Shown here: one piece after another, positions 1 through 64,000 of the stretch
Layout of the letters: each line of letters starts with the position of its first letter
How positions within the stretch are numbered: the first letter of the stretch is position 1
Origin: Prosthecobacter fusiformis
GTDB taxonomy: Bacteria > Verrucomicrobiota > Verrucomicrobiia > Verrucomicrobiales > Verrucomicrobiaceae
Reading direction: 5' to 3'
Length of the DNA: 64,000 nt
Assembly (NCBI RefSeq): GCF_004364345.1
Contig: NZ_SOCA01000008.1
Coordinates: 62,001-126,000, forward strand
The notes under the pieces: model-generated
The model's input: the letters and a program-made list of their open reading frames with translations, nothing else
What the model was told of the DNA's origin: nothing
Databases searched by the model: none
Program-made: the position numbers and the translations under genes

Positions 1-586
1 CCAGGCCGATGCGCTGATAGCCCCTGGCCCGCAGTTCCCTCACGGCCAATTGAATACCCAGATTCATGTTACCCGCCGCACGGTGGAGCGACGGATTCGT
101 CAGCCCGAAACCAAAGGTCGCCGCCGCAAAGGGCGTGTAATCAAGCTGCGCGCACAGCATCTGGGATGACTGGGGGGAAACGATAATCCCCTCGATCCCC
201 CGCGCCCGCAGGATGCTGCCCAGCCGCACAGCATCCAGCCCATCGCGGCCTAACCAAAATTCCTCCGCGTGATAGCCATGCTGCTCCGCACGCCTGCGGA
301 TGGCCTCAATCGGCACATACTGATACACCGTCTTTTGCAGCGCATCCTCCGGCACGGTCTCACGAATGACCGCGATGACCGCACGTACACGGGATTTCTT
401 CCGCCCGCGCACCATCGTCATCATGCGCGCCAGATGCGGATCCGGCTGATACCCCAGCGCCTCAATGGCCTGCTGCACCCGCTCACGTGTCGCCGCCGAG
501 ACACGCGGCGAGTGGTGCATCACCCGGGAGACCGTCATCGACGAGACGCCTGCCGCCTGGGCGATTTGCTGGAGGGTGACCGACAT
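1..586 (-). CDS. LacI/GalR family transcriptional regulator (C-terminus off the window)
   Basis: DNA-binding repressor/activator that responds to a sugar ligand. The reverse-strand frame opens at 586 with MSVTLQQIAQAAGVSSMTVS, the classical LacI helix-turn-helix, followed by the hinge (ALGYQPDP, about residues 47-54) and the start of a periplasmic-binding-type sensor domain. The frame stays open to base 1, so about 195 residues are visible and the rest of the sensor is missing. It starts 24 bp after the stop of the sialidase-esterase gene on the same strand, so it may regulate that gene or a sugar locus to the left. The family is clear; the ligand cannot be told. Confidence 0.93.
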   Translation of the reverse strand, partial: MSVTLQQIAQAAGVSSMTVSRVMHHSPRVSAATRERVQQAIEALGYQPDPHLARMMTMVRGRKKSRVRAVIAVIRETVPEDALQKTVYQYVPIEAIRRRAEQHGYHAEEFWLGRDGLDAVRLGSILRARGIEGIIVSPQSSQMLCAQLDYTPFAAATFGFGLTNPSLHRAAGNMNLGIQLAVRELRARGYQRIGL

Positions 587-599
587 GTGCCACGCACTA

Positions 600-612
600 A
601 GCGCAAAGCGCT
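600..612. promoter_or_regulatory. Short palindrome between the sialidase stop and the lacI-type start
   Basis: AGCGC-AAA-GCGCT is a perfect inverted repeat lying 14 bp upstream of the LacI-type start and overlapping the stop codon of the upstream gene. AAGCGC half sites are common in LacI-family operators, so autoregulation is possible. It has an odd-length centre rather than the usual central CG, so this is a weak call. Confidence 0.25.
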
Positions 613-2527
613 ACTTCTGCAAAAGCTTCATCGCCTCCGCATAGCGCACCCCAAAAGTCCTCAAGGATGGAGTATCAAAGTGGACTTTATCCCCCTTGTC
701 CTTCAGCCCTGTGGATTCCACCACCGCCGTCTTAGCCACCCGTGACGGGATGGAGGCGATCTGTTCATTCACCAGCGGCCAGTAGCAGGGCGTCTGAGTC
801 TTCGTTTCCATCGCCAGGAATTCTCCCAGCTTGCCTGCCACAAAAGGCACTTCCCCGGCACCCAGGTCCGCACGCAGATCCACGATCATCTTGGCCAGCC
901 GGTCCGCATAGGATTTGGATTTTCCCTCATCCCCGGAATCCCCTTCCCCCTGGTGCCACAGGATGCCCTTCAGTGTACCGTCCTTCATGGCCAGCCGTGC
1001 CCGCTCCAGAGCTTGGGCATACAGATCACCGCCTTTTACCCATCGCTCCAGCGGCGTCCCGCCCACCGCGCACGGGATGACGCCCACGGTCACACCACGA
1101 TTCGCATCCGCCATTTCGCGGGCAAAGCTCATGCCCAGCCCGGCACCCACAGCCGCCGGTTTGTCATAATGCAAAGGCTCCACTCCATAAGTCCACTTAT
1201 TGTTAGGCGAGAACTTCAACACCCGCAGCTTGGACACGCTTTTCTCCGTATCCAGCAGCCCGCGCCCGGCCATGTTGGACTGGCCGATGAGCAAATACAG
1301 ATCCAGCTTCTCCTTCGGCGGCAGCTTGGTCGCCAGGTCATTTTCAGTCCGAATGTCCGAATGATTTCCATAGCCCAGGGCCCGGCTCACCAGCAACCGC
1401 TGGGCCGACCCTGCGGAGGTAATCTTGCCTGCACGGATGTCGGCCTCACTGATGATGGCCACCAGCACCTCCTTCTCCCCCGCATTGTAGCGGCCATGAT
1501 CATAGGTGATGTAGATGCGTCCGTCCGGGGCCTGGATCGCATCCGGATAGGACACGCTGCTGCGCTCATCCACCATCACCTTGTGCGGCCAGGTGCGCCC
1601 TTCATCATCGGAAAGCCAGGCCATCAAGCGCGTACGGGGATAGGCCCCATTTTCGTTCTTCTTCGCATCGTGATAGATGAGCATGAAAGCTCCAGAGGCC
1701 AGCTTCATCATGCAGGCACGTGTGGACGGCCCTTCATAGGCAGGCATCGCGATGGCATCCGACCAGGTTTTCCCACCATCCGTGGAGGTGCTTTCATAGA
1801 GGCCTTTCGTGGTGCGGATGACTGTCCAGATACTGCCATCCTTGCGCTGGGCCAGGGTGGCCTCACTGAAGTTACGCAGGTCTTCCGGGATGCTGGTACC
1901 GCCGTGCCACTCCCAGGTCTCACCTTCATTGCTGCTCAGCAGAGTGCATGTCTCCGGCCTTCCCGCCTGATTGCCCATCAGGAAAAACGGTGCCAGCCAA
2001 CCGCCGCCAGCTCTCACGATCGGCTTGCCAAAAAGAATCCCGTCTTCAGCCACCAAAAACGGCTCGGACCACGTCGGCTTGGCACTATCCGGGTCATCAC
2101 AGCGGATCGCACAAGTCCCACGAATGGTCGGGCTTGTCTCAGTCTTTGCGGTGAGCTGGTTGTAAAAAACCCACAGGCGACCTTTCGGGTCCACCCAGGG
2201 AATGGGATCGCCGATCTTCGTGCCCTTGTTCCCTTCGATGGCCACCACCGGCTTGGACCAATGTTTGCCATCATCGCCACTCGTGGCCACCAGCGCATAG
2301 TTTCCGATGGCCCCCTCCCCTTCATCCCCGCTGTACCATGTCACCCACAGACGCCCCTTCGGTGCCCGCTCGATCCCCGGTATCCCCTGCCAGACGCGCG
2401 ACACATCATCGTATCCTTTTCCAGGATTGAGCAGGACATTGGCCTGCGGGAAAGCAGGTGCCTGAGCTGAAACGGCGGAAACGCTTGAAACGGATAAAAC
2501 AGCAGCCAGTAAAAAACGACACATCAT
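611..2527 (-). CDS. Secreted sialidase fused to SGNH/sialate O-acetylesterase-type domain
   Basis: Bifunctional exported glycan-degrading enzyme of about 638 residues. From the ATG at 2527 (MMCRFLLAAVL...) there is a signal peptide ending near SAQA; an upstream ATG at 2557 would place ten charged residues before it. Residues about 30-390 form a sialidase-type beta-propeller with four Asp-box motifs (SGDDGKHW, SSNEGETW, STDGGKTW, SDDEGRTW) and a GIPGIERAPKG segment like the FRIP motif. From about residue 410 a second domain opens with LLIGQSNMAGRG and later carries GILWHQGEGDS, the blocks of the SASA/DUF303 esterase family. The combination suggests removal of O-acetyl groups and then sialic acid (or another nonulosonic acid) from host or algal glycans. 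A LacI-type gene follows on the same strand. Confidence 0.9.
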   Translation of the reverse strand: MMCRFLLAAVLSVSSVSAVSAQAPAFPQANVLLNPGKGYDDVSRVWQGIPGIERAPKGRLWVTWYSGDEGEGAIGNYALVATSGDDGKHWSKPVVAIEGNKGTKIGDPIPWVDPKGRLWVFYNQLTAKTETSPTIRGTCAIRCDDPDSAKPTWSEPFLVAEDGILFGKPIVRAGGGWLAPFFLMGNQAGRPETCTLLSSNEGETWEWHGGTSIPEDLRNFSEATLAQRKDGSIWTVIRTTKGLYESTSTDGGKTWSDAIAMPAYEGPSTRACMMKLASGAFMLIYHDAKKNENGAYPRTRLMAWLSDDEGRTWPHKVMVDERSSVSYPDAIQAPDGRIYITYDHGRYNAGEKEVLVAIISEADIRAGKITSAGSAQRLLVSRALGYGNHSDIRTENDLATKLPPKEKLDLYLLIGQSNMAGRGLLDTEKSVSKLRVLKFSPNNKWTYGVEPLHYDKPAAVGAGLGMSFAREMADANRGVTVGVIPCAVGGTPLERWVKGGDLYAQALERARLAMKDGTLKGILWHQGEGDSGDEGKSKSYADRLAKMIVDLRADLGAGEVPFVAGKLGEFLAMETKTQTPCYWPLVNEQIASIPSRVAKTAVVESTGLKDKGDKVHFDTPSLRTFGVRYAEAMKLLQK

Positions 2528-2629
2528 GGGTTTATCAAAACGGCCCCTCCCCGCCATTTCAAACAGCTATCTTCAGGGAATCCAGAGCCGCGCTTTGACA
2601 TCCGGGGCTGTCCCGCCACTCTTAACCCC

Positions 2630-3742
2630 ATGTCCGATCCCGCCCCCCTCCTGCGCACACCCCTTTATGACAGCCATGTCGCCCTGGGCGGGAAAGTCAT
2701 CCCCTTTGCCGGTTGGGAGATGCCCGTGCAATACACCGGCATCGTCCAGGAACACCACGCCGTGCGCAAAGCCGCAGGCGTCTTTGACATCTCCCACATG
2801 GGCCAGTTCATCGTCAGCGGCAGCGATGCCCTGGTTTTCCTCAATCGCGCCCTGACCAATGACGTATCCAAATTGGAGATCGGCCAGGGCCAATACACGC
2901 TCCTGCTCAATGACCAGGGAGGCATCATCGATGACCTCATTCTCTACCGCATCACCGCCACGGAATTCTTCCTCGTCGTCAATGCCAGCATGATCCAGCA
3001 AGACTGGGCGCAGTTTCAAAGCCTGCTCACCGAGGCTGACGATGTCCAGATGGCCAATCTCAGCGATGCCACCGGCGGTCTCGCCATCCAGGGTCCCCGC
3101 AGCCGCGCCGTGTTTGAAAAAGTCTTTGGCCAGGAAGCCATCTTCCCGCCGCATAACAGCATCTTCGTCTCCGCAGGGGACGCCGGTTCCATGTGGCTGT
3201 GCGGCACTGGCTATACCGGTGAGGAAGGCTTCGAATTCTTCATGCCCGCCGCCATTGCCGTGGAATGGTTCGACCGCTTCGTGGCCGCTGTCCGTGAAGA
3301 AGGCGGCCAGCCCTGCGGCCTCGGTGCCCGCGATACCCTGCGCCTGGAAATGGGCTACCCACTGAATGGCAACGACCTCTTTCCTGACAAGACCCCACTG
3401 CAAGCCGGACTCGGTTTCTTCGTCGCCCTGGATAAAGAAGACTTCGTTGGCAAAGCCGCCCTCCTCGCCCAAAAAGCCACCGGCTTGCCCAGCAAGCTCA
3501 CCGCCTTCAAAATGACCGGCACCGCCCCGCCACCCCGCCCCCATTACCCCGTCCTTTTCGATGGAAAAGTGATCGGCGAAGTCGCCAGCGGCACCCAATC
3601 CCCCAGCCTCAGCTGCGGCATCGCCATGGCCTACCTGCCCCTGGAGGCGACTAAAATCGGAACCTCGATTGAAGTGGAAATTCGAGGGAGAATGTTCCCG
3701 GCAGAGGTCGTGAAGAAGCCGTTTTGGAAGAAGGAAGGCTGA
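2630..3742 (+). CDS. gcvT: Aminomethyltransferase, glycine cleavage system T protein
   Basis: T-protein of the glycine cleavage system, which transfers the aminomethyl carbon from the H-protein to tetrahydrofolate. The 370 residues match the usual bacterial length. Recognisable blocks are the N-terminal LLRTPLYDSHVALGGKVIPF and GWEMPVQY, the ISHMGQF strand, GLAIQGPRS, TGYTGEEGFEFF and the folate-site region LRLEMGYPLNGNDL. The C-terminal beta-barrel ends in GRMFPAEVVKKPFWKKEG. No gcvH or gcvP lies beside it; a small lipoprotein gene starts 6 bp downstream instead. The promoter probably lies in the 100-bp divergent gap shared with the sialidase gene. Confidence 0.95.
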   Translation: MSDPAPLLRTPLYDSHVALGGKVIPFAGWEMPVQYTGIVQEHHAVRKAAGVFDISHMGQFIVSGSDALVFLNRALTNDVSKLEIGQGQYTLLLNDQGGIIDDLILYRITATEFFLVVNASMIQQDWAQFQSLLTEADDVQMANLSDATGGLAIQGPRSRAVFEKVFGQEAIFPPHNSIFVSAGDAGSMWLCGTGYTGEEGFEFFMPAAIAVEWFDRFVAAVREEGGQPCGLGARDTLRLEMGYPLNGNDLFPDKTPLQAGLGFFVALDKEDFVGKAALLAQKATGLPSKLTAFKMTGTAPPPRPHYPVLFDGKVIGEVASGTQSPSLSCGIAMAYLPLEATKIGTSIEVEIRGRMFPAEVVKKPFWKKEG

Positions 3743-3748
3743 CTCTCC

Positions 3749-4165
3749 ATGAAATTTGCTGCTCGCCACTGGCTGTTAAAAGGGTTGGCCCTATTGGCAT
3801 GCACTAGCTTCCTTACAGGATGCGGTTTTGTTCACGATGAAGTAGTTACCGGCCCATACCGTCTGGTCGCCGTTGATATCGATGCCGATATGAGTCTTTG
3901 CTATTCACTTGGTAACGATGCGATTGGTCGTGTGAATGAGACTGTTTTTGCCGTTGGCTGGAATGACACTTATGTAGTGGCTAAGCAACACCCGGACAAT
4001 GACCGAAAAATTACTCATTATTATTTTATTGAGCGGTCAAAAGACGGTCCGTACGTTGACCCTCCAGAATGTGTGACAGGTCCCCTGACGGAGATGGAAT
4101 TTCGTCAAAAGCAGCAAGAATTGAATTTGCCTGCTTTCTCTCGAACTATTTCATCTCTTGAATGA
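3749..4165 (+). CDS. Small putative lipoprotein, unknown function
   Basis: 138 residues. The N-terminus has a positively charged start, a hydrophobic core and a lipobox (FLTGC, Cys about residue 25), so it should be a lipid-anchored envelope protein. The mature part (VTGPYRLVAVDIDADMSLCY...) has no domain I can name. It sits 6 bp after gcvT and is probably co-transcribed with it. Its base composition looks clearly less GC-rich than gcvT and the following pyrophosphatase gene, which hints at a separate origin. The coding call is supported by the lipobox and tight spacing. Confidence 0.75.
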   Translation: MKFAARHWLLKGLALLACTSFLTGCGFVHDEVVTGPYRLVAVDIDADMSLCYSLGNDAIGRVNETVFAVGWNDTYVVAKQHPDNDRKITHYYFIERSKDGPYVDPPECVTGPLTEMEFRQKQQELNLPAFSRTISSLE

Positions 4166-4222
4166 CTGAAAACAGCCCCATCTCAGTCTAGTATTGCCAT
4201 TCATCTTTCTCCGCCAGCCCCC

Positions 4223-5896
4223 ATGTCCGACCCCATCTACGTCATCGGCCACCGCAATCCTGATACGGACGCGATTTGCGCGGCCATTGGTTATGCGTCT
4301 TATCTTCGCTTGGTACGGGAGGATGAAGTCATCGCCGCCTGCTGTGGGGAGATCAATGCCCGCACGAACTGGGTGCTCAGGCTGGCCGGTGCGGAGGCAC
4401 CCAAGCTGCTGCTGGACGTGCGCCCCACGGCTGCCATCGTCTGCCGCCGCGATGTCCTCACCGCCTCTTCGGATGAGACCTTCCTTTCCGTCTATCGCAA
4501 GATGCTGGAGAACAATTTCCGCTCCATTCCGGTGGTGAATGCGGATCACAAGCTCATCGGCATGCCCACCATCCAGGAGATGGCGCAGCTTTTCCTCCCT
4601 AGCGAATCCAATCACAAAGCCGCCAACCGCGAAGTCCGCACCAGTGTCAAAAACATGGTCATCGCCCTCGGCGGCACCTTGATCGGCGATACCACCCAGG
4701 TGGAAGCCGTAGAGGACCTCATCCTCGTCGTCGCAGCCTCCAGTGAGGAAACCTCCCGCGACCGCGCCAAGCAGTTCCCCCCCCGCCAGCTCGTCCTCGT
4801 CACCGGCGACCGCCCGGAGATTCACACCCTGGCGCTGGAGCTGGGCGTGCGCTGCCTCGTCGTCACTGGTGGCTTCATGCCGCAGGAGAGCCTGCTCCAG
4901 GAGGCCAAAGAAAAAGGCATCTGCGTCATCGTCGCCCCGCAGGATACGGCCAGCGCCTCGCAGCTCATCCGCTTCTCCCGTCCCATCGGCGAGGCCGCCC
5001 ATGAGTACCTTTCCTTCACCTCCCGCACCCCTTTGCGTGAGATCATCCATGTGGTGCAAAATTCGCATCAACCTCTCTTCCCCGTCATTGATGAGGAAAC
5101 GGGCAGCCTCCAGGGCGTGTTCTCCAAGTCCGACCTCGTGGAAGTCCCGCGCACCAAGCTCGTCCTCGTGGACCACAACGAATTCAGCCAGGCCGTGGCC
5201 GGGGCCGATGAAGCGGAAATCATCGAAGTTATCGACCATCACCGCCTCAGCGGCAACCTGCGCACCAAGGAGCCCGTGCGTTTCATCAATGAACCCGTCG
5301 GCAGCACCAGCACCATCGTCGGCATCATGTACCGCATGCGCAGCATGACACCGGACAAGTCCACCGCCATCTGCCTCTGCGCCGGTTTGATCTCGGATAC
5401 GCTCAACCTCACCAGCCCCACCACCACGAATACCGACCGCGAAATCCTCGCCTGGCTGGCCGGGGTCGGCGGCATTGATGCAGCCCAGTTTGTGAAGGAC
5501 TTCTTCGCCGCTGGCTCCCTCCTGCGCGAGGCCACCCCCGCCCGTGCCATCGAGGGTGACCGCAAGGTCTTCGAGGAAAACGGCTGGCGCATCAGCATCA
5601 GCCAGATCGAGGAAATGGGCCTGGACGAATTCTGGAAAAAACAGGCCGAGCTCCACGCCGCCCTCGTCTCCCTCTGCGCCGCGCACAATCTCCACTTTGC
5701 CTGTCTCATGGTCACCGATATCACCGCCCATCACAGCGTGCTCTTGGTCGCCGGAGATAAGCGTGTGGAAACCGCTATTGACGTGGATTACCACGAGCGC
5801 AGCCCACAGATCTATGACATGCCCGGCGTCGTCAGCCGCAAGAAGCAGCTCTTCCCCTACCTGAGCAACCTCGTCGGCAAACTCACCCCTCCTTGA
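4223..5896 (+). CDS. ppaC: Manganese-dependent (family II) inorganic pyrophosphatase with CBS-DRTGG insert
   Basis: Hydrolyses pyrophosphate to phosphate in the cytoplasm. The DHH-superfamily signature GHRNPDTDAICAAIGYA is at residues about 8-24, with further metal ligands in LVDHNEFSQ and VIDHH; the DHHA2 domain forms the C-terminus. At 557 residues it is much longer than the roughly 310 of the basic enzyme because two CBS motifs and a DRTGG-like segment interrupt the DHH domain (roughly residues 65-310). In characterised relatives the CBS module binds adenine nucleotides and regulates activity. It stands alone, convergent with the MMPL gene. Confidence 0.93.
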   Translation: MSDPIYVIGHRNPDTDAICAAIGYASYLRLVREDEVIAACCGEINARTNWVLRLAGAEAPKLLLDVRPTAAIVCRRDVLTASSDETFLSVYRKMLENNFRSIPVVNADHKLIGMPTIQEMAQLFLPSESNHKAANREVRTSVKNMVIALGGTLIGDTTQVEAVEDLILVVAASSEETSRDRAKQFPPRQLVLVTGDRPEIHTLALELGVRCLVVTGGFMPQESLLQEAKEKGICVIVAPQDTASASQLIRFSRPIGEAAHEYLSFTSRTPLREIIHVVQNSHQPLFPVIDEETGSLQGVFSKSDLVEVPRTKLVLVDHNEFSQAVAGADEAEIIEVIDHHRLSGNLRTKEPVRFINEPVGSTSTIVGIMYRMRSMTPDKSTAICLCAGLISDTLNLTSPTTTNTDREILAWLAGVGGIDAAQFVKDFFAAGSLLREATPARAIEGDRKVFEENGWRISISQIEEMGLDEFWKKQAELHAALVSLCAAHNLHFACLMVTDITAHHSVLLVAGDKRVETAIDVDYHERSPQIYDMPGVVSRKKQLFPYLSNLVGKLTPP

Positions 5897-5939
5897 GGTT
5901 AGGCCTGCATTCCCGCCACCAGTTGCCCTGCTGAAGAAC

Positions 5940-8339
5940 TCACTTCGCCCGTAACCACGAGCGCCAGTGCGGCAGCAGCCATAGCACGATCAAAAGGATC
6001 CACAGCGTCCCTACACAGCAGGCCAGCCCCAGGCTGGAAATGCCACGGTTACCCGCAAAGAAGAGGCTGGAAAATCCGATGACCGTGGTCATGCCGGAAA
6101 AGAACACCGCTTTCCCCGTCGTCGCCTGCACATGGCGGATGTCATTGCCCGTGCGTTTGAGCGAAAGCAGGATGTGGATGCCATAGTCAATGCCCGTGCC
6201 TAGCAGCAGCGGGATAGCCGCCAGGCTGGCCAGGTTCCATCCCAGGTTCAGCAGGCTCATCGTCGCCGCCAGCGCCCCCAGGCCACCGCCTAGCAGCAGC
6301 ACTGAAAGCAGCAAATCCTTCACACTGCGGAAGGTGATCAGCAGCGTCAGACTGATAAGACCCAGGATGGGTAAAAGCTGCTGGTTCAGGTCATGCTGCA
6401 CCAGGGTGGACAGCGCCCCGCCCAGCGTCTCCCATCCCGCCACCCAGGCCCCCGTCTCCGGCGTCAGCAGCCGCTGCACCTCCGCCAGTTTCGCCCGGTC
6501 CGGCAGCCCCGGTTTACCTGCTAGGCTGATGGAGGCCAGCGCCACTCCCTGGCCCTTGTCCATGTCCGCATTCTCAGCACGCGCACCCGTCGCCAGCAGT
6601 CGGCCCAGCACCGGAGCCGCCGCCGCATTCGCCTCATCCTGCGGCCAGGGACCCGCCAGTGCAGGCTTCCACACCCCGCAGACACCGCGCAGCAGTCCCA
6701 CCGCTGCTTCCGCAAAACCCGCCGCATCCACTTCCTTCTCCAGCCTCGGCTGCTCCGCCAGCAGCCACTCGATGAACTCCCGGTTCGCCACCTGCGCCGC
6801 CGGATCGCCGATCAGCAGCGTCGGCATCGCCTGCCGAATCAGCAGCCCTTCTTTCACCGCCGCATCCAGCTTCACGGACAGGCTTTCCACACGGTCACGC
6901 AATTGGTTAGCCGGACCCGTGATCAGGATCGGCAGGCTCGCTTCATTCAGTTGCCCCAGCCGGTCTTGCATCCATTGCAGCGTATCCATCGCCTCACTGT
7001 TTGTCGGCCTCAGAGACTCCGCACTCGTCTGAAACTTCGGCAGACCCACCAGGGCAAACACCGTCGCCATCCCGCCAAAGAGCAGCACCGTCGCCACCAC
7101 CGCCAGCCCATGCCGCGCAGGCGGGCCTGTCGTCACCACCACCGTGTTTGGTGGCTGCTTGCCTGCGGTAAATTTCGGCGCAAAGGCCAGCATCACCCCC
7201 AGCCCCACCAGCACCCCCAGCGCCACCAGCAGCCCCAGCTCCGCCAGCCCCGGCAGCCCGCTAAAAATCAGCGAGAGAAACACCGTCGCCGTCGTGCAGG
7301 CTCCCGCCACGATACCCGGTGCCGCCAGCCTGCGCAGCCCTTTGGAATCCAGCTCCGGATGCTGCCGCGCCTCCTGGATGATCAGCACCGCATAGTCCAC
7401 AATGATCCCCAGCACGATTGCTGCAAAACCCAGGCTCATGATCGAAAGACTGCCCACCAGCAGCCCGCCCGCCCCCAGCGTCAGCACCATGCTCAGCATC
7501 AGCAGACCCTGGATCCACAGCAGCGGTTTCAGCCGCCGGAACATCGCCCAAAACAGCAGTGTGATCAGCACCTCCGTGATGCCGATCGTGCTCGACATAT
7601 CCTTCTCGATCCCCGCGCCGATCTCCGCCTGGAAAGCCGGCTCACCCGTGTAGCGCAGCGTCAGCTTTCGCTCTCCCCGCCACTCCGCGATCTCCGCCTT
7701 CACCTGCTTCAGCCACGCCTCCGCCGCCTTATAGTTTCCCACCCCCGTCGCAGGCGTCACCAGCAACAGGCGGAACCGCCCATCCTCAGACACCAGGCCA
7801 AACATCGATCCCTCCAGCGCACTCATGGCCGAGGCATCCAGCCCATCCAGCAGCCCCAGCGGATCATAAGATGCCCGCTGCACCTTCTCCGCATCCAGCG
7901 AGTTCGCCACCGCCTGGAGGGATTGTTGCAGCTTCACCTTCGCTCCCTCGCCCTCCAGCCTTTCACGCACCACCTTCAGCTCCGCCGGGTCCGTGTTTTG
8001 CAGTGCCCAGGCCATCAGCGCCGCGCCGGACTGCGCCTGCTGTTCCATCGGCTGGGCCCACCGCACCTCCTTCACCAGATCCGTCCGCTTCTGCAGCCTC
8101 TCCACCAGCGTCGTCATCGCTTCTTCGGATTCAAACTCATCCTCCGCCTCCAGCGCGATCAACAGATCACTCCCCCCCGCAAACCCGTCCCGCAGCAGCT
8201 TCAGCGCCTTCACCTCCGGCACCTCCCCCGGCAACGTCGCCAAGATATCCGTCTCCAGTTTCAGCCGGATCATCCCCGCAATGAAAAGAGGCAGGATCAA
8301 CAGCCCAATGAACCAAGGTTTCGAAAAAAGCGCGCGCAT
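5940..8339 (-). CDS. RND/MMPL-family exporter
   Basis: Inner-membrane transporter of 799 residues with the RND two-fold layout: an N-terminal membrane anchor (ALFSKPWFIGLLILPLFIAG), a large periplasmic loop, a bundle of about five hydrophobic segments including the VLGIIVDYAVLIIQEAR block, then a second loop and a second bundle with LLLGTGIDYGIHILLSLKRT. The paired small-residue/Asp-Tyr motifs are typical of MMPL proteins that move lipids, carotenoids or hopanoids. No outer-membrane or fusion partner is adjacent, so it may act alone. The substrate is unknown. The ATG at 8339 begins MRALFSKPW directly before the first membrane segment. Confidence 0.88.
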   Translation of the reverse strand: MRALFSKPWFIGLLILPLFIAGMIRLKLETDILATLPGEVPEVKALKLLRDGFAGGSDLLIALEAEDEFESEEAMTTLVERLQKRTDLVKEVRWAQPMEQQAQSGAALMAWALQNTDPAELKVVRERLEGEGAKVKLQQSLQAVANSLDAEKVQRASYDPLGLLDGLDASAMSALEGSMFGLVSEDGRFRLLLVTPATGVGNYKAAEAWLKQVKAEIAEWRGERKLTLRYTGEPAFQAEIGAGIEKDMSSTIGITEVLITLLFWAMFRRLKPLLWIQGLLMLSMVLTLGAGGLLVGSLSIMSLGFAAIVLGIIVDYAVLIIQEARQHPELDSKGLRRLAAPGIVAGACTTATVFLSLIFSGLPGLAELGLLVALGVLVGLGVMLAFAPKFTAGKQPPNTVVVTTGPPARHGLAVVATVLLFGGMATVFALVGLPKFQTSAESLRPTNSEAMDTLQWMQDRLGQLNEASLPILITGPANQLRDRVESLSVKLDAAVKEGLLIRQAMPTLLIGDPAAQVANREFIEWLLAEQPRLEKEVDAAGFAEAAVGLLRGVCGVWKPALAGPWPQDEANAAAAPVLGRLLATGARAENADMDKGQGVALASISLAGKPGLPDRAKLAEVQRLLTPETGAWVAGWETLGGALSTLVQHDLNQQLLPILGLISLTLLITFRSVKDLLLSVLLLGGGLGALAATMSLLNLGWNLASLAAIPLLLGTGIDYGIHILLSLKRTGNDIRHVQATTGKAVFFSGMTTVIGFSSLFFAGNRGISSLGLACCVGTLWILLIVLWLLPHWRSWLRAK

Positions 8340-8708
8340 GAAGTGAAGCCCCTATCAAACGACCACCTCCCCCATCTGCAAAGCATCATTTTCGCTGCTA
8401 TCCACGTGGCCACATTCTTTTTATAGCCATCTGACATGGGCCGACCAGAAGCTCATCCAGCATACCAAAAAGAAATAATTCCCCCTGCTGTTTGAATTTA
8501 TACTCCTATTTTGCCTCGATTGGTGAGTATCTCCCCTCCATCGATATTAAGCATATAACGCACCATTTTTGGATTCACTTAAATATTAGGCACATTTAAT
8601 GCTCCTAATTTATTTATGAGTAATTTGATGCTAAAATTTGATTCGCTTGATCGTATCACGACATTCAAGAGCAGAAATCTAAGTCTAATCTTTAAATAAA
8701 AGATATTT
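8340..8708. other. AT-rich intergenic stretch, 369 bp
   Basis: Starts immediately upstream of the MMPL start and becomes markedly AT-rich from about 8470. I see no open gene and no clear terminator. It presumably holds the promoters for the divergent MMPL gene and the AT-rich gene at 8709. The composition step marks the left edge of a probable acquired segment. Confidence 0.5.
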
Positions 8709-9587
8709 ATGGAAAATACCAAAAAGACAACATCTCTTTTGGAATCCTTCAAAGAAGCTTACCCAAAGTTGCGAAAAACACTTATCTACACACTCATTGT
8801 AGCACTAACCACGTCCGCACTAATTGAAGATCCGAAATACAAAGCAACAGTGCTTTCCATCCTGGGAATTACATTATTATTTCTTCTTTTTGATATTTAC
8901 AATACCCTCACAACTAGACTTGAGAAAATCGAAGAATGCGTAGCGGCCCCAGCCCCGCCACATTTTGATGATTTTCCAGCAGCTTATGATCACCTATATA
9001 AAGCGATCGAAGATGCTCTCGTGGAACGCCCAAGTATTAAAATTCAATTTCTAACGGTTTCAGGAAGCTACTCTTGGCCTTTTCTAGAAGATGCTATTAG
9101 ACGTCTGGACAAGCGCTTTGGTCCAACTAAAGCATTAGATATCACCTTTTGCTTGATACAACCAGACAGCTTCGACACGTGGAAATTATTTAATTGGAAA
9201 GATAAATCTCAAGTTACTATAGCACACATTGAGGAATTTAAACACCGGGCCATTTATTTGCCACGCATTGAATCGGGCAAACTATCAATAAGCACAATAT
9301 TGTTTGATAATATCCCACATTGGCATGGAGTGCTAATAAACGAAACTATTTTGTTTATGGGTAGAACTGAGTGGGAATTCCCTGCCGACGAACAGGATGG
9401 CGCACCTAACTTACTCGTTGGGCAAATAGAGTACAGGAAGTTCCATAAGTCCGATCGATTTGGGGGCGATCAAAGGATCGATAGATTCAAAAACTGGGTC
9501 AAGCGCTATGAGATGCGAAGTAAAGAACTTGAACAGCTAAAAGCAGAACAAACGGAAACAAGTAGCTTACAGTCCGGCAATTCTTGA
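8709..9587 (+). CDS. AT-rich orphan membrane protein with degenerate phospholipase-D-like C-terminus
   Basis: 292 residues, unrecognised overall. Two hydrophobic segments near the N-terminus (LIYTLIVALTTSALI and TVLSILGITLLFLLFDIYNT, residues about 24-70) are followed by a soluble domain. It contains IKIQFLTVSGSYSW and, near residue 210, HWHGVLINETILFMGRTEW. The latter resembles the H-x-K-x-D strand of phospholipase-D-like proteins, but with the Lys replaced and the Asp absent, so it would be catalytically inactive or a different fold. Codon usage and base composition are far more AT-rich than on either side, which suggests recent transfer. There is no partner gene. The coding call is safe; the fold suggestion is speculative. 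Confidence 0.8.
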   Translation: MENTKKTTSLLESFKEAYPKLRKTLIYTLIVALTTSALIEDPKYKATVLSILGITLLFLLFDIYNTLTTRLEKIEECVAAPAPPHFDDFPAAYDHLYKAIEDALVERPSIKIQFLTVSGSYSWPFLEDAIRRLDKRFGPTKALDITFCLIQPDSFDTWKLFNWKDKSQVTIAHIEEFKHRAIYLPRIESGKLSISTILFDNIPHWHGVLINETILFMGRTEWEFPADEQDGAPNLLVGQIEYRKFHKSDRFGGDQRIDRFKNWVKRYEMRSKELEQLKAEQTETSSLQSGNS

Positions 9588-9649
9588 ATCTACACATGCT
9601 AAGAAAAGGGATTCAGGCAACTTGAGAGCCTGCCCCCATCCCCCCAAGC

Positions 9650-10420
9650 CTACATCCAAGGCTTCCAGCCCACGGCCTCAAACCAGGCCTGGGCCAACAG
9701 GGCACCGGGGCGGGCGGACCATTCACCCAGGGTCGCTGCCTGTTCCCCGTAACCGTGCAGGTCCAGACGCCGCGCCAGAACCCCGGCAGCCAGCGGGGTC
9801 GGAGCAGCGATCTCGTAGCTGGCGGAGGGGGTCACATGATGAAAGCCTGCCGCACGCAGCCAGGCGCTCAGTTTCCGCCCGGCATGGGCATCCCCACCGC
9901 TGGCGGATTGCACCTCACGACAGGCGTCCAGCGCCTCCGCCACGGCATCGTCCCACGGCTCCATGACCGTCCCGCCCCAGTCCGCACTGCGCAGTGCGAT
10001 GAAGGCTCCGGGTTTCATCACCCGACGCAGCTCACGCAGGGCCTGTACGGGATGCTCCAAATGCTCAAACAGCGCGTGTGAAAACACCCCGTCGAACTCT
10101 GCCGCACCGAAGGGCAGCTCATACACCTGGGCCTGGAGAAACGCCGCATTCAGGCCGCGCTCCGCCGCTTTCTCATTGGCCTGCGCCAGAGCCCCTGCGT
10201 CCAGGTCAATGCCGATGGCACCGCCTGGCCTCACGCGTTCCGCCAGCCCCAGGGTGATGGAGCCGGGGCCGCAGCCGCAGTCCAGCAGGCGCATCCCTGG
10301 CCGCATCAGCGGCAGGGCAAAGGCGGCATGCGTACCCGCACTCCGCCGCGCCTGCACATCCACAGACGCAGCCGGTGGGGGAAGCGGTAAAGTTAAGTCA
10401 TTGATAAGGAGAGCATTCAC
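9650..10420 (-). CDS. Class I SAM-dependent methyltransferase
   Basis: 256-residue cytoplasmic methyltransferase of the UbiE/Methyltransf_11 type. Motif I is LLDCGCGPGS (about residues 44-53), with the acidic residue for the ribose in IGIDLDAGAL and a motif near FDGVFSHALFEHLEHP. The substrate is unknown. Its ATG overlaps the stop of the upstream EamA gene by 4 bases (10417-10420), so the two are translationally coupled. Confidence 0.88.
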   Translation of the reverse strand: MNALLINDLTLPLPPPAASVDVQARRSAGTHAAFALPLMRPGMRLLDCGCGPGSITLGLAERVRPGGAIGIDLDAGALAQANEKAAERGLNAAFLQAQVYELPFGAAEFDGVFSHALFEHLEHPVQALRELRRVMKPGAFIALRSADWGGTVMEPWDDAVAEALDACREVQSASGGDAHAGRKLSAWLRAAGFHHVTPSASYEIAAPTPLAAGVLARRLDLHGYGEQAATLGEWSARPGALLAQAWFEAVGWKPWM

Positions 10421-11379
10421 TTGGGAGGACGGGAGGAACGGGTGATGAGGATCACGGAAAAGATAATGAGAGCGCCTGCGATGATGACGCTGTGGGGGAT
10501 AGGCTCATTCAGCACCCACCAGCCCAGCAGCACCGCCACAAAGGGGTTCACATACGCATGGGTGGAAACACGGGCCGGGGTGCTCACCTGCAGCAGCCAG
10601 ATGTAAGCCGAGTAACCCACCAGCGACCCAATGAGGGTCAGGTAAACAAAGGCCCAGGCGGAAGTGGGCGTGATGGCGCTCACCTCCAGGTCACTCATTT
10701 CGCCCAGGCACAGGCCTAACAAAAATTGCAACACACCGCCACAAAACATCTGCATGGCCACGCTCAGCAGTGCCGAGGCCGGTTTCCGCGCATGGCGGAT
10801 ATAAATGGAGCCGCAGGCCCAGGAGATATTGCCCAAAACCAGCACCACCGCCGCCATCGGCTCGATCATCCGCTGGCCCAGCGCCCCACGGCCCAGGACG
10901 ATGACAAACACGCCCGTCATGCCGATGACGAGGCCCGCCACAATGCGTTTCGTCGGCCTCAAGCCAGCGGGTCGCAGCCAGTCCACCAGCATGATCCAAA
11001 GCGGCACCGAGGCCACCACCAGGGCCACCACGCCACTGGGCACCGTCTGCTGCGCCCACACCACACCGCCATTCCCGCCCATTAGCAGCAGAGCGCCTGC
11101 GATGGTGGAGCTCTTCCAATGGCCGAAGTCCGGACGTGCCTCCCCGCGCAACCGCATGACGGCATATAGCAGGCACCCGGCGATGACAAAACGCGTGCCC
11201 GCCATCAGCAGCGGCGGGATGGTATCAATCGCCAGCCGCATCCCCAGATACGTGGAGCCCCAGACCAGATACACCGCCACAAAGGCCGCGATGACCAGAC
11301 TCATCGGCGGGCGCAAGGCAGCACCCGTGCTACATGAGCCGGATGAAAGAGAGGTCGTACTACTACTGCTGCTGTTCAT
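10417..11379 (-). CDS. EamA/DMT-family permease
   Basis: 320-residue inner-membrane transporter of the drug/metabolite superfamily with about ten hydrophobic segments in two EamA halves. Signatures are LVWGSTYLGMRLAI near the first helix and ALLLMGGNGGVVWAQQTVPSG. Relatives such as YedA/RhtA export amino acids or metabolites. The N-terminus is odd: about 25 Ser/Thr-rich residues precede the first helix, and a later Met (PPMSLVIAAFVAVYLV) is an alternative start. The upstream region carries a promoter, a short open frame and an intrinsic terminator just before the start, so expression is probably controlled by attenuation. It is coupled to the downstream methyltransferase. Confidence 0.88.
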   Translation of the reverse strand: MNSSSSSTTSLSSGSCSTGAALRPPMSLVIAAFVAVYLVWGSTYLGMRLAIDTIPPLLMAGTRFVIAGCLLYAVMRLRGEARPDFGHWKSSTIAGALLLMGGNGGVVWAQQTVPSGVVALVVASVPLWIMLVDWLRPAGLRPTKRIVAGLVIGMTGVFVIVLGRGALGQRMIEPMAAVVLVLGNISWACGSIYIRHARKPASALLSVAMQMFCGGVLQFLLGLCLGEMSDLEVSAITPTSAWAFVYLTLIGSLVGYSAYIWLLQVSTPARVSTHAYVNPFVAVLLGWWVLNEPIPHSVIIAGALIIFSVILITRSSRPPK

Positions 11380-11384
11380 GAAGG

Positions 11385-11444
11385 GTGATTCCTGGAATCA
11401 CACAGCGGTAGAAAAAAACCCACCGCCGGTGTCGGGGTGGGTTT
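11385..11444 (-). terminator. Intrinsic terminator in the EamA leader (attenuator), plus ribosome-site hairpin
   Basis: On the minus strand AAACCCACC pairs with GGTGGGTTT (11436-11444 with 11416-11424; inner CCG/CGG), followed by seven T. It ends only about 30 bases before the EamA ATG, so it lies in that gene's own leader. The 3' arm sequence GGTGGGTT also occurs upstream at 11485-11492, where it could pair instead with AACCCACC and form an antiterminator. Between terminator and start, GTGATT/AATCAC (11385-11401) forms a small hairpin whose loop holds the AGG of the probable ribosome-binding site. Confidence 0.65.
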
Positions 11445-11481
11445 GGGAGATGCTTTCGAAAAAAATGAATGCTCGATGATC

Positions 11482-11577
11482 TCAACCCACCTCACGTGGC
11501 CAGGCCACAATGACAGCCCAACGCTTCGCTGGGGATCCAGCGACCGCATTCAGGCAAGCATGATTGAGAGGGTTCAT
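11482..11577 (-). CDS. Putative 31-codon leader peptide of the EamA attenuator
   Basis: ATG at 11577, TGA at 11482-11484. The peptide starts MNPLNHACLN and ends AWPREVG, with two Trp codons (residues 20 and 26). Its last codons overlap the GGTGGGTT segment that could form the antiterminator, so a ribosome at the stop codon would mask that segment and allow termination, while one stalled earlier would free it. There is no run of a single amino acid, which is weaker than classical leaders. The call is inferred from arrangement, not homology. Confidence 0.35.
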   Translation of the reverse strand: MNPLNHACLNAVAGSPAKRWAVIVAWPREVG

Positions 11578-11592
11578 CGTATGTCCATGCTG

Positions 11593-11619
11593 ATTAAACC
11601 TTCCGTTAGACCCTGTCAA
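11593..11619 (-). promoter_or_regulatory. Sigma-70-like promoter for the leader and EamA operon
   Basis: On the minus strand a perfect -35 (TTGACA, 11614-11619) is followed after 15 bases by TTTAAT (11593-11598); TAATCA at 11591-11596 gives a 17-base spacer. Transcription would start close to 11585, just before the leader ORF. Confidence 0.45.
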
Positions 11620-11783
11620 ATCCTTCCCTCCTCACCGCCCAGTCTTGTTCAAAAAAGATGAAGCAACTTCGCCTGACCCCTCCTTAATATTTCGACAGCA
11701 TTATGCCGGGTCAGGTTTCTGGGGGGTGCCTTCGTATGGGCGTCATGGGATTGGGGAACGGAGTGGTTTACACCACCGATTTC

Positions 11784-11935
11784 TATAATCTATGATGTTT
11801 TGGAATATTTGGCAAGATGAGAAATTGGGGGTGGGGCGAGGAGGTTTTACACCTCAGAGGGTGGATCACCGCAAGGGTTGCGGAGATGGGAGGCAATGGT
11901 GTTGTCTCTTCCCAGGCCGTGCGCTGGGCTTTTTT
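11784..11935 (+). ncRNA. Candidate small RNA with promoter and terminator
   Basis: A consensus -10 (TATAAT, 11784-11789) is followed by about 140 bases with three hairpins: GAGGT/ACCTC (11841-11855), CCGCAA/TTGCGG (11869-11883) and a 3' stem CCCAG/CTGGG (11911-11928) running into six T. No convincing ORF with a ribosome site lies inside, and no -35 match is seen. It fits a stand-alone structured RNA or the leader of the AT-rich gene at 12073. I do not recognise a known RNA family. Confidence 0.3.
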
Positions 11936-12072
11936 GTTCTGCTCCGTTGGAACTGGATTTCACGCAGTTTCCCTGGCCCCGTTTCCCGGAATGAAATGTA
12001 ATGTTTCCCTTAACTAATTCTTTTGATTGCGCGACTATATATTAAGCTTATTTTTAGCGAAATATAATACAA

Positions 12073-13266
12073 ATGTCCTTTTCTGACACTTTTCTCTACT
12101 ATCCTTTTATCACAATACCTGAAAAAACTCTGGTTCACTCTCTCCTTTTTCAAGAACGTGTGCGCAGGATTATTCCATCATCCGATCATATGGATCAAAG
12201 GAGGTACCAAGACGCACAGCAGCCAAATGATATATGCAGGCAGTATCTCGGCTACAATTTTATAGAAGATGCAGAATTCTGGGAAGCTAGCAGGGAGGTG
12301 GCGGAAATGTTTTGTGCGTTTCTACAAGACGCATCGACCGCTAAGCGAACCAAGAAGTTTGAGTATCTACTCGGCCAGCACTACAAACAGCGATTTGCTC
12401 TTAATTCGCCCACTAGAGTGTTAAGTACACAGTATTTTGTTTATGCACAGAAATTCGATCCTCAGGTATTTGATTCGCTCATGAACCTAGGTTGGGCACG
12501 CTATGATAACCAGAGGCAAGCATGCGAACTAAGTAATGAACTGTGTAATATTTATATGGCACTGCTAGCATGCTGCATATCAAAAAAGAGCGGCCGACCA
12601 ATTTCGACCGATGTAAGTGTCGCAGAAAGTATGACGCGAACACAAATGTTCAAAAAATACTTTGGAGATGCGCTCCCAAAGACTTCATCGGACGAACCCC
12701 TGCGAAATCTATGCGTATCACTGCTCATCAATGGCGACGACGTTTCTTCTGGTAATCATCTCCCGATGGAACAAGTTCTTACGATTCATGAAGCTGCTAG
12801 AATCAGAGCTGGTCTGGAATTGGAGCGTCGCAGCTTTAGCGATTGCGTAAGCCGTATGATTGCCAAGGCTAAGATATACAATACTATTTCAATTTCTGAG
12901 TTCCTGGAATTAGAAGCGAAGGAAGTAATTGATGAAGCCGAACATTATAGGAGTAAGGCTAGATCATTGGCCAGTGAATGTATTGACAAGAAACGTAAAA
13001 GTCTTATCAAGAACATTAGTACAGGCATCGCTATAACAATCCCTTTAGCCAAAATCGCCATTGAGGCAGTGGGGAACACTACAATTCCAGGCATGGGCAA
13101 CATTCTCGGGACTGGGATTGAAGTTGCAGCAATTGTGACGACTGCGGTTATGGCAGGCGAGGAACCATTTATAACTCAGCCAGCTCCATCTGAGCCGGAA
13201 AAAGTTCATCTCTTTATGAATCGACTGTGGGATGCTAGAAGCCAACGTGTGGAAACCACGATATGA
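12073..13266 (+). CDS. AT-rich hypothetical protein with YYPF N-terminus (DUF6236-like?)
   Basis: 397 residues, not firmly recognised. The start FLYYPFITIPEKTLVHSLLF resembles, from memory, the N-terminus of DUF6236 proteins (YYPF followed by a first helix and RIIP). The middle is helical and charged (EAEHYRSKARSLASECIDKK). The C-terminal 90 residues hold a hydrophobic, Gly-rich stretch (ISTGIAITIPLAKIAIEAVG, then IPGMGNILGTGIEVAAIVTT) that could enter a membrane. A TATAAT sits 6 bases before the ATG, so the message may be nearly leaderless. The gene is AT-rich, and an HExxH gene follows 10 bp later, probably in the same transcript. The family call is tentative. Confidence 0.75.
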   Translation: MSFSDTFLYYPFITIPEKTLVHSLLFQERVRRIIPSSDHMDQRRYQDAQQPNDICRQYLGYNFIEDAEFWEASREVAEMFCAFLQDASTAKRTKKFEYLLGQHYKQRFALNSPTRVLSTQYFVYAQKFDPQVFDSLMNLGWARYDNQRQACELSNELCNIYMALLACCISKKSGRPISTDVSVAESMTRTQMFKKYFGDALPKTSSDEPLRNLCVSLLINGDDVSSGNHLPMEQVLTIHEAARIRAGLELERRSFSDCVSRMIAKAKIYNTISISEFLELEAKEVIDEAEHYRSKARSLASECIDKKRKSLIKNISTGIAITIPLAKIAIEAVGNTTIPGMGNILGTGIEVAAIVTTAVMAGEEPFITQPAPSEPEKVHLFMNRLWDARSQRVETTI

Positions 13267-13276
13267 ATCTAGAGAA

Positions 13277-13765
13277 ATGAGCGAGCTCAATAATTTCGAA
13301 TTTGCCGTTCCCATCCATATCGACGGAGGCACCGGGCATGTGCATGTTTTCTGGTCCTGCGATGCTTCACAAATTCAACGGTTTCTAAAGGAACGATATG
13401 ATTTAATTGGGCCTGATCGAGATAGTTGGGAAGGCGTTTGTATTGCTTTTCCGGAACTTGATGAGAAAGCGGGTTGCCCGACCGCATTGATTGCTTTGAG
13501 GATGTGGGAAGCAAATGCAGAGAAGTTTGCTCTGCTGGCGCATGAGTGTTTTCATGCGGCGGAGTGGATGCTTAAACAATCAGGATACAAACCGCCGACG
13601 GACTGGATGGATCTGCCACCAGAGGGAGGTCCAAGACAAGCCTGGGAGGACGCGGCTTATCTCTTGCAATGGATCATGCGGCGAAGTTTGGAGGGTATTT
13701 TAAATGATGCAGCAGGCTTCGTCTCTAGCACGATTAAAACTCCTGTGCGAGCTGGTGCTATCTAG
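13277..13765 (+). CDS. Putative phage-type HExxH zinc metallopeptidase-like protein
   Basis: About 162 residues from the ATG at 13277 (MSELNNFEF), 10 bp after the preceding stop; a longer frame from 13232 overlaps the upstream gene and is less likely. The key feature is LLAHECFHAAEWML (near residue 85), an HExxH zincin motif, followed about 40 residues later by WEDAAYLLQWIM, where an acidic residue could be the third zinc ligand. From memory, small proteins with an AHECxHA helix followed by an AYLxxW helix are common in phages and prophages. Function is unknown; it may be a partner of the gene before it. The base composition is intermediate. Confidence 0.7.
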   Translation: MSELNNFEFAVPIHIDGGTGHVHVFWSCDASQIQRFLKERYDLIGPDRDSWEGVCIAFPELDEKAGCPTALIALRMWEANAEKFALLAHECFHAAEWMLKQSGYKPPTDWMDLPPEGGPRQAWEDAAYLLQWIMRRSLEGILNDAAGFVSSTIKTPVRAGAI

Positions 13766-13841
13766 AGAACTGCCCCAGGAGGATTTCACGCGTTTTAAGC
13801 CTAAATCGATCACACGAAGAGGTCTGAATAACTAACAATTT

Positions 13842-14897
13842 TCAGCTATTTTCTGGAAGTATCAAAGCAGACGGTAAGCTTATTGGGAAGTCCCTAGTAT
13901 CAGTGGGTGATGTTTTCGCAGCAGGTTGTACAGTTTTTTTCTCAACTGACTCAGCAAGCCATTTATCCTCGGGGTCTTCTGGATTAAGTGCTCCCCATCC
14001 TCCCAAGGGGGTCCAAAGAAAAGAGCACTTTCTCCCTTTTTTTAATAACCATTGCACAAACTGTTTTCCCTCTTCGGTCAGTGAGATGAATTGTCCGCTT
14101 CCAGATGGGCGCACAATACCGGCGGCATGTAGGCGATCTCGGCCATATGCTGCAAATGATCCCGATCCTCTGATGCCACTATTTTTGGTTCGGTATATAT
14201 ATGAGGTGTTCCTCGGCATATCGATCTGAAGCTCATGCATCAATATAAGTGCCTGGCAGTCAGAGTCGTCAGCCATTGCATCAATTAATTCAAACCGAGT
14301 ATCCTGTCCAGCTTGCTCACGCAACTTGGAATTTTCTTCGCTTAAGCGAACCACCTCAGTGCCCAAGCGGGCCAGTTCAGTCAGCACCTCAGGACCGGGC
14401 ATATTAGTCGCTCGCACCCATCCAGGCATTGGATTCAAGTTTTTTTGTTTGCTGAGCGCTGCCAGAACTTTGCTTGTGAGACTATCTGAATTGGTCCAAA
14501 AGCTGACCATTTTAGACATGACTTTAGATTTGAACGCTTCCAATTTTGATCGGCTGTCTGCATCTGCATCAATCCAAACTGGAGGCCATTCAACATTCTT
14601 ATCTAAGATAAAACCCAGCACAGGGACTCCACGTTCCACAGCATAATCATACTCGCGCTCAGTGAAAGATACATTTTCAAAAATGGTGCCATAGCGATGT
14701 GCCACAAGAACAATGTAATAATCACTCTGCTCGATTTGGCGTTTAATTAGTCTCCATTGAGATTCATCAGCAGCGCTAAACATTTCCATTCCAACAGGAA
14801 TATCGCCAATTTCAAGAATCGACTTTGCTACACATTCTCGCTCCGAGCGAAGATCTTCAAATGTCGAACTGACAAAGATTTGGAATTTTTTTTCCAT
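13842..14897 (-). CDS. DUF4062-domain protein with winged-helix-like C-terminus
   Basis: 351 residues from the ATG at 14897; a TTG at 14942 would add 15 residues but lies before the domain. The N-terminus KKFQIFVSSTFEDLRSERE, with SDYYIVLVAHRYGT and FTEREYDYAVERGVPVLGFI, is DUF4062, a TIR-like alpha/beta domain found in signalling and suspected defence proteins. A helical segment with coiled-coil character (ELARLGTEVVRLSEENSKL) follows. The region around GRDRLHAAGIVRPSGSGQFI and SLTEEGKQFVQWLLKKG reads as a winged helix. It is AT-rich, convergent with the HExxH gene, and part of the same foreign-looking island. A nucleotide-sensing or anti-phage role is inference only. Confidence 0.8.
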   Translation of the reverse strand: MEKKFQIFVSSTFEDLRSERECVAKSILEIGDIPVGMEMFSAADESQWRLIKRQIEQSDYYIVLVAHRYGTIFENVSFTEREYDYAVERGVPVLGFILDKNVEWPPVWIDADADSRSKLEAFKSKVMSKMVSFWTNSDSLTSKVLAALSKQKNLNPMPGWVRATNMPGPEVLTELARLGTEVVRLSEENSKLREQAGQDTRFELIDAMADDSDCQALILMHELQIDMPRNTSYIYRTKNSGIRGSGSFAAYGRDRLHAAGIVRPSGSGQFISLTEEGKQFVQWLLKKGRKCSFLWTPLGGWGALNPEDPEDKWLAESVEKKTVQPAAKTSPTDTRDFPISLPSALILPENS

Positions 14898-15176
14898 AAA
14901 GCAATTAATTGATAACCAAGAATCCGGTAGTGGTTTACTCAATAGTTATTTGTGTTTAATCTTTAAAGGCAAAGTAATTAAATATCTAATATAATTAGGT
15001 ATTTCACAATGGTAGCGGCTGGACTTGGAAAAGGCAACTCTGAAAGACGGTAGGCAGGAATGACGAGCTTAGGATAGATAAGAGGGTAATGTATTTCTGG
15101 AGGTGGAACGAAATGGTGTATACGCTCCTCTCGAGTCCTGGGGATGGGTTAGGCCTAGGGTCAGTGGGCGCTGCTG

Positions 15177-15348
15177 GCATCCCGCTGGGATGCGGCGTGG
15201 TGAGAGGGGGTGGGGTTCCAGGGGTGTGCTCTCCCGCTTCGCGGGATCGCTGTACCTTGGCTACCGGCTGGGATGCCTCCGGCATCCGGGGAGGCCTATG
15301 GAGAATGCAGGAACGGAGCGTGGGAGGGACGGAACCCCGTTGGGGTTC
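15177..15348. repeat. Cluster of four GC-rich palindromes, each with a 3-base loop
   Basis: Four perfect hairpins follow one another in an otherwise gene-free region: GCATCCC-gct-GGGATGC (15177-15193), CCCGC-ttc-GCGGG (15233-15245), GGATGCC-tcc-GGCATCC (15271-15287) and GAACCCC-gtt-GGGGTTC (15332-15348). Open frames cross the area on both strands, but none has a ribosome site or protein-like composition. It looks like a dispersed structured repeat of the REP/BIME type rather than a gene. The region 14898-15176 before it is AT-rich and shows nothing clear. Confidence 0.6.
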
Positions 15349-15434
15349 GGTGATCCAAGAGCAGGATGGGCTCGGCTTCTCGATATCTGTGCTCTCGGTG
15401 ACATCTGTGGTTGGCTTGGGATTGAAGGGGTGAA

Positions 15435-15534
15435 TTTTTAAACCACTTATGCCCAGCAATGAACACTAATGTTCCAATCCCCAAACCTCTGTCTCTGACA
15501 TTAGTGCCTATTAGTGAGCATGAGTGGTTAAAAA
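15435..15534. repeat. About 100-bp imperfect inverted repeat (MITE-like hairpin)
   Basis: Outer arms TTTTTAAACCACTTATGC (15435-15452) and GCATGAGTGGTTAAAAA (15518-15534) are near-complementary. An inner pair CACTAATGT (15464-15472) and ACATTAGTG (15498-15506) is perfectly complementary, leaving a loop of about 25 bases. The element lies between the palindrome cluster and the Mini-III gene, and the minus-strand transcript of the latter would end in it. It could be a non-autonomous mobile remnant or a terminator. Confidence 0.55.
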
Positions 15535-15556
15535 TCTGAGCACTGAACACCGCCCC

Positions 15557-15865
15557 TCACCTCCCCTTCCTCCCCCGCTTCGCTTCCTGTTTCAGAAACA
15601 ACGGCTCCAGGTTCTCGCGGATCCAGGCAAAGGCCGCCTCCAGACCCTCGCGCTGATAGATTATCCCGATGCCTGCCTCCACCTTGGTCGGGTTGCCCAC
15701 GCAGTTGAGGAACTGGTTGCAGGTGAAGCGGATCTTCATTTCCGCATCCACCTTGCCATGAGTCCTGAGGATGAGGCTGCGCACATACAGCTCCAGCACC
15801 GCATCCCCCACCCACGCATCTTGACGCAATTGATCGAGGGCTTCGGACTGGGTAGGGTTCGCCAT
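15557..15865 (-). CDS. Mini-ribonuclease III-like RNase III-domain protein
   Basis: 102 residues consisting of one RNase III-type domain. DAWVGDAVLELYVRSLI (residues about 16-32) matches the catalytic signature of Mini-III (LAYLGDAVYELYVR), the dimeric enzyme that matures 23S rRNA in Gram-positives. Later NQFLNCVG and EAAFAWIRENLEPLFLK correspond to the C-terminal helices. It is shorter than typical MrnC (about 130-140), and there is no dsRNA-binding domain. It diverges from the downstream protease gene. The family call rests on the GDAVLELYVR block. Confidence 0.75.
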   Translation of the reverse strand: MANPTQSEALDQLRQDAWVGDAVLELYVRSLILRTHGKVDAEMKIRFTCNQFLNCVGNPTKVEAGIGIIYQREGLEAAFAWIRENLEPLFLKQEAKRGRKGR

Positions 15866-16008
15866 AAATTTGACGCCCGATCCTGGCGAATATCAGGAGC
15901 GGAGCAACACCGGACCGCAAGCTTCGTTGGGATTGTTTGAGCAGGTTGGCAGAAGCACTTGTCTTTGATGCGCCGCCCTTCGTATGTTTGGCTGCTATTG
16001 TACTTCTC

Positions 16009-17529
16009 ATGAAAATGCGTTTCCTCATCCCCATCTCCGCCGCTCTGGCATTCACGGCCGCCGCTTCCGCCCAGGAGCTGGTACCGGATACCGTCCCGGC
16101 AGCGTCCCCGCCTCCCATTGAGGCCCCGCTCATCGATGAATGGGAAGGCATCGTCAATATTGAGGTCTCCGTGCTCGTCCCGGATTATCGCGAGCCCTGG
16201 AACTCCGGCCAGCCTTCCGGCGGCTCCGGCACCGGTTTTCTCATTGGGAAAAACCGCTTCCTCACCAATGCCCACGTCGTCAGCAATGCCTCCAAGTTGG
16301 TAATTCGGACGACCAATGACCCCGAGCCCCATCCCGCCCGTGTCGTCTTCGTCGCCCATGATTGTGACCTCGCCATCATCGAGGCGGAGGACGGATCCCA
16401 CTTTGATAAATTGAAGCCCCTCACCTTCGGCGGCATTCCCAAACTGAATACCGAGGTCATCGCCGTCGGTTACCCCATCGGTGGAGACCGCATCTCCGTC
16501 ACCCGGGGTGTCGTCTCCCGCATTGACTTCCGCCCCTTCAGCCACACGCAGGTGGATTCACACTTGGCCATCCAGGTGGATGCCGCCATCAATCCAGGCA
16601 ACTCGGGTGGCCCCGTCATCCAGAGCGGCAAAGTCGTCGGTGTGGCCTTCCAGGGCTTCAGCGGTCGTGTGGCCCAGAATGTCGGCTACATCATCCCCGT
16701 CCCCGTCGTGGAGCGTTTCCTCAAGGATGTGGAAGACGGCACATATGACCACTATGTGGACCTGGCCGTCAGCGATTTCGCCATCGAAAACAGCGCGCAG
16801 AGAAAAGCCCTGGGCCTCAATGGCGGCGGCATCGGCGTCATGATCGCCGATGTGGAGCCTGCTGGCAGCGCGGGCGATATCCTGAAACGCGGCGATGTCC
16901 TCCTCTCCATGGATGACAACCCCGTCTTTAACAACGGCCTCATCCGCTTCGAAGGTGAGCTGATGGACATGAACGAAGTCGTCGAGCGCAAGTTCGCCGG
17001 AGACAAGCTCAAGCTCGCCTACCAGCGCGACGGCAAGAAGACCGAAACCGAAGTCACCCTCAAGCGCTTTGATCCCTATGTGAAGCTGGGTGAGCAATAC
17101 GACCAGCGCCCCCGCTACGTCGTGTATGCCGGCCTCGTCTTCCAGCCCATGGACAAAAACCTCATGGATGCCCACCAGATCGCCGACCGCGCGGCTAACT
17201 ACATGTTTGACAATTTCCTCACCGAAAAACTCTATGTCGAACGGCCTGAGCCCGTCCTCCTCACCACCATCCTGGCGGATGAAGTGAATACCTACATCAC
17301 CCCTTATGCCCAGAGCGTGGTGGATGAGATCAACGGTGTGAAAATCAAGAGCCTCAAGGACGTCAAAGACGCCCTGGCCAAAAAAGGGGAAAAGCCCGGC
17401 TTCGTCGTCATCAAGCTCCTCGAAAAAGGCCGCCCCCTGGTGCTGAAGCGGGACTTCGCGGATGCCGCCCACCCGCGCATCATGCAGACCTATAACATCA
17501 CGGAAGATGCCTACCTGGGCGCAGACTGA
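16009..17529 (+). CDS. Secreted trypsin-like serine protease with PDZ domains (HtrA-like)
   Basis: 506 residues from the ATG at 16009 (MKMRFLIPISAALAFTAAAS), giving a good signal peptide ending at ASAQ; the frame is open upstream, but those residues spoil the signal. The catalytic triad is intact: His89 in FLTNAHVVSNA, Asp120 in HDCDLAIIEAED, Ser199 in NPGNSGGPVI. A PDZ domain follows (around GIGVMIADVEPAGSAGDILK), and a second PDZ-like region is near the C-terminus. It should act in the periplasm on misfolded or signalling substrates. It lies 44 bp before a paralogue that has lost the triad. Confidence 0.92.
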   Translation: MKMRFLIPISAALAFTAAASAQELVPDTVPAASPPPIEAPLIDEWEGIVNIEVSVLVPDYREPWNSGQPSGGSGTGFLIGKNRFLTNAHVVSNASKLVIRTTNDPEPHPARVVFVAHDCDLAIIEAEDGSHFDKLKPLTFGGIPKLNTEVIAVGYPIGGDRISVTRGVVSRIDFRPFSHTQVDSHLAIQVDAAINPGNSGGPVIQSGKVVGVAFQGFSGRVAQNVGYIIPVPVVERFLKDVEDGTYDHYVDLAVSDFAIENSAQRKALGLNGGGIGVMIADVEPAGSAGDILKRGDVLLSMDDNPVFNNGLIRFEGELMDMNEVVERKFAGDKLKLAYQRDGKKTETEVTLKRFDPYVKLGEQYDQRPRYVVYAGLVFQPMDKNLMDAHQIADRAANYMFDNFLTEKLYVERPEPVLLTTILADEVNTYITPYAQSVVDEINGVKIKSLKDVKDALAKKGEKPGFVVIKLLEKGRPLVLKRDFADAAHPRIMQTYNITEDAYLGAD

Positions 17530-17573
17530 TCTCAGCCCCTTCGCCCCTCATTCACTTCCCTTTTTCGCGACTC

Positions 17574-19130
17574 ATGAAGCCTTTCTTTTTCCTCATCGCC
17601 CTCCTCGCCATCGGCAGTGCCCAGGCGCAGACCGCGCCCGCCACGCCCAAGTTCCTTCCCCTGCGGCCGAAAGACCCCGCACCACAGCCCGCTCAGTCCC
17701 CGCAGGCCGTCATCCAGACCAGCTCCCTGCTGAAGGTCAATGTCACCCATCAGAGTCACAATCTGCGCATCCCCTGGCAGAAAGAAGGCGCAGGCGGCAG
17801 GCGCGGCCTGGGCGTCGTCCTGGAGGGAAATCGCATCCTCGTCACCGGCCAGATGGTTAGTGATGCCACCTACATCGAGCTGGAGCTTCCAGAGAGCGGC
17901 CAAAAAATCCCCGCCCGCGTCATCGCTGTGGATTATGAGGCCAACCTGGCCCTCCTGGCCCCCAGCACCACGCCCGAGCGCACCGCAGCCTTCTTCACCG
18001 GCCTCCGCCCCATGGAGGTGGATACCTCCGCCCGCATCGGGGATACCCTCGTCGTCTGGCAGACCGGCCGCGTTGGCGAGCTCATCGTCACCCCCATGCG
18101 CATCAGCAAAGTGATGAACCAGGGCTACGTCGTGGAAAACGCCAGCTTCATTGTCTATGAAGCTCAGGGCATCATCCGCAGCGAGGCCAACAGCTTCACC
18201 CTCCCCGTCGCCAAAGGTGGAAAACTCGCCGCGCTGCTCCTGCGTTACGATTCCAAAAACCAGCTCGCCACCCTGCTACCCGCACCCATCATTGAGCACT
18301 TCCTCAAAGACGTGGCCGATGGCAAATACGACGGCTTCCCCTCCCTCGGCATTGAGTTCCAGATCACCCTGGATGACCAGTTCCGGGAATACTTGGGCAT
18401 GACTCCTGACCAGCCCGGCGTCTATATCAGCTCCGTCACCAAAGGGGCCTCAGCCGAACAGGCCGGAGTAAAAAAAGGTGACATCATGCTCTCCATCAAC
18501 GGTTCTGAAATCGACTCCCGTGGCGATTACCAGGACCCTCATTATGGCCCGCTCAGCGTCAGCCACATCGTTCGTGGAAAAGCCTTCGTGGGCGATGAAG
18601 TGGAAATGAAAGTCATGCGCGAGGGCAAGGAGATCACCCTCAAGGGTAAGCTCACCCGCAAACAGCCGGAGGATTACCTCGTCCTCCCCTACCAGTTCGA
18701 TAAAGGCCCGCGTTACATCCTCAATGGTGGCCTCCTTTTCCAGGAACTCACCCGCCCGTATCTGAATTCCTTTGGCAACGAGCAGCAGGGTGGCCCCATC
18801 CTCCGCCTGGCCCGCATCGCTGGCAGCCCCGAAGAGTATGAAAAGAAAGGCCGCAAAAAAGTGGTCTTCCTCAGCGCCGTCCTCCCCACCACCAGCACCC
18901 AGGGTTACGAGCGCCTCAGCGGCCAGATCGTGGATGAAGTCAATGGCATGGCCATCACCCAGCTTGAGGACATCGCCGAAGCCTTCAAAAAACCTCAGGA
19001 CGGTATCCACATCGTCCGCCTGGATCAATACCCCTTTGTCATCCACCTGGACGCCGCCAAAGTGGAAAAGGATAACCTCCAGCTCATCAACGGCATGTTC
19101 CGCATCAGCAGCCTCTCCCGCCTGGATTGA
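17574..19130 (+). CDS. HtrA-like pseudoprotease paralogue with PDZ domain
   Basis: 518 residues with a clear signal peptide (MKPFFFLIALLAIGSAQAQ). Its layout copies the upstream protease, but the catalytic residues are replaced: the His block reads LVTGQMVSDA (His to Gln, about residue 93), the Asp block DYEANLALL (Asp to Asn, about 124), and the GNSGGP serine loop becomes ANSFTLP. The PDZ block GVYISSVTKGASAEQAGVKK is well conserved, as is the C-terminal PDZ-like region. It is probably a non-catalytic scaffold or regulator partnered with the active protease 44 bp upstream, in one operon. That the loss is functional is inference. Confidence 0.88.
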   Translation: MKPFFFLIALLAIGSAQAQTAPATPKFLPLRPKDPAPQPAQSPQAVIQTSSLLKVNVTHQSHNLRIPWQKEGAGGRRGLGVVLEGNRILVTGQMVSDATYIELELPESGQKIPARVIAVDYEANLALLAPSTTPERTAAFFTGLRPMEVDTSARIGDTLVVWQTGRVGELIVTPMRISKVMNQGYVVENASFIVYEAQGIIRSEANSFTLPVAKGGKLAALLLRYDSKNQLATLLPAPIIEHFLKDVADGKYDGFPSLGIEFQITLDDQFREYLGMTPDQPGVYISSVTKGASAEQAGVKKGDIMLSINGSEIDSRGDYQDPHYGPLSVSHIVRGKAFVGDEVEMKVMREGKEITLKGKLTRKQPEDYLVLPYQFDKGPRYILNGGLLFQELTRPYLNSFGNEQQGGPILRLARIAGSPEEYEKKGRKKVVFLSAVLPTTSTQGYERLSGQIVDEVNGMAITQLEDIAEAFKKPQDGIHIVRLDQYPFVIHLDAAKVEKDNLQLINGMFRISSLSRLD

Positions 19131-19177
19131 ATCTCATCCTGTTAATCCTGTCAAAACCAGGCCGCCAAATCCAGCCC

Positions 19178-19939
19178 ATGAAATACAGTTACGCCGAGCT
19201 CGCCGGCATGATTGACCACGCCTTGCTCCAGCCCGGCATGACCGATGCCGAGGCCGAAGCAGGCTGCATCCTCGCCGCAAAGTATGGCGTCGCCTCCGTT
19301 TGCGTGAAGCCCTGCTTCATCCCCCGCGCCGTGGACCTCCTGGGGGAAACGGGCGTCATCGTCGGTTGCGTCATCGGTTTCCCCGCCGGTAACAGTGCAA
19401 CGGAGGTGAAACGCTATGAAACGCAAATCGCCTGCCAGGAAGGTGCCCGTGAAATCGACATGGTCATCAACATCGGCAAAGCTCTCTCTGGAGACTGGGA
19501 CTATGTGGAGCGGGAGATCCAGATCATCGCCGATGAAGCCCACAAGCACGACGCCCGGCTGAAAGTCATTTTCGAAAACGACTACCTGCCCAAGGACGAA
19601 ACGAAAATCCAGCTCTGCGAAATCTGCGGCCGCGCCGGGGCAGACTGGGTCAAAACCTCCACCGGTTACGGCTTCAACAAGCAACCCGATGGCAGCTACA
19701 ATTACAAAGGGGCCACCGAGCATGACCTCCGCCTCATGCGCCAGCACAGCCCGGCCCATGTCCAGGTGAAAGCCTCCGGCGGCGTCCGCGACCTGGATGG
19801 CCTCATCCTCGTACGTGACCTCGGCTGCACCCGCCTGGGCACCAGTTCCACCCAGGCCATCCTGGACGAATACCGCCGCCGGGAGCGCTCGGGAGAATCA
19901 GGCTCCCTCTCAGCAGACATCGGCAAAGGTGGGTATTGA
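19178..19939 (+). CDS. deoC: Deoxyribose-phosphate aldolase
   Basis: Cleaves 2-deoxyribose-5-phosphate to glyceraldehyde-3-phosphate and acetaldehyde. 253 residues from the ATG at 19178 (MKYSYAELAGMIDHALLQP); an earlier in-frame ATG at 19127 overlaps the previous gene. The Schiff-base lysine lies in WVKTSTGYG and the second conserved lysine in VQVKASGGVR; GCVIGFPAGN and REIDMVINIG are typical TIM-barrel strands. It follows the HtrA pair on the same strand with a 47-bp gap that contains a copy of a TCCTGTTAATCCTG repeat. Confidence 0.95.
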   Translation: MKYSYAELAGMIDHALLQPGMTDAEAEAGCILAAKYGVASVCVKPCFIPRAVDLLGETGVIVGCVIGFPAGNSATEVKRYETQIACQEGAREIDMVINIGKALSGDWDYVEREIQIIADEAHKHDARLKVIFENDYLPKDETKIQLCEICGRAGADWVKTSTGYGFNKQPDGSYNYKGATEHDLRLMRQHSPAHVQVKASGGVRDLDGLILVRDLGCTRLGTSSTQAILDEYRRRERSGESGSLSADIGKGGY

Positions 19940-19994
19940 ATACAGGATCCGCTAACAACAGGCATCTTTCTTTACTCATCCTAATCCGATAAAT

Positions 19995-20042
19995 AAAGTG
20001 TTGCCACACTTTCTGTATTCAGTATAATTTACATAAATTATA
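19995..20042 (+). promoter_or_regulatory. Promoter with two nested palindromes upstream of the histidine kinase
   Basis: TTGCCA (20001-20006) and TATAAT (20023-20028) are separated by 16 bases. The -35 is embedded in a perfect inverted repeat AAAGTGT-TGCC-ACACTTT (19995-20012). The -10 is the left half of another, TATAATTT-acat-AAATTATA (20023-20042). Such symmetric sites over both promoter elements are typical of repressor operators. The kinase GTG start follows at 20046, which leaves a very short leader. Confidence 0.55.
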
Positions 20043-20045
20043 CAA

Positions 20046-21539
20046 GTGATCGCGTTAACCGGCAGCCCCCCGAATACCGCACCGCTGCACTTTCCAGCAG
20101 CGAGCAAGGAGCGTCCGGTCATCCCGCAGACAGCACCCCCGGTCGATCCTTCCATCCTGGCCGCTGCGGAAAAATCCGCCCGTTTTGAAGGTGAGCTGCA
20201 GGAGCTGAACATGAGGAATGCCCGGCTCGGTGCCTGGTTTGTCATGGTCCTTGTCCCCTTCTGTGCGGTGCTGGACTGGCTGGCCTACCCGGCGCATTTT
20301 TGGGAGTTTCTTTTGCTCCGCATCCTTTGCTCCTCCATGTGCATTCCGCTGCTGTTGGCGCTGGATCGTCCCTGGGCTGCGCGTTATCATCGTGTTTATC
20401 CTGTGATCCTGCCATTGCTGCCAGCCATGGCCATCTGCCTGATGATTTACTTCTCCGGCGATGGCAGCTCCAGCTACTACGCCGGGCTGATGCTCTGCCT
20501 GGTAGGTACCTCCTTTGTCTTCCACTGGACCTTCCGGGAGATCGGCCTCACCGTCGCCCTAGTCCTGGCCTTTTACCTAGCCGCCACCATCCCCAATCTG
20601 AATTTTAATGGAGACCCGCGCTCCATCGGCCTGTTCATCAATAACACGCTCTTCATCCTACTGACCTGCGTCATCCTGTATTGCGGCAGCCGCCAGCACC
20701 ACGCCATCCGCCTGCGGGAGTTTGTGAACCGCTGCAAGGTCGAAGCCCAGCGTGAGGAGCTGGCCCGGCGCAATCAAGAACTGTCCGCCACCCTCAAGCG
20801 CCTGAAGGAAACCGAGGCTCAGCTCAATCAAAGTGAGAAGCTCGCCTCCATCGGCCGCCTCAGCGCAGGCATCGTCCACGAGATCAATAACCCTCTGAAT
20901 TTCGTCAAATCCGCCCTCTTCGTCCTCAAAAAGAAGACGAAAAACATGCCGCCGGAAAGCGTCGAATCCGTCGCCCAGATCCTAGCAGATATTGGCGAAG
21001 GCGTGGACCGCGTGGCCTCCATCGTCTCGGACCTGCGCACCTTTGCCCATCCAGAAAACAAAGGATCCTCGCCCGTCAGCCTTCATCTGGCCCTGGCCAA
21101 AGCCGCCCGCCTCATGGCGCAGCAGGTCGGTGATTCCCAGGCAAAGCTCCACCTGGAAGTACCGGAGCATCTCACCGCTTTGGGGGATGAAAACCACATC
21201 ATCCAGATCCTCATCAATCTCATTCAAAACAGCCTGGATGCCATGCAGCACCATCCCTCACCGGAGATCTTCGTGCGCGGGGCCAGGGATGGGGATGAGA
21301 TTCTCCTTAGCGTCCGGGACAACGGACCCGGCATCCCGGAGGAGAGCCTGCAGCGCATCTTTGATCCTTTCTTCACCACCAAAGAAGTCGGCCAGGGCAT
21401 GGGCCTCGGCCTCAGCCTCTGCTACCGCATGATGCAGGGCATGGGCGGCAGCATCACCCCTTTCAGTCAGCTCGGTACTTTCACTGAGTTCACTCTCCGT
21501 TTCAAACCCTCAGCCGCTCCCGCCCCCGCAGCTGTATGA
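20046..21539 (+). CDS. Membrane-bound sensor histidine kinase
   Basis: 497 residues from a GTG at 20046; an internal ATG at 20211 has a good AGGAG ribosome site and could give a shorter form. About six hydrophobic segments span residues 60-215, then a coiled coil ([20 protein letters not shown]) leads to the HisKA helix with the phospho-acceptor in [20 protein letters not shown]. HATPase motifs are N-box [13 protein letters not shown]1 [12 protein letters not shown]-box FDPFFTTK and G2 [13 protein letters not shown]. It overlaps the next gene by ATGA. The signal is unknown. Confidence 0.93.
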
Positions 21540-22789
21540 ATCCTTCCCCCCAATCCAGCTATCACGTCCTGTATGTGGACGATGAGGATAAAGCTCTCCA
21601 TTATTTCCGGCAAATGTTCGAGGATGAATTCGTCATCCACACGGCCAATAACGCTGCTGATGGCTACCGTATCCTGGAGGCCTATGGCTCCCAGATCGGC
21701 GTCCTCCTGACGGACCAACGCATGCCCGGTGAAAGCGGCGTGGAGCTGATGGACCGCGCTCGCAAGCTCCATCCCAATCTCGTCCGCATCCTCGTCACCG
21801 CGTTTACCGACTACCAGACCGCCGTCCGTGCCGTCAACGAAGGCCGCGCTTACCGTTACCTGCACAAGCCCCTGGACCCGGAGCAGCTCGCCACTGTGCT
21901 CCGTCAGGGCATGGAGTATTATCACACCCTCCAGGAGCGCGAAAACCTGCTCACCCAAAATGCGGAGCACATCCGCAGCACCCTCATGGCGGACCGCGTG
22001 GCCGGCATGGGCATCATGGCGGAGGGGTTGAACCATCACCTCCGCAATGCCCTCACCGTCGTCCGCGCCTTCATTGACCTAGCCCCGATGAAGCTGATGG
22101 AAGAAATCGAAGGCCGTCCCCCACGCGACCCCAACTTCTGGGTGGAAACTCAGCACCAGGCCCAGGCCCAGATTGAGCGCATCCAGACACTCCTCAATCA
22201 CCTCGCCCACGCTTCCCATTCCAGGAAACTCGTCCGTGAGGACACCATCGACCTCAGCGTCCTTCTGGAAGAAATGCTAGGCACTTACCTCGCCCATTTC
22301 CAGGAACGCAACATCCGGGTCGAGTTCGATATCTCTCCCGACCTCCCTCCCCTGCTCGTCCATGGGGAGCGCTTCCGCCAGCTCTGGCGTCTCATCTTGA
22401 TTGAAGAAATCACCCATCTCCAGACCGGGGACAGGGTGCTCATCCGGGCCACCCGGGAAAAAGACCCCACCGGCCAGGACCAGGCCGTCATGGTCCTCAG
22501 TGACAACGGTGCCTGGGGAGCACAGGATCGTGCCGCAAATCTGTTCGATCCATTCTTTACCCGCAGTCGCAAGCCGGATGACTTTGGCGTCAACATGATG
22601 GCCTGTTACGTCACCCTCCACCTCCACGGAGGCAGCATTGAAGCCAAGCGCCTGGAACCCCAGGGACTGGAACTCACCATGCGCTTACCTCTGGATCCCA
22701 CCCAGAGCACTCAGGAGGCCGACGATTTTTTTCTTCGCGCCACCCAGCATGAGCAGCGGTGGCAGAAACGCGAAGAACTGGCCGCTTAA
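21536..22789 (+). CDS. Receiver-histidine kinase hybrid (response regulator with kinase-like output)
   Basis: 417 residues. The N-terminal receiver domain has the acidic pocket in VLYVDDEDKA and the phospho-acceptor Asp in LLTDQRMPGESG, with Thr/Lys at LVTAFTDYQTA and YLHKPLD. A helical linker leads to a HisKA-like helix (GIMAEGLNHHLRNALTVVRA) and a degenerate ATPase domain: the G1-like VLSDNGAWG and F-box LFDPFFTRSRK are present, but the G2 glycine box is poor (KPDDFGVNMMACY). The overlap with the kinase gene (21536-21539) makes them a coupled pair; phosphotransfer from the upstream kinase to this receiver is likely. There is no DNA-binding domain, so the output is unclear. Confidence 0.9.
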   Translation: MNPSPQSSYHVLYVDDEDKALHYFRQMFEDEFVIHTANNAADGYRILEAYGSQIGVLLTDQRMPGESGVELMDRARKLHPNLVRILVTAFTDYQTAVRAVNEGRAYRYLHKPLDPEQLATVLRQGMEYYHTLQERENLLTQNAEHIRSTLMADRVAGMGIMAEGLNHHLRNALTVVRAFIDLAPMKLMEEIEGRPPRDPNFWVETQHQAQAQIERIQTLLNHLAHASHSRKLVREDTIDLSVLLEEMLGTYLAHFQERNIRVEFDISPDLPPLLVHGERFRQLWRLILIEEITHLQTGDRVLIRATREKDPTGQDQAVMVLSDNGAWGAQDRAANLFDPFFTRSRKPDDFGVNMMACYVTLHLHGGSIEAKRLEPQGLELTMRLPLDPTQSTQEADDFFLRATQHEQRWQKREELAA

Positions 22790-22936
22790 GCGCTAGCTTC
22801 CAAAAATATCATCAGGTGAAAGGCGGGAGCAGACGCTGCCCTCGTCTATCTCAGATCGCGTCTTCAGCGACAGGCGAAGCCAAAGTATTCCAGAGCTTTA
22901 GCCAGCCAAAACCGCACTTCCATTTTGGTTTCCCAT

Positions 22937-23305
22937 TCAACCTTCCTCAGCGATGGCGTGCGCCTGAAGGTCTTCGAGATTCACCCATTCGATGGCCGAT
23001 GAATGAGTGGCTTCGAGGCAAACCGGCGGGGCGACGCCGGCGTCAAAAGCTTCTTTCCAGCGAGTGACGCAGAGGCACCAGCGGTCCCCAGGCTGGAGGC
23101 CGGGAAAGTCCCATTGGAGGGATGGGGTGGAAAGGTCGTTGCCATGAGCGCGGGAAAATTCCAGAAACTCAGCCGTGACCTGTACGCACACGGTGTGCAG
23201 GCCAGTATCTCCTGCGCCTGTGCGGCAGTAGCCGTCCCGGTAAAAGCCGGTCATAGGCTGGCGGCAGCAGCATTGCAATTCTTGGCCGAGGACGTTCGTG
23301 GGCAT
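22937..23305 (-). CDS. DUF2237 family protein
   Basis: 122 residues from the ATG at 23305 (MPTNVLGQELQCCCRQPMTG). It matches the compact, Cys-rich DUF2237 family along its whole length: GFYRDGYCRTGAGDTGLHTV, FLEFSRAHGNDLSTP, FPGLQPGDRWCLC and AGVAPPVCLEATH are the conserved blocks. The family is widespread but its function is unknown. It is a single gene, same strand as the carboxypeptidase gene upstream of it. Confidence 0.85.
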   Translation of the reverse strand: MPTNVLGQELQCCCRQPMTGFYRDGYCRTGAGDTGLHTVCVQVTAEFLEFSRAHGNDLSTPSLQWDFPGLQPGDRWCLCVTRWKEAFDAGVAPPVCLEATHSSAIEWVNLEDLQAHAIAEEG

Positions 23306-23389
23306 GGGGGAAAGGGGACAGGATGGGGGCCGCGTCACGTGATTTTTTCCCGTGGGCGGATTCTGCAAAGCGGGCCGTGCCCTGTGCAG

Positions 23390-24394
23390 TTACCGGGAGG
23401 CGGTGAGGCTCCCGCCCTTGGCGCGCTGAAGACCCCAGGACATAAGCGCACGGCCATCGTCCCAGATGTATTTGGTCTGCGTGCCTAACTGGACAAGGAT
23501 GACATCCCGCCCGCGATAGCTGGCTGTGGAAATAAGGCAGCGGCCGCTGGCCACGGTATAACCCGTTTTCATCCCGTTGCACTCAGGCATGTTGCCCAGG
23601 AGATTGTTGGTGCTCTTGAGGGTGACCGTATTGCCATTGTTTCTGCGGAAGGTGTAATATGACCTGCGCACGGCATCCCGGATGATGGGGTTGCGGTAGG
23701 CGGCCATGGAGATGCGGGCCATGTCCCGGGCGGTGGAATATTGACCGCTGACGGTGAGGCCGTGAGGGTTTTTGAAATTGGAATTTGAGCAGCCCAGGGA
23801 GCGGGCCTTGGCATTCATTTTACCGGCAAAGGCGCTGATGCTGCCAGCATTATCCCTGGCCAGCACATTGGCCACATCGTTGCAGCTTTTGATGAGGAAG
23901 GCATACAGCAGGTGGCGGCGGGTATAGACTTCCCCCGGACGCAGGCCCAGGCAGGTCGGCTCCACCTTCACATCGGCGGCAGTGACAGTGACCGGTTTAT
24001 CCAGGTTACCCGCATCCAGGATGACTAATGCGGTGACCAGCTTTTGAGTGCTGGCCACAGCGCGTGCAGATTCCGCATTCTTGGAGGCCAAGTGCCTCCC
24101 GGTGTGCGCATCGATGAGCAGGTAAGCCGCCGCATGGATGGCTGGGCTGCCCGAGGTGGCGATGAGCTGCGGAGCGGCCTCCACGTCCCACCCGGGATGA
24201 TAAGTGGCCGGGACGTAAGCAGCTGGGGAGGCAATGGGGTAAGCAGCCTGGACATACCCGGTATTGCTGCTGAAATCCCCTCCGCCCATGTGGCGCACGG
24301 TCCGCTGCGGACTGGGGCTGGAGCAAGCCGACAGGAGGGTGATCAAAAGTCCCGAGCAGGAGACCAGAAGGAAGCGAGAAAGGGGTGCGAGCAT
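23390..24394 (-). CDS. D-alanyl-D-alanine carboxypeptidase (peptidase S11), lipoprotein
   Basis: Trims the terminal D-Ala of peptidoglycan pentapeptides. 334 residues from the ATG at 24394 (MLAPLSRFLLVSCSG), with a signal ending in a lipobox (LLSAC). The penicillin-binding motifs are all present: SxxK as STQK (near residue 115), SxN as SCN in LIKSCNDVANVLA, and KTG in GMKTGYTVASG. The region between lipobox and enzyme (about 65 residues, Ala/Pro/Tyr-rich) is a linker. The family is sure; the exact PBP class is not. Confidence 0.92.
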   Translation of the reverse strand: MLAPLSRFLLVSCSGLLITLLSACSSPSPQRTVRHMGGGDFSSNTGYVQAAYPIASPAAYVPATYHPGWDVEAAPQLIATSGSPAIHAAAYLLIDAHTGRHLASKNAESARAVASTQKLVTALVILDAGNLDKPVTVTAADVKVEPTCLGLRPGEVYTRRHLLYAFLIKSCNDVANVLARDNAGSISAFAGKMNAKARSLGCSNSNFKNPHGLTVSGQYSTARDMARISMAAYRNPIIRDAVRRSYYTFRRNNGNTVTLKSTNNLLGNMPECNGMKTGYTVASGRCLISTASYRGRDVILVQLGTQTKYIWDDGRALMSWGLQRAKGGSLTASR

Positions 24395-24571
24395 ACGAGG
24401 GGGGAAAGAGTAAACGTTCGCCACGTGGCGCAAGTTTAATGCCTTTGTGAAACTTGTTGTTCATCTACGCGGTTAGGCCGCCGGGTGTCAACCCTGAGTG
24501 ACTGCGCGAACACGGCGTCCACAGGGCGTTTTTCGTCTTGCTTGTGACGGCGTCCGCGCTCCGAATGAGAC

Positions 24572-25453
24572 ATGGCACTGATCATTAACGGCGAAGAAAT
24601 CGACGACGAAGTCATTGAGGGAGAATTCCGCAATGTGAAGGGGCACTATGAACGCATGCTGCAAGTGTCCTGCTGTGAGCGGGACCAGGAGTTCCGGGGT
24701 TATGCCAAGGACAACCTGATTTCACGCGTGTTGCTGAACCAGGAATCCGTGCGCCGATTCCCCACCGTGGAGGAGGCTGAGGTGACAGCCCGGCTGGAAA
24801 AACTGATCGCTGAGGCAGGTGGCGAGACGCAGTTTTACATGAATATCGGCATGCCGTACAAGGATGAGGCCGTGGTACGGGAAAACGTGCAAGGCGGCGT
24901 GCGCCTGGACAAAATGCTGGGGGATGTCTATGGCCCGGAGCCAGTATTCAGCGAGGAGGAATTGCATGCAGCCTATGAGCGGGACCTGCCACTGTACATG
25001 ACGGAGGAGATGATCCAGGTGGCCCACATCACGAAGAATCTGCAGGGCGCACAAAGCCGGACAGAGGTCTTCAAGACCATGCGTGACCTCCGCACCCAAT
25101 TGCTGGCCGGGGCGGATTTCATGAAACTCGCGGAGGAAAACCGGGCGGATGACCAGCAGCAGATCGACCTGGGCTGGTTCAAGCGTGGAGAGTTCATGGA
25201 GGAGTTTGAAGTCATCGCCTTTTCCATGGGGGAAGGAGAGATCAGCCCTGTCTTCACCACCCAGCTAGGCTTTCACCTGTGCACCGTGCGTGGCCGCAAG
25301 ACCCCGGAGGCCATCCCCTATGCAGCCGTGAAAGAAGCCGTGCGCCAGCGCCTGCTGGAGGCGCACAAAGATGCGAAGTTTAACGAACTCATCGCCAAGC
25401 TGAAATCTGAAGCAAAGATCGAAGACACCGAGCCTGAGGAAGGCGGGCACTGA
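24572..25453 (+). CDS. Parvulin-type peptidyl-prolyl cis-trans isomerase, SurA-like
   Basis: 293 residues. An N-terminal helical domain resembling SurA/trigger-like folds (residues 1-140) precedes a rotamase domain (about 145-245) marked by IQVAHITKN, FMKLAEENRADD, DLGWFKRGEFMEEFEVIAF and TQLGFHLCTVRG. No signal peptide is visible (start MALIINGEEIDDEVIEGEF), so it is predicted to be cytoplasmic, unlike SurA or PrsA. It is transcribed away from the carboxypeptidase gene, with a 177-bp divergent gap. Confidence 0.9.
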   Translation: MALIINGEEIDDEVIEGEFRNVKGHYERMLQVSCCERDQEFRGYAKDNLISRVLLNQESVRRFPTVEEAEVTARLEKLIAEAGGETQFYMNIGMPYKDEAVVRENVQGGVRLDKMLGDVYGPEPVFSEEELHAAYERDLPLYMTEEMIQVAHITKNLQGAQSRTEVFKTMRDLRTQLLAGADFMKLAEENRADDQQQIDLGWFKRGEFMEEFEVIAFSMGEGEISPVFTTQLGFHLCTVRGRKTPEAIPYAAVKEAVRQRLLEAHKDAKFNELIAKLKSEAKIEDTEPEEGGH

Positions 25454-25494
25454 AGCCAGGCCTGATGGGCATCCAACTCCAGGGCATAAATAAA

Positions 25495-25529
25495 ACGTCC
25501 GATTTCAGGGAGCACCTGAAATCGGACGT
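25495..25529. terminator. Bidirectional intrinsic terminator, 15-bp perfect stem
   Basis: ACGTCCGATTTCAGG (25495-25509), loop GAGCA, perfect complement 25515-25529. On the minus strand it is followed by TTTTATTTA, so it best fits the end of the sigma/anti-sigma operon; it also lies just after the isomerase gene on the plus strand. Confidence 0.85.
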
Positions 25530-25559
25530 GAAATAATGAGGCGTTCAGCCGGGAAACAA

Positions 25560-26078
25560 TTAACGGCTGAAGTCGCTGATGGGCAGAAGCTCAGCAGAGA
25601 CCGGAGTCAGGCCACTGGTGGTGGTCATGGCGGCGAGGCCGTCGTCTTCAAAATGCTGGCTCAGCAGGATGCCACTGATTTCCAAGACCTCGTCCTGAGG
25701 CATGGCTTTTTTGATCAGGTCGCTTTCCAGATCAAGGGCAAAAGCAGGCTTCTTTTGTAAGATGGAAGGGACAGAATCAGCGGAAGCGAGGTTGAAGTTC
25801 GATCCGTTGCTGGTGGTATTGCCAACAATGTTCAGCGTGCCCCAAGCGGCGACCACAGCAAAAGCAGCGGTAGCACCCGCGGTGGCCCACTTTGGAGAAA
25901 CCAAGTCGCTGAAGAAAGTGTTCACACGCTCCCAGAGGAGGTCACGGGCGGAAAGACGCATGATTTCCGAGCGCTGCCGCTCCCGAAACTGAGCCAAGAA
26001 GTCTTCCACAAAATCATCTCCGGGTGTCTCATACTGTTTGAGTCGTAGCAGCCTTTGGATGTTTTCGAATTCGTTCAT
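25560..26078 (-). CDS. Probable anti-sigma factor, single membrane span
   Basis: 172 residues. The N-terminal 65 residues are charged and helical (NIQRLLRLKQYETPGDDFVE), as in cytosolic sigma-binding domains. One hydrophobic segment (ATAGATAAFAVVAAWGTLNI, about residues 66-86) is followed by a periplasmic tail without a known domain. It lacks the HxxxCxxC zinc motif of ZAS anti-sigmas. The role is inferred mainly from its place 51 bp downstream of an ECF sigma gene and its topology. It ends at the strong terminator 25495-25529. Confidence 0.65.
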   Translation of the reverse strand: MNEFENIQRLLRLKQYETPGDDFVEDFLAQFRERQRSEIMRLSARDLLWERVNTFFSDLVSPKWATAGATAAFAVVAAWGTLNIVGNTTSNGSNFNLASADSVPSILQKKPAFALDLESDLIKKAMPQDEVLEISGILLSQHFEDDGLAAMTTTSGLTPVSAELLPISDFSR

Positions 26079-26129
26079 AGGTGGTGCGTCGGAGTTAGCG
26101 GGAACTTAGTTGATGAAGCAGGAAGTGTG

Positions 26130-26741
26130 TCACTTTACGAAATCTTCCAAGTATGTTTGGAGGAGCCGGTGTGCGTAGAAAAGTCTGGACCTCACAGTTC
26201 CTTCGGACACACCGAGAATCTTGCTGATCTCGTTGTGCTGAAGTCCCTGGACGTCGTAGAGCGTGACTACGGTGCGGTGGTCTTCTGACAGCTTCATCAT
26301 AGCTGTGTTCAATCTTTTTTGCAGCTCATGGATGTTCACCTCGCGTACAGTGTCGCGATTGGCGGTGGTGATGCTGATGAAATCCGGGTCGTTATGGATG
26401 CCGCTGTCCACATCATCCAGGCTGATTTTGGCATGACGCCCCCGTTTTTTGAGGAAATTCAGGGTCATGTTCACCGAGATCGAATAGATCCAGGTATAAA
26501 AAGAGGATTTCCCCATGAACCGCTTCAGGGAGCGATAAGCCTTGGCAAAAATGTCCTGGAGGAGGTCGGCGGTATCCTCGCGGTTGGAGGTCATGTTATA
26601 CACCAGACCGTACAGCTTGGGGGTGTATTTGCGCACCAGCTCATCAAAGGCGCGGGTATCCCCTGCCTGGGCACGCTCGACAAGCGCGCGGTCTTCCGCT
26701 GCGCTGCTATTGACTGGGGGCTGATCCGTCGGGGTCTCCAT
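26130..26741 (-). CDS. RNA polymerase sigma factor, ECF (RpoE) type
   Basis: About 203 residues from the ATG at 26741 (METPTDQPP); an ATG at 26795 is possible, and any start beyond 26837 would run into folB. Sigma region 2 is RAFDELVRKYTPKLYGLVYN and DTADLLQDIFAKAYRSLKRF with FYTWIYSISVNMTLNFLKK. Region 4 is TAMMKLSEDHRTVVTLYDVQ, QHNEISKILGVSEGTVRSRL. It directs polymerase to a stress or envelope regulon, probably held by the membrane protein encoded downstream. Unusually, it sits right after folB in the same operon. Confidence 0.93.
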   Translation of the reverse strand: METPTDQPPVNSSAAEDRALVERAQAGDTRAFDELVRKYTPKLYGLVYNMTSNREDTADLLQDIFAKAYRSLKRFMGKSSFYTWIYSISVNMTLNFLKKRGRHAKISLDDVDSGIHNDPDFISITTANRDTVREVNIHELQKRLNTAMMKLSEDHRTVVTLYDVQGLQHNEISKILGVSEGTVRSRLFYAHRLLQTYLEDFVK

Positions 26742-26836
26742 GCGTCCACTGATCGCACGATCCGAATCGCGTGATTCCTCAAGCAAACCACCCATCGGGG
26801 GATCAGACAAGCTTTTCTTGGGGGCAAGAGTGGGAT

Positions 26837-27196
26837 TCACGGTCGGGAAAGACTTACGGCCACATAATCGCAGCCAGGTAAGATACGCTTGCGAAGGGTA
26901 ATCGTGGCCGTATTTACGCCAAATTCGCTGAGGATGCACTGGGCCATCTCGGCGGCCAACGTCTCAATGAGCTGCCGGGGCCGCTCTGCGGCGAGCTGGC
27001 GCAGGCGCAGGGCTACGGCGGAATAATCCACCGTGCGGGACAGATCGTCCTGCATTTCCTCAAAACGTGAGCCTAATCCCAGGGTGATATCCGCCTGCAG
27101 GGTCTGCCAGGCCGCGCGCTCCTCCTCCGGCACGCCGATTTGTACAGGCAGGTCCAGACCCTGAAGGTGGATGGCATCTGGGGCGGGAGAGGTCAT
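26837..27196 (-). CDS. folB: Dihydroneopterin aldolase
   Basis: Folate pathway enzyme of 119 residues, the normal size. IHLQGLDLPVQIGVPEEERA is the N-terminal strand, TVDYSAVALRLRQLA the active-site region, and RQLIETLAAEMAQCIL the conserved helix with the catalytic Glu; ATITLRKRILPGCDYVAVSL ends the tunnel fold. Its start overlaps the stop of the HAD gene (27193-27196), so they are coupled. No other folate gene is adjacent. Confidence 0.9.
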   Translation of the reverse strand: MTSPAPDAIHLQGLDLPVQIGVPEEERAAWQTLQADITLGLGSRFEEMQDDLSRTVDYSAVALRLRQLAAERPRQLIETLAAEMAQCILSEFGVNTATITLRKRILPGCDYVAVSLSRP

Positions 27197-27831
27197 GCGG
27201 GGATTGTCGGCGAATGCATGAGCAGTGTCAAAGCGGACAGATTTTTCACCAAGATGTCCGGATCCGCCGTCATGAGAGTGGAGACGGATTCATACCCTGT
27301 GGCAGTGGCGATGGTGGTGAGCCCCCCTGCCCGGCCCGCCAGGATGTCATGACGCATATCGCCAATGAAGGCTGTCTCCTGCGGCAGCAGATGATGCTGA
27401 CGAAGCAGGTGATGGACGTGAGCGCATTTATCAATGATGCCGCAGTGATAATGCTTGAAGTAATGGGCCACCCCATTGGTCTCCGCCTGCGCCAGCACAT
27501 GCTCCATGGGCGCACTGCTGCAAATAAACATGCGGCGACCAGTGGCCGCGGCGAATTCCAAAAAGCCCTCCGCATGCTCGATCATCGGCACGGCATGCTG
27601 GTCCTCATTGGGGAAATGCTCCAGATAAAGCGCCTGGAGATCCGCCAGCGGCACGTCCGGCAGGATGTGCCGGTAAAATTCGGTATAAGGAAGCTGGAAG
27701 ACCTCACGAAACTGCTCGCGAGTAAAAGCAGGCTTGTCGTAATGATGAAGCACCCGGTTGGTCGCAGCCACCACCGCGCCCAGGTCATCCGCCAGGGTGC
27801 CTGACCAGTCCAGAATGAGATTGCGAATCAT
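27193..27831 (-). CDS. HAD-superfamily hydrolase (DWSGT type)
   Basis: 212 residues, phosphoglycolate-phosphatase-like. Motif I is LILDWSGTLADDLG: the nucleophile Asp is present, but the second Asp of DxD is Ser. Motif II is FICSSAP, motif III includes the lysine region KCAHVHHLL, and motif IV is AFIGDMRHDILAGRAGG. A substitution at the acid/base position also occurs in phosphonatase-like HADs, so the substrate may not be a simple phosphomonoester. It is the first gene of the HAD-folB-sigma-anti-sigma operon, 6 bp after the DUF2306 gene. Confidence 0.87.
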   Translation of the reverse strand: MIRNLILDWSGTLADDLGAVVAATNRVLHHYDKPAFTREQFREVFQLPYTEFYRHILPDVPLADLQALYLEHFPNEDQHAVPMIEHAEGFLEFAAATGRRMFICSSAPMEHVLAQAETNGVAHYFKHYHCGIIDKCAHVHHLLRQHHLLPQETAFIGDMRHDILAGRAGGLTTIATATGYESVSTLMTADPDILVKNLSALTLLMHSPTIPA

Positions 27832-27837
27832 GGAAGG

Positions 27838-28539
27838 CTATAAACTGTGATCCGTACCTTTTGCAACGTTTGAAGATGGGGTGCCCGGCTCGGGGGGCTT
27901 GCGAGCGGCCCGCCAGCGGCGGATCAGCCATTCAGCGATCAATAAATTGGGGATAAACCCCAGCCAAGCCACGATGCGGTATAGATCCATCGGCCGGGGC
28001 TCAAAAAACAATACCAGCGTGACCTTCCAGGCCCGCAGAGTGAGGGCGGATAAAGTCAGGGCATAACTGCGCATCATCCATTCCTGGTGGGCCATCCATT
28101 TCCGCTGGCAGGCATAGCGCCAAGCGGCAGTGGTGGTGAGTATCCAGCCGAGGGCCAGGAGGATAAAGGCGAGCCTGGATGTCCAGCCGCCATTGGCATA
28201 AAAAGCCATGACTAAGCTGGCAGGCCCCGTCACAAAACAGACATTCAGGACATAAAGCTTTCCCATCCAGCGGTGGACATGAGGGGCTTTGCGTAGAATC
28301 GCCGGGAAGAACTGCGTGAAGCCCGCCAGCAGGGCAAACATGCTGGTGAAAACATGAATCCAGAAGGCCATCCGCCAATGGTCAATGGCCAGATACTGCT
28401 GCTTGATCTGGAGAAAACCAGCATCATCCCGGAGGGGATAATAACCGAGAGTGATGCGCAACATCAGCCATGAAAACCAGGCCAGCGCCAGACACAGCCC
28501 TACACGGGCTACAATGGCAACTTTTGGCTTGGATAACAT
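27838..28539 (-). CDS. DUF2306 integral membrane protein
   Basis: 233 residues from the ATG at 28539 (MLSKPKVAIVARVGLCLALA); longer frames upstream run into the divergent gene. About six to seven hydrophobic segments are seen. The block HVHRWMGKLYVLNVCFVTGP and the His-containing WMAHQEWMMRSYALTLSALT are typical of DUF2306, a family with conserved histidines reminiscent of haem-binding membrane proteins. It lies 6 bp before the HAD gene, so it may head that operon. Function unknown. Confidence 0.83.
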   Translation of the reverse strand: MLSKPKVAIVARVGLCLALAWFSWLMLRITLGYYPLRDDAGFLQIKQQYLAIDHWRMAFWIHVFTSMFALLAGFTQFFPAILRKAPHVHRWMGKLYVLNVCFVTGPASLVMAFYANGGWTSRLAFILLALGWILTTTAAWRYACQRKWMAHQEWMMRSYALTLSALTLRAWKVTLVLFFEPRPMDLYRIVAWLGFIPNLLIAEWLIRRWRAARKPPEPGTPSSNVAKGTDHSL

Positions 28540-28563
28540 CTGTGGCGAATCATAGTGCGGACC

Positions 28564-29286
28564 ATGAGGAGCCTTCAATCTGATTTGATCATACTGACCG
28601 CAATGCTGGGACTGACATGCGCTAACCCGGCATCTGCCCAGGCTCCAGACAATGCCGATGTACAGACTGCGGATACCCAGGCAGCGGCTGCGATCGGAAC
28701 CTATGTGGGCATGTTCGGCCCTCACAAGATCACCGTCAGCATTGAGAAAATCGTCGGGCGGACGGTCTTGGGATACAGCGTGGTTACGGGCAATGAGCGT
28801 GCTTTCAGTGGTTCCTGGCAGACGGTGGCGGAGGGTATCTCTTTCATCGGCAAGGAGCCAGGGGATCATCCAGAGGACGGGGTCTTTAACCTGTCTTTCA
28901 ATGCCACCAACAAAACTCTGGCTGGCCGCTGGGATGCAAATGACAAAAAGAAACCTTCCGTGGACCTGAGTCTAAAGGCGAGGAAGTTTAAATATGACCC
29001 GTCAGCCGGGGAATACGCCCAGGCTTCCTCCCGAGTGCTCAAAGAGAAAGATGTGGAAAACCTGACCCAGGCTGAGCTGCGGCTGATGCGCAATGAGATC
29101 TATGCCCGGCATGGTTACTCGTTCATCATTCAGGACATGCAGGAGCACTTCGCCAAAGTGGACTGGTATATGCCCGTGGCCCTGGATGTGGCCGACCGGC
29201 TGACCCCTTTGGAAGCCAAAAATGCCGCCTTGATCAAGCGCTACGAAAGTTACTCCTCGGAGTACTATGACAAATTCGGCCGCTAA
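28564..29286 (+). CDS. Secreted YARHG-domain protein
   Basis: 240 residues from the ATG at 28564 (a GTG at 28555 would add three). A signal peptide ends near NPASAQA. The central part is a beta-rich unknown domain. The C-terminal 80 residues contain LRLMRNEIYARHGYSFIIQD, the defining motif of the YARHG domain, usually found in exported proteins linked to the cell envelope. It diverges from the DUF2306 gene and is not obviously in an operon with the epimerase gene 124 bp downstream. Confidence 0.85.
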   Translation: MRSLQSDLIILTAMLGLTCANPASAQAPDNADVQTADTQAAAAIGTYVGMFGPHKITVSIEKIVGRTVLGYSVVTGNERAFSGSWQTVAEGISFIGKEPGDHPEDGVFNLSFNATNKTLAGRWDANDKKKPSVDLSLKARKFKYDPSAGEYAQASSRVLKEKDVENLTQAELRLMRNEIYARHGYSFIIQDMQEHFAKVDWYMPVALDVADRLTPLEAKNAALIKRYESYSSEYYDKFGR

Positions 29287-29410
29287 GTGCCTGAGATTCG
29301 AATAAATTCGATGCTGGACATCCTCTGGCGCGTCGTTTCCTATAGCGCGCGTGCCTGGAAACGGGTGCGTTTTTACGACTTCCAAATCCACTAACCGACA
29401 GCATCATCCT

Positions 29411-30274
29411 ATGGCAAAAATCGAATTTGGCTCCCAGGTCTATACCTGGTTCATGCAGGGTACCGGCAAGGGCTATGATAATAAACTGGACCACATGATC
29501 GAAGTCGCCTCGAAGGCGGGCTTCACAGGCATTGAGCCAATGGTGCTCGAAATCTCCGAAAGCGCCCTGGGCTGCGGCAAATACTGGCTGGGGGATTTCT
29601 GCGATCCAGTGCGCCTGAAGGATGCGCTGCAAAAGTATAACATGAAACTGGCCGGCCTGGCCCTGGTCTGCGCCTGGGATGCCGAAGAAGAAACCCCTGC
29701 GGAAAAGGAAGCTGCAGATTTCACCCTGAACCTGCTGAAGCATTTCCCCGGTGCCATGCTGGGTACCGTGACCCTGCCGAGTGGCCGCAAGAACGACCTG
29801 CAACGCCGCCGCCTGAACGTGGCCCGCAACGTCAACAACGTCTCCAAGCGTGCAGCGGATCTGGGCATCAAGGCCTCCTACCATCCCAACAGCCCCCCAG
29901 CGTCCATCGTGCGCACGCAGGAAGACTACGATGTGGTGCTCAGCAGCCTGGACCCCAAGGTCACCGGCTGGACCCCCGATGTGGGTCACATCATCCGTGG
30001 TGGAATGGACGTCATCGCGACCCTGAACAAGTGGCAGCACTTGGTGAACCACATCCATTACAAGGACTTCTCCGGCGACGGTCCTGAGCCATGGGCACAG
30101 ATGGGCACCGGCAAGCTGGACTTCCACAAGATCACCGAATGGCTCGTGTCCCGCGACTATGAAGGCTGGATCATCTGCGAAGATGAAGCCCACGTAGCCG
30201 TGGAAGATCCCGATGGTGTGACCCTGCAAAACGGCGAGTGGTGCAAGGACAACCTGCACCCCATCGTGGCGTAA
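29411..30274 (+). CDS. Sugar phosphate isomerase/epimerase, xylose-isomerase-like TIM barrel
   Basis: 287 residues from the ATG at 29411 (MAKIEFGSQVYTWFMQGTG). AP_endonuc_2-type barrel: metal ligands are expected in GFTGIEPMVLE, ASYHPNSPP, WTPDVGHIIRGG, NHIHYKDFSGDGPEPW and GWIICEDEA. Such enzymes act on inositols, ketoses or related sugars. It is monocistronic, ending at a strong terminator 36 bp downstream. The exact substrate is not determinable. Confidence 0.88.
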   Translation: MAKIEFGSQVYTWFMQGTGKGYDNKLDHMIEVASKAGFTGIEPMVLEISESALGCGKYWLGDFCDPVRLKDALQKYNMKLAGLALVCAWDAEEETPAEKEAADFTLNLLKHFPGAMLGTVTLPSGRKNDLQRRRLNVARNVNNVSKRAADLGIKASYHPNSPPASIVRTQEDYDVVLSSLDPKVTGWTPDVGHIIRGGMDVIATLNKWQHLVNHIHYKDFSGDGPEPWAQMGTGKLDFHKITEWLVSRDYEGWIICEDEAHVAVEDPDGVTLQNGEWCKDNLHPIVA

Positions 30275-30310
30275 ACAGTAGCTCGTTTATAAGCTGTACT
30301 TCAGACGATC

Positions 30311-30339
30311 AAAGGCAGGCCACGGGGCCTGCCTTTTTT
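30311..30339 (+). terminator. Rho-independent terminator after the epimerase gene
   Basis: AAAGGCAGGCC / GGCCTGCCTTT, 11-bp stem with loop ACGG and a run of six T. Confidence 0.93.
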
Positions 30340-30382
30340 GTGGGCCTGTGCAGCTCGATGACGAAATCCTCTCCAAAAAGCC

Positions 30383-30973
30383 TCACGAATCCCCCAGCAC
30401 GGCACGCAGTTTCCCAGCCGTTTCATTCCAGGCCTCATCATTCATCGCAGGCACGGCAGCGGCAGCCAGGGCCAGCCCTTCCTCAGGCAGGTTCACCCAG
30501 GAACGGCAGCCACCGTAGCTTTTTGAATACGGGAAGCTCCAACGCTCCGGCAGCTTATACGCACGCACCAGCGCCACATGCAGGCAGCTTTCGTCATCGT
30601 AAACGAAGCGCTCTTTCACGATCTCCTCTTTCCAAATATGCAGCGGAGCGATGGCCTCCATCTGTGCCCAGTCCGTGACTTTCCACACCTGTTCCAGGGT
30701 GGCATACCCGTCGATGTCCACACTCGTCCGCTCTTCCTCAGGCGGAAACGACGTGGCCCCTTCTGGCGACCAAGTCAGCCGTTCCGACTGGGTATGAAAC
30801 CAGGTGGGAAACAGGAAAAACTGCCGGTGCTTCCATTCAAAGCCACCCCGCCCTTCATGGATTCCACCCTTGCGCAGGATCAGCGACTGAACGCCCTGCA
30901 CCAGGGAATCACACACATAGGCCCATTCCTTGAAGCCCGCAGACGAAAGAGGTAGATCAGTTTTCAAAATCAA
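30383..30973 (-). CDS. DUF1802 family protein
   Basis: 196 residues matching DUF1802 across its length: FKEWAYVCDSLVQGVQSLIL, RKGGIHEGRGGFEWKHRQFF, LFPTWFHTQSERLTW and SYGGCRSWVNLPEE are the conserved blocks. The family is common in cyanobacteria and Verrucomicrobiota and has no known function. It is the last gene of a three-gene minus-strand run (L,D-transpeptidase, rhodanese, DUF1802) with gaps of about 20-25 bp. Confidence 0.85.
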   Translation of the reverse strand: MILKTDLPLSSAGFKEWAYVCDSLVQGVQSLILRKGGIHEGRGGFEWKHRQFFLFPTWFHTQSERLTWSPEGATSFPPEEERTSVDIDGYATLEQVWKVTDWAQMEAIAPLHIWKEEIVKERFVYDDESCLHVALVRAYKLPERWSFPYSKSYGGCRSWVNLPEEGLALAAAAVPAMNDEAWNETAGKLRAVLGDS

Positions 30974-30994
30974 AAAAGCTCACATTCAGCCGCA

Positions 30995-31342
30995 TCAATA
31001 GCGCGCCATTTCAGGCTCCACCAGGTCCGCCCAGACATCGATGCCGCCGCGCATGGACTGCGCCTGCTTGAAGCCATGCTGCCGCAACCAATTCGCCGCC
31101 CGCTGACTGCGCATCCCGTGATGACAGTAAATGATGATGTGCTCCGCCGGATCGGAAAAGCGCTGCGCTGCCAGTTCGCCGAACTGGGATAGCGGCACCA
31201 GCTCCGCACCCTGGATGCGGCAGATCTGCCATTCATCCTCTTCCCGGCAGTCCACCAGCCTCGGTTTTACCGCTCCAGGGCGGTCCATGAGGTAGTGGGT
31301 ATCATCCACACTCACTTCGAGGGGCAGTTCCGCTGGCTGCAT
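30995..31342 (-). CDS. Single-domain rhodanese-like protein
   Basis: 115 residues. The active-site loop is YCHHGMRSQRAANWL, with the catalytic Cys and a six-residue loop CHHGMR, fitting sulfurtransferases rather than phosphatases; LVDCREEDEWQICRIQGAEL is the CH2A-type motif. It may carry persulfide sulfur. No signal peptide is seen. It is the middle gene of the run with the L,D-transpeptidase and DUF1802 genes. Confidence 0.9.
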   Translation of the reverse strand: MQPAELPLEVSVDDTHYLMDRPGAVKPRLVDCREEDEWQICRIQGAELVPLSQFGELAAQRFSDPAEHIIIYCHHGMRSQRAANWLRQHGFKQAQSMRGGIDVWADLVEPEMARY

Positions 31343-31367
31343 GGCAGGAAAGGCTTAGTGGCTGGGA

Positions 31368-31979
31368 TCAGGGCCGCACAGTGACCGGGGTGCCCTGGGT
31401 CACGTTGTTATAAAAAATCGCCGCCATGTGCGGGGGCATACGCACGCAGCCATGGGAGGCCGGATAGCCAGGGAGGAACCCCTCATGCATGCCGATGCCA
31501 CCCACGAAGCGCATGAAATGATGCATCTTGGAACCTTCGAATCGTGTTCCAGGAGGTGCCTTGTCCTTCGTCACATCCACGTTGGCCACCACCACATTGC
31601 CGCCCGCGTCCACAAAGTCTCCATACAGGTTGGACTTATGCCACTGGTCCTTCTGCGTGATCTTGAATTTGCCCAGCGTCGTCGGGTGCCGCTCATCCCC
31701 GGTGGATAGAGCCGAAACCCCGGCCAGGGAGCTGCCTTTATAAAAATAAGCCTTCTGGTCACTGATATCGATCACGATGCTCGGTGCACCGGACATCCCG
31801 TCACCATCCCAGTAGGAGTCCATGTCCTGGTTATACAGGGCCGAATGCGGCACCGTATTGGAAGCGAATGCCTCCAAATACTGCGTCTGACCGCTTGAGG
31901 AGCCGGACGGGGAAACACAGGAGGCGAGGAGCACCGCCAAACAACCGAGGGCGAGCAAACGAATAGCAGCGGGGGTCAT
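31368..31979 (-). CDS. L,D-transpeptidase (YkuD), lipoprotein
   Basis: 203 residues. The signal peptide has a lipobox (LLASC). The YkuD domain covers residues about 65-203, beginning SIVIDISDQKAYFYKGSSLA and carrying the active-site His/Cys in GYPASHGCVRMPPHMA near the C-terminus. Such enzymes make 3-3 peptidoglycan cross-links or attach proteins to it. With the D,D-carboxypeptidase at 23.4-24.4 kb and the LysM protein at 61 kb, it is one of several cell-wall genes here. Confidence 0.93.
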   Translation of the reverse strand: MTPAAIRLLALGCLAVLLASCVSPSGSSSGQTQYLEAFASNTVPHSALYNQDMDSYWDGDGMSGAPSIVIDISDQKAYFYKGSSLAGVSALSTGDERHPTTLGKFKITQKDQWHKSNLYGDFVDAGGNVVVANVDVTKDKAPPGTRFEGSKMHHFMRFVGGIGMHEGFLPGYPASHGCVRMPPHMAAIFYNNVTQGTPVTVRP

Positions 31980-32127
31980 CGGATAAATAGCGTGAGAAAA
32001 AAGGTGTGATGTGACAACCTGAAAGCATGGATCAACCAGGGCCTTCTGTCCAATGCTTCCTCGTCGCAGAATGCCCGCCCAAGCACTGATATCTTTTGCA
32101 CGATCACATCGTTTTATCCCCCCTCAC

Positions 32128-33195
32128 ATGAATCCCATGAACCGCCGTCGCGCCCTTCAGACCCTTTTTTGCTCCAGTGCTGCCCTGTCCCTGAACCTGC
32201 GCAACCAGGCCTATGCCGCCGTCGCGCCGGAAGCGATTCACCTCCTCGCCATTGGGGATTTCGGCACCGGTGGGCAGGACCAGAAAAACGTCGCCCAGGC
32301 CATGCAGAAATACGTGGCGGATCAAAAAATCAAACCCGCCGGCCTTTGGTTCATCGGTGACAATGTTTACGGCCCCACCTACGAGGAAACTGAAAACTCC
32401 GACGGCAAGAGCATCAAAAACAAGGACAAGACCCAGGAGAAGAAAGAGCCTAAAAAGAGCTTCACCGTCAAGTCCCGGCGCTGGAAGGACGAGATCGAAG
32501 ACATGTATCCCGTCTCCGTTTTCCCCGGCCCGCAGTGGGCCGTCCTTGGCAATCACGACTACCACGACAACGAAGGTGGTGAAAAGGTCCAGCTAGCCTA
32601 TGCCAAAGAAAAAGGCGTGCGCTGGCACATGCCAGAAAAATGGTACCGCGTGGACCTCGGCAGCCCGAAACCCCTGGTCACATTCCTCGCCGTGGACACC
32701 AATTTCGAGTCCATCAGCGGAGGCAAAAGCAGGAAAACCGGCAAAAAGCAAACGCACATGAGCGCCAAGGAGGAGGAAAAGCAGCACGAATGGCTCAAGG
32801 CCGAGCTCGCCAAACCGCGCGCGCCCTTCACCGTCGTCGTCGGCCATCACCCGCTTTATTCCAATGGCAGCCACCGGGATACCCAGCCCCTCATCGAAAA
32901 ATGGGGAGACCTCTTTCAGGAACAAAAAGTCCACGCCTACCTCTGCGGCCATGACCACGACCTCCAGCACCTGGAGCTGGAGGGCAAATTCACCTCCTTC
33001 ATCCTCTCCGGCGGTGGCGGTGCCCGCATCCGCAAGCTGACCAACACCGAGCGCAAGATGCCCTACGGCCTGGACATCAATGGCTTCACCCACCTCCAGA
33101 TTCAGCCGGATTCACTCACCTTCACCCATCACGGTCTCGACGGCGGCGTCCTCCATCGTTTTGCCAAAAAGCTCGACGGCAGCGTGGTGATGTGA
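32128..33195 (+). CDS. Tat-exported metallophosphoesterase (acid-phosphatase-like)
   Basis: 355 residues from the ATG at 32128, beginning MNPMNRRRALQTLF, a twin-arginine signal peptide ending near QAYA. Metal-binding motifs of the calcineurin fold are LAIGDFGTGG, WFIGDNVYG, AVLGNHDYHD, VVGHHPLYSNGSH and YLCGHDHDLQH, all intact. A Lys-rich loop (about residues 95-125) interrupts the usual spacing. It should be a periplasmic phosphatase similar to purple acid phosphatases. Its last 229 bases (from 32967) recur at 39887-40115, a sign that the gene originally adjoined the 85-codon gene now at 40129. Confidence 0.9.
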   Translation: MNPMNRRRALQTLFCSSAALSLNLRNQAYAAVAPEAIHLLAIGDFGTGGQDQKNVAQAMQKYVADQKIKPAGLWFIGDNVYGPTYEETENSDGKSIKNKDKTQEKKEPKKSFTVKSRRWKDEIEDMYPVSVFPGPQWAVLGNHDYHDNEGGEKVQLAYAKEKGVRWHMPEKWYRVDLGSPKPLVTFLAVDTNFESISGGKSRKTGKKQTHMSAKEEEKQHEWLKAELAKPRAPFTVVVGHHPLYSNGSHRDTQPLIEKWGDLFQEQKVHAYLCGHDHDLQHLELEGKFTSFILSGGGGARIRKLTNTERKMPYGLDINGFTHLQIQPDSLTFTHHGLDGGVLHRFAKKLDGSVVM

Positions 33196-33247
33196 GGGCG
33201 ATCCAGCACCATAAGAACTCGTTCTCCTCATTCCTGTTCTACCTCTC

Positions 33248-33706
33248 ATGAAAGATCTCGGACTTCTGAGTTCCATTTTAGTTACGATCGTCCTGCTCCT
33301 CATACTGATACCTTTTGGAAGCAGTCTCCTGCATGTGTCCCTGCATCCTGATAGTGTCGAAAATAAGACCAAGGCAGAGATAGAGCACTATCATCAAATC
33401 CAGATGGCCTCCAATATCAGCCCCGTTGGTGAAGAATCTGAGAGCTTACATGCAGCCGTGAATTATGTGACAGGTGTTGCCCACGGCTCAATGTGGCTGA
33501 AAATTATTCCTGTGAGGATTGCCTGCTACCCTAAAATTGCATCGGTCTGTCTTTTGGCCCTTATCGTGTTTGTGGGATGCTGGATCGCCCTCGTCCTCCT
33601 GCCCCCTCCGTCATTGGCCGGATCTTCAACCTTCAAGAATGGCACATCCCAGATTGAATGGACCAGCACTCTTGATGTGCTTCGTTCTGATTCCAGCGAG
33701 CCATGA
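33248..33706 (+). CDS. Small putative membrane protein inside the disrupted repeat
   Basis: 152 residues, unrecognised. Two hydrophobic segments: LGLLSSILVTIVLLLILIPF at the N-terminus and ASVCLLALIVFVGCWIALVL near residue 105, so probably two membrane spans with an extracytoplasmic middle. It occupies a 533-bp stretch (33201-33733) that separates two sequences contiguous in the other copy of the repeat, so it was inserted there. The composition is less GC-rich than its neighbours. The coding call is moderate. Confidence 0.6.
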   Translation: MKDLGLLSSILVTIVLLLILIPFGSSLLHVSLHPDSVENKTKAEIEHYHQIQMASNISPVGEESESLHAAVNYVTGVAHGSMWLKIIPVRIACYPKIASVCLLALIVFVGCWIALVLLPPPSLAGSSTFKNGTSQIEWTSTLDVLRSDSSEP

Positions 33707-33739
33707 GAGACCTTCCGATAGAGACATTGTGCTCACGCC

Positions 33740-33859
33740 TCACCTCCCCAGCACCCGCACATCTTGCGCCTGGTTCATCTCCTGCTGCCGTTCACTCGGC
33801 AGCGGGGTGTTTAAAAGGGTGATGATCATGCTGCCTAGCACATAGATCAGGCCCGCACC
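33740..33859 (-). pseudogene. Truncated copy of the 85-codon membrane protein gene (3' end only)
   Basis: Forty codons including the stop, matching the end of the intact gene at 40129-40386 (IYVLGSMIITLLNTPLPSE, MNQAQDVRVLG) with a few substitutions. Homology stops abruptly at 33859, and the frame then continues into unrelated sequence under the large protein gene. It is a remnant of the segment duplication, not an expressed gene. Confidence 0.85.
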
Positions 33860-33879
33860 ACCGCGCTGCGACCGGTCGG

Positions 33880-36800
33880 TCACGGGCGAGTGAACCTCAC
33901 TTCGCCTGAGACTTTTTCGGGGCTCGGGGCACTTGGCAGGGCGGGCAGCAGGTAGTGGCCGTCGCCGATCAAGATATCGGGTGCCGTGGCAGGCTGGCGT
34001 AGGACTCCGATGAAGGTCACGACACGCGGTTTTGCACCCGTGTCGGCGAGTTCGAAGCTGCCACTGAAGAGACCCGTCGTCGGCACCAGCGTGGTTTTCC
34101 ACTTGGTGGGGTTCACGGGCGTGGTCTCGGGAAGTTGCACGCTGACGACGTTCTTGAGGCTCAAGCCGACGCGGGTGGGGAGATTGCCATTCAGCGTGCT
34201 GCCTGTGTCGCTGTGCCACACGCCAAAGCTGCCGTCGGTCAAGCCGAGCCGTGCCGCTAGGGTGATGGCCGGGGTTGATCCCTTGGCGGCGACCGGGAGC
34301 AGCCAGGGGTCGAGCATCATCACCGTCGTTACCGGGCCGAAGCCGACGCGATACGTGGCATCCGCAGCGAGGCCCTCCTTTTCCCAGATCAGGCCGGCCT
34401 CTTCGACATAACGGCGGTTTGCCAGCGTTGGGTGCGGCAGCAGGGTGAAGACTCCGCCGAGGCTGGACTCCCTGCGTGATTTGTAAGGCTGCACAAAGAG
34501 GCGGTAGCCAGGGTCTGGGTCCTCATCCGGGGCCAAGGAGGTGGTGAAGACGGTGCCATCCGCCAGCCTTCCCGCCAGGGTCATCACACCCGTGGTGCTG
34601 AGGGTCGATTTCGCCCAGCCGGCTCCTGCAGGGATGTCTCCGGCTGCGGGCAGCGCGGGCTCCAGCACGACCGTGTGGGCACCGCCGTAGAGCACCTTCC
34701 CGCCTTTGGGTAGGAGCAGGAGCTTGCGGCCCGTCACGGCTCCGCCAAGGGGCTGGGCAGCGCGCGAGGCGGTCACGAGCATGTCCCCCTGCATCGGCAG
34801 CGTGAAGCTGACGACATAGGGTACGCTGCCCTTCATCACGGTGCAGGTTCCGGTCGCGAGTTCGTCGCCCACGTTGGTCGTCAGACTGCCCTTCAGGGAC
34901 AAGGCGGCGGTCTCCGTGGCGGTGGCGAGCTTGCCGGTGAATGCCTGGCCGGTGAGCGGCACCGTCAGCGTCAGCTTGCCCACGGGCAGAGCGTCGGCAT
35001 CCACCAGCAGTGCTTCATAACTCCCGCCAAAACTTTCCACCACCATCGTGCCCTGCTGATAAACAAACAGGTAGTTAGACGCAACACCGCCGCTGGCCGT
35101 GATCAGGTAGAGCCCACCGCCACTGGTGGCCTTGGCCGTCGTTTTCAGCACGGGTGTTTTGGTAAACACCGCCACCGTGTCCGATTCCCTGAAGCCGCTG
35201 TAAACGACCGTCAGTTCGGGATTCTCTTGGCCGGCGAACTTGCGCTTGTCATCGGGCGTCACGTAGAGCGGGGCCTTGTTGATGGTGAGTGAGCCGGTCT
35301 TCGTGCCGCTGCTGTCCGTGGCCTTCACACTGTATTTGCCCGCAGCCGTCGGGGCGGTGCTGCCAAAGACTGTGCCGATCTTGTATTCGATCATCACCTC
35401 GCCGCTGCCGCCCAGGGTGCCGATGGCGCGCGGCGTACCCGTGTAGGTCTGGGCGAGATCGACCAACGTCAGCGTTGCGGGCGTCGCTTTCACCGTGATC
35501 GTTTTCACCACGGTCTTGGCGGCGGCATAACTGCCGTCCCCCGCCTGCACGGCCTGCACCTTCACCTTGCCGATGCCGGTAAAACCCAGGACATTCCCCG
35601 CGAAGCTGGCCCCTGCGGCGGTGGTCCCGACGGGCACCACACTCAGGGTCACCGGCAGCCCCGAGCTGGCATAGGCACTCAGGTTCAGCGGACTCTGGCC
35701 GAGGTAAACCGTCGTCGGAGGAGTAAAGGTGATCGTTTGGGCCAGCGGCTTGGTCAGGCCACCGAAGCCGGTGATGGTGAAGCTGTAAATGCCGTTCGCG
35801 CCATCATCACTGGCCACCGTCACCGTTGCCGTGCGGAGGCCCGGTAGGAGGGGATCGAAGGTGATGGCGAAGGTTGTCTGGTCACTCGCGGCCACAGCGG
35901 CAGCGGGGGGCGTCGTCACCTTAAAATCCGCCGCGCCGGGGCCGCTGAGGACCACGGCGGGGCTGGCGAGATTCAGCGTAGCATCACCGCCATTGGCGAT
36001 GGTGAAGAGGTGAGTCACGGGCGTGTTGATCAGCGCCACGCGGCCAAAGTCGGTCGCGTCCGCCGCATCAGGTGTAGTGTCGCCATTGGTGATGGGCTGG
36101 TCCTTGCCCAGGATCGCGATCACTGGCTCTGCCACGTCGAGAATTGTGAGGGTGAAGACCTGCTCATGGAGACCGCCCTCGCCGTCATCGGCCTGTACAC
36201 GGATGCTGTAGGTGCTCTTCGTTTCGTAGTCTGCGCTCACTGAGATTCGCAACTGCGTGTCGACGATGCTGAAGGAGTCGTTGTCCGTGTCCCCGGTGCC
36301 TTCGACGAGGCTAAAGGTGTGTGTTGAGTCTGGATCGGGGTCTGTCGCACTCAGCGTGCCCACCGTGGCATTGGCCAAGTTGTTCTCAGACACCGTGCTG
36401 CCGCTCAATGCCAGGGCCGTCGGCGCATCATTCACGTCCGTGATCGTGATGGTAAAGCTGTTTTCAAAGATCAGGCCGCCGGAATCAATCGTGCTCACTC
36501 GCACGCTGTAACTGCTCTGGGTCTCATAGTCGGGCACGTCAGTGAAACGCAACGCACTGCCGGAAATGTTAAAGGCCGCATTGTCCGTGCCGCCTGTCCC
36601 TGACACCAGCGTGTAGGTAAAGGTGTCGCCCGCATCTGGGTCCGTGCTGCTCAAGGTGCCCACCGTGCTGTTGGGAGCCGAGTTCTCAGGCAGCGTGTCA
36701 GCACTCAGAGCCAAAGCCGTCGGCGATTCATTCGAGTTCGTGATCGTGATGGTAAAGCTGTGCTCAAAGGTCAGGCCACCTGAATCCGTCGTGCTCACTC

Positions 36801-39519
36801 GCACGCTGTAGCTGCTCTTCGTCTCATAGTCGGGCACGGCAGAGATCCGCAACGCATCGCCGGAGATGTTAAAGGCCTCATTGTCCGTGCTGCCCGTGCC
36901 TGTCACCAGTGTGTAAATGAAGGTTTCAGGGCCATCCGGGTCCGTGCTGTTCAAGGTGCCCACCGTGCTGTTGGCCGCCGAGTTCTCATGCAGCGTGGTA
37001 TGGCTCAGTGCCAGGCCCGTCGGTGCCGAATTGCTGACGGTAGCCACCTGCACCGCCGGGTGGCTGCTCAGGCCATGGGTGGTGACCACCGCGTTCAAAG
37101 CACCCGGCCTCAGGCCGCTGAGGCTGGTCACGGTCAAAGAGGTGGCCGTGGAGGCCGTCACGGTGCCGGAGCCTGCGGGGCTGAAAACCACGGTGTTGTT
37201 CCCGGGCGTCGCGGCGTCAAAGTTCGTGCCGGTGATGGTCAGGGTGGTCGCAGTGCGGATCAGGCCCCCGGTGTTCAGGGCCACCGTCGGGGCGGGCACC
37301 ACATACGTGTAGAGCGAGTTCGCCACAGACTGGCCGCCGGACGTGGTCACCTGGAGGCTGACCGGGCCTGCCTCATGGGCCGGAGCCGTGGCCGTGATCG
37401 TGGTGTCATTGACCACTGTAAAAATCACCGCCGCCACCCCGCCAAAGGTCACGTCCGTAGCCCCGGTAAAGCCCGTGCCGGTGATCGTCACGGTGGTGCC
37501 GCCTGCGGTGCTGCCGCTGGCGATGTCCACCCCGGTCACGGCAGGTACAGGTGCCACCGGGCCCAGGCCGGTGAAAATATAAGCCGCTCCAGAACCGCTG
37601 GCCAGCTCATTGGGCGTGCCGTTGATCCCCGGCGTGCCGCCGTCCTCCTGATACGCCCCGACCACCACCGTGTCCCCGCTCACCGCCACCGAAAAGCCAA
37701 AGTAGTCACTGGCCGTGACCTGCGCCGCCTTCAGATAGGCCTGCTGGCTCCACTCCGTGCCGCTGCGCACAAACACATACGCCGCTCCAGAAGCGCTGGC
37801 ACTCTCATCAGGCGTGCCGTTGACCCCCGGCGTGCTGCTGTCCTCCTCCCTCGCCCCGACCACCACCGTGTCCCCGCTCACCGCCACCGAAAAGCCGAAC
37901 TGGTCACTGGCCGAGACCTGCGCCGCCTTCAGATAGGCCTGCTGGCTCCACGTGCTGCCGCTGCGCACAAACACATACGCCGCTCCAGAAGCGCTGGCAC
38001 CCTCATTGGGCGTGCCGTTGACCCCCGGCGTGCTGCCGTCCTCCTGATACGCCCCGACCACCACCGTGTCGCCGCTCACCGCCACCGAAAAGCCAAAGTA
38101 GTCATCGCCCGTGACCTGCGCCGCCTTCAGATAGGCCTGCTGGCTCCACTCCGTGCCGCTGCGCACAAACACATACGCCGCTCCAGAAGCGCTGGCACTC
38201 TCATCGGGAGTGCCGTTGACCCCCGGCGTGCTGCTATCCTCCTGAGTCGCCCCGACCACCACCGTGTCCCCGCTCACCGCCACCGAAGCGCCAAAGTAGT
38301 CACCGCCCGTGACCTGCGCCGCCTTCAGATAGGCCTGCTGGCTCCACTCCGTGCCGCTGCGCACAAACACATACGCCGCTCCAGAATTGCCGACCAGCTC
38401 ATCAGGCATGCCGTTGATCCCCGGCGTGCTGCCATCCTCCAGATACGCCCCGACCACCACCGTGTCCCCGCTCACCGCCACCGAATCGCCAAACTGGTCA
38501 TTCATCGTGACCTGCGCCGCCTTCAGATACGCCTGCTGGCTCCATGTGCTGCCGCTGCGGACAAACACATACGCCGCTCCAGAATTGCTGGCATTCTCAT
38601 TGGGCGTGCCGTTGACCCCCGGCGTGCTGCTGTCCTCCTCCCTCGCCCCGACCACCACCGTGTCCCCGCTCACCGCCACAGACCAGCCAAAGCAGTCACC
38701 CACGCCGGCATACCCCAGGCTCTCTAACGAGGGCTTCACATAGGCCTGCTGGGCGATAGGGTCGATGGTGATGGGGTAGCGCGCCGCGCCCTCCTGCACC
38801 CGCAGGATGATGCCGCCCGCCGGCCCAGCAAGGAAATGCGAGGCCAGGACCTGCCCGTCCGCATCCCAGACCTTCAGCCCGGCGTAAGTCACCACCGGAG
38901 CGCCTGCGGCATCGCGGAAATAAATGGTCTGCGCATCCGCCGCCACGCTGGCCTTCAGCGTGCCGCGCGTGCCCAGCACCACGTCCAGCTCCGCCCCGGC
39001 CGCCGCGCCCTCAGGACGGCGGGCCATGGTGAAGCCATGCTCCAGACCGCGCTCGTCATTGACGAACCACTCCTGCACGTCCGCATCCCACTGGTAGCTG
39101 AGGCGCTGCCCCTCCGCCTTCACTGCAGGCCGGCCTGCGACCGCCCGCTGCTGCCGCCCGAAGCCGTAGCTGCGCAGTTCCAGCCCCCACTGCCAGTCAG
39201 CCCCTTTCGGACGCGCCAGAAATCCGCGCCCGTCGAACTGCGTGATCCACTGCTGGCCGCCATTCCGCGCCTGCCAGCCGTCCTCCATGGGCAGGAAACT
39301 GTGCTCCCAGGCCTTGTGCGCCGCGCGGATGTTTTGCCAATCGGACTTGCCCAGCCCCTCGGGCACTTGGTCAGGGGAGGTCATCTGTTGGGGCTTGCCC
39401 GTCGCAACGGGAGTCTGCTCGGCCACCTGGGCGGGCTCGGCCTGAATCTGCGTGGCAGCGAAAAGCAGGGTGACCATCAGGCCACAGATGACATGGGAAA
39501 CAGGCAGACGGATCATCAT
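33880..39519 (-). CDS. Giant secreted repeat protein: FG-GAP, IPT, cadherin-like and MBG domains
   Basis: 1879 residues with a signal peptide (VICGLMVTLLFAATQIQA). Order: a propeller-associated domain (about 60-265), six FG-GAP-like repeats of 66 residues each built on FGxSVAVSGDTVVVGA, two IPT/TIG domains (VTGVDIASGSTAGGTTVTIT), three cadherin-like repeats of 100 residues each (DYETKSSYSVRVSTTDSGG), a choice-of-anchor-D-type domain, Ig-like and MBG segments (YVTPDDKRKFAGQENPELTV), and a C-terminal region of about 400 residues without a PEP-CTERM motif. It is a likely adhesin or surface protein that binds calcium and glycans. It lies between two copies of a 362-bp repeat, which indicates insertion at this site. 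Confidence 0.9.
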   Translation of the reverse strand: MMIRLPVSHVICGLMVTLLFAATQIQAEPAQVAEQTPVATGKPQQMTSPDQVPEGLGKSDWQNIRAAHKAWEHSFLPMEDGWQARNGGQQWITQFDGRGFLARPKGADWQWGLELRSYGFGRQQRAVAGRPAVKAEGQRLSYQWDADVQEWFVNDERGLEHGFTMARRPEGAAAGAELDVVLGTRGTLKASVAADAQTIYFRDAAGAPVVTYAGLKVWDADGQVLASHFLAGPAGGIILRVQEGAARYPITIDPIAQQAYVKPSLESLGYAGVGDCFGWSVAVSGDTVVVGAREEDSSTPGVNGTPNENASNSGAAYVFVRSGSTWSQQAYLKAAQVTMNDQFGDSVAVSGDTVVVGAYLEDGSTPGINGMPDELVGNSGAAYVFVRSGTEWSQQAYLKAAQVTGGDYFGASVAVSGDTVVVGATQEDSSTPGVNGTPDESASASGAAYVFVRSGTEWSQQAYLKAAQVTGDDYFGFSVAVSGDTVVVGAYQEDGSTPGVNGTPNEGASASGAAYVFVRSGSTWSQQAYLKAAQVSASDQFGFSVAVSGDTVVVGAREEDSSTPGVNGTPDESASASGAAYVFVRSGTEWSQQAYLKAAQVTASDYFGFSVAVSGDTVVVGAYQEDGGTPGINGTPNELASGSGAAYIFTGLGPVAPVPAVTGVDIASGSTAGGTTVTITGTGFTGATDVTFGGVAAVIFTVVNDTTITATAPAHEAGPVSLQVTTSGGQSVANSLYTYVVPAPTVALNTGGLIRTATTLTITGTNFDAATPGNNTVVFSPAGSGTVTASTATSLTVTSLSGLRPGALNAVVTTHGLSSHPAVQVATVSNSAPTGLALSHTTLHENSAANSTVGTLNSTDPDGPETFIYTLVTGTGSTDNEAFNISGDALRISAVPDYETKSSYSVRVSTTDSGGLTFEHSFTITITNSNESPTALALSADTLPENSAPNSTVGTLSSTDPDAGDTFTYTLVSGTGGTDNAAFNISGSALRFTDVPDYETQSSYSVRVSTIDSGGLIFENSFTITITDVNDAPTALALSGSTVSENNLANATVGTLSATDPDPDSTHTFSLVEGTGDTDNDSFSIVDTQLRISVSADYETKSTYSIRVQADDGEGGLHEQVFTLTILDVAEPVIAILGKDQPITNGDTTPDAADATDFGRVALINTPVTHLFTIANGGDATLNLASPAVVLSGPGAADFKVTTPPAAAVAASDQTTFAITFDPLLPGLRTATVTVASDDGANGIYSFTITGFGGLTKPLAQTITFTPPTTVYLGQSPLNLSAYASSGLPVTLSVVPVGTTAAGASFAGNVLGFTGIGKVKVQAVQAGDGSYAAAKTVVKTITVKATPATLTLVDLAQTYTGTPRAIGTLGGSGEVMIEYKIGTVFGSTAPTAAGKYSVKATDSSGTKTGSLTINKAPLYVTPDDKRKFAGQENPELTVVYSGFRESDTVAVFTKTPVLKTTAKATSGGGLYLITASGGVASNYLFVYQQGTMVVESFGGSYEALLVDADALPVGKLTLTVPLTGQAFTGKLATATETAALSLKGSLTTNVGDELATGTCTVMKGSVPYVVSFTLPMQGDMLVTASRAAQPLGGAVTGRKLLLLPKGGKVLYGGAHTVVLEPALPAAGDIPAGAGWAKSTLSTTGVMTLAGRLADGTVFTTSLAPDEDPDPGYRLFVQPYKSRRESSLGGVFTLLPHPTLANRRYVEEAGLIWEKEGLAADATYRVGFGPVTTVMMLDPWLLPVAAKGSTPAITLAARLGLTDGSFGVWHSDTGSTLNGNLPTRVGLSLKNVVSVQLPETTPVNPTKWKTTLVPTTGLFSGSFELADTGAKPRVVTFIGVLRQPATAPDILIGDGHYLLPALPSAPSPEKVSGEVRFTRP
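36130..37030 (-). repeat. Three tandem 300-bp units encoding cadherin-like domains
   Basis: Each unit encodes about 100 residues starting TxLALSxxTxxEN and ending SFTITITxxNxxP. The first two units (5' side of the gene) are closely similar at the DNA level and the third is more diverged, consistent with internal duplication. Boundaries are approximate. Confidence 0.8.
37560..38720 (-). repeat. Six tandem 198-bp units encoding FG-GAP-like propeller blades
   Basis: Near-identical units recur every 198 bases, for example the segment encoding WSQQAYLKAAQVT. Differences cluster in a few codons (REEDSS, YQEDGS, TQEDSS). Six blades of one seven-bladed-type propeller are visible; a last, diverged blade may lie outside. 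The high identity points to recent expansion or gene conversion. An antisense frame through the array is an artefact of the repeats. Confidence 0.9.
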
Positions 39520-39744
39520 AAATGAAAAAGCAGGTGAGGACGAGGGGCCCGGTTTTTTCGCATTCGAATTGCCTACTAGGAAGGTCCCCTCATAACAAAC
39601 GCTGTTCCATTTATTTCACGCACCCTGTTCTCATGTTTAAGAAAATTGAAGTTGATTTTCCCCTAAACATTTTGTTTATTCACCTATACAGTTCAGGCAT
39701 TACCTATGAGCATTAATGCCATCCACGTGCTGAACACCCCTGCT

Positions 39745-39886
39745 AGCCCTGGACGACGGCAGCGCCACCCATGAGGTCGAGGTCGGCCTGAAACAAACGA
39801 TGGAGGCAGACCTGCGCCCTCATCGCCGCCCTGAAGGGGGACACAACGGCTAAGCCACCCACGGCGGGACTCATCATCCAGCACAT
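39745..39886 (+). pseudogene. Decayed coding fragment next to the right-hand repeat
   Basis: Protein-like stretches occur in two frames, LALDDGSATHEVEVGLKQT first and then CALIAALKGDTTAKPPTAGL about 80 bases later, running into the metallophosphoesterase tail at 39887. This looks like the frameshifted end of an unidentified gene. The preceding 39520-39744 is AT-rich, presumably holds the promoter of the giant gene, and shows no other feature. Confidence 0.3.
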
Positions 39887-40115
39887 GCACCTGGAGCTGG
39901 AGGGCAAATTCACCTCCTTCATCCTCTCCGGCGGCGGCGGTGCCCGCATCCGCAAGCTGACCAACACCGAGCGCAAGATGCCCTACGGCCTGGACATCAA
40001 TGGCTTCACCCACCTCCAGATTCAGCCGGATTCACTCACCTTCACCCATCACGGTCTCGACGGCGGCGTGCTGCATCGCTTCGTGAAAAAGCTCGACGGC
40101 AGCGTGGTGATGTGA
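39887..40115 (+). pseudogene. Truncated copy of the metallophosphoesterase gene (3' end only)
   Basis: Matches 32967-33195 without gaps; I count about seven differences by eye. It encodes the last 75 residues, including GLDINGFTHLQIQPDSLTFT, down to the same stop. The upstream 70 percent of the gene with all metal ligands is missing, and there is no signal peptide, so it cannot be functional. Confidence 0.88.
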
Positions 40116-40248
40116 GGGCGCCCACGCCTCACTTCCCCAGCACCCGCACATCCTGCGCCTGGTTCATCTCCTGCTGCTGTTCACTCGGCAGCGGCGTGTT
40201 TAAAAGGGTGATGATCATGCTGCCCAGCACATAGATCAGGCCCGCACC
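39887..40248. repeat. Right copy of a 362-bp direct repeat flanking the giant gene
   Basis: Continuous here; the left copy is split into 32967-33200 and 33734-33859. Within each block the two copies align without gaps. The repeat spans the junction between the metallophosphoesterase tail and the tail of the 85-codon gene, so this side preserves the ancestral junction. Confidence 0.9.
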
Positions 40249-40386
40249 CAGCCCTGCACCGATGGCGATCAGGCGGCGCTGCATCACATTTTCCCGGTCG
40301 ATAACGGTATAAAATCTCATGCACAGCAACACCCAGAGGGCGCTGAGCAGAAACAGGGCGGCTTTGGCGAGCATTCCCTCATTCAA
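40129..40386 (-). CDS. Small integral membrane protein, intact member of the duplicated pair
   Basis: 85 residues with two hydrophobic segments (AKAALFLLSALWVLLCMRFY and GAGLGAGLIYVLGSMIITLL) joined by a charged loop (TVIDRENVMQRRLIA). No known domain. The C-terminal tail (QQEMNQAQDVRVLGK) is polar. It is convergent with the metallophosphoesterase tail, 13 bp apart, which was probably the original arrangement with the full gene. A truncated copy lies at 33740-33859. Confidence 0.7.
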   Translation of the reverse strand: MNEGMLAKAALFLLSALWVLLCMRFYTVIDRENVMQRRLIAIGAGLGAGLIYVLGSMIITLLNTPLPSEQQQEMNQAQDVRVLGK

Positions 40387-40524
40387 CCAGAGCTTTCTGG
40401 CCCTGACGAGTGAAAATCACCTGTGGGGTGTCGGACACATGGCAGATTTTTTTCAGAAATTTCCCGTTCATTTGCTTGACGCTGGGCCTGGGTGCCTATC
40501 CTTCCCACCTTTCCCCTCCTGCTG

Positions 40525-41376
40525 ATGAACGAGACCCAGATCCAGAAAGCCGATGTCCTCCTTGAAGCCCTGCCGTACATGCAAGGCTTTCGAGGGTGCA
40601 CCTTTCTCATCAAGGTCGGCGGCAGCGCCATGGAGGACCCTACGGTGGTGGATACTTTCCTCAAAGACGTCGTCTTCCTGGAAGCCGTCGGCATCAATCC
40701 TGTCATCGTTCATGGCGGTGGCAAGGCCATCTCCAAAGCCATGAAGGACAGCGGCCTGGAGGCCAAGTTCATCAACGGCATGCGCGTCACCGATGAGGAG
40801 ACCATCAAAATCGTCGAGCAGACCCTCGCCCGCGTCATCAACCCTGAAATCGTCAACAAGATCAATGCCTTCGGTGGCAAGGCCGTCGGCGTTCCCGGCA
40901 CTGAAGTCTTCACGGGCGAAAAGATGAAAGGCGACCTCGGCTGGGTCGGCGAGGTCAGTGATTGCAGGCTGGGCCTTATCCAAGCCGCCGTGGCCGGTGA
41001 ATTCGTCCCTGTCGTCTCCCCCGTCGCACGGGAAACCGCCAGCGGCAAAACCCTCAACGTCAATGCCGACCTCGCCGCCTGTGCCCTGGCCACCCGCCTG
41101 AAGGCCACCAAGCTCATCTTCCTCAGTGATGTGCGCGGCGTCATGCGCGACCCCAAGGATGACACCACCCTTATCCCCAGCCTGAACCCGGAGGCCATCG
41201 AAGGCCTGAAAAAAGAAGGCATCATCAGCGGCGGCATGATCCCCAAGGTGGATTCCTCTCTGGAATCCCTCCGAGGTGGCGTGGGGAAGGTGCACCTCAT
41301 TGACGGGCGCATTCCTCACGCACTCATTTTGGAGATCTTCACCGATGTGGGGATCGGCACAGAGATTCACCTCTGA
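40525..41376 (+). CDS. argB: Acetylglutamate kinase
   Basis: Second step of arginine synthesis, phosphorylating N-acetylglutamate. 283 residues from the ATG at 40525 (MNETQIQKADVLLEALPYMQ). Amino-acid-kinase motifs: FLIKVGGSAM, VIVHGGGKAIS, NADLAACALATRLKATKLIF and IISGGMIPKVDSSLESLRGG. The N-terminal helix typical of arginine-sensitive hexameric enzymes is present, so feedback inhibition is plausible. First gene of argB-argD-argF. Confidence 0.96.
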   Translation: MNETQIQKADVLLEALPYMQGFRGCTFLIKVGGSAMEDPTVVDTFLKDVVFLEAVGINPVIVHGGGKAISKAMKDSGLEAKFINGMRVTDEETIKIVEQTLARVINPEIVNKINAFGGKAVGVPGTEVFTGEKMKGDLGWVGEVSDCRLGLIQAAVAGEFVPVVSPVARETASGKTLNVNADLAACALATRLKATKLIFLSDVRGVMRDPKDDTTLIPSLNPEAIEGLKKEGIISGGMIPKVDSSLESLRGGVGKVHLIDGRIPHALILEIFTDVGIGTEIHL

Positions 41377-41433
41377 TCGCCCCCGCTGAAAGCTCAGCGG
41401 ACAGGACTAACCAATTTTTCAGGATTATACACG

Positions 41434-42735
41434 ATGGACAGATTGAATGATTTCGACCCGGCTTGGATGGACCAGTATGTGATGCCTAACTATGGGCGTT
41501 TCCCCCTGTGGCCAGAGCGCGGCGAAGGGCCGTACCTATGGGATACCGACGGCAAAAAGTATGTGGACTTCGCCGGTGGCGTGGCTGTCTGCCCGCTGGG
41601 CCATGCCCATCCGGAGGTGGCCGATGCCATCGCCGCGCAGGCACACAAGCTCATCCACGTTTCCAACTGGTACTGCATCAAAGGCCAGGCCCAGCTCGCC
41701 CGTATCCTGGTGGAGGAAATCGTCCGCATTCCAGGGAAATGTTTCTTTAGCAACAGCGGTGCTGAGGCCAATGAAGGCATGATCAAACTGGCCCGCAAAT
41801 ACGGCGTCACCAAGCCCCTGCCGGATGGCAGCCCGCGCTATGAGATCATCACCTTCACCGGCAGTTTCCATGGCCGTACCTTTGGTGCCATGAGCGCCAC
41901 GGCTCAGGAGAAAATCCATGGTGGCTTCGGCCCCATCGTGCCCGGTTTTGTTTACGTGCCCTTCAATGATGCCGCCGCCCTGAAGCAGGCCATCACGGAA
42001 AGGACCGTCGCCATCCTCTTTGAACCCATGCAGGGCGAAAGCGGCGTCAATCCCGCTACCCCGGATTTCCTGCGCACCGTCCAGTCCCTCTGCCAGCAGC
42101 ACGATCTGCTCATGCTGCTGGATGAAGTCCAGTGCGGCCTCGGGCGCACCGGTGAAACCTGCGGCTGGCGCTCCATCATCCCTGGGGATGAAATCCAGCC
42201 GGATGCCATTAGCTGGGCCAAGTCCATCGGCAGCGGCTACCCCCTCGGCTCCTTTTGGATCAAAGACCGCCCCCTGGGTGAGGCCCACCCGCAGAAGCTC
42301 TGCGACCTCCTCGGCCCCGGCACCCATGGCACCACTTATGGCGGCAGCCCCTTGGCCTGCGCCGCCGGTCTCGCCACCCTGAATGTGATCCTGCGGGACA
42401 ATCTTCCAGCGCACTCCGCCACCCTCGGTCGCAAGATCGCAGGTGAAGTCGCCTCCTGGAAACAGCCTCTCATCACCGACATCCGCGCCTTTGGCATGAT
42501 GATCGGGTTTGAGCTGGCTGAAGCCGCCCTCATGGCCAAAACCGCCATCAGCACCTCCGGCAAGATCGCCTCCATCTATGTGGCCAAAGCCATGCTGGAT
42601 GCCGGCCTCCTCGTCGTTCCCGCCGGACCCAAAGTCGTCCGCTGGCTCCCCCCCATGAACCTCACCGACGCCCAAGCCGCCGAGGCCCTGGCCATCTTTA
42701 AAACGGTCCTCAGTGATTTAAGCAACCTTAGTTAG
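41434..42735 (+). CDS. argD: Acetylornithine aminotransferase
   Basis: PLP-dependent class III aminotransferase of 433 residues. Key blocks are YVDFAGGVAVCPLGHAHP, FFSNSGAEANEGMIKLARKY, ITFTGSFHGRTFGAMSATAQ, MLLDEVQCGLGRTGE with the PLP Asp, and the Schiff-base Lys in ISWAKSIGSGYPLGSF. It is slightly longer than usual (about 400) because of small insertions around GETCGWRSIIPGDEIQ. It lies 57 bp after argB, same operon. Confidence 0.94.
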   Translation: MDRLNDFDPAWMDQYVMPNYGRFPLWPERGEGPYLWDTDGKKYVDFAGGVAVCPLGHAHPEVADAIAAQAHKLIHVSNWYCIKGQAQLARILVEEIVRIPGKCFFSNSGAEANEGMIKLARKYGVTKPLPDGSPRYEIITFTGSFHGRTFGAMSATAQEKIHGGFGPIVPGFVYVPFNDAAALKQAITERTVAILFEPMQGESGVNPATPDFLRTVQSLCQQHDLLMLLDEVQCGLGRTGETCGWRSIIPGDEIQPDAISWAKSIGSGYPLGSFWIKDRPLGEAHPQKLCDLLGPGTHGTTYGGSPLACAAGLATLNVILRDNLPAHSATLGRKIAGEVASWKQPLITDIRAFGMMIGFELAEAALMAKTAISTSGKIASIYVAKAMLDAGLLVVPAGPKVVRWLPPMNLTDAQAAEALAIFKTVLSDLSNLS

Positions 42736-42738
42736 ACC

Positions 42739-42789
42739 GGATTTACAGGAAGAAGCCCTTCAGCCTTCAACTCCCCCTCCTGTTAATCC
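42739..42789. repeat. Imperfect inverted repeat of the GGATTTACAGGA/TCCTGTTAATCC type
   Basis: GGATTTACAGGA (42739-42750) and TCCTGTTAATCC (42778-42789) pair with one mismatch across a 27-base loop, between argD and argF. The same TCCTGTTAATCCTGTCAAAA sequence occurs once more at 19137-19156 before deoC. It looks like a dispersed intergenic repeat of unknown function. Confidence 0.5.
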
Positions 42790-42815
42790 TGCAATCCTGT
42801 CCAAAAACTCCACAG

Positions 42816-43715
42816 ATGAAACATCTCCTTTCCATCGAGCAGCTCAGCGCCGCTGAGATCGAAAGCCTGCTCGAGCAGGCCGCCGTTCTGAAGAAGAACC
42901 GCAAAACCTGCCCCCAGGTGCTGGCGGGCCAGAACTGGGCGCTCATTTTCAGCAAATCCTCCACCCGCACCCGCGTCAGCTTCGAAGTCGGCGTCCGCGA
43001 GCTCGGTGGCCAGGTCATGTTCCTCTCTTCGGCAGACATTCAGTTAGGCCGGGGTGAGCCCATCAAGGATACCGCCCGCGTCATGGGCCGCATGATCGAT
43101 GGTGCCATCATCCGCACCTTCGCCCAGCAGGATGTCGTGGACTTCGCCGAATACAGCGGCATCCCCACCATCAATGCCCTCACCGATGACGAGCACCCCT
43201 GCCAGATCCTGGCCGACCTGCAGACCATCAACGAGCGCTTCGGCTCCTGGAAAGGTCGGCGCGTCGCCTTCCTCGGCGATGGCGATTGCAACGTCGCCCG
43301 CTCCTGGATCTGGGCCAGCGCCCGCCTCGGGTTCGAGCTGGTCATCGGCGCTCCCAAAGAGTTTCAACCTGCCGCCAGCTTCATGGCGCAGATCCCCGGA
43401 AACACCGTCACCATCACCGATGATCCCAAAGCTTCCGTGGACGGCATCGATGCCATCTACACCGACGTCTGGGTCAGCATGGGCAAGGAAGAGGAAGCCG
43501 CCGGCCGCATCGAAACCCTGCGCCCCTGGCAAATTAACAGCGATCTTTTGAAACACGCCAAAAGCGACGCCATCGTCATGCATTGCCTGCCCGCCTATCG
43601 CGGCAAAGAGATCACCGAAGAAGTCCTCGAAGCCCAGGCCAGCGTCATCTTTGACCAAGCCGAAAACCGCCTGCATGCGCAGAAAGCCGTCCTCGTTGCC
43701 CTGGCCCGGAAGTAA
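42816..43715 (+). CDS. argF: Ornithine carbamoyltransferase
   Basis: Makes citrulline from ornithine and carbamoyl phosphate. 299 residues. The carbamoyl-phosphate loop is FSKSSTRTRVSFEVGVRELG, followed by HPCQILADLQTI and the ornithine-site region DAIVMHCLPAYRGKEITEEV; DAIYTDVWVSMGKEEE is the expected OTC motif. It separates from aspartate carbamoyltransferase by HCLPAYRG. Third gene of the arginine cluster, 80 bp after argD. Confidence 0.95.
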   Translation: MKHLLSIEQLSAAEIESLLEQAAVLKKNRKTCPQVLAGQNWALIFSKSSTRTRVSFEVGVRELGGQVMFLSSADIQLGRGEPIKDTARVMGRMIDGAIIRTFAQQDVVDFAEYSGIPTINALTDDEHPCQILADLQTINERFGSWKGRRVAFLGDGDCNVARSWIWASARLGFELVIGAPKEFQPAASFMAQIPGNTVTITDDPKASVDGIDAIYTDVWVSMGKEEEAAGRIETLRPWQINSDLLKHAKSDAIVMHCLPAYRGKEITEEVLEAQASVIFDQAENRLHAQKAVLVALARK

Positions 43716-43757
43716 TCCCTCGTTGACCTCGGTGGCCTGAGAACCGAGCACTGTCCC

Positions 43758-44210
43758 ATGCACCGCCACACCCTCACCGACCGCGTCCAGTTCGCCGATA
43801 CGGACATGGCGGGCATTGTCCATTTCTCCAATTTCTTCCGTTACATAGAGCGTGTGGAGCATGATTTCTTCCGCGCTCTAGGCATGTCCATCTGGGACAA
43901 ATCCGCCGAGATTCCCGTGGATGAGCGTGTGGGCTGGCCGCGGGTGCATGTCTCCTGCGACTTCCGCGCACCGCTTGTTTTTGAGGAGGAATTCACCATG
44001 GAGCTCCTTGTGGAGGAAGTGCGGCCCAAGACCCTCCGTTACCTCGTCCGTTTTTGGAAGCAGGATGGCGCACTGAGTGCTGAAGGAAAACTCGTCGCCG
44101 CCTGTGTGCGCAGAGATCCTGCAACAGGCAAAATGAAAGCCGTCACCATCCCGGATCGTATTCGCTCCCGCATCACCGCCGCTCCACCCGAGCTGCTCGC
44201 CCCCGTCTGA
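43758..44210 (+). CDS. Hotdog-fold acyl-CoA thioesterase (YbgC/4HBT type)
   Basis: 150 residues. QFADTDMAGIVHFSNFFRYI contains the catalytic Asp of the 4-hydroxybenzoyl-CoA thioesterase family, followed by ERVEHDFFRALGMSIWD. The remainder forms the hotdog strands (HVSCDFRAPLVFEEEFTMEL). The substrate is unknown. It follows argF by 42 bp and may be co-transcribed, though a metabolic link to arginine is not apparent. Confidence 0.88.
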   Translation: MHRHTLTDRVQFADTDMAGIVHFSNFFRYIERVEHDFFRALGMSIWDKSAEIPVDERVGWPRVHVSCDFRAPLVFEEEFTMELLVEEVRPKTLRYLVRFWKQDGALSAEGKLVAACVRRDPATGKMKAVTIPDRIRSRITAAPPELLAPV

Positions 44211-44232
44211 TCTCACTCCCTCTCCCGCTCTC

Positions 44233-44850
44233 ATGGATACCTATTTCGTCGCAATCAATGGCCAGCAGCAGGGACCTTACGGGCTCGCCCAGATCGAGGT
44301 CATGATGAATACTGGCAAGATCAAGCCCAGTGATCTCTGCTGGCAGGAGGGCATGCCCGCCTGGCAGCCCATCCATTCCGCCATCCCCTCCCTGGCCGAT
44401 TACGTCGTCCCATCGGATACCTTCAATCCCTACGCCCCGCCCCAGGCCGTCTTGACGACTTCGGCTCCTTCTCTCAAAGGCAGTTACGGGGGCATCGGCC
44501 GCCTCGCTTACTTCGGCACCAGCTTTCTGGTCGGTGTCTTCAACGCCATTGCTTCCGCCGCCCTGAAGGACAGCGTCGCCGGGACCCTGGTGGCCTTGGC
44601 CTTCATCATTGTCGCCTCCCTGGTCATTGTTTATCAGCGCCTGAAAAACATCGGCATGAATCCCTGGTGGTGCCTGCTCAGCATCGTCCCCATTGCCAAT
44701 TTTTTCATCGCCTTCCGCTGTCTGGCCTTTCAGGAAGGCTATGTGGAAACGGGTAAAATGGATAAGGCAGGTGTTATCGTTGCCTGGATCTTTGGCATCC
44801 TCATGGCCTTGATGTTGGTAGGCATTGTCATGTTGCTCAGGAATGCCTAG
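44233..44850 (+). CDS. GYF_2-domain membrane protein (DUF805-like)
   Basis: 205 residues. The N-terminal GYF_2 domain is YFVAINGQQQGPYGLAQIEV and LCWQEGMPAWQPIHSAIP (residues 3-60). A linker (YAPPQAVLTTSAPS) leads to four membrane segments, with YQRLKNIGMNPWWCLLSIVP and CLAFQEGYVETGKMDKAG typical of DUF805-like modules. It is 22 bp after the thioesterase gene and paralogous to the gene at 44986. The function is unknown; GYF_2 domains probably bind proline-rich peptides. Confidence 0.88.
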   Translation: MDTYFVAINGQQQGPYGLAQIEVMMNTGKIKPSDLCWQEGMPAWQPIHSAIPSLADYVVPSDTFNPYAPPQAVLTTSAPSLKGSYGGIGRLAYFGTSFLVGVFNAIASAALKDSVAGTLVALAFIIVASLVIVYQRLKNIGMNPWWCLLSIVPIANFFIAFRCLAFQEGYVETGKMDKAGVIVAWIFGILMALMLVGIVMLLRNA

Positions 44851-44874
44851 GCTCGGCACCCCATCATGACCCGC

Positions 44875-44905
44875 GAAATAACCAGGAATGGCTCCTGGTT
44901 ATTTC
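44875..44905. terminator. Perfect 13-bp hairpin between the two GYF_2 genes
   Basis: GAAATAACCAGGA / TCCTGGTTATTTC with a 5-base loop ATGGC. The right arm supplies a TTATTTC tail, so it can act as a terminator for the first gene. Confidence 0.75.
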
Positions 44906-44985
44906 TCCATTCCATCACCTAAGAATTGACAGGCGGTGCAAACAGTCCATTTGAAGCAGCAGACGCATCTCCTGAAGCCCGCTGC

Positions 44986-45645
44986 ATGAACCCTTACTAC
45001 GTCGCCCCCAACGGTAAGCAACAAGGTCCTTATACCCTGGCCCAGTTGCAGGCCCTGCTCAATGCGGATCAGATCCAGACCACCGACATCTGCTGGCGTG
45101 AGGGCATGCCCGGCTGGCAGACCATCCACAGCACCATCCCCAACCTGGCCAAGGAGACCCCTCCTGCCCCCCCTGCGCCCGGTGGCATCATCCGCCTTGT
45201 GCGCCCCACGCGCAGGTCCCTGACCATTTACAACAATAGCAGTCATGGGGGCATCAGCCGCCTTAGCTACATCGTCATCACCTTCTTTTTCATCATCCTT
45301 GCGGGGCTGGGCTATACCCTCATGAAAAACGACCCTGGCCACATCCTCATCAGCAAATACAGCACCCACATCCTCATTGGTTTTGCTCTCCTGGTGTTTT
45401 CCTCTATCTTCCTGCGGCTGCAAAACATCGGCATCAATCCGTACTGGAGCCTCTTCCTTTTCATCCTGCCCCCGGTCCTGATCCCCATGAGCATTCTCTG
45501 CGCCGTCTGCCAGGAAGGATTTGCCAGTGAACAAAGCCTCGACCCCAGCGGCAAGATCATCGCTTTCATCGCCGCCTGTGTCTGGATTCCACTCCTCATT
45601 GCCGCCGGGTTCCTGGTTTATACGCAATTGCGTTTCCTCCGTTGA
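44986..45645 (+). CDS. Second GYF_2-domain membrane protein
   Basis: 219 residues from the ATG at 44986 (MNPYYVAPNGKQQGPYTLAQ). The GYF_2 domain continues with ICWREGMPGWQTIHSTIPNL. The C-terminal membrane part has four hydrophobic segments and the block LRLQNIGINPYWSLFLFILP, equivalent to that of the neighbouring paralogue. The middle linker is longer and Pro-rich. It is likely a local duplication followed by divergence; function unknown. Confidence 0.88.
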   Translation: MNPYYVAPNGKQQGPYTLAQLQALLNADQIQTTDICWREGMPGWQTIHSTIPNLAKETPPAPPAPGGIIRLVRPTRRSLTIYNNSSHGGISRLSYIVITFFFIILAGLGYTLMKNDPGHILISKYSTHILIGFALLVFSSIFLRLQNIGINPYWSLFLFILPPVLIPMSILCAVCQEGFASEQSLDPSGKIIAFIAACVWIPLLIAAGFLVYTQLRFLR

Positions 45646-45777
45646 TTCGGATCACCTCACCCGCCTTACACTTCAGGCTCAGAACCAAGAATAACTTGGT
45701 TCATGAAGGTTTTTGATCCACATAAGCCGCCTCCAACGTTTCCCACCGACGTGAATCCCTCAACCCCCAAATCCACC

Positions 45778-46332
45778 ATGCTTCCCAACTGGCTCATCTT
45801 CGCCCTGCTCACTGTGCTCTCCTGGGGCGTTTATGGAATCATTCTTCACAAAGGCCGTGGCCTCATGCCGGATGGCACCCTGCCTGGGCCAGAGACCGGC
45901 AATGCCAGCCTGAAAGCCTTTTTGTTCGTCGGCATCGCCTATTTCGTCGTCGCCGTGCTCGGCCCGGTGCTCGTGCTCTGGCAGCGCGGCACGAACTGGA
46001 GCTTCACCGGCAGCGGCATGACCTGGAGCTTCATCGCCGGCGTCGCCGGTGCCCTCGGTGCCTTCACGCTCGTTCTCGCCCTCGGTGCCGCCGCCGCCAT
46101 CTATAAAGGTGCCGCCCCGGCCGCCGTCATGCCCATCGTCTTTGCCGGTGCGCCTGTCGTGAATACCGTCGTGGCCATGCTCCTGCATCCGCCTGCCGGT
46201 GGGGTGAAATCCCTGCCCTGGCAGTTCGTCGTCGGCATCCTGCTGGCCGCTTGTGGAGCCTTCATGGTGGCCAAATTTGCCCCTACCAACCGCCCGGCTG
46301 CCAAGGCCCCAGGCGTCGCCGCCAAGCACTGA
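45778..46332 (+). CDS. DMT-like integral membrane protein
   Basis: 184 residues from the ATG at 45778 (MLPNWLIFALLTVLSWGVYG); an upstream ATG at 45703 would add 25 polar residues. About five hydrophobic segments with an EamA-like start (LTVLSWGVYGIILHKGRG) and GAAPAAVMPIVFAGAPVVNT. At half the length of full DMT permeases it may work as a dimer. Its stop overlaps the start of the CCA-transferase gene (TGATG), so translation is coupled. Confidence 0.78.
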   Translation: MLPNWLIFALLTVLSWGVYGIILHKGRGLMPDGTLPGPETGNASLKAFLFVGIAYFVVAVLGPVLVLWQRGTNWSFTGSGMTWSFIAGVAGALGAFTLVLALGAAAAIYKGAAPAAVMPIVFAGAPVVNTVVAMLLHPPAGGVKSLPWQFVVGILLAACGAFMVAKFAPTNRPAAKAPGVAAKH

Positions 46333-47642
46333 TGCTGCAAGCAGCCACCCACGTCATCCGCACCCTGCGGGACCATGGCCACCAGGCCCTCCTGGCGGGC
46401 GGCTGTGTGCGTGACTTCCTGTTAGGCAAGGATCCCAAGGACTACGATGTAGCCACCAGCGCCACGCCGCAGCAGGTCATCGCCCTCTTTCCCGGCGCAC
46501 TCACCGTCGGTGCCCATTTCGGCGTCGTCATCGTCAAGCGGGACGGCCACCAGATCGAGGTCGCCACCTTCCGCACCGATGGCAGTTATAAGGATGGCCG
46601 CAGGCCGGAAAGCGTCACCTTTGCCACCGCGGAGGAGGATGCCCAGCGCCGGGATTTCACCATCAACGGCCTCTTCCGCGATCCTGTGGAAGATCGCATC
46701 ATTGATTATGTAGATGGTCAAAAGGACCTGGATGCCCGGCTACTGCGTGCCATTGGAGATCCCTCACGCCGCTTTGCCGAAGACCGCCTGCGCCTGCTCC
46801 GGGCCATCCGTTTTGCCACCGTGCTGGATTTTGAAATCGAGCCCGCCACCTGGCAGGCCGTCTGTGATCACGCCCAGGCCATCACCACCGTCAGTGCCGA
46901 GCGCATCCGCGATGAACTGGTGAAAATCTTCCTGCATCCCAACCGCCTGCGCGGCTTTGACCTCCTGGTGGACAGCGGCCTCATGCAGGGTGTCCTGCCG
47001 GAGATCCTCGTCCTCAAAGGCGTGGAGCAGCCCCCGCAGTGGCACCCAGAGGGGGATGTCTTCATCCACACCCGCCTCATGCTCAGCCTCCTGCCGGAGC
47101 AGGTTTCCCTGCCGCTGGTCCTCAGCGTGCTCCTGCATGACATCGCCAAGCCCGCAACCTTCACCGTGGATGAGGGCACTGGCCGCATTCGCTTCAATGG
47201 CCATGACAAACTGGGCGCGGAAATGACAGGCGACATCCTGCGCAGGCTGAAATTTCCCAATGACGTCATCGAGCCTACCCAGGTGGCCGTGGAGCACCAC
47301 ATGGCTTTCAAGGACGTCAAAAAAATGCGCAACAGCACCCTCAAGCGCATGATGGCCCGGCCTACTTGGGAGGATGAGATGGCGCTGCACCGTGTGGACT
47401 GCCTCGGGTCTAACGGATTGTTGGACAATTACGAGTTCATGAAGGAAAAGGCGGAGGAGTTCTCGCAAGCACCTCTCATTCCTCAGACACTCATCAACGG
47501 CCGCGATCTCATCGACCTCGGCTGGCAGCCCGGCAAGGTCATGGGGGCCGCCCTCATCGCCGTCCAAAACGCCCAGCTCGAAGGCCTCGTCACCACCCGC
47601 GAGGAAGCCCTGGCCTGGATCCAGGCGAATTGCAGCCCGTGA
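46332..47642 (+). CDS. CCA tRNA nucleotidyltransferase/poly(A) polymerase family, with HD domain
   Basis: 436 residues from the ATG at 46332, which overlaps the previous stop. Nucleotidyltransferase head: LLAGGCVRDFLLGKDPKDYD with the catalytic Asp pair in DYDVAT, then HFGVVIVKRDGHQIEVATFR and RRDFTINGLF. RFAEDRLRLLRAIRFA is the RNA-binding neck. An HD phosphohydrolase-type domain follows (SVLLHDIAKPATF). It adds or repairs the tRNA 3' CCA. Splitting into A- and CC-adding enzymes occurs in some bacteria and cannot be excluded. Confidence 0.92.
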   Translation: MLQAATHVIRTLRDHGHQALLAGGCVRDFLLGKDPKDYDVATSATPQQVIALFPGALTVGAHFGVVIVKRDGHQIEVATFRTDGSYKDGRRPESVTFATAEEDAQRRDFTINGLFRDPVEDRIIDYVDGQKDLDARLLRAIGDPSRRFAEDRLRLLRAIRFATVLDFEIEPATWQAVCDHAQAITTVSAERIRDELVKIFLHPNRLRGFDLLVDSGLMQGVLPEILVLKGVEQPPQWHPEGDVFIHTRLMLSLLPEQVSLPLVLSVLLHDIAKPATFTVDEGTGRIRFNGHDKLGAEMTGDILRRLKFPNDVIEPTQVAVEHHMAFKDVKKMRNSTLKRMMARPTWEDEMALHRVDCLGSNGLLDNYEFMKEKAEEFSQAPLIPQTLINGRDLIDLGWQPGKVMGAALIAVQNAQLEGLVTTREEALAWIQANCSP

Positions 47643-47680
47643 TCCTTCCCTAACATTCCACCACGCATCCTTTCCTTTTT

Positions 47681-48262
47681 ATGGCCGAAGTCCCCTCCAC
47701 CCGCATCCTTCCCCTTGGCAGCATCGCCCCCGAGTTCGAACTCCCCGATGCCACCGGTCAGACCTTCACCCTGGATGATGTGCGCGGCCCACGTGGCCTG
47801 CTGGTGATGTTTGTCTGCAATCACTGCCCCTTCGTCATCCACCTCGCTTCAGCCCTCAGCGCCTTTGCCAAAGAGCTGGATACCCAGGGCATCGGCGTCG
47901 TCGCCATCAATTCCAACGACATCGAAAAATACCCCGCCGATGCTCCGGACAAGATGCTCGCCTTTTCCGCCCAATACGACTGGCAGCTCCCCTACCTCTA
48001 CGATTCTGACCAAAGCGTGGCCCACGCCTACGTCGCCGCCTGCACCCCGGATTTTTACCTCTTCGATGGCGAGCTGAAGCTGGCCTACTGCGGCCAGTTC
48101 GACAGCTCCCGTCCCAAGAATACCACCCCCATCACCGGGGATGACCTCCGTGAAGCCGTGCGCGCCATGCTGGCAGGTGAAGCCCCCCTTTCCACCCAGC
48201 GCCCCAGCACCGGCTGCAACATCAAGTGGAAGCCCGGCAACGAGCCGGATCATTTCAAATAA
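47681..48262 (+). CDS. Thioredoxin-fold (AhpC/TSA-like) protein
   Basis: 193 residues without a signal peptide. The peroxiredoxin-like start APEFELPDATGQTFTLDDVR is followed by the active-site motif VMFVCNHCPFVIHLASAL, a CxxC (CNHC). Later blocks are VVAINSNDIEKYPADAPDKM, VAACTPDFYLFDGE and STGCNIKWK. This CNHCPF group is widespread and presumed to be a cytosolic thiol oxidoreductase. It is 38 bp after the CCA-transferase gene on the same strand. Confidence 0.9.
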   Translation: MAEVPSTRILPLGSIAPEFELPDATGQTFTLDDVRGPRGLLVMFVCNHCPFVIHLASALSAFAKELDTQGIGVVAINSNDIEKYPADAPDKMLAFSAQYDWQLPYLYDSDQSVAHAYVAACTPDFYLFDGELKLAYCGQFDSSRPKNTTPITGDDLREAVRAMLAGEAPLSTQRPSTGCNIKWKPGNEPDHFK

Positions 48263-48366
48263 GACTAGACCGCTCCCTCGCCCCAGGGATTGGGGAGAGG
48301 GGCTCATCGAACTCTGATGTGATGTGGATAGGGTTTCCGCCTCATTGCCCCCCAACGCATCACCTC

Positions 48367-49515
48367 CTACTTCTTCACCTCCGTCACCTCAATCGGCGTG
48401 GATTCGATCTTCGATTCCACCCCGCGCAGATGCAGGTCGAAGAACTGCTTCAGCCGCTGGTCCAGCACCTCACTGCGAAAGCCGTGACCGCCCCCGGTCA
48501 TCTCTTGCAGGATGGAAGGCACACCCGCCTGGGTCAGCGCCGCATGAATCTCCTGCCCCTGGGCAAAAGGCACCACAGGATCCTTCGTCCCATGCGCAGT
48601 GAAAAAGGGTGCGTCACCCGCGCTGGCATGCGTCACCGGGGATGCCTCTTTGGCCACAGCTTCACGCTCCGGCACCGGCCCACCCAGCAGCAGCGCCTCC
48701 GGGTAGTCGCCACCCTGGGTACGGTTGATCGTGCTTTTCTGCTGGATCATCGTCAGGAAGTTTTCCGGCCCGTAGTAGTTCGCCACGCAGGTCACCTTGC
48801 TGTCCTGGTCCAGGTGCTGGCCCAGGCTGCCTTCCAGCTCCTTCACATCCCCGCTTGTGCCCAGCATGGACACTAGGTGCCCGCCAGCGGAGGTCCCCCA
48901 GACGCCGATCTTCGTCGCATCCAGCCCATACTCTGCCGCGTGCGCCTTGATCCACCGGATCGCCGCCTTGCAGTCATGGATCTGCGTGGGCCACTGGGAC
49001 TCCCCCGTCAGCCGGTATCCCACAGACACCCCTGCGTATACACCAGTGGTCACAAAGCGGCCTAGCCCGCCGATGCCCCCGCTCTTGTCCCCATTGCGCC
49101 AGCCACCCCCATGAATGTAAACGATGACCGGCAGCGGCTTTTCTCCCTTCCGCTCCTTCGGCAGATACAGGTCCAGCTTCTGCCGTGGATTGTCCGTGCC
49201 CGCATAAGCCAGGTCCAGCTTTGCCTCCACACCCGCAGGCAAAGGTCTTTTTCCTGCTGCCGGACGCTCCGGTTTCCCGCGCCCTGCTGCGATGGCCTGA
49301 TGCTCCTCCTTGGAGATGAATCCATCCTTGTCCGCATCCACCCGGTCAAAGTTACCCCGCATCCGCTCCGGCAGCTCTTCTTTTCCCAGCTTGCCATCCT
49401 GGTTCGCATCCATCTGGGTAAAGATTCGCGCCAGCCGCTCCGCCGGAGCCACTTGTTGGGCCGAGGCATTCAGCGCGAGAGAAAATAGACACGGGAATAG
49501 CAATGCAGACTTCAT
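48367..49515 (-). CDS. Exported EF-hand plus alpha/beta-hydrolase esterase
   Basis: 382 residues from the ATG at 49515 (MKSALLFPCLFSLALNASAQ), with a signal peptide. Two EF-hands (DANQDGKLGKEEL, DADKDGFISKEEH; residues about 35-75) with intact calcium ligands precede a BD-FAE/esterase domain. It contains the oxyanion HGGGW in VIVYIHGGGWRNGD, nucleophile Ser in VWGTSAGGHL, Asp in KDPVVPFAQG and His in GGGHGF. It likely removes acyl groups from polysaccharides outside the cytoplasm. Calcium-module fusions are frequent in Planctomycetes and Verrucomicrobiota. Confidence 0.9.
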   Translation of the reverse strand: MKSALLFPCLFSLALNASAQQVAPAERLARIFTQMDANQDGKLGKEELPERMRGNFDRVDADKDGFISKEEHQAIAAGRGKPERPAAGKRPLPAGVEAKLDLAYAGTDNPRQKLDLYLPKERKGEKPLPVIVYIHGGGWRNGDKSGGIGGLGRFVTTGVYAGVSVGYRLTGESQWPTQIHDCKAAIRWIKAHAAEYGLDATKIGVWGTSAGGHLVSMLGTSGDVKELEGSLGQHLDQDSKVTCVANYYGPENFLTMIQQKSTINRTQGGDYPEALLLGGPVPEREAVAKEASPVTHASAGDAPFFTAHGTKDPVVPFAQGQEIHAALTQAGVPSILQEMTGGGHGFRSEVLDQRLKQFFDLHLRGVESKIESTPIEVTEVKK

Positions 49516-49554
49516 GGTCCCGCATAAACTCACCCCCCGGCGAAAAGTTTCACC

Positions 49555-49875
49555 TTATTCCGCAGGCTCCATGGAGGCCTTCATCGACCCCACGCTTTCC
49601 TTCATGCGCGGGTCCGCCCCGTATTCGTGGATTTGCTCCACCCGCAGCTCCGCCAGTTCCTTGTGGCAAGTCACCACGATCACCCGGTCACTCTCATCCA
49701 CCTCGCAGGCGATCCGGTAACCCTTCTTCTCATCATAGCCAAAGATGGCCATCATCATCTCGATCACATACGCATACGTGTGCGTGTCATCATTGTGCAG
49801 GATCACGTGATACGGCGGCTCCAGGTCCGGCAGCATCTGCGGCTGGGCAGGGGCTGTACGCGGCCGCTCCGGCAT
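49555..49875 (-). CDS. clpS: ATP-dependent Clp protease adaptor
   Basis: About 106 residues from the ATG at 49875 (MPERPRTAPAQPQM); an ATG at 49947 would lengthen the tail. The ClpS core is YHVILHNDDTHTYAYVIEMM with the N-degron pocket residues, then FGYDEKKGYRIACEVDESDR and ELAELRVEQIHEYG. It delivers N-end-rule substrates to ClpAP. The C-terminal 20 residues (MKESVGSMKASMEPAE) go beyond the core. It is monocistronic, between the esterase and DegQ-type genes. Confidence 0.9.
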   Translation of the reverse strand: MPERPRTAPAQPQMLPDLEPPYHVILHNDDTHTYAYVIEMMMAIFGYDEKKGYRIACEVDESDRVIVVTCHKELAELRVEQIHEYGADPRMKESVGSMKASMEPAE

Positions 49876-50020
49876 CACAGGGGCTGCCGCGCGAAAACAA
49901 CGGATCTGAAGAGTTTCTTCCACATCCTTACCATGCACCAGATGCACCGTTTCTCAACCCCCACCACAACAAAGCCCGTGCCCCACACAGGGACACGGGC
50001 CTTGGTCAAATGCTGGCGGA

Positions 50021-51637
50021 TCAGTTCTTGTTCACCATGAACAGCATCGTATCACCGGCACGATAGACCTTCAGCAGGATGGTTTTCTCGTTCGTCTTCG
50101 CCATTTCGCGGGCCTCACCCACCGCACGGACCGGGTTCTTGTTCACATTCATGATCACATCCCCCTCCTCCATGCCCATGGCCGCTGCCTTGCTTTCCGT
50201 ATCCAGTTTCGTCACGATCACGCCCGTGATTTCCTGGGGCACGTCATAGCGCTCCCGGGTCGCCGGGGTCAGGTTCTGCACCGTCACCCCAGGCAGGATT
50301 TCAGCCATGTTCTGGCCAGTCACCCCACCGCGTCCAAATCCATTGCTACTCTCCTCCGTCTGCGCCACCGGGCCGGAGCCTGGCAGCTCACCCAGCTTGG
50401 CCTTGATCGGCATGCTCTGCCCATCACGCAGCACCGTCATCGTCACTTCCGTGCCCGGCTTGCGGGCACTCACGATGAGGCGCAGCTTCGCACTGCCGTC
50501 CACACGCAGACCGTCCAGCGCCGTCACCACATCACCCACTTCCACTCCGGCTTCTTTCGCAGGGGAGTTGTCCGTCACCCGGCGCACCAGCGCACCGCCC
50601 TGGTCCTGCAGGCCAAACATTTCTGCCTTCTCACGGTCCAGATCTTCCAGCTCGATGCCCAGGAATCCACGACGCACAGAACCGTTGTCGATCAGGTCCT
50701 CCACGATGCGCATCGCCATGTTCACCGGAATGGCAAAGCCGATGCCCGCATTCATGCCGGAGCGTGAAAGGATGGCCGTATTGATGCCCACCACACGCCC
50801 CAGTGCATCCACCAGCGGTCCACCGGAATTCCCCGGATTGATAGACGCATCCGTCTGGATGAAGTCCTCATACCCCGCCGTGCGGCCACGGCGCACGATG
50901 TTCATGCCGCTGCGGCCCAGCGCACTCACGATGCCCTGCGTCACAGATCGGTTCAGCTCCATCGGCGCACCCGCCGCCAGCACGATGTCTCCCACGCGCA
51001 GCTTGTCACTGTCACCCAGCGTTGCCTGCGGCAGGCCTGTCGCATCAATCTTGATCAACGCCACATCCGTCAGCGGATCCGTGCCGATCACCTTCGCCAC
51101 ATACGTGCGGGTCACACCATTGATCTCCACCACCGCTTCGATCTTGTCCGCCTCACCCACCACGTGGTTGTTCGTCATGATATAGCCATCTGTCGAAACG
51201 ATGAAACCCGATCCCACACCGTTAGGCTTCAGGGGGGCCTCTGGCTCTGGCGCATTGCGGCGGCCATTGCCACCTCCGCGCTGTCCACCGCGTGGCTGGT
51301 CATCCTCAGTATCAGGAATGCCATCCTCACCGAAGAACCGGTAAAAGAAAGGGCGCAACTGCGGCGGGATGTCTTCAATCTCCGGCGTCTCCTCCCCTTT
51401 CCCACCATAGGCAAAGATGGTCACCACGCTCGGCAGGATCTTTTCCACCACCGTTGCATAGCTCATTTGCAGTTGGCCACCATCCGGCAGGGGCGTGGCA
51501 TCCGTCAGCAGCCGGGAATGAAACTCGCCCGCGGCTAGCTTCGGCGGAGATTTGATGTCCGCAAAGCCAGGGCTGACGGATAGCGTCAGCAGCCCCGCTG
51601 CGGTCAGGATATGGGTCAGTCGTGTGGTTGTTTTCAT
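50021..51637 (-). CDS. DegQ/DegP-type periplasmic serine protease (Do family)
   Basis: 538 residues from the ATG at 51637 (MKTTTRLTHILTAAGLL) with a signal peptide ending near PGFA. The frame extends upstream without a convincing start. Triad: His in YIMTNNHVVGEAD, Asp in GTDPLTDVALIKID, Ser in INPGNSGGPLV. Two PDZ domains follow (FLGIELEDLDREKAEMFGLQ; then VTVQNLTPATRERYDVPQEI). A Gly/Arg-rich LA-loop (RGGQRGGGNGRRN) is inserted before the catalytic His. It is the canonical envelope quality-control protease, distinct from the pair at 16-19 kb. Confidence 0.94.
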   Translation of the reverse strand: MKTTTRLTHILTAAGLLTLSVSPGFADIKSPPKLAAGEFHSRLLTDATPLPDGGQLQMSYATVVEKILPSVVTIFAYGGKGEETPEIEDIPPQLRPFFYRFFGEDGIPDTEDDQPRGGQRGGGNGRRNAPEPEAPLKPNGVGSGFIVSTDGYIMTNNHVVGEADKIEAVVEINGVTRTYVAKVIGTDPLTDVALIKIDATGLPQATLGDSDKLRVGDIVLAAGAPMELNRSVTQGIVSALGRSGMNIVRRGRTAGYEDFIQTDASINPGNSGGPLVDALGRVVGINTAILSRSGMNAGIGFAIPVNMAMRIVEDLIDNGSVRRGFLGIELEDLDREKAEMFGLQDQGGALVRRVTDNSPAKEAGVEVGDVVTALDGLRVDGSAKLRLIVSARKPGTEVTMTVLRDGQSMPIKAKLGELPGSGPVAQTEESSNGFGRGGVTGQNMAEILPGVTVQNLTPATRERYDVPQEITGVIVTKLDTESKAAAMGMEEGDVIMNVNKNPVRAVGEAREMAKTNEKTILLKVYRAGDTMLFMVNKN

Positions 51638-51783
51638 GTTGGAATAAGGATTCAAAATGCGTAACTGCGCAGAACCTATGACGGAAACGTTGAGCGATTG
51701 TTGAAAACTATTGTACACACAAAAACGCTCCTCTGCGACGTTTAGCCGCCCCTCCTCCCAGGAAAGATCGACCCGCGATTCCC

Positions 51784-52758
51784 TCACTTTACCGCTTCAG
51801 CCCGCGCCTTGTCCATCACAGACTTCAGCGTCACCTCCGCACCGCCCTGGCGTTTGCTCTCATCCGCCGCCTCCATAAACGCATAAATCTCCAGCGTTTC
51901 CTGCGCGCTCACCGGAGCCACCCCCGTGCGAAAGAAATGCACGATGGAAACCAGCAGCGGATCATACCCGGCGGAGGACCCCACCGCCGCCTCCCCCTTT
52001 TCGCCCACCGCCTTGCCGCCATAGCCCTTGCCCTCGGTGAAAGTGCCCGTGCGCCCGCCCTCCCATGTGCCCACCACCTTGATTTTACCATCCTCTGTTA
52101 GGCCACGCTTCACCGAAACACAGCCCTTGCCCATCACCGTAAACAGACTCTCCACCCCATGGATGCCATACCAGAAAAGATCCGGGTGCGTCACCTCCAG
52201 GGATGCCGGGCTAAAAGTCTCCGCCTGCATCACCCGCCCGATGCTGCCCCCGCGCACCTCCTGGGTATCCTTGCCGAAACGCAGTGACGACGATGAAAAC
52301 ACCGGCACCCCCGCCTTCTCCGCCTCATCAAAGATCTTGATCGCATCCACCAGCGTCCCCGCGATGGGCTTGTCAATATACACCGGCTTCCCCGCCTTCA
52401 GGCACGGCAGCAGTTGCTCCAGATGCGGACGCCCGTCATTCGTCTCCAGGAACACCACATCCACCTTCTCCAGCAGCGCCTCAATGCTCGTCACGATCTC
52501 CACCCCCATCGCCTTCACCTTCTCCGTGTATTCAGGCACCCGCTTCGTGCTGCTCTCGATGTCTTTCGATCCTTGTGGGTAGGCCGCCACCATTCTCACC
52601 CCCATCACCTCCGGCTTCTGCGGATCCGCATTCAGCGTTTTAGAAAAAGCCAGCACATGGGACGTATCCAGGCCGATGATCCCGGCACGGATGTTTTGAG
52701 CTGAAACCGGCGAAACCGCCAGCAGGCCGGCCACAAGAAAAAAGAAGGAGCGCATCAT
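51784..52758 (-). CDS. Exported Gfo/Idh/MocA-family oxidoreductase
   Basis: 324 residues with a signal peptide (FFFLVAGLLAVSPVSAQ). The Rossmann start is IRAGIIGLDTSHVLAFSKTL, less canonical than GxGxxG; VDVVFLETNDGRPHLEQLLP and the catalytic-region AGKPVYIDKPIAGTLVDAIK identify the family. The C-terminal domain includes WYGIHGVESLFTVMGKG. Secreted family members are typical of Planctomycetes/Verrucomicrobiota and act on sugars. It precedes the DegQ-type gene with only a short gap from the longer DegQ frame; likely independent. Confidence 0.88.
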   Translation of the reverse strand: MMRSFFFLVAGLLAVSPVSAQNIRAGIIGLDTSHVLAFSKTLNADPQKPEVMGVRMVAAYPQGSKDIESSTKRVPEYTEKVKAMGVEIVTSIEALLEKVDVVFLETNDGRPHLEQLLPCLKAGKPVYIDKPIAGTLVDAIKIFDEAEKAGVPVFSSSSLRFGKDTQEVRGGSIGRVMQAETFSPASLEVTHPDLFWYGIHGVESLFTVMGKGCVSVKRGLTEDGKIKVVGTWEGGRTGTFTEGKGYGGKAVGEKGEAAVGSSAGYDPLLVSIVHFFRTGVAPVSAQETLEIYAFMEAADESKRQGGAEVTLKSVMDKARAEAVK

Positions 52759-52848
52759 GGAGCCTCACAATACGCCCACCCCGCCCCCGCCTTTCCGACT
52801 CATGACATCCGCATAGACATCCGTCACAATCCGCAGGGTGCGCCACAC

Positions 52849-53104
52849 GTAGCTGCGCCCACCAGGGCGTGGAGGTCAATGTAGCTGCGCCCGCCAGGGC
52901 GTGGGGCTCAATGTAGCTGCGCCCGCCAGGGCGTGGAGGTTTGGGAAGTATCGAAGCCAGGAGAACCCCCACCCACTCGCTGGCGCGAGAAGCCACACGT
53001 AGCTGCGCCCACCAGGGCGTGGGGTTTGAGAGGTATCGAAACCACGAGAACCCCCGCCCACTCGCTGGAGCCACAGGTGGCTGTCGAAACGACGAGCGGG
53101 GGTT
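52849..53104. repeat. Tandem array of a 24-base GTAGCTGCGCCC-CCAGGGCGTGG unit with long inverted repeats
   Basis: Four copies of the core start at 52849, 52881, 52913 and 52999; the first three are spaced exactly 32 bases apart. Each core holds a small palindrome (CGCCC/GGGCG). The last two belong to an 86-base larger unit (52913-52998, 52999-53084) sharing TATCGAA and GAGAACCCCC segments. Further palindromes are AGCCAC-AG-GTGGCT (53069-53082) and AACCCCCGC (53049-53057) with GCGGGGGTT (53096-53104). It lies between the oxidoreductase and TPR genes; no ORF here is credible. Confidence 0.8.
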
Positions 53105-53149
53105 TTGCCGAGCTAAAGCTCTGGAGTACTTTGCCTGCCTCACGCCCCC

Positions 53150-54886
53150 TTACTCTGCGCTCTTCTTCAGCCCATCTTCGATGCGCTTCCTTACATCCGG
53201 TGATGTCGGCTGCAAATCGCGCGCCTTTTCAAACTGCTCACGCGCCTTCGCCTTGTTGTTCATCTTCAGATACACCTGGCCGATGTGCTCGATGATCTCC
53301 GCATCATCCGGTTGCAGACCGGGCAGCAGGGTCACGGCACGCTGCAGTTCCTTCAGCGCATTCGGGTAGTCGCCTTTTTTGAAGTGCCACCAGCCCAGGC
53401 TGTCCACAAAGGCCGCATTGTCCGGCTGCAGCTCATTGGCCTTGTTGATCAGCTCCCCTGCCTTGTCCAGGTGCCGCTCCAGTTCCAGCCACATGTAGCC
53501 CAGGTAGTTCATCGTATTGGCCGCAGCCTCCACATCATCCTTCGGCGTCAGCGTGATGGACTTTTCAAAAATACGCCCCGCATCCTCCGGGCGGCCGCCG
53601 CGCTCCAGAGTCACCGCGTATTGGAAATAAAACCGGTGGTTGATCAGCTCCCCCTGGCCCGTTTCAGCCAGCTTATCCGCCTTTTCAAAAGCCTGGATGG
53701 CCTTGTCCCAGTGTTGCAGAGACCGCTCTGCCAGCGCCGCCTGCACATAAAACATCGCCTGCTCAGGAAAGAGCAGGATGGACCGATGGCTGAGCTGCAC
53801 CAGTTTTTCATAAAGCTGGGCCCGCAGCAGCAGCTCGCCCAGGTATAAATAATCGTCCCCCTCCCCGCCGCCGATCTGGATGGCCGCCTCCAGGTGCTTC
53901 ACCGCATTGGCGAAGTCCTCCCGGGATTCATACACACTGGCCAGCATTCGCTGCTGCTCCACATCCCGCGGGTCCGCCTCCACCACAGCCACCAGTTGCT
54001 CCAGCGCCTTATCCTTCTCACCAAAGGCATCCAGAAGACGGTACAACAGCTTCCTCGCGTGCAGGTTGCCACTTTGGGCCACCATCTTGGCGCACAGATC
54101 CCGCGCCTCCTCCAGTTGATTGGTCAGCAGGTAATACTGCGCCACCTCCAGTTGCACCGGCTCGTTTTTCACCCCGGGTGCATGCTTCAGCGCCTTGGCA
54201 TAAAAAGCATTCACCCGCTTCACGTGCTCATCCCGCATCTCCGCCTGGGCCAGCGGCCACACCTGCTGCGCAGCACGCCCCAGCGTCAGCCAGAAATCCG
54301 GCACCGCCACTTCCAGGCGCAGCGCCTTGTCCATCACGGCCATCGCCGCATCCCGGTCTCCCTGCGTCAGGTAGGTCACAGCGGCAAAGCCATACACCTC
54401 CGCCTTTTTGGGGAATTTCTTCAGCGCTGTATCCAGCGTCTGCCGTGCACGGTCATTTTCAAACGGATCATCCGGCGCATACGTGGCACAAAAACGTGCC
54501 AGATTTAGATACGGCGCCGGGTCCTCCGGGCTCGCTTTCACCGTCTTCAGCAGGATCTCGATCGCCAGCTCACGCCCACGAAAGCTGTAGGCCAGCTCCG
54601 CCGTGTGCATGGCCAGGTCAGGATTGGCAGGATCCGCCTCCAGAGCCGCCAGATAATGATCCAGCGCCTCGCGGAGTTTTCCGGAGTTTTCAAACTGGAG
54701 CGCACTGGTGTAATGCGCCAGCGCCGCAGCCACAGCTTCCCCATCACGCTGCAAATGCAGGGCGCTGGGGCTTGTGAGGGCGGGCAGAGACAAATCTGCC
54801 TGCTCAGGGGGCTGGCTCCCCGCTCCAAAGAGCGGGGCGACCAGTCCGAGCAGGCAGAGTCGAAGTCGGCGGCAGCTTCCAGACAT
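53150..54886 (-). CDS. Exported tetratricopeptide repeat protein
   Basis: 578 residues from the ATG at 54886 (MSGSCRRLRLCLLGLVAPLF), with a signal peptide; an ATG at 54940 is possible. TPR helices run from about residue 50 to the C-terminus, for example ALDHYLAALEADPANPDLAM, AMAVMDKALRLEVAVPDFWL and NPA-like FVDSLGWWHFKKGDYPNAL. The latter blocks resemble the BamD/LapB-like arrangement found in many envelope TPR proteins. It probably serves as a scaffold for protein interactions in the periplasm. It is downstream of the 34-codon basic gene, same strand. Confidence 0.87.
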   Translation of the reverse strand: MSGSCRRLRLCLLGLVAPLFGAGSQPPEQADLSLPALTSPSALHLQRDGEAVAAALAHYTSALQFENSGKLREALDHYLAALEADPANPDLAMHTAELAYSFRGRELAIEILLKTVKASPEDPAPYLNLARFCATYAPDDPFENDRARQTLDTALKKFPKKAEVYGFAAVTYLTQGDRDAAMAVMDKALRLEVAVPDFWLTLGRAAQQVWPLAQAEMRDEHVKRVNAFYAKALKHAPGVKNEPVQLEVAQYYLLTNQLEEARDLCAKMVAQSGNLHARKLLYRLLDAFGEKDKALEQLVAVVEADPRDVEQQRMLASVYESREDFANAVKHLEAAIQIGGGEGDDYLYLGELLLRAQLYEKLVQLSHRSILLFPEQAMFYVQAALAERSLQHWDKAIQAFEKADKLAETGQGELINHRFYFQYAVTLERGGRPEDAGRIFEKSITLTPKDDVEAAANTMNYLGYMWLELERHLDKAGELINKANELQPDNAAFVDSLGWWHFKKGDYPNALKELQRAVTLLPGLQPDDAEIIEHIGQVYLKMNNKAKAREQFEKARDLQPTSPDVRKRIEDGLKKSAE

Positions 54887-54956
54887 GGCACCTCCGTGAG
54901 CGAATCGAACTTTTCTCTTCGCGGAGCGGAGGCACATCATGTGACCTAGTTAGCGC

Positions 54957-55061
54957 TTAGGACTTATAGCGCAAACGCTTCTTGTGACGGTTCGCGCGCA
55001 TGCGCTTCTTGCGCTTGTGCTTGTTGATCTTCGTCTTTCTGCGCTTTTTCAGCGATCCCAT
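54957..55061 (-). CDS. 34-residue basic protein, AURKAIP1/COX24 (mS38/bS22-like) family
   Basis: MGSLKKRRKTKINKHKRKKR... ends RLRYKS; more than half the residues are Lys/Arg. It is too short for ordinary gene finders. The composition and the KxxKHKRKKRMRANRHKKR pattern match, from memory, the small COX24-domain proteins of Bacteroidota and Verrucomicrobiota, related to the mitochondrial mS38 and actinobacterial bS22 ribosomal proteins. A role on the small ribosomal subunit is therefore likely. It lies 70 bp upstream of the TPR gene and just after hisG. Confidence 0.82.
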   Translation of the reverse strand: MGSLKKRRKTKINKHKRKKRMRANRHKKRLRYKS

Positions 55062-55091
55062 GTCTGTGTTCTCCTGTGTTCTTGCGTCATC

Positions 55092-55976
55092 CTAGGGGAT
55101 GACTTTGTTTAGCGGATATTCCACGATGCCCTCGGCACCGAGAGCTTTGAGCCGCGGGATAATCTCCCGGACGACGGATTCCGCAATGACCGTCTCAACG
55201 GCAACCCAGTCCGCATTGGCGAGCTGGGAAATGGTGGGTGAGCGCTCAGAAGGCAGGCTGGCGACAACCTCCTCTAGAGCGGACGATGGCACGTTCATCT
55301 TCAGGCCGACCTTGTCACGAGCCTCAAGAGCGCCCCGCAGCAGCAGGACCAGTGTTTCCATCTTCTGGCGCTTCCAGGCATCCTGGAAGGCCCCTTTGCT
55401 GGACACAAGCTGAGGAAAGCTTTCCATCAGCGTGTCCACGATGCGAAGTTTGTTGGCGCGCAGGGAACTGCCGGTCTCCGTGATGTCCACGATGGCATCC
55501 ACGAGCTCAGGCACCTTCACTTCCGTGGCACCCCAGCTAAATTCGACCTCGGCTTTCACCCCGTTTTTTTCCAGGTAGGCCTCCGTCAGGCCCACGGCCT
55601 CGGTGGCGATGCGCTTGCCCTGCAAATCTTTCACGGACTTGATCGGGGAATCCTCCGGCACCACCAGCACCCAGCGGGTGGCATTGGAGGTGGCCCGGCT
55701 GTAATTGAACTCCGCCAGGACCTCGACGTCCGCCTTGTTTTCGGCGATCCAGTCCTTGCCCGTGATGCCGCAGTCCAAAAAGCCATGGTCCACATAACGC
55801 CCGATTTCCTGGGCGCGAAGGAGGCGCAGCTCCAGGTCCGGATCATTCACCGTGGGCCGATAAGACCGGGAAGAAACCACCACATGAAAGCCCGCACGCT
55901 TTAAGAGTTCAAGCGTCGGCTCCTGAAGACTGCCGTTCGGCAGACCCAGTCGGAGGATGTTCTTCGGTGATTCCAT
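55092..55976 (-). CDS. hisG: ATP phosphoribosyltransferase
   Basis: First enzyme of histidine synthesis. 294 residues from the ATG at 55976 ([20 protein letters not shown]). Signature blocks are [60 protein letters not shown] and the PRPP-site [20 protein letters not shown]. The C-terminal 75 residues form the regulatory HisG_C domain, so this is the long, HisZ-independent form and probably feedback-inhibited by histidine. No other his gene is nearby. Confidence 0.95.
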
Positions 55977-56296
55977 TTGGTCGGGGAAAAGGGCGCGCAA
56001 AGTAGCGGGGTTTGGCAGGGTGCAAAGGATTATTTAACCGGGATGCCGCGATTCACCGCCAGACAGCCCTAAAAACCGCCCTCCATCCCCGCAGTTTAGC
56101 GGCTTCGCCACCCACCCCCCGAAAAAAAGCAGCCGCATTTTTTCTTCAATTCCTACTAGACAAGGATGAATAAGAGATCAATATCCTACACGTTCAGTAT
56201 GATTACTGTGAGGTTACAAGGCCAGCAGTTGAACCAAGCCCGCCGCGTCCTGCGGAGGTGCCTGCTCATCTCTCACCCCCCGCCTTACCCCGCATC
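55977..56296. other. 320-bp gap between hisG and the PEP-CTERM gene
   Basis: It must hold both divergent promoters. I see a poly-A/poly-C rich stretch (56121-56160) and short AT-rich blocks but no clear promoter, RNA or gene; open frames through it have no ribosome site. Confidence 0.4.
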
Positions 56297-59200
56297 ATGT
56301 CTGCTGCTCCCAAGCGCCTATCCGCGTATTCAAGCCAGGTCCTTAGCCTGCTTGCCCTTCCATTCATCGGCACAGCTCCCCTCCTTTCCCAGACCCTTTA
56401 CTGGGATACTAACGGCAGCACCCCTGGAGCCGACGGCCCCTCACCTTCCGGCCTTTGGAATACGACGGCCACCACCTTCAGCACGGAAAGCACAGGCACA
56501 ACGGCCCCCGTCTCTTGGGCCAACAGTGGGGCCGCCACCGCGATCTTTGCCGCAGGCAGTGATGCCACCGGCCCCTACACTGTCACCCTGGGTGCCGGGA
56601 TTCCTTTGAACCTGGCCGGTCTCACCGTCCAGAGCGGCCAGCTCACCCTGGCCTCACAAACCGCGGACGACACGCTGAATTTTGGCACCCTGCCCGCCAC
56701 CATCAGCATTGCCGGTGGTGCCTCCCTCCTCCTTCAGGCCGCCAGCACCGGCACAGGCGGCCTCGTCAAAACCGGCACCGGCATTCTGGAGCTTGATGCC
56801 GCATCTGCCCCTGGCGGCAATTACACCGTCAACGCTGGTGAACTGCGCATCGCCAGCGGCACCACCATCTCCGCAGGAACACTGAGCCTGGGCGGTAGCG
56901 CAGGAAACACCAGCACCCTCACCCTCGCCGCCGGTTCCACCCTCAATCTGGATGGCAACATCTCCTTCCTGAATGCCAACACCCCGCTGGCAGCCACCAT
57001 CCAGGGTCCAGGCAGCATCAACCTGAACGGCTCCCGCACCATCACCGTCCAGAACATCGGTTCACTCACAGACCTCACCATCGCCGCCGTGTTAGCCGAT
57101 GGCAGTGAATCCTCCGGCATCACCAAAAACGGCCCCGGCACCCTGGTCCTTCAGGGTGCCAACACCTACTCCGGAGCCACCCTGCTGAATATCGGCAGTT
57201 TGATCATTCAGGGAAATTCCGGCAGCATCGCCAGCAGCAGCGAACTCAACATCGCCGCCGCCCTCACCGCCACCATCGGCAGCCTGGCGGATACAGCCAG
57301 CGTCAACCGCCTGGGCGATACCGCCGACATCACCCTGAACAGCAGCGCCGCAGGCGGCTCCACGCTCATTTACAACGGCCCAGACCTGGCCGTGGCAGGC
57401 ATCCATCAGGAAACCGCCGGCACCCTCACCTGGGCAGGCAATCACCGCAACTCCCTCACCCTGCAACCTGGGGATGGAGACCAGGTCGAACTCCGTTTTT
57501 CATCCCTCATCCGCACCGAAAACCCCACAGGCTATGTCCGTGGCAACCAGCTTGGCTCAGCCGCAGGAACCGCCAATTCCTCCCGCCTCTTTTTTGACAC
57601 CGCCCCCACCCTCACGGGCGGCATCGTCCCATGGCTCATCGTACACGGCCTGGAGGAAAATGCCATCCCCGCCTTCGCCACCTACGATGCCACCACAGGC
57701 CTCAAAGCACAGACTGGCACCGTCGCCCCCGGCAGCGCCACTACAGGATCAAACGTCCTCAAATCAGCCGCTGGGACCGTCAGCATCAACACCAGCGTCA
57801 ATGTCAATTCATGGACCAACAGCGCCACTGGCAATACCAACCTGGGAGCCAACGTCACCCTCGGCATCCAAAGCGGTGCCCTGCTCTTCACCAGCAACGG
57901 CAACATTAATTCAGGCACGCTGGACCTGGGCAGCGCCCATCCAGGTTTCTTTCACCTCGTCAGCACAGGGAACGTCACGGCTGCCATCAGCAGCACCATC
58001 ACCGGCACCCAGGGCCTCACCCTCAGCGGCTCAGGCACCGGCACCAGAACACTTACCCTCAGCGGTAACAATACCTTCACCGGAGGCGTCAATGTTTATA
58101 CAGGCATCCTCAACATCACCAACGCCGGAGCCCTAAATGCCAACGGAACGAACTCACTCACAGTTCAAATGGGCGGCAGCGTACGCCTCAACGGAAACTC
58201 CATCACCGTCAGCGGACTGGAAGGAAACGGAAACATCAACAGCTTCACCGGCAGCACCACCGCCATCCTGCGGGTGAACGGCGGCGGGCAGTTCGACGGC
58301 ACTTTGACCAACGGCACCAATGGCACCCTGGGCCTAACCAAATCTGGCACCACGGCTCTCGTTCTGGCGGGTGCCAATACCTACACCGGCCCGACAGTCG
58401 TGCAAAACGGTGTCCTCCACATCAATGCCACCGGCGGCAACGCAGGCACAAACGGCAGCCTCATCGGAACCAGCAGCATTCACGTCCAGCAGGGGGCCGT
58501 CCTCCGCATCAACAACGGCAATGCCAACAACAACAATACCAACCGGCTGGATGACACCGCCCCCATCACCCTTTCCGGCGGCACTCTAAACTTTACCATC
58601 AACGGCAACAACATCGCTTACTCAGAGACCGTCGGCGTCATCACACTGACCGCCGGAGCCAGCCAGATCTCCTCCGGCCAGGCAGGTGATGCAGGCGGCA
58701 CCTCCACTCTCACCATCTCCGGCCTCGCCACACGCCCCGTCGGTGCCACCCTAAACTTCAGCGGCACCGGCCTGGGCACCAACCTCCGCAACCGGGTGGA
58801 AATCGGCGGCCTCACCCCCGGTTTCCTCGGCGGCTGGGCCACTGTGGGTAACGACTTCGCCAAATACGTCGCCGACCTGGACTCCAACACCGTCGGCAAC
58901 CAGGGCAGCGTCACCGCCCTGACCGCCGCAGAATACACCACCACTCATGCCAATGATGCCACCACCCCCTGGAGTGCCACCATTCATGCCAAACCCGCCG
59001 CTGATCAGGCCGCTGCCCAGGGCATCAACACCTCACGGGAAGTCCTCTCCCTCGTCCTCGCCAATGGCATCGACCTCACCCAGGGCGGCGGCACCCTCGC
59101 CATCATCAGCGGCGGCCTCATCAAACTGGGCGGCACGGTGAATACCACGGCCGCAGGAAACCGCAGCCAGATCAATGGTGGCACCCTCACTGCTGGAAAC

Positions 59201-59986
59201 TCCTCCTCCGCAGCGGAACTTTTTGTTCGCGTTACAGGTGCCAATCTAAACATCGGCTCCGTCATCGCCAACAACGCCCAAGGCGGCAGCGTCACTTTCG
59301 TCAAATCCGGCGCAGGCACGGTCAATCTCAGTGCCGCCAATACCTTCACCGGCGGCGTCTTCCTCAATGAAGGCAGCCTGCGTGCCAACAACACCACTGG
59401 CTCCGCCACTGGCACAGGCAGCATCGTCACCGCGCTCGGCACCACCTTCGGCGGCAGCGGCCTCATCACCCCCGCAGCCAATGCCAGCATCACCGTCAAT
59501 GGCAGCCTCTCCATCGGCAATCTCAATGACACCGCTGCGGCAGACTTGGGCATCGCCATCTCAGGCACCGGCACCCTCGCCTTGAACAGCATCGTCCAGT
59601 TTGATCTCTTCACCAATGCAGGCACCGGCACACTCAATCCCCTCACCGCCGCAGACCTTCTCGACATCGACGCCCCTTCCTGGGCCAATATCAGCCTCGG
59701 CAGCGCCTCCACCCTCCAGGTCGCCACTTCCCTCACCTCCACCTCATTCGTCGCGGGGGATTCCTGGAAACTCTTCGACTGGGCCGGCATCGCCGATGGC
59801 ACCCCTCTCGTCCAGGGCAGCAACGGCTTCGCCCTCCTGGACCTCCCTACCCTGGCCAATGGCCTCTACTGGGACACGTCAGAGCTTTTCACCACGGGAT
59901 ACCTCATCGTCGCCATCCCGGAGCCAGGACGCGCCTCCCTGATCCTCGCCGGGATCGCTCTCGGCTTTCTCCGCCGCCGTCGTTAA
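56297..59986 (+). CDS. PEP-CTERM protein with autotransporter-associated beta-strand repeats
   Basis: About 1229 residues from the ATG at 56297 (MSAAPKRLSAYSSQVLSLLA) with a signal peptide; an ATG at 56258 adds 13 residues. The body is a low-complexity, Gly/Thr/Asn-rich beta-helix with PATR-type repeats such as TLTLSGNNTFTGGVNVYTG, ALVLAGANTYTGPTVVQNG and VNLSAANTFTGGVFLNEG. It ends AIPEPGRASLILAGIALGF-LRRRR, a PEP-CTERM anchor cleaved by an exosortase. It is expected to be exported and surface-linked or part of an extracellular matrix. No autotransporter barrel is present. Confidence 0.92.
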   Translation: MSAAPKRLSAYSSQVLSLLALPFIGTAPLLSQTLYWDTNGSTPGADGPSPSGLWNTTATTFSTESTGTTAPVSWANSGAATAIFAAGSDATGPYTVTLGAGIPLNLAGLTVQSGQLTLASQTADDTLNFGTLPATISIAGGASLLLQAASTGTGGLVKTGTGILELDAASAPGGNYTVNAGELRIASGTTISAGTLSLGGSAGNTSTLTLAAGSTLNLDGNISFLNANTPLAATIQGPGSINLNGSRTITVQNIGSLTDLTIAAVLADGSESSGITKNGPGTLVLQGANTYSGATLLNIGSLIIQGNSGSIASSSELNIAAALTATIGSLADTASVNRLGDTADITLNSSAAGGSTLIYNGPDLAVAGIHQETAGTLTWAGNHRNSLTLQPGDGDQVELRFSSLIRTENPTGYVRGNQLGSAAGTANSSRLFFDTAPTLTGGIVPWLIVHGLEENAIPAFATYDATTGLKAQTGTVAPGSATTGSNVLKSAAGTVSINTSVNVNSWTNSATGNTNLGANVTLGIQSGALLFTSNGNINSGTLDLGSAHPGFFHLVSTGNVTAAISSTITGTQGLTLSGSGTGTRTLTLSGNNTFTGGVNVYTGILNITNAGALNANGTNSLTVQMGGSVRLNGNSITVSGLEGNGNINSFTGSTTAILRVNGGGQFDGTLTNGTNGTLGLTKSGTTALVLAGANTYTGPTVVQNGVLHINATGGNAGTNGSLIGTSSIHVQQGAVLRINNGNANNNNTNRLDDTAPITLSGGTLNFTINGNNIAYSETVGVITLTAGASQISSGQAGDAGGTSTLTISGLATRPVGATLNFSGTGLGTNLRNRVEIGGLTPGFLGGWATVGNDFAKYVADLDSNTVGNQGSVTALTAAEYTTTHANDATTPWSATIHAKPAADQAAAQGINTSREVLSLVLANGIDLTQGGGTLAIISGGLIKLGGTVNTTAAGNRSQINGGTLTAGNSSSAAELFVRVTGANLNIGSVIANNAQGGSVTFVKSGAGTVNLSAANTFTGGVFLNEGSLRANNTTGSATGTGSIVTALGTTFGGSGLITPAANASITVNGSLSIGNLNDTAAADLGIAISGTGTLALNSIVQFDLFTNAGTGTLNPLTAADLLDIDAPSWANISLGSASTLQVATSLTSTSFVAGDSWKLFDWAGIADGTPLVQGSNGFALLDLPTLANGLYWDTSELFTTGYLIVAIPEPGRASLILAGIALGFLRRRR

Positions 59987-60116
59987 TCCTCTTCGCCAAA
60001 AAAAAACTTCCGCTTTCGTGAAGTCGGTTTCCCCGCCCTTGCCACCTCCTGCCGGATAACCGATATTTGGGCATCGGAGAATTTCCGCCCGCCACCACTC
60101 CACCCTTTTCCCCGCC

Positions 60117-60197
60117 TGGGGAAAAAATCCCCATTCAATCCCCATCGCAAGTTACTGAGCCTCAAGCCATTACCCGGAATCTTCCCCAAATGGGGAA
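60117..60197. promoter_or_regulatory. Repeated TGGGGA/TCCCCA palindromes upstream of the gene at 60283
   Basis: TGGGGA-aaaaa-TCCCCA (60117-60133) and TTCCCCA-aa-TGGGGAA (60182-60197) are inverted repeats of one motif, and further TTCCCCA half sites lie at 60209-60230. The clustering in a 296-bp gap suggests binding sites for a dimeric regulator. The first could instead serve as a terminator for the PEP-CTERM gene, but no T-run follows. Confidence 0.35.
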
Positions 60198-60282
60198 AAA
60201 GTGTGCGAGCTTCCCCATTTCCCCATTCCCCTACAGAAATGATTCGCCCTGAACACTTTGTGCCTTATGCTGACTAACCCTA

Positions 60283-60816
60283 ATGCACACGGATTATGAC
60301 ATCCAATACGCCCTGGAAAACACCCAGGTTCTTCATGAACCTGACCGGCGCATTGACACCTTTGGTTCCACCCAGTTTGAATTTCAGCTCGTCTCCGAGC
60401 TGATGGACAGCGTGAACACCACGCGCATCCGCACGGGCAAACTCACGGCGGAAAAACCCCTCATCCTACGCCCCGACCCGGCTGCGGTTGCCGATTTTGA
60501 CTTCGATGGTTTCGGCCCCCAGGGAGATGCCTTCGGCACTTTCCTCAAGGAAAACCTGCACCGTCTTGCCATCCTCAAATATGGCTTCAAATTCAAAATG
60601 GATGACATGACCGAGGACCTCATCCACGAGCCGATGGAAGCCGTCTGCGGCAAGCTCCTGGAAGAAATCCGCTACACGGGCAATCCAATGCGCGCCATCA
60701 TCGCCGGCGTGGATGACACCTGGGAGATCTGCCTCCTCAAATTCACCGTGGAAATGATCGAAAAGTCCCAAAAGATCAACCTCTTCGACTTTAAGCGGCG
60801 CGGCCTCCTCGGCTGA
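60283..60816 (+). CDS. Conserved-looking hypothetical protein
   Basis: 177 residues, soluble, with no domain I recognise. The start MHTDYDIQYALENTQVLHEP is acidic, and the C-terminus (FTVEMIEKSQKINLFDFKRR) is amphipathic helical. Regular codon use and 20-bp spacing to the LysM gene indicate a real gene in an operon with the LysM protein and accA. Function unknown. Confidence 0.8.
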   Translation: MHTDYDIQYALENTQVLHEPDRRIDTFGSTQFEFQLVSELMDSVNTTRIRTGKLTAEKPLILRPDPAAVADFDFDGFGPQGDAFGTFLKENLHRLAILKYGFKFKMDDMTEDLIHEPMEAVCGKLLEEIRYTGNPMRAIIAGVDDTWEICLLKFTVEMIEKSQKINLFDFKRRGLLG

Positions 60817-60835
60817 TTCCCGCTGTCCCCTCGCC

Positions 60836-61768
60836 ATGGCCAAGGCCCAGCTCAAGCTTCTCCTCTTTCTCATCGTACTTGGGATCACCCTCGGCTGCAT
60901 GGCTGCAGCCTTTTACATCTACGACAAAATCCTCAGCCCGGACCGCCGAGTGCAGGAGGAGATAGCCGGCATTAAAAAGGGTGACATGCCGCGCATGGAC
61001 CCAGGGGCGAAGCGTTTCGATGCCGCCATTGACCTCATCAAAGAAGGCCGCATCGAAGAAGGCCGCGACGGCCTCTTCAAGCTCATCAACCAGTTTCCAG
61101 ACTCCCCGACCTGCGTCGAAGCCAAGCGCATCGTGGGCGAGATCAACATGGACCAGCTTTTTGCCGCCGAATCCAAGGCCGGAAAGAAGGACTACATCGT
61201 CCAGCCTGGGGATTCACTGGCACTCATTGCAGGCAAGCAAGGCACCACTATCGACCTGCTCATCCGTCTCAATGGCCTCATGAGCACCATGCTCCAGCCG
61301 GGGGATCACCTCACCATCCTGCCCCTGGATTTCAGCCTGCGGGTCAGTGCCCGCTCCAAGACCGTCTCCCTGTGGCGCAAGGCGGGGGAAAAAGAATACT
61401 TCTTCAAAGAATACCAGGCCCTGGATGTCCGCTTGCCTCCCTCCGTCCGTGCTCCCACGGATATGGAAATCAAAGGCAAATCCGCCGTTATCGACGGCAA
61501 GGTCATCCTTTCGACCGACCCTCTCTATGCCGAGGCAGACAAATGGCTGCCGGGCAGTCGCGGCAGCGTCATCCTCCGCACGCCCCCCTCCTCGAAACCT
61601 GCCGCTGCCCCTGCACCTGAGGCATCACCCAAGGCAGGCCAGCCTGCCGCAGCCATCCCCGGTCTTGACGAGGCCCCCACGACCGGTGTCTTTCTCGCCC
61701 GTGAAGACCTGGAAGAAATGTTTGCCCTCGTCCGCAACGGCTCCAAGCTCTATTTTGTCACTCGTTAA
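60836..61768 (+). CDS. Membrane-anchored LysM-domain protein
   Basis: 310 residues. One N-terminal membrane anchor (LLLFLIVLGITLGCMAAAFY), a short TPR-like helical region (IEEGRDGLFKLINQFPDSPT), then a LysM domain at about residues 119-163 (YIVQPGDSLALIAGKQGTTI ending HLTILPLD). A beta-rich region and an Ala/Pro-rich linker follow, ending with ARDLEEM-type helix residues (LAREDLEEMFALVRNGSKLY). It probably binds peptidoglycan. It is 15 bp before accA and 19 bp after the hypothetical gene. Confidence 0.87.
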   Translation: MAKAQLKLLLFLIVLGITLGCMAAAFYIYDKILSPDRRVQEEIAGIKKGDMPRMDPGAKRFDAAIDLIKEGRIEEGRDGLFKLINQFPDSPTCVEAKRIVGEINMDQLFAAESKAGKKDYIVQPGDSLALIAGKQGTTIDLLIRLNGLMSTMLQPGDHLTILPLDFSLRVSARSKTVSLWRKAGEKEYFFKEYQALDVRLPPSVRAPTDMEIKGKSAVIDGKVILSTDPLYAEADKWLPGSRGSVILRTPPSSKPAAAPAPEASPKAGQPAAAIPGLDEAPTTGVFLAREDLEEMFALVRNGSKLYFVTR

Positions 61769-61783
61769 CTGCTCCCCTTTCCC

Positions 61784-62743
61784 ATGAAACACGTCCTGGA
61801 ATTCGAAAAACCTGTCGTCAAACTCCGCGAAGAGATTGAAGAGGCCAAGAAAAAGCTCGCCTCCAAACCGAGCGACAAACTCGCTGCCCAAATCGTGGAC
61901 ATGGAGAAAAAAGCAGAAACCCTGCTGCGTGACATCCACACCAACCTCAACCCCTGGCAGCGAGTACAGATCTCACGCCATATCAACCGCCCCTTCATGC
62001 TGGACTACGTGAAGCATTGCTGCGACGATTTCACCGAACTCCATGGCGACCGCCACATCGGGGATGACCACGCCATGCCAGCCGGCTTCGCCACCTGGGG
62101 CGGCAAAAAGGTCGTCGTCATCGGTCATCAAAAAGGCCGCGACACCAAGGAAAACCTCCTGCGCAACTTCGGCAGCGCCCATCCTGAAGGCTACCGCAAA
62201 GCCCTCCGCCTCATGCGCATGGCGGAAAAATTCAGCCTTCCCATCGTCACCCTCATTGATACACCCGGAGCCTTCCCAGGCATCGGTGCTGAAGAGCGCA
62301 ACATCGCTGAAGCCATCGCCTTCAACCTTCGTGAAATGATGCTCCTGCGCACCCCCATCGTCGCCGTCGTTATCGGTGAAGGTGGCTCCGGCGGTGCCCT
62401 CGGCATCGGCATCGCCGACCGCGTCCTCATGATGGAAAACGCTTATTACAGTGTCATCAGCCCCGAAGGCTGCGCCGCCATCCTCTGGAAACACCGCGAG
62501 CACGCCCCCGAAGCCGCCTCTGCCCTCAAGCTCAGCGCCCAGGACCTTTCCAAGCTCGGCATCATCGACGGCATCGTCCCCGAGCCAGCCGGTGGAGCCC
62601 ACAACGATCACTTCGTCGCCGCCGAGGCCCTCAAAGGTGCCGTCTTGAACGCCATCAACGATCTCGAGAAGCTCCCCACCGCCGAACTCCTCGAAGGCCG
62701 CTACCAGAAGTTCCGCGCCCTCGGCAAGTTCACCGAGAACTGA
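61784..62743 (+). CDS. accA: Acetyl-CoA carboxylase carboxyltransferase subunit alpha
   Basis: Makes malonyl-CoA with AccD. 319 residues, the normal size, starting MKHVLEFEKPVVKLREEIEE with the long N-terminal helix. Blocks LHGDRHIGDDHAMPAGFATW, PIVTLIDTPGAFPGIGAEER, VAVVIGEGGSGGALGIGIAD and MENAYYSVISPEGCAAILWK are diagnostic. Last gene of the 60.3-62.7 kb run and followed by a terminator. Confidence 0.97.
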   Translation: MKHVLEFEKPVVKLREEIEEAKKKLASKPSDKLAAQIVDMEKKAETLLRDIHTNLNPWQRVQISRHINRPFMLDYVKHCCDDFTELHGDRHIGDDHAMPAGFATWGGKKVVVIGHQKGRDTKENLLRNFGSAHPEGYRKALRLMRMAEKFSLPIVTLIDTPGAFPGIGAEERNIAEAIAFNLREMMLLRTPIVAVVIGEGGSGGALGIGIADRVLMMENAYYSVISPEGCAAILWKHREHAPEAASALKLSAQDLSKLGIIDGIVPEPAGGAHNDHFVAAEALKGAVLNAINDLEKLPTAELLEGRYQKFRALGKFTEN

Positions 62744-62767
62744 GATTGATAACTGCTAAGTTTCAAG

Positions 62768-62805
62768 AAGCCCCGAGGTACGCTTGTACTCCGGGGCTTT
62801 CTTTT
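62768..62805 (+). terminator. Rho-independent terminator after accA
   Basis: AAGCCCCGAGGTAC / GTACTCCGGGGCTT (62768-62781 with 62786-62799; one mismatch, one G-U) followed by TCTTTT. Confidence 0.9.
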
Positions 62806-62887
62806 CCCCCCTTCGTAAAGGACTCTTGAGGTAGCCAAGCGGTGGTATTCCTTGCCAAAATCCAGGTTTAGAACTATACATCACTGG

Positions 62888-63106
62888 ATGAGCCAGACTG
62901 TGCAACTCACTGTGCCGATGCCAGCCAACCTGGCCAGGCTGCGCTTTCCAAAAGCGTTGGATGACAGGTTGCATTACCTTCTCGATCTGCAAAGCAGTCA
63001 AGGCAAACTGACTCCCACAGAACGCAAAGAAGCTGAGGGGTTGGAAAGAATGGCGAGCATGCTCACAATTCTGAAGCTCGGTGCTCAGGTGAAGTCTTTG
63101 AAATAG
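62888..63106 (+). CDS. Small protein paired with an HNH nuclease
   Basis: 72 residues from the ATG at 62888 (MSQTVQLTVPMPANLARLRF). The C-terminal part is helical and charged (GKLTPTERKEAEGLERMASM). Short genes with a similar LTxxExxEAExLxRxxxxLxxLK pattern are often found immediately upstream of small HNH endonuclease genes in cyanobacteria and related bacteria, as here (6-bp gap). A regulatory or antitoxin-like role is a guess. Confidence 0.65.
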   Translation: MSQTVQLTVPMPANLARLRFPKALDDRLHYLLDLQSSQGKLTPTERKEAEGLERMASMLTILKLGAQVKSLK

Positions 63107-63112
63107 CAAACA

Positions 63113-63522
63113 ATGGCCAATCTACGCCGACAAGTAACGGCAAGGGCTAAGAACCGATGCGAGTATTGCGGCTTGTCGCAATCAGGGCAGGCCGCGACCT
63201 TTCACCTGGATCACATTACTCCATTGCAGCTGGTGGTGCAACCACACTGGACAACCTCGCTTTGGCTTGTGTCCACTGTTCGCTCAGAAAAGGAGCAAAA
63301 GTGTTCGTCAAGGATCCTAAAACGAGCCGCAAAGTCCGCCTGTTCCATCCAAGAGATCAGCAGTGGAACCATCATTTCCGATGGTCCGGCAACAAGCTTT
63401 CAGGCATTACTTCCGTTGGCCGGGCTACGATCTCCACCATGGATCTAAACAGCACTGAACATCAAATCATTCGGTCCTTCGAGAGCATCCTCAAAAGGCA
63501 TCCTCCGCCAGGACATGTCTAA
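63113..63522 (+). pseudogene. HNH endonuclease gene broken by a frameshift
   Basis: The first frame gives MANLRRQVTARAKNRCEYCG and ends meaningfully at FHLDHITPLQL; the next frame continues GGATTLDNLALACVHCSLRKG and runs to 63522. Together they make a complete HNH protein of about 136 residues with two CxxC zinc knuckles (CEYC, CVHC) and the DH catalytic pair. The break lies at about 63227-63236, best explained by loss of one base in CAGCTGGTGGTGC. Either the gene is inactivated or the sequence has an error; no slippery heptamer is seen. Confidence 0.8.
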
Positions 63523-63606
63523 CCCCTGATTCAAGAAGACCAGTTCAAGATATCCTTTCAGACATCTCAAACCGGCCAAAGGGGACTTGATGGAGATTAA
63601 TAAAAC

Positions 63607-64000
63607 CTAACTCTTGTTAGGCAGGTCCACGAGCATCTGGGCGTTGCTTGGGTAACGCTCCATGAGCTGGAGGACGCGCTGAATGGCATCGATGGGTTTG
63701 TGACCGGCGAGGCCGCGGCGGAGCATGTGGATCTTATCGAGCTGGAAGGGCTGCAGGAGCAGCTCTTCACGGCGGGTGCCGGACTTGAAGATGTTCACGG
63801 CGGGGTAGTAGAACTGCTCGGCGATCTTGCGATCCAGGACAAGTTCCATGTTACCGGTGCCTTTGAATTCCTGGAAGATCATGTCATCCATGCGGCTGCC
63901 GGTTTCCACCAGGGCCGTGGCCAGGACGGTGAGGCTGCCTGCCTGACGGGTGTTACGCGCGGCGGCGAACAGACGGCGGGGAATCTCCATGGCTCCCACG
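63607..64000 (-). CDS. rho: Transcription termination factor Rho (N-terminus off the window)
   Basis: The last 130 or so residues of Rho: [60 protein letters not shown] and the conserved [10 protein letters not shown] before the C-terminal helix. The Q-loop/R-loop ATPase C-terminal part is intact; the Walker A region and RNA-binding domain lie beyond 64000. An apparent start near 63999 is only the edge. It terminates transcription of untranslated RNA. Confidence 0.95.

Follow-up and report, generated by a model that had tools for sequence, protein, structure and literature searches.

Introduction

Insertion-duplication, or Campbell, integration leaves the cargo between two directly repeated copies of the target. 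At the locus of Prosthecobacter fusiformis described here, a direct repeat of the target likewise flanks the cargo; unlike in Campbell integration, no vector, origin or circle is known for it, and the repeat comes from the same lineage. It is common for integration hotspots to lack recognisable mobile elements, and the flanks of such hotspots recombine, according to the part of the hotspot study drawn on here (Oliveira et al., 2017, PMC5635113). Our locus resembles the hotspots treated in that part of the study in that conserved flanking genes enclose rapidly turning over genes, and differs from them in that the comparison runs across species, with six genomes, and in that one insertion left a duplicated junction. 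The displacement of older genes has elsewhere been explained by homology-facilitated illegitimate recombination (PMC5361080). As in cases of that kind (PMC5361080; see also PMC3240628), an incoming module lies here beside older gene ends without an integrase; unlike here, those cases involve a single homologous anchor, and no two-gene junction is duplicated in them. Lastly, repair at adjacent nicks (patch repair; Vaughn and Bennetzen, 2014, as referenced in PMC7971508) has been proposed to duplicate local segments in rice, where, in the sections of that paper used here, tandem duplications drop to a share of 5% by 200 bp, the longest being 4.9 kb (PMC7971508). That system differs from ours in being a plant one, and capture of a large insert is no part of the account in those sections. 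In the parts relevant to this comparison, none of PMC5635113, PMC5361080, PMC3784515 and PMC7971508 describes the present locus. It belongs to a known kind, that of integrase-free addresses with cargo turnover, of which it is a well-preserved case whose footprint is informative.

Results

The window is the whole 64-kb stretch of P. fusiformis DNA that was analysed, and plain coordinates refer to it; G000 denotes the source genome, and G028, G029, G030, G040 and G049 are five sister species. The left flank of the cargo is an intact metallophosphoesterase gene of 380 aa (32053-33195, + strand; Pfam Metallophos, E 8.8e-14), with an orthologue at the same place in all five sisters. The right flank is an intact 85-codon gene (40129-40386, - strand), for which a homologue was found in 33 of 33 genus genomes searched and in none of five genomes of the same order outside the genus. 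It is followed by an argB-like AA_kinase gene (40492-41376, + strand; Pfam AA_kinase, E 5.8e-42), which we take to be argB and which also follows the 85-codon gene in G028, G029, G030 and G040 (in the last case, the start of the gene), and not in G049. In G049 (L085:5157 onward, L086) we observed that the 85-codon gene and argB are no longer linked, with argB on another contig and the phosphoesterase-85-codon pair kept.

The junction between the two flanking genes is present twice. The right copy (39887-40248, 362 bp) is contiguous and consists of the phosphoesterase 3' end (39887-40115), a 13-bp spacer and the 3' part of the 85-codon gene; the stop codon of the phosphoesterase gene reaches to 40115 and that of the 85-codon gene lies from 40129 on, in agreement with an earlier note on this DNA, which had read the right side as the end of one gene, 13 bp and the end of the other. 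The left copy is made of two blocks. Block 1 (32967-33200, + strand), the phosphoesterase 3' end plus 5 bp, matches 39887-40120 over 234 bp with 7 mismatches (97.0% identity), and block 2 (33731-33859, - strand), an orphan 3' end of the 85-codon gene with 39 codons and a stop, matches 40120-40248 over 129 bp with 6 mismatches (95.3%). In a self-BLAST of 28000-46000, the two blocks score E 7e-110 and 5e-55, and no other direct repeat with a spacing above 2.5 kb reaches E <= 1e-3; a DNA search of the source genome (5.83 Mb, 32 contigs) with the right copy as query returned exactly three matches and no further copy. The repeat is far beyond chance, and the direct repeat that the earlier note had placed around the insertion is borne out by alignment. 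The same note had described the left copy as an intact phosphoesterase gene with only the tail of the 85-codon gene, which is correct; it had passed over the 530 bp (33201-33730) that separate the two blocks.

This second insert (+ strand) is absent from the right copy, contains an ORF of 152 aa (33248-33706) and has a GC content of 48.5%, against 58.7% for the 64-kb window. The 152-aa ORF matched only one of 48 genus genomes, its own, and had no match among plasmids, phages and viral contigs or in Pfam, PADLOC, NCBIfam and PHROGs; the insert as a whole had no convincing relative among the loci compared. A TBLASTX pair between the insert and L064 (E 0.001) was judged to be chance. At the other end of the cargo, the sequence from the giant gene start to the right junction copy (39520-39886) is also AT-richer (GC 51.2%) and had no convincing BLASTN or TBLASTX match among the loci compared, and an Rfam search of the window gave no match.

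Some short words lie near the breakpoints. An exact 15-nt inverted repeat pairs 33194-33208, at the left edge of the 530-bp insert, with 33578-33592 in the insert interior, a length that none of 1000 shuffles reached; a search of 31000-42500 for inverted repeats gave one imperfect 28-nt pair, at the left edge and inside of the same insert. The word TCCAGCAC occurs where the left repeat (32963) and the 530-bp insert (33202) start and immediately ahead of the right repeat (39877), and in all eight times in 64 kb (shuffle mean 3.4; two of 100 shuffles reach 8). Since ATCCAGCA, which overlaps TCCAGCAC, is over-represented throughout the window (11 occurrences against a shuffle mean of 3.1), TCCAGCAC is less special than it looks. 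Both the word and the 15-nt inverted repeat suit template switching; they were noticed post hoc and carry no weight here.

Repeats are a classic cause of misjoins, and the structure could in principle be an artefact of assembly; against this, the two copies differ at 13 positions and by the 530-bp insert, the contig is 243 kb long, and the genome is 99.91% complete with 0.38% contamination. We consider an artefact extremely unlikely.

The two copies resemble each other far more than either resembles any sister. Their phosphoesterase tails are 96.1% identical over 232 nt, and either tail is 75.0-82.1% identical to each of G028, G029, G030, G040 and G049. Because the copies are 96% identical and the sisters at most 82%, the junction was duplicated inside the lineage or came from a conspecific. 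A sister species as donor of the junction copy was considered and rejected, since in the phosphoesterase tail none of the five exceeds 82.1% identity to either copy. The 13 differences between the copies may be changes that followed the insertion or may reflect a conspecific donor. When the seven differences of block 1 were polarised by eye in an alignment with the five sisters, the left copy looked derived at four, the right at one, and two were undecided; this does not tell which copy is native, because six of the seven are clustered within 16 bp (33150-33165). The ancestral order proposed in the earlier note, phosphoesterase then 85-codon gene, with the two adjacent and convergent before the insertion, is supported both by the closeness of the copies and by the overlapping stop codons of G049.

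Between the copies lies an uninterrupted giant gene of 1879 codons (33880-39519, - strand), with FG-GAP repeats, TIG, cadherin repeats and MBG (Pfam) and choice-of-anchor-D (NCBIfam) domains, from which we predict that its product is probably a large secreted surface or adhesin-like protein. Its C-terminal module (aa 659-1879; 33883-37545, - strand) is 80% identical to a giant at G049:C2, and its N-terminal module (aa 1-649; 37573-39519, - strand) is 74% identical to a giant at G028:C12, the switch falling between 37545 and 37573. The G049:C2 giant has 2004 aa, with an N-terminal part of another repeat type (DUF5650), and the G028:C12 giant has at least 3321 aa, its frame running off the contig. 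As judged by sequence comparison, then, the P. fusiformis giant is chimeric, each half matching a giant from a different species at another locus. Among the flanking ORFs of 120 aa or more at 11 giant loci, none is common to any two loci at E <= 1e-20, except for one pair at 30% identity, several of these loci ending at a contig end with some flanks missing; giants therefore seem to be placed at unrelated loci. With its two halves found in giants elsewhere in other species, the inserted giant is not unique cargo.

Within the FG-GAP region of the N-terminal module we noted five repeat copies at 198-bp spacing (37574-38665), the other four being 88-94% identical to the reference copy. Elsewhere in the window (56258-59986), an ORF of 1242 aa carries passenger-associated transport repeats and is autotransporter-like.

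DNA searches of the P. fusiformis genome found no close second copy of the giant. The only other related giant that they returned (C4:83922-90941) is 50% identical over the C-terminal module, and no related giant lies beside the G000 orthologues of the genes that adjoin the G028:C12 and G049:C2 giants. With neither a close resident copy nor a giant at an orthologous position, the giant was probably not copied from a resident gene that still exists.

We compared the same address across the genus. A DNA search with the phosphoesterase gene gave a match in 38 of 48 genus genomes, and both genes were sought in 33. The pair lies less than 16 kb apart on one contig in six of these 33, namely G000 and its five sisters. 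It is on different contigs in 23, some of which separations may be contig breaks; three genomes have no phosphoesterase match (G008, G009, G015), and the match in G012 is 38 bp only. Among 61 public verrucomicrobial and planctomycete loci (L104-L164, out of 80 matches listed), examined with flanks of up to 10 kb, the pair occurs in one, the G040 contig. The rest of the block has gaps below about 0.6 kb (by match coordinates) wherever the genes are linked.

Contents of the address differ among the sisters. In G049 the phosphoesterase and 85-codon stop codons overlap, and the address is empty. In G040 the genes are 180 bp apart, and the gap holds a 3' stub of a G028-type giant in the same orientation (L061:522-623; TBLASTN, 44% over 34 aa, with E 6e-6 for a 60-aa query searched against six chosen stretches and E 0.001 for the whole protein). 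In G028 and G030, 7.6 and 7.9 kb separate the genes and contain another giant of 1505 aa (DUF7453, Ig-like domains) in the same orientation, 90% identical between the two species, together with an SCO1/SenC-CusF copper-type protein and a protein of 401-428 aa without a Pfam match (L083:6276-8816, L084:9858-12397); G028 has a thioredoxin-like protein in addition. G030 also carries, near the 85-codon gene, a decayed direct copy of the 3' end of its own giant (L084:12486-12585; 104-bp alignment, 74%), 7.5 kb from the intact 3' end, so direct repeats bracket this cargo too. In G029, 14.8 kb of small genes lie between the pair, including SLATT_5 and FRG proteins that match defence-associated PADLOC models. 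The compact junction that the earlier note expected in relatives is thus seen in G049, and less cleanly in G040, with its 180 bp and giant stub.

The G029 cargo (L081:5668 to L082:4976) is itself a 15-kb run of small genes, mostly on the same strand, with recurring direct repeats between them (alignments of 31-173 bp). It has the look of a cassette array, with two attC-like ends by eye, and was considered as integron cassettes, an identity that we do not claim: strict R''/R' pairs are few (four in 25 kb), and when the folding of 14 repeats was compared with mononucleotide shuffles, the z of 10 stayed between -1.5 and 1.5 on both strands. The repeats at 10405-10610 and 16155-16320 had z below -2.5 on both strands; on one strand, z was down to -2.6 for 6300-6430 and -3.9 for 18375-18430.

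The same flanks enclose differing cargo in six of six clade genomes, with five different contents. The address is a recurrent cargo-turnover site in one Prosthecobacter clade, with repeated gain and loss. Two trees with outgroups, one from the proteins of three genes and one from the DNA of four genes, join G000 with G049 at supports of 0.90 and 0.93 and G028 with G030 at 1.00, the outgroups in these concatenates being incomplete for some genes; in a third tree, without outgroups, the support for G000 with G049 is 0.68 only. By parsimony, the site probably held a G028-type giant before it became compact on the G000/G049 branch, a conclusion that depends on the short G040 stub and on the placement of G040 as an outer branch (supports 0.935 and 0.995). 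The compact state of the junction may itself result from cargo lost earlier. The proposal that the giant entered with duplication of the junction stands, but the site was probably not virgin, given the other giant in G028 and G030 and the stub in G040.

These sister states bear on a stepwise origin, with a tandem duplication at the address first and a later deletion or replacement between the copies that left junction pieces around the giant. The decayed second giant 3' end in G030 and the truncated giant in G040 suggest that partial duplication and deletion do occur here. In another species, tandem duplications driven by transformation have been documented (PMC3784515). Against a stepwise origin, no remnant of the 5' half of the 85-codon or phosphoesterase gene was seen between the copies in P. 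fusiformis, beyond a doubtful 15-nt extension (33860-33874), and we consider this origin unlikely.

Pfam searches found no recombinase family in either of the two G000 cargo ORFs scanned, the giant and the 152-aa ORF, which agrees with the earlier statement that no transposase or integrase remains, and no replication or mobility family in the same two. Cargo ORFs of at least 80 aa in the sisters likewise gave no recombinase, integrase or transposase in four of four in G028, four of five in G030 and 18 of 21 in G029 (one scanned in part), the four left out being 86-126 aa long. Signs of transposition are lacking in that these ORFs gave no transposase, the one inverted pair in 31000-42500 lies at the left edge and inside of the 530-bp insert, and the duplication is 362 bp, not short. 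Attachment sites in gene ends restore the 3' ends of their target genes. The cargo could accordingly be the remnant of an integrative element, with the repeats as attL and attR at convergent 3' ends and the recombinase lost or acting in trans: the repeat does restore the 3' ends of both target genes, and several species use the same address. However, apart from the lack of a recombinase among the scanned cargo ORFs, the window contains no tRNA, the repeat, 362 bp long and differing at 13 positions, does not resemble a short identical core, and in none of the other five species is the end of either flanking gene duplicated at the address (self-BLAST of G028, G030 and G029 found no flank-gene duplication). 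An integrative element is therefore a very unlikely source.

Discussion

We favour, tentatively and at somewhat less than an even chance, a compact junction followed by a single illegitimate entry of the giant gene through break-repair capture at a recurrent cargo site. The address would first have become compact in this lineage, with the two genes 13 bp apart. The giant gene would then have entered in one illegitimate event in which the junction was copied to both sides, so that both flanking genes would have kept intact 3' ends. Repair of broken DNA at the junction could have joined ends that shared an overlap of about 360 bp, such as those of two sister chromosomes, either by end joining or by template switching, and have captured a giant fragment from elsewhere. 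We infer the loss-then-gain order, the repair mechanism and a source outside this genome alike. An overlap of 360 bp is long for end joining as it is usually described.

The earlier note had instead pointed to single-crossover integration of a circular DNA, as giving exactly this pattern. Indeed, Campbell-type (insertion-duplication) integration by homologous recombination of a circle carrying the giant and a 360-bp copy of the junction would yield the exact order of repeat, cargo and repeat with both genes restored, and a 360-bp repeat is long enough for homologous recombination. The pattern is not diagnostic, however, since the same product arises when ends overlapping by 360 bp are repaired by end joining or template switching. 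Such a circle would have needed a junction piece of this very lineage beforehand (the copies are 96% identical, all others at most 82.1%), the two scanned cargo ORFs contain no replication or mobility family, and no circle was seen in plasmids, phages and viral contigs, which were searched with the 152-aa ORF only. We regard integration of a circle as possible, if rather doubtful. Repair capture and a circle predict the same structure with the same two novel joins, and nothing distinguishes them; we slightly prefer repair capture, as it needs no preformed circle with the lineage's own piece of junction and as Ku and both LigD parts are encoded side by side in the genome.

In G000, Ku is encoded beside LigD ligase and LigD polymerase genes (C1:793018-793557; L186:6992-10452). 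Ku is patchy in the genus (eight of 48 genomes); it is present in G049 and G029, where the junctions are unduplicated, and was not found in G028, G030 or G040 (the last 87% complete). Ku therefore does not track the gain of cargo.

We think it improbable, as a wider generalisation, that giant modular surface-protein genes are exchanged at this fixed address by recombinase-free rejoining with overlaps of hundreds of base pairs, possibly through Ku and LigD; if they are, the duplicated and decayed gene ends of G000, G030 and G040 would be footprints of such exchange. Gene entry into hotspots without mobile elements is mostly deduced from statistics. Here a footprint is kept, with both junction copies, a second insert in one of them, and sisters that are compact, stubbed or filled with other cargo, and the mechanism of entry is therefore testable in an environmental bacterium. 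At this address, giant adhesin-like genes behave as replaceable cargo built from exchangeable modules.
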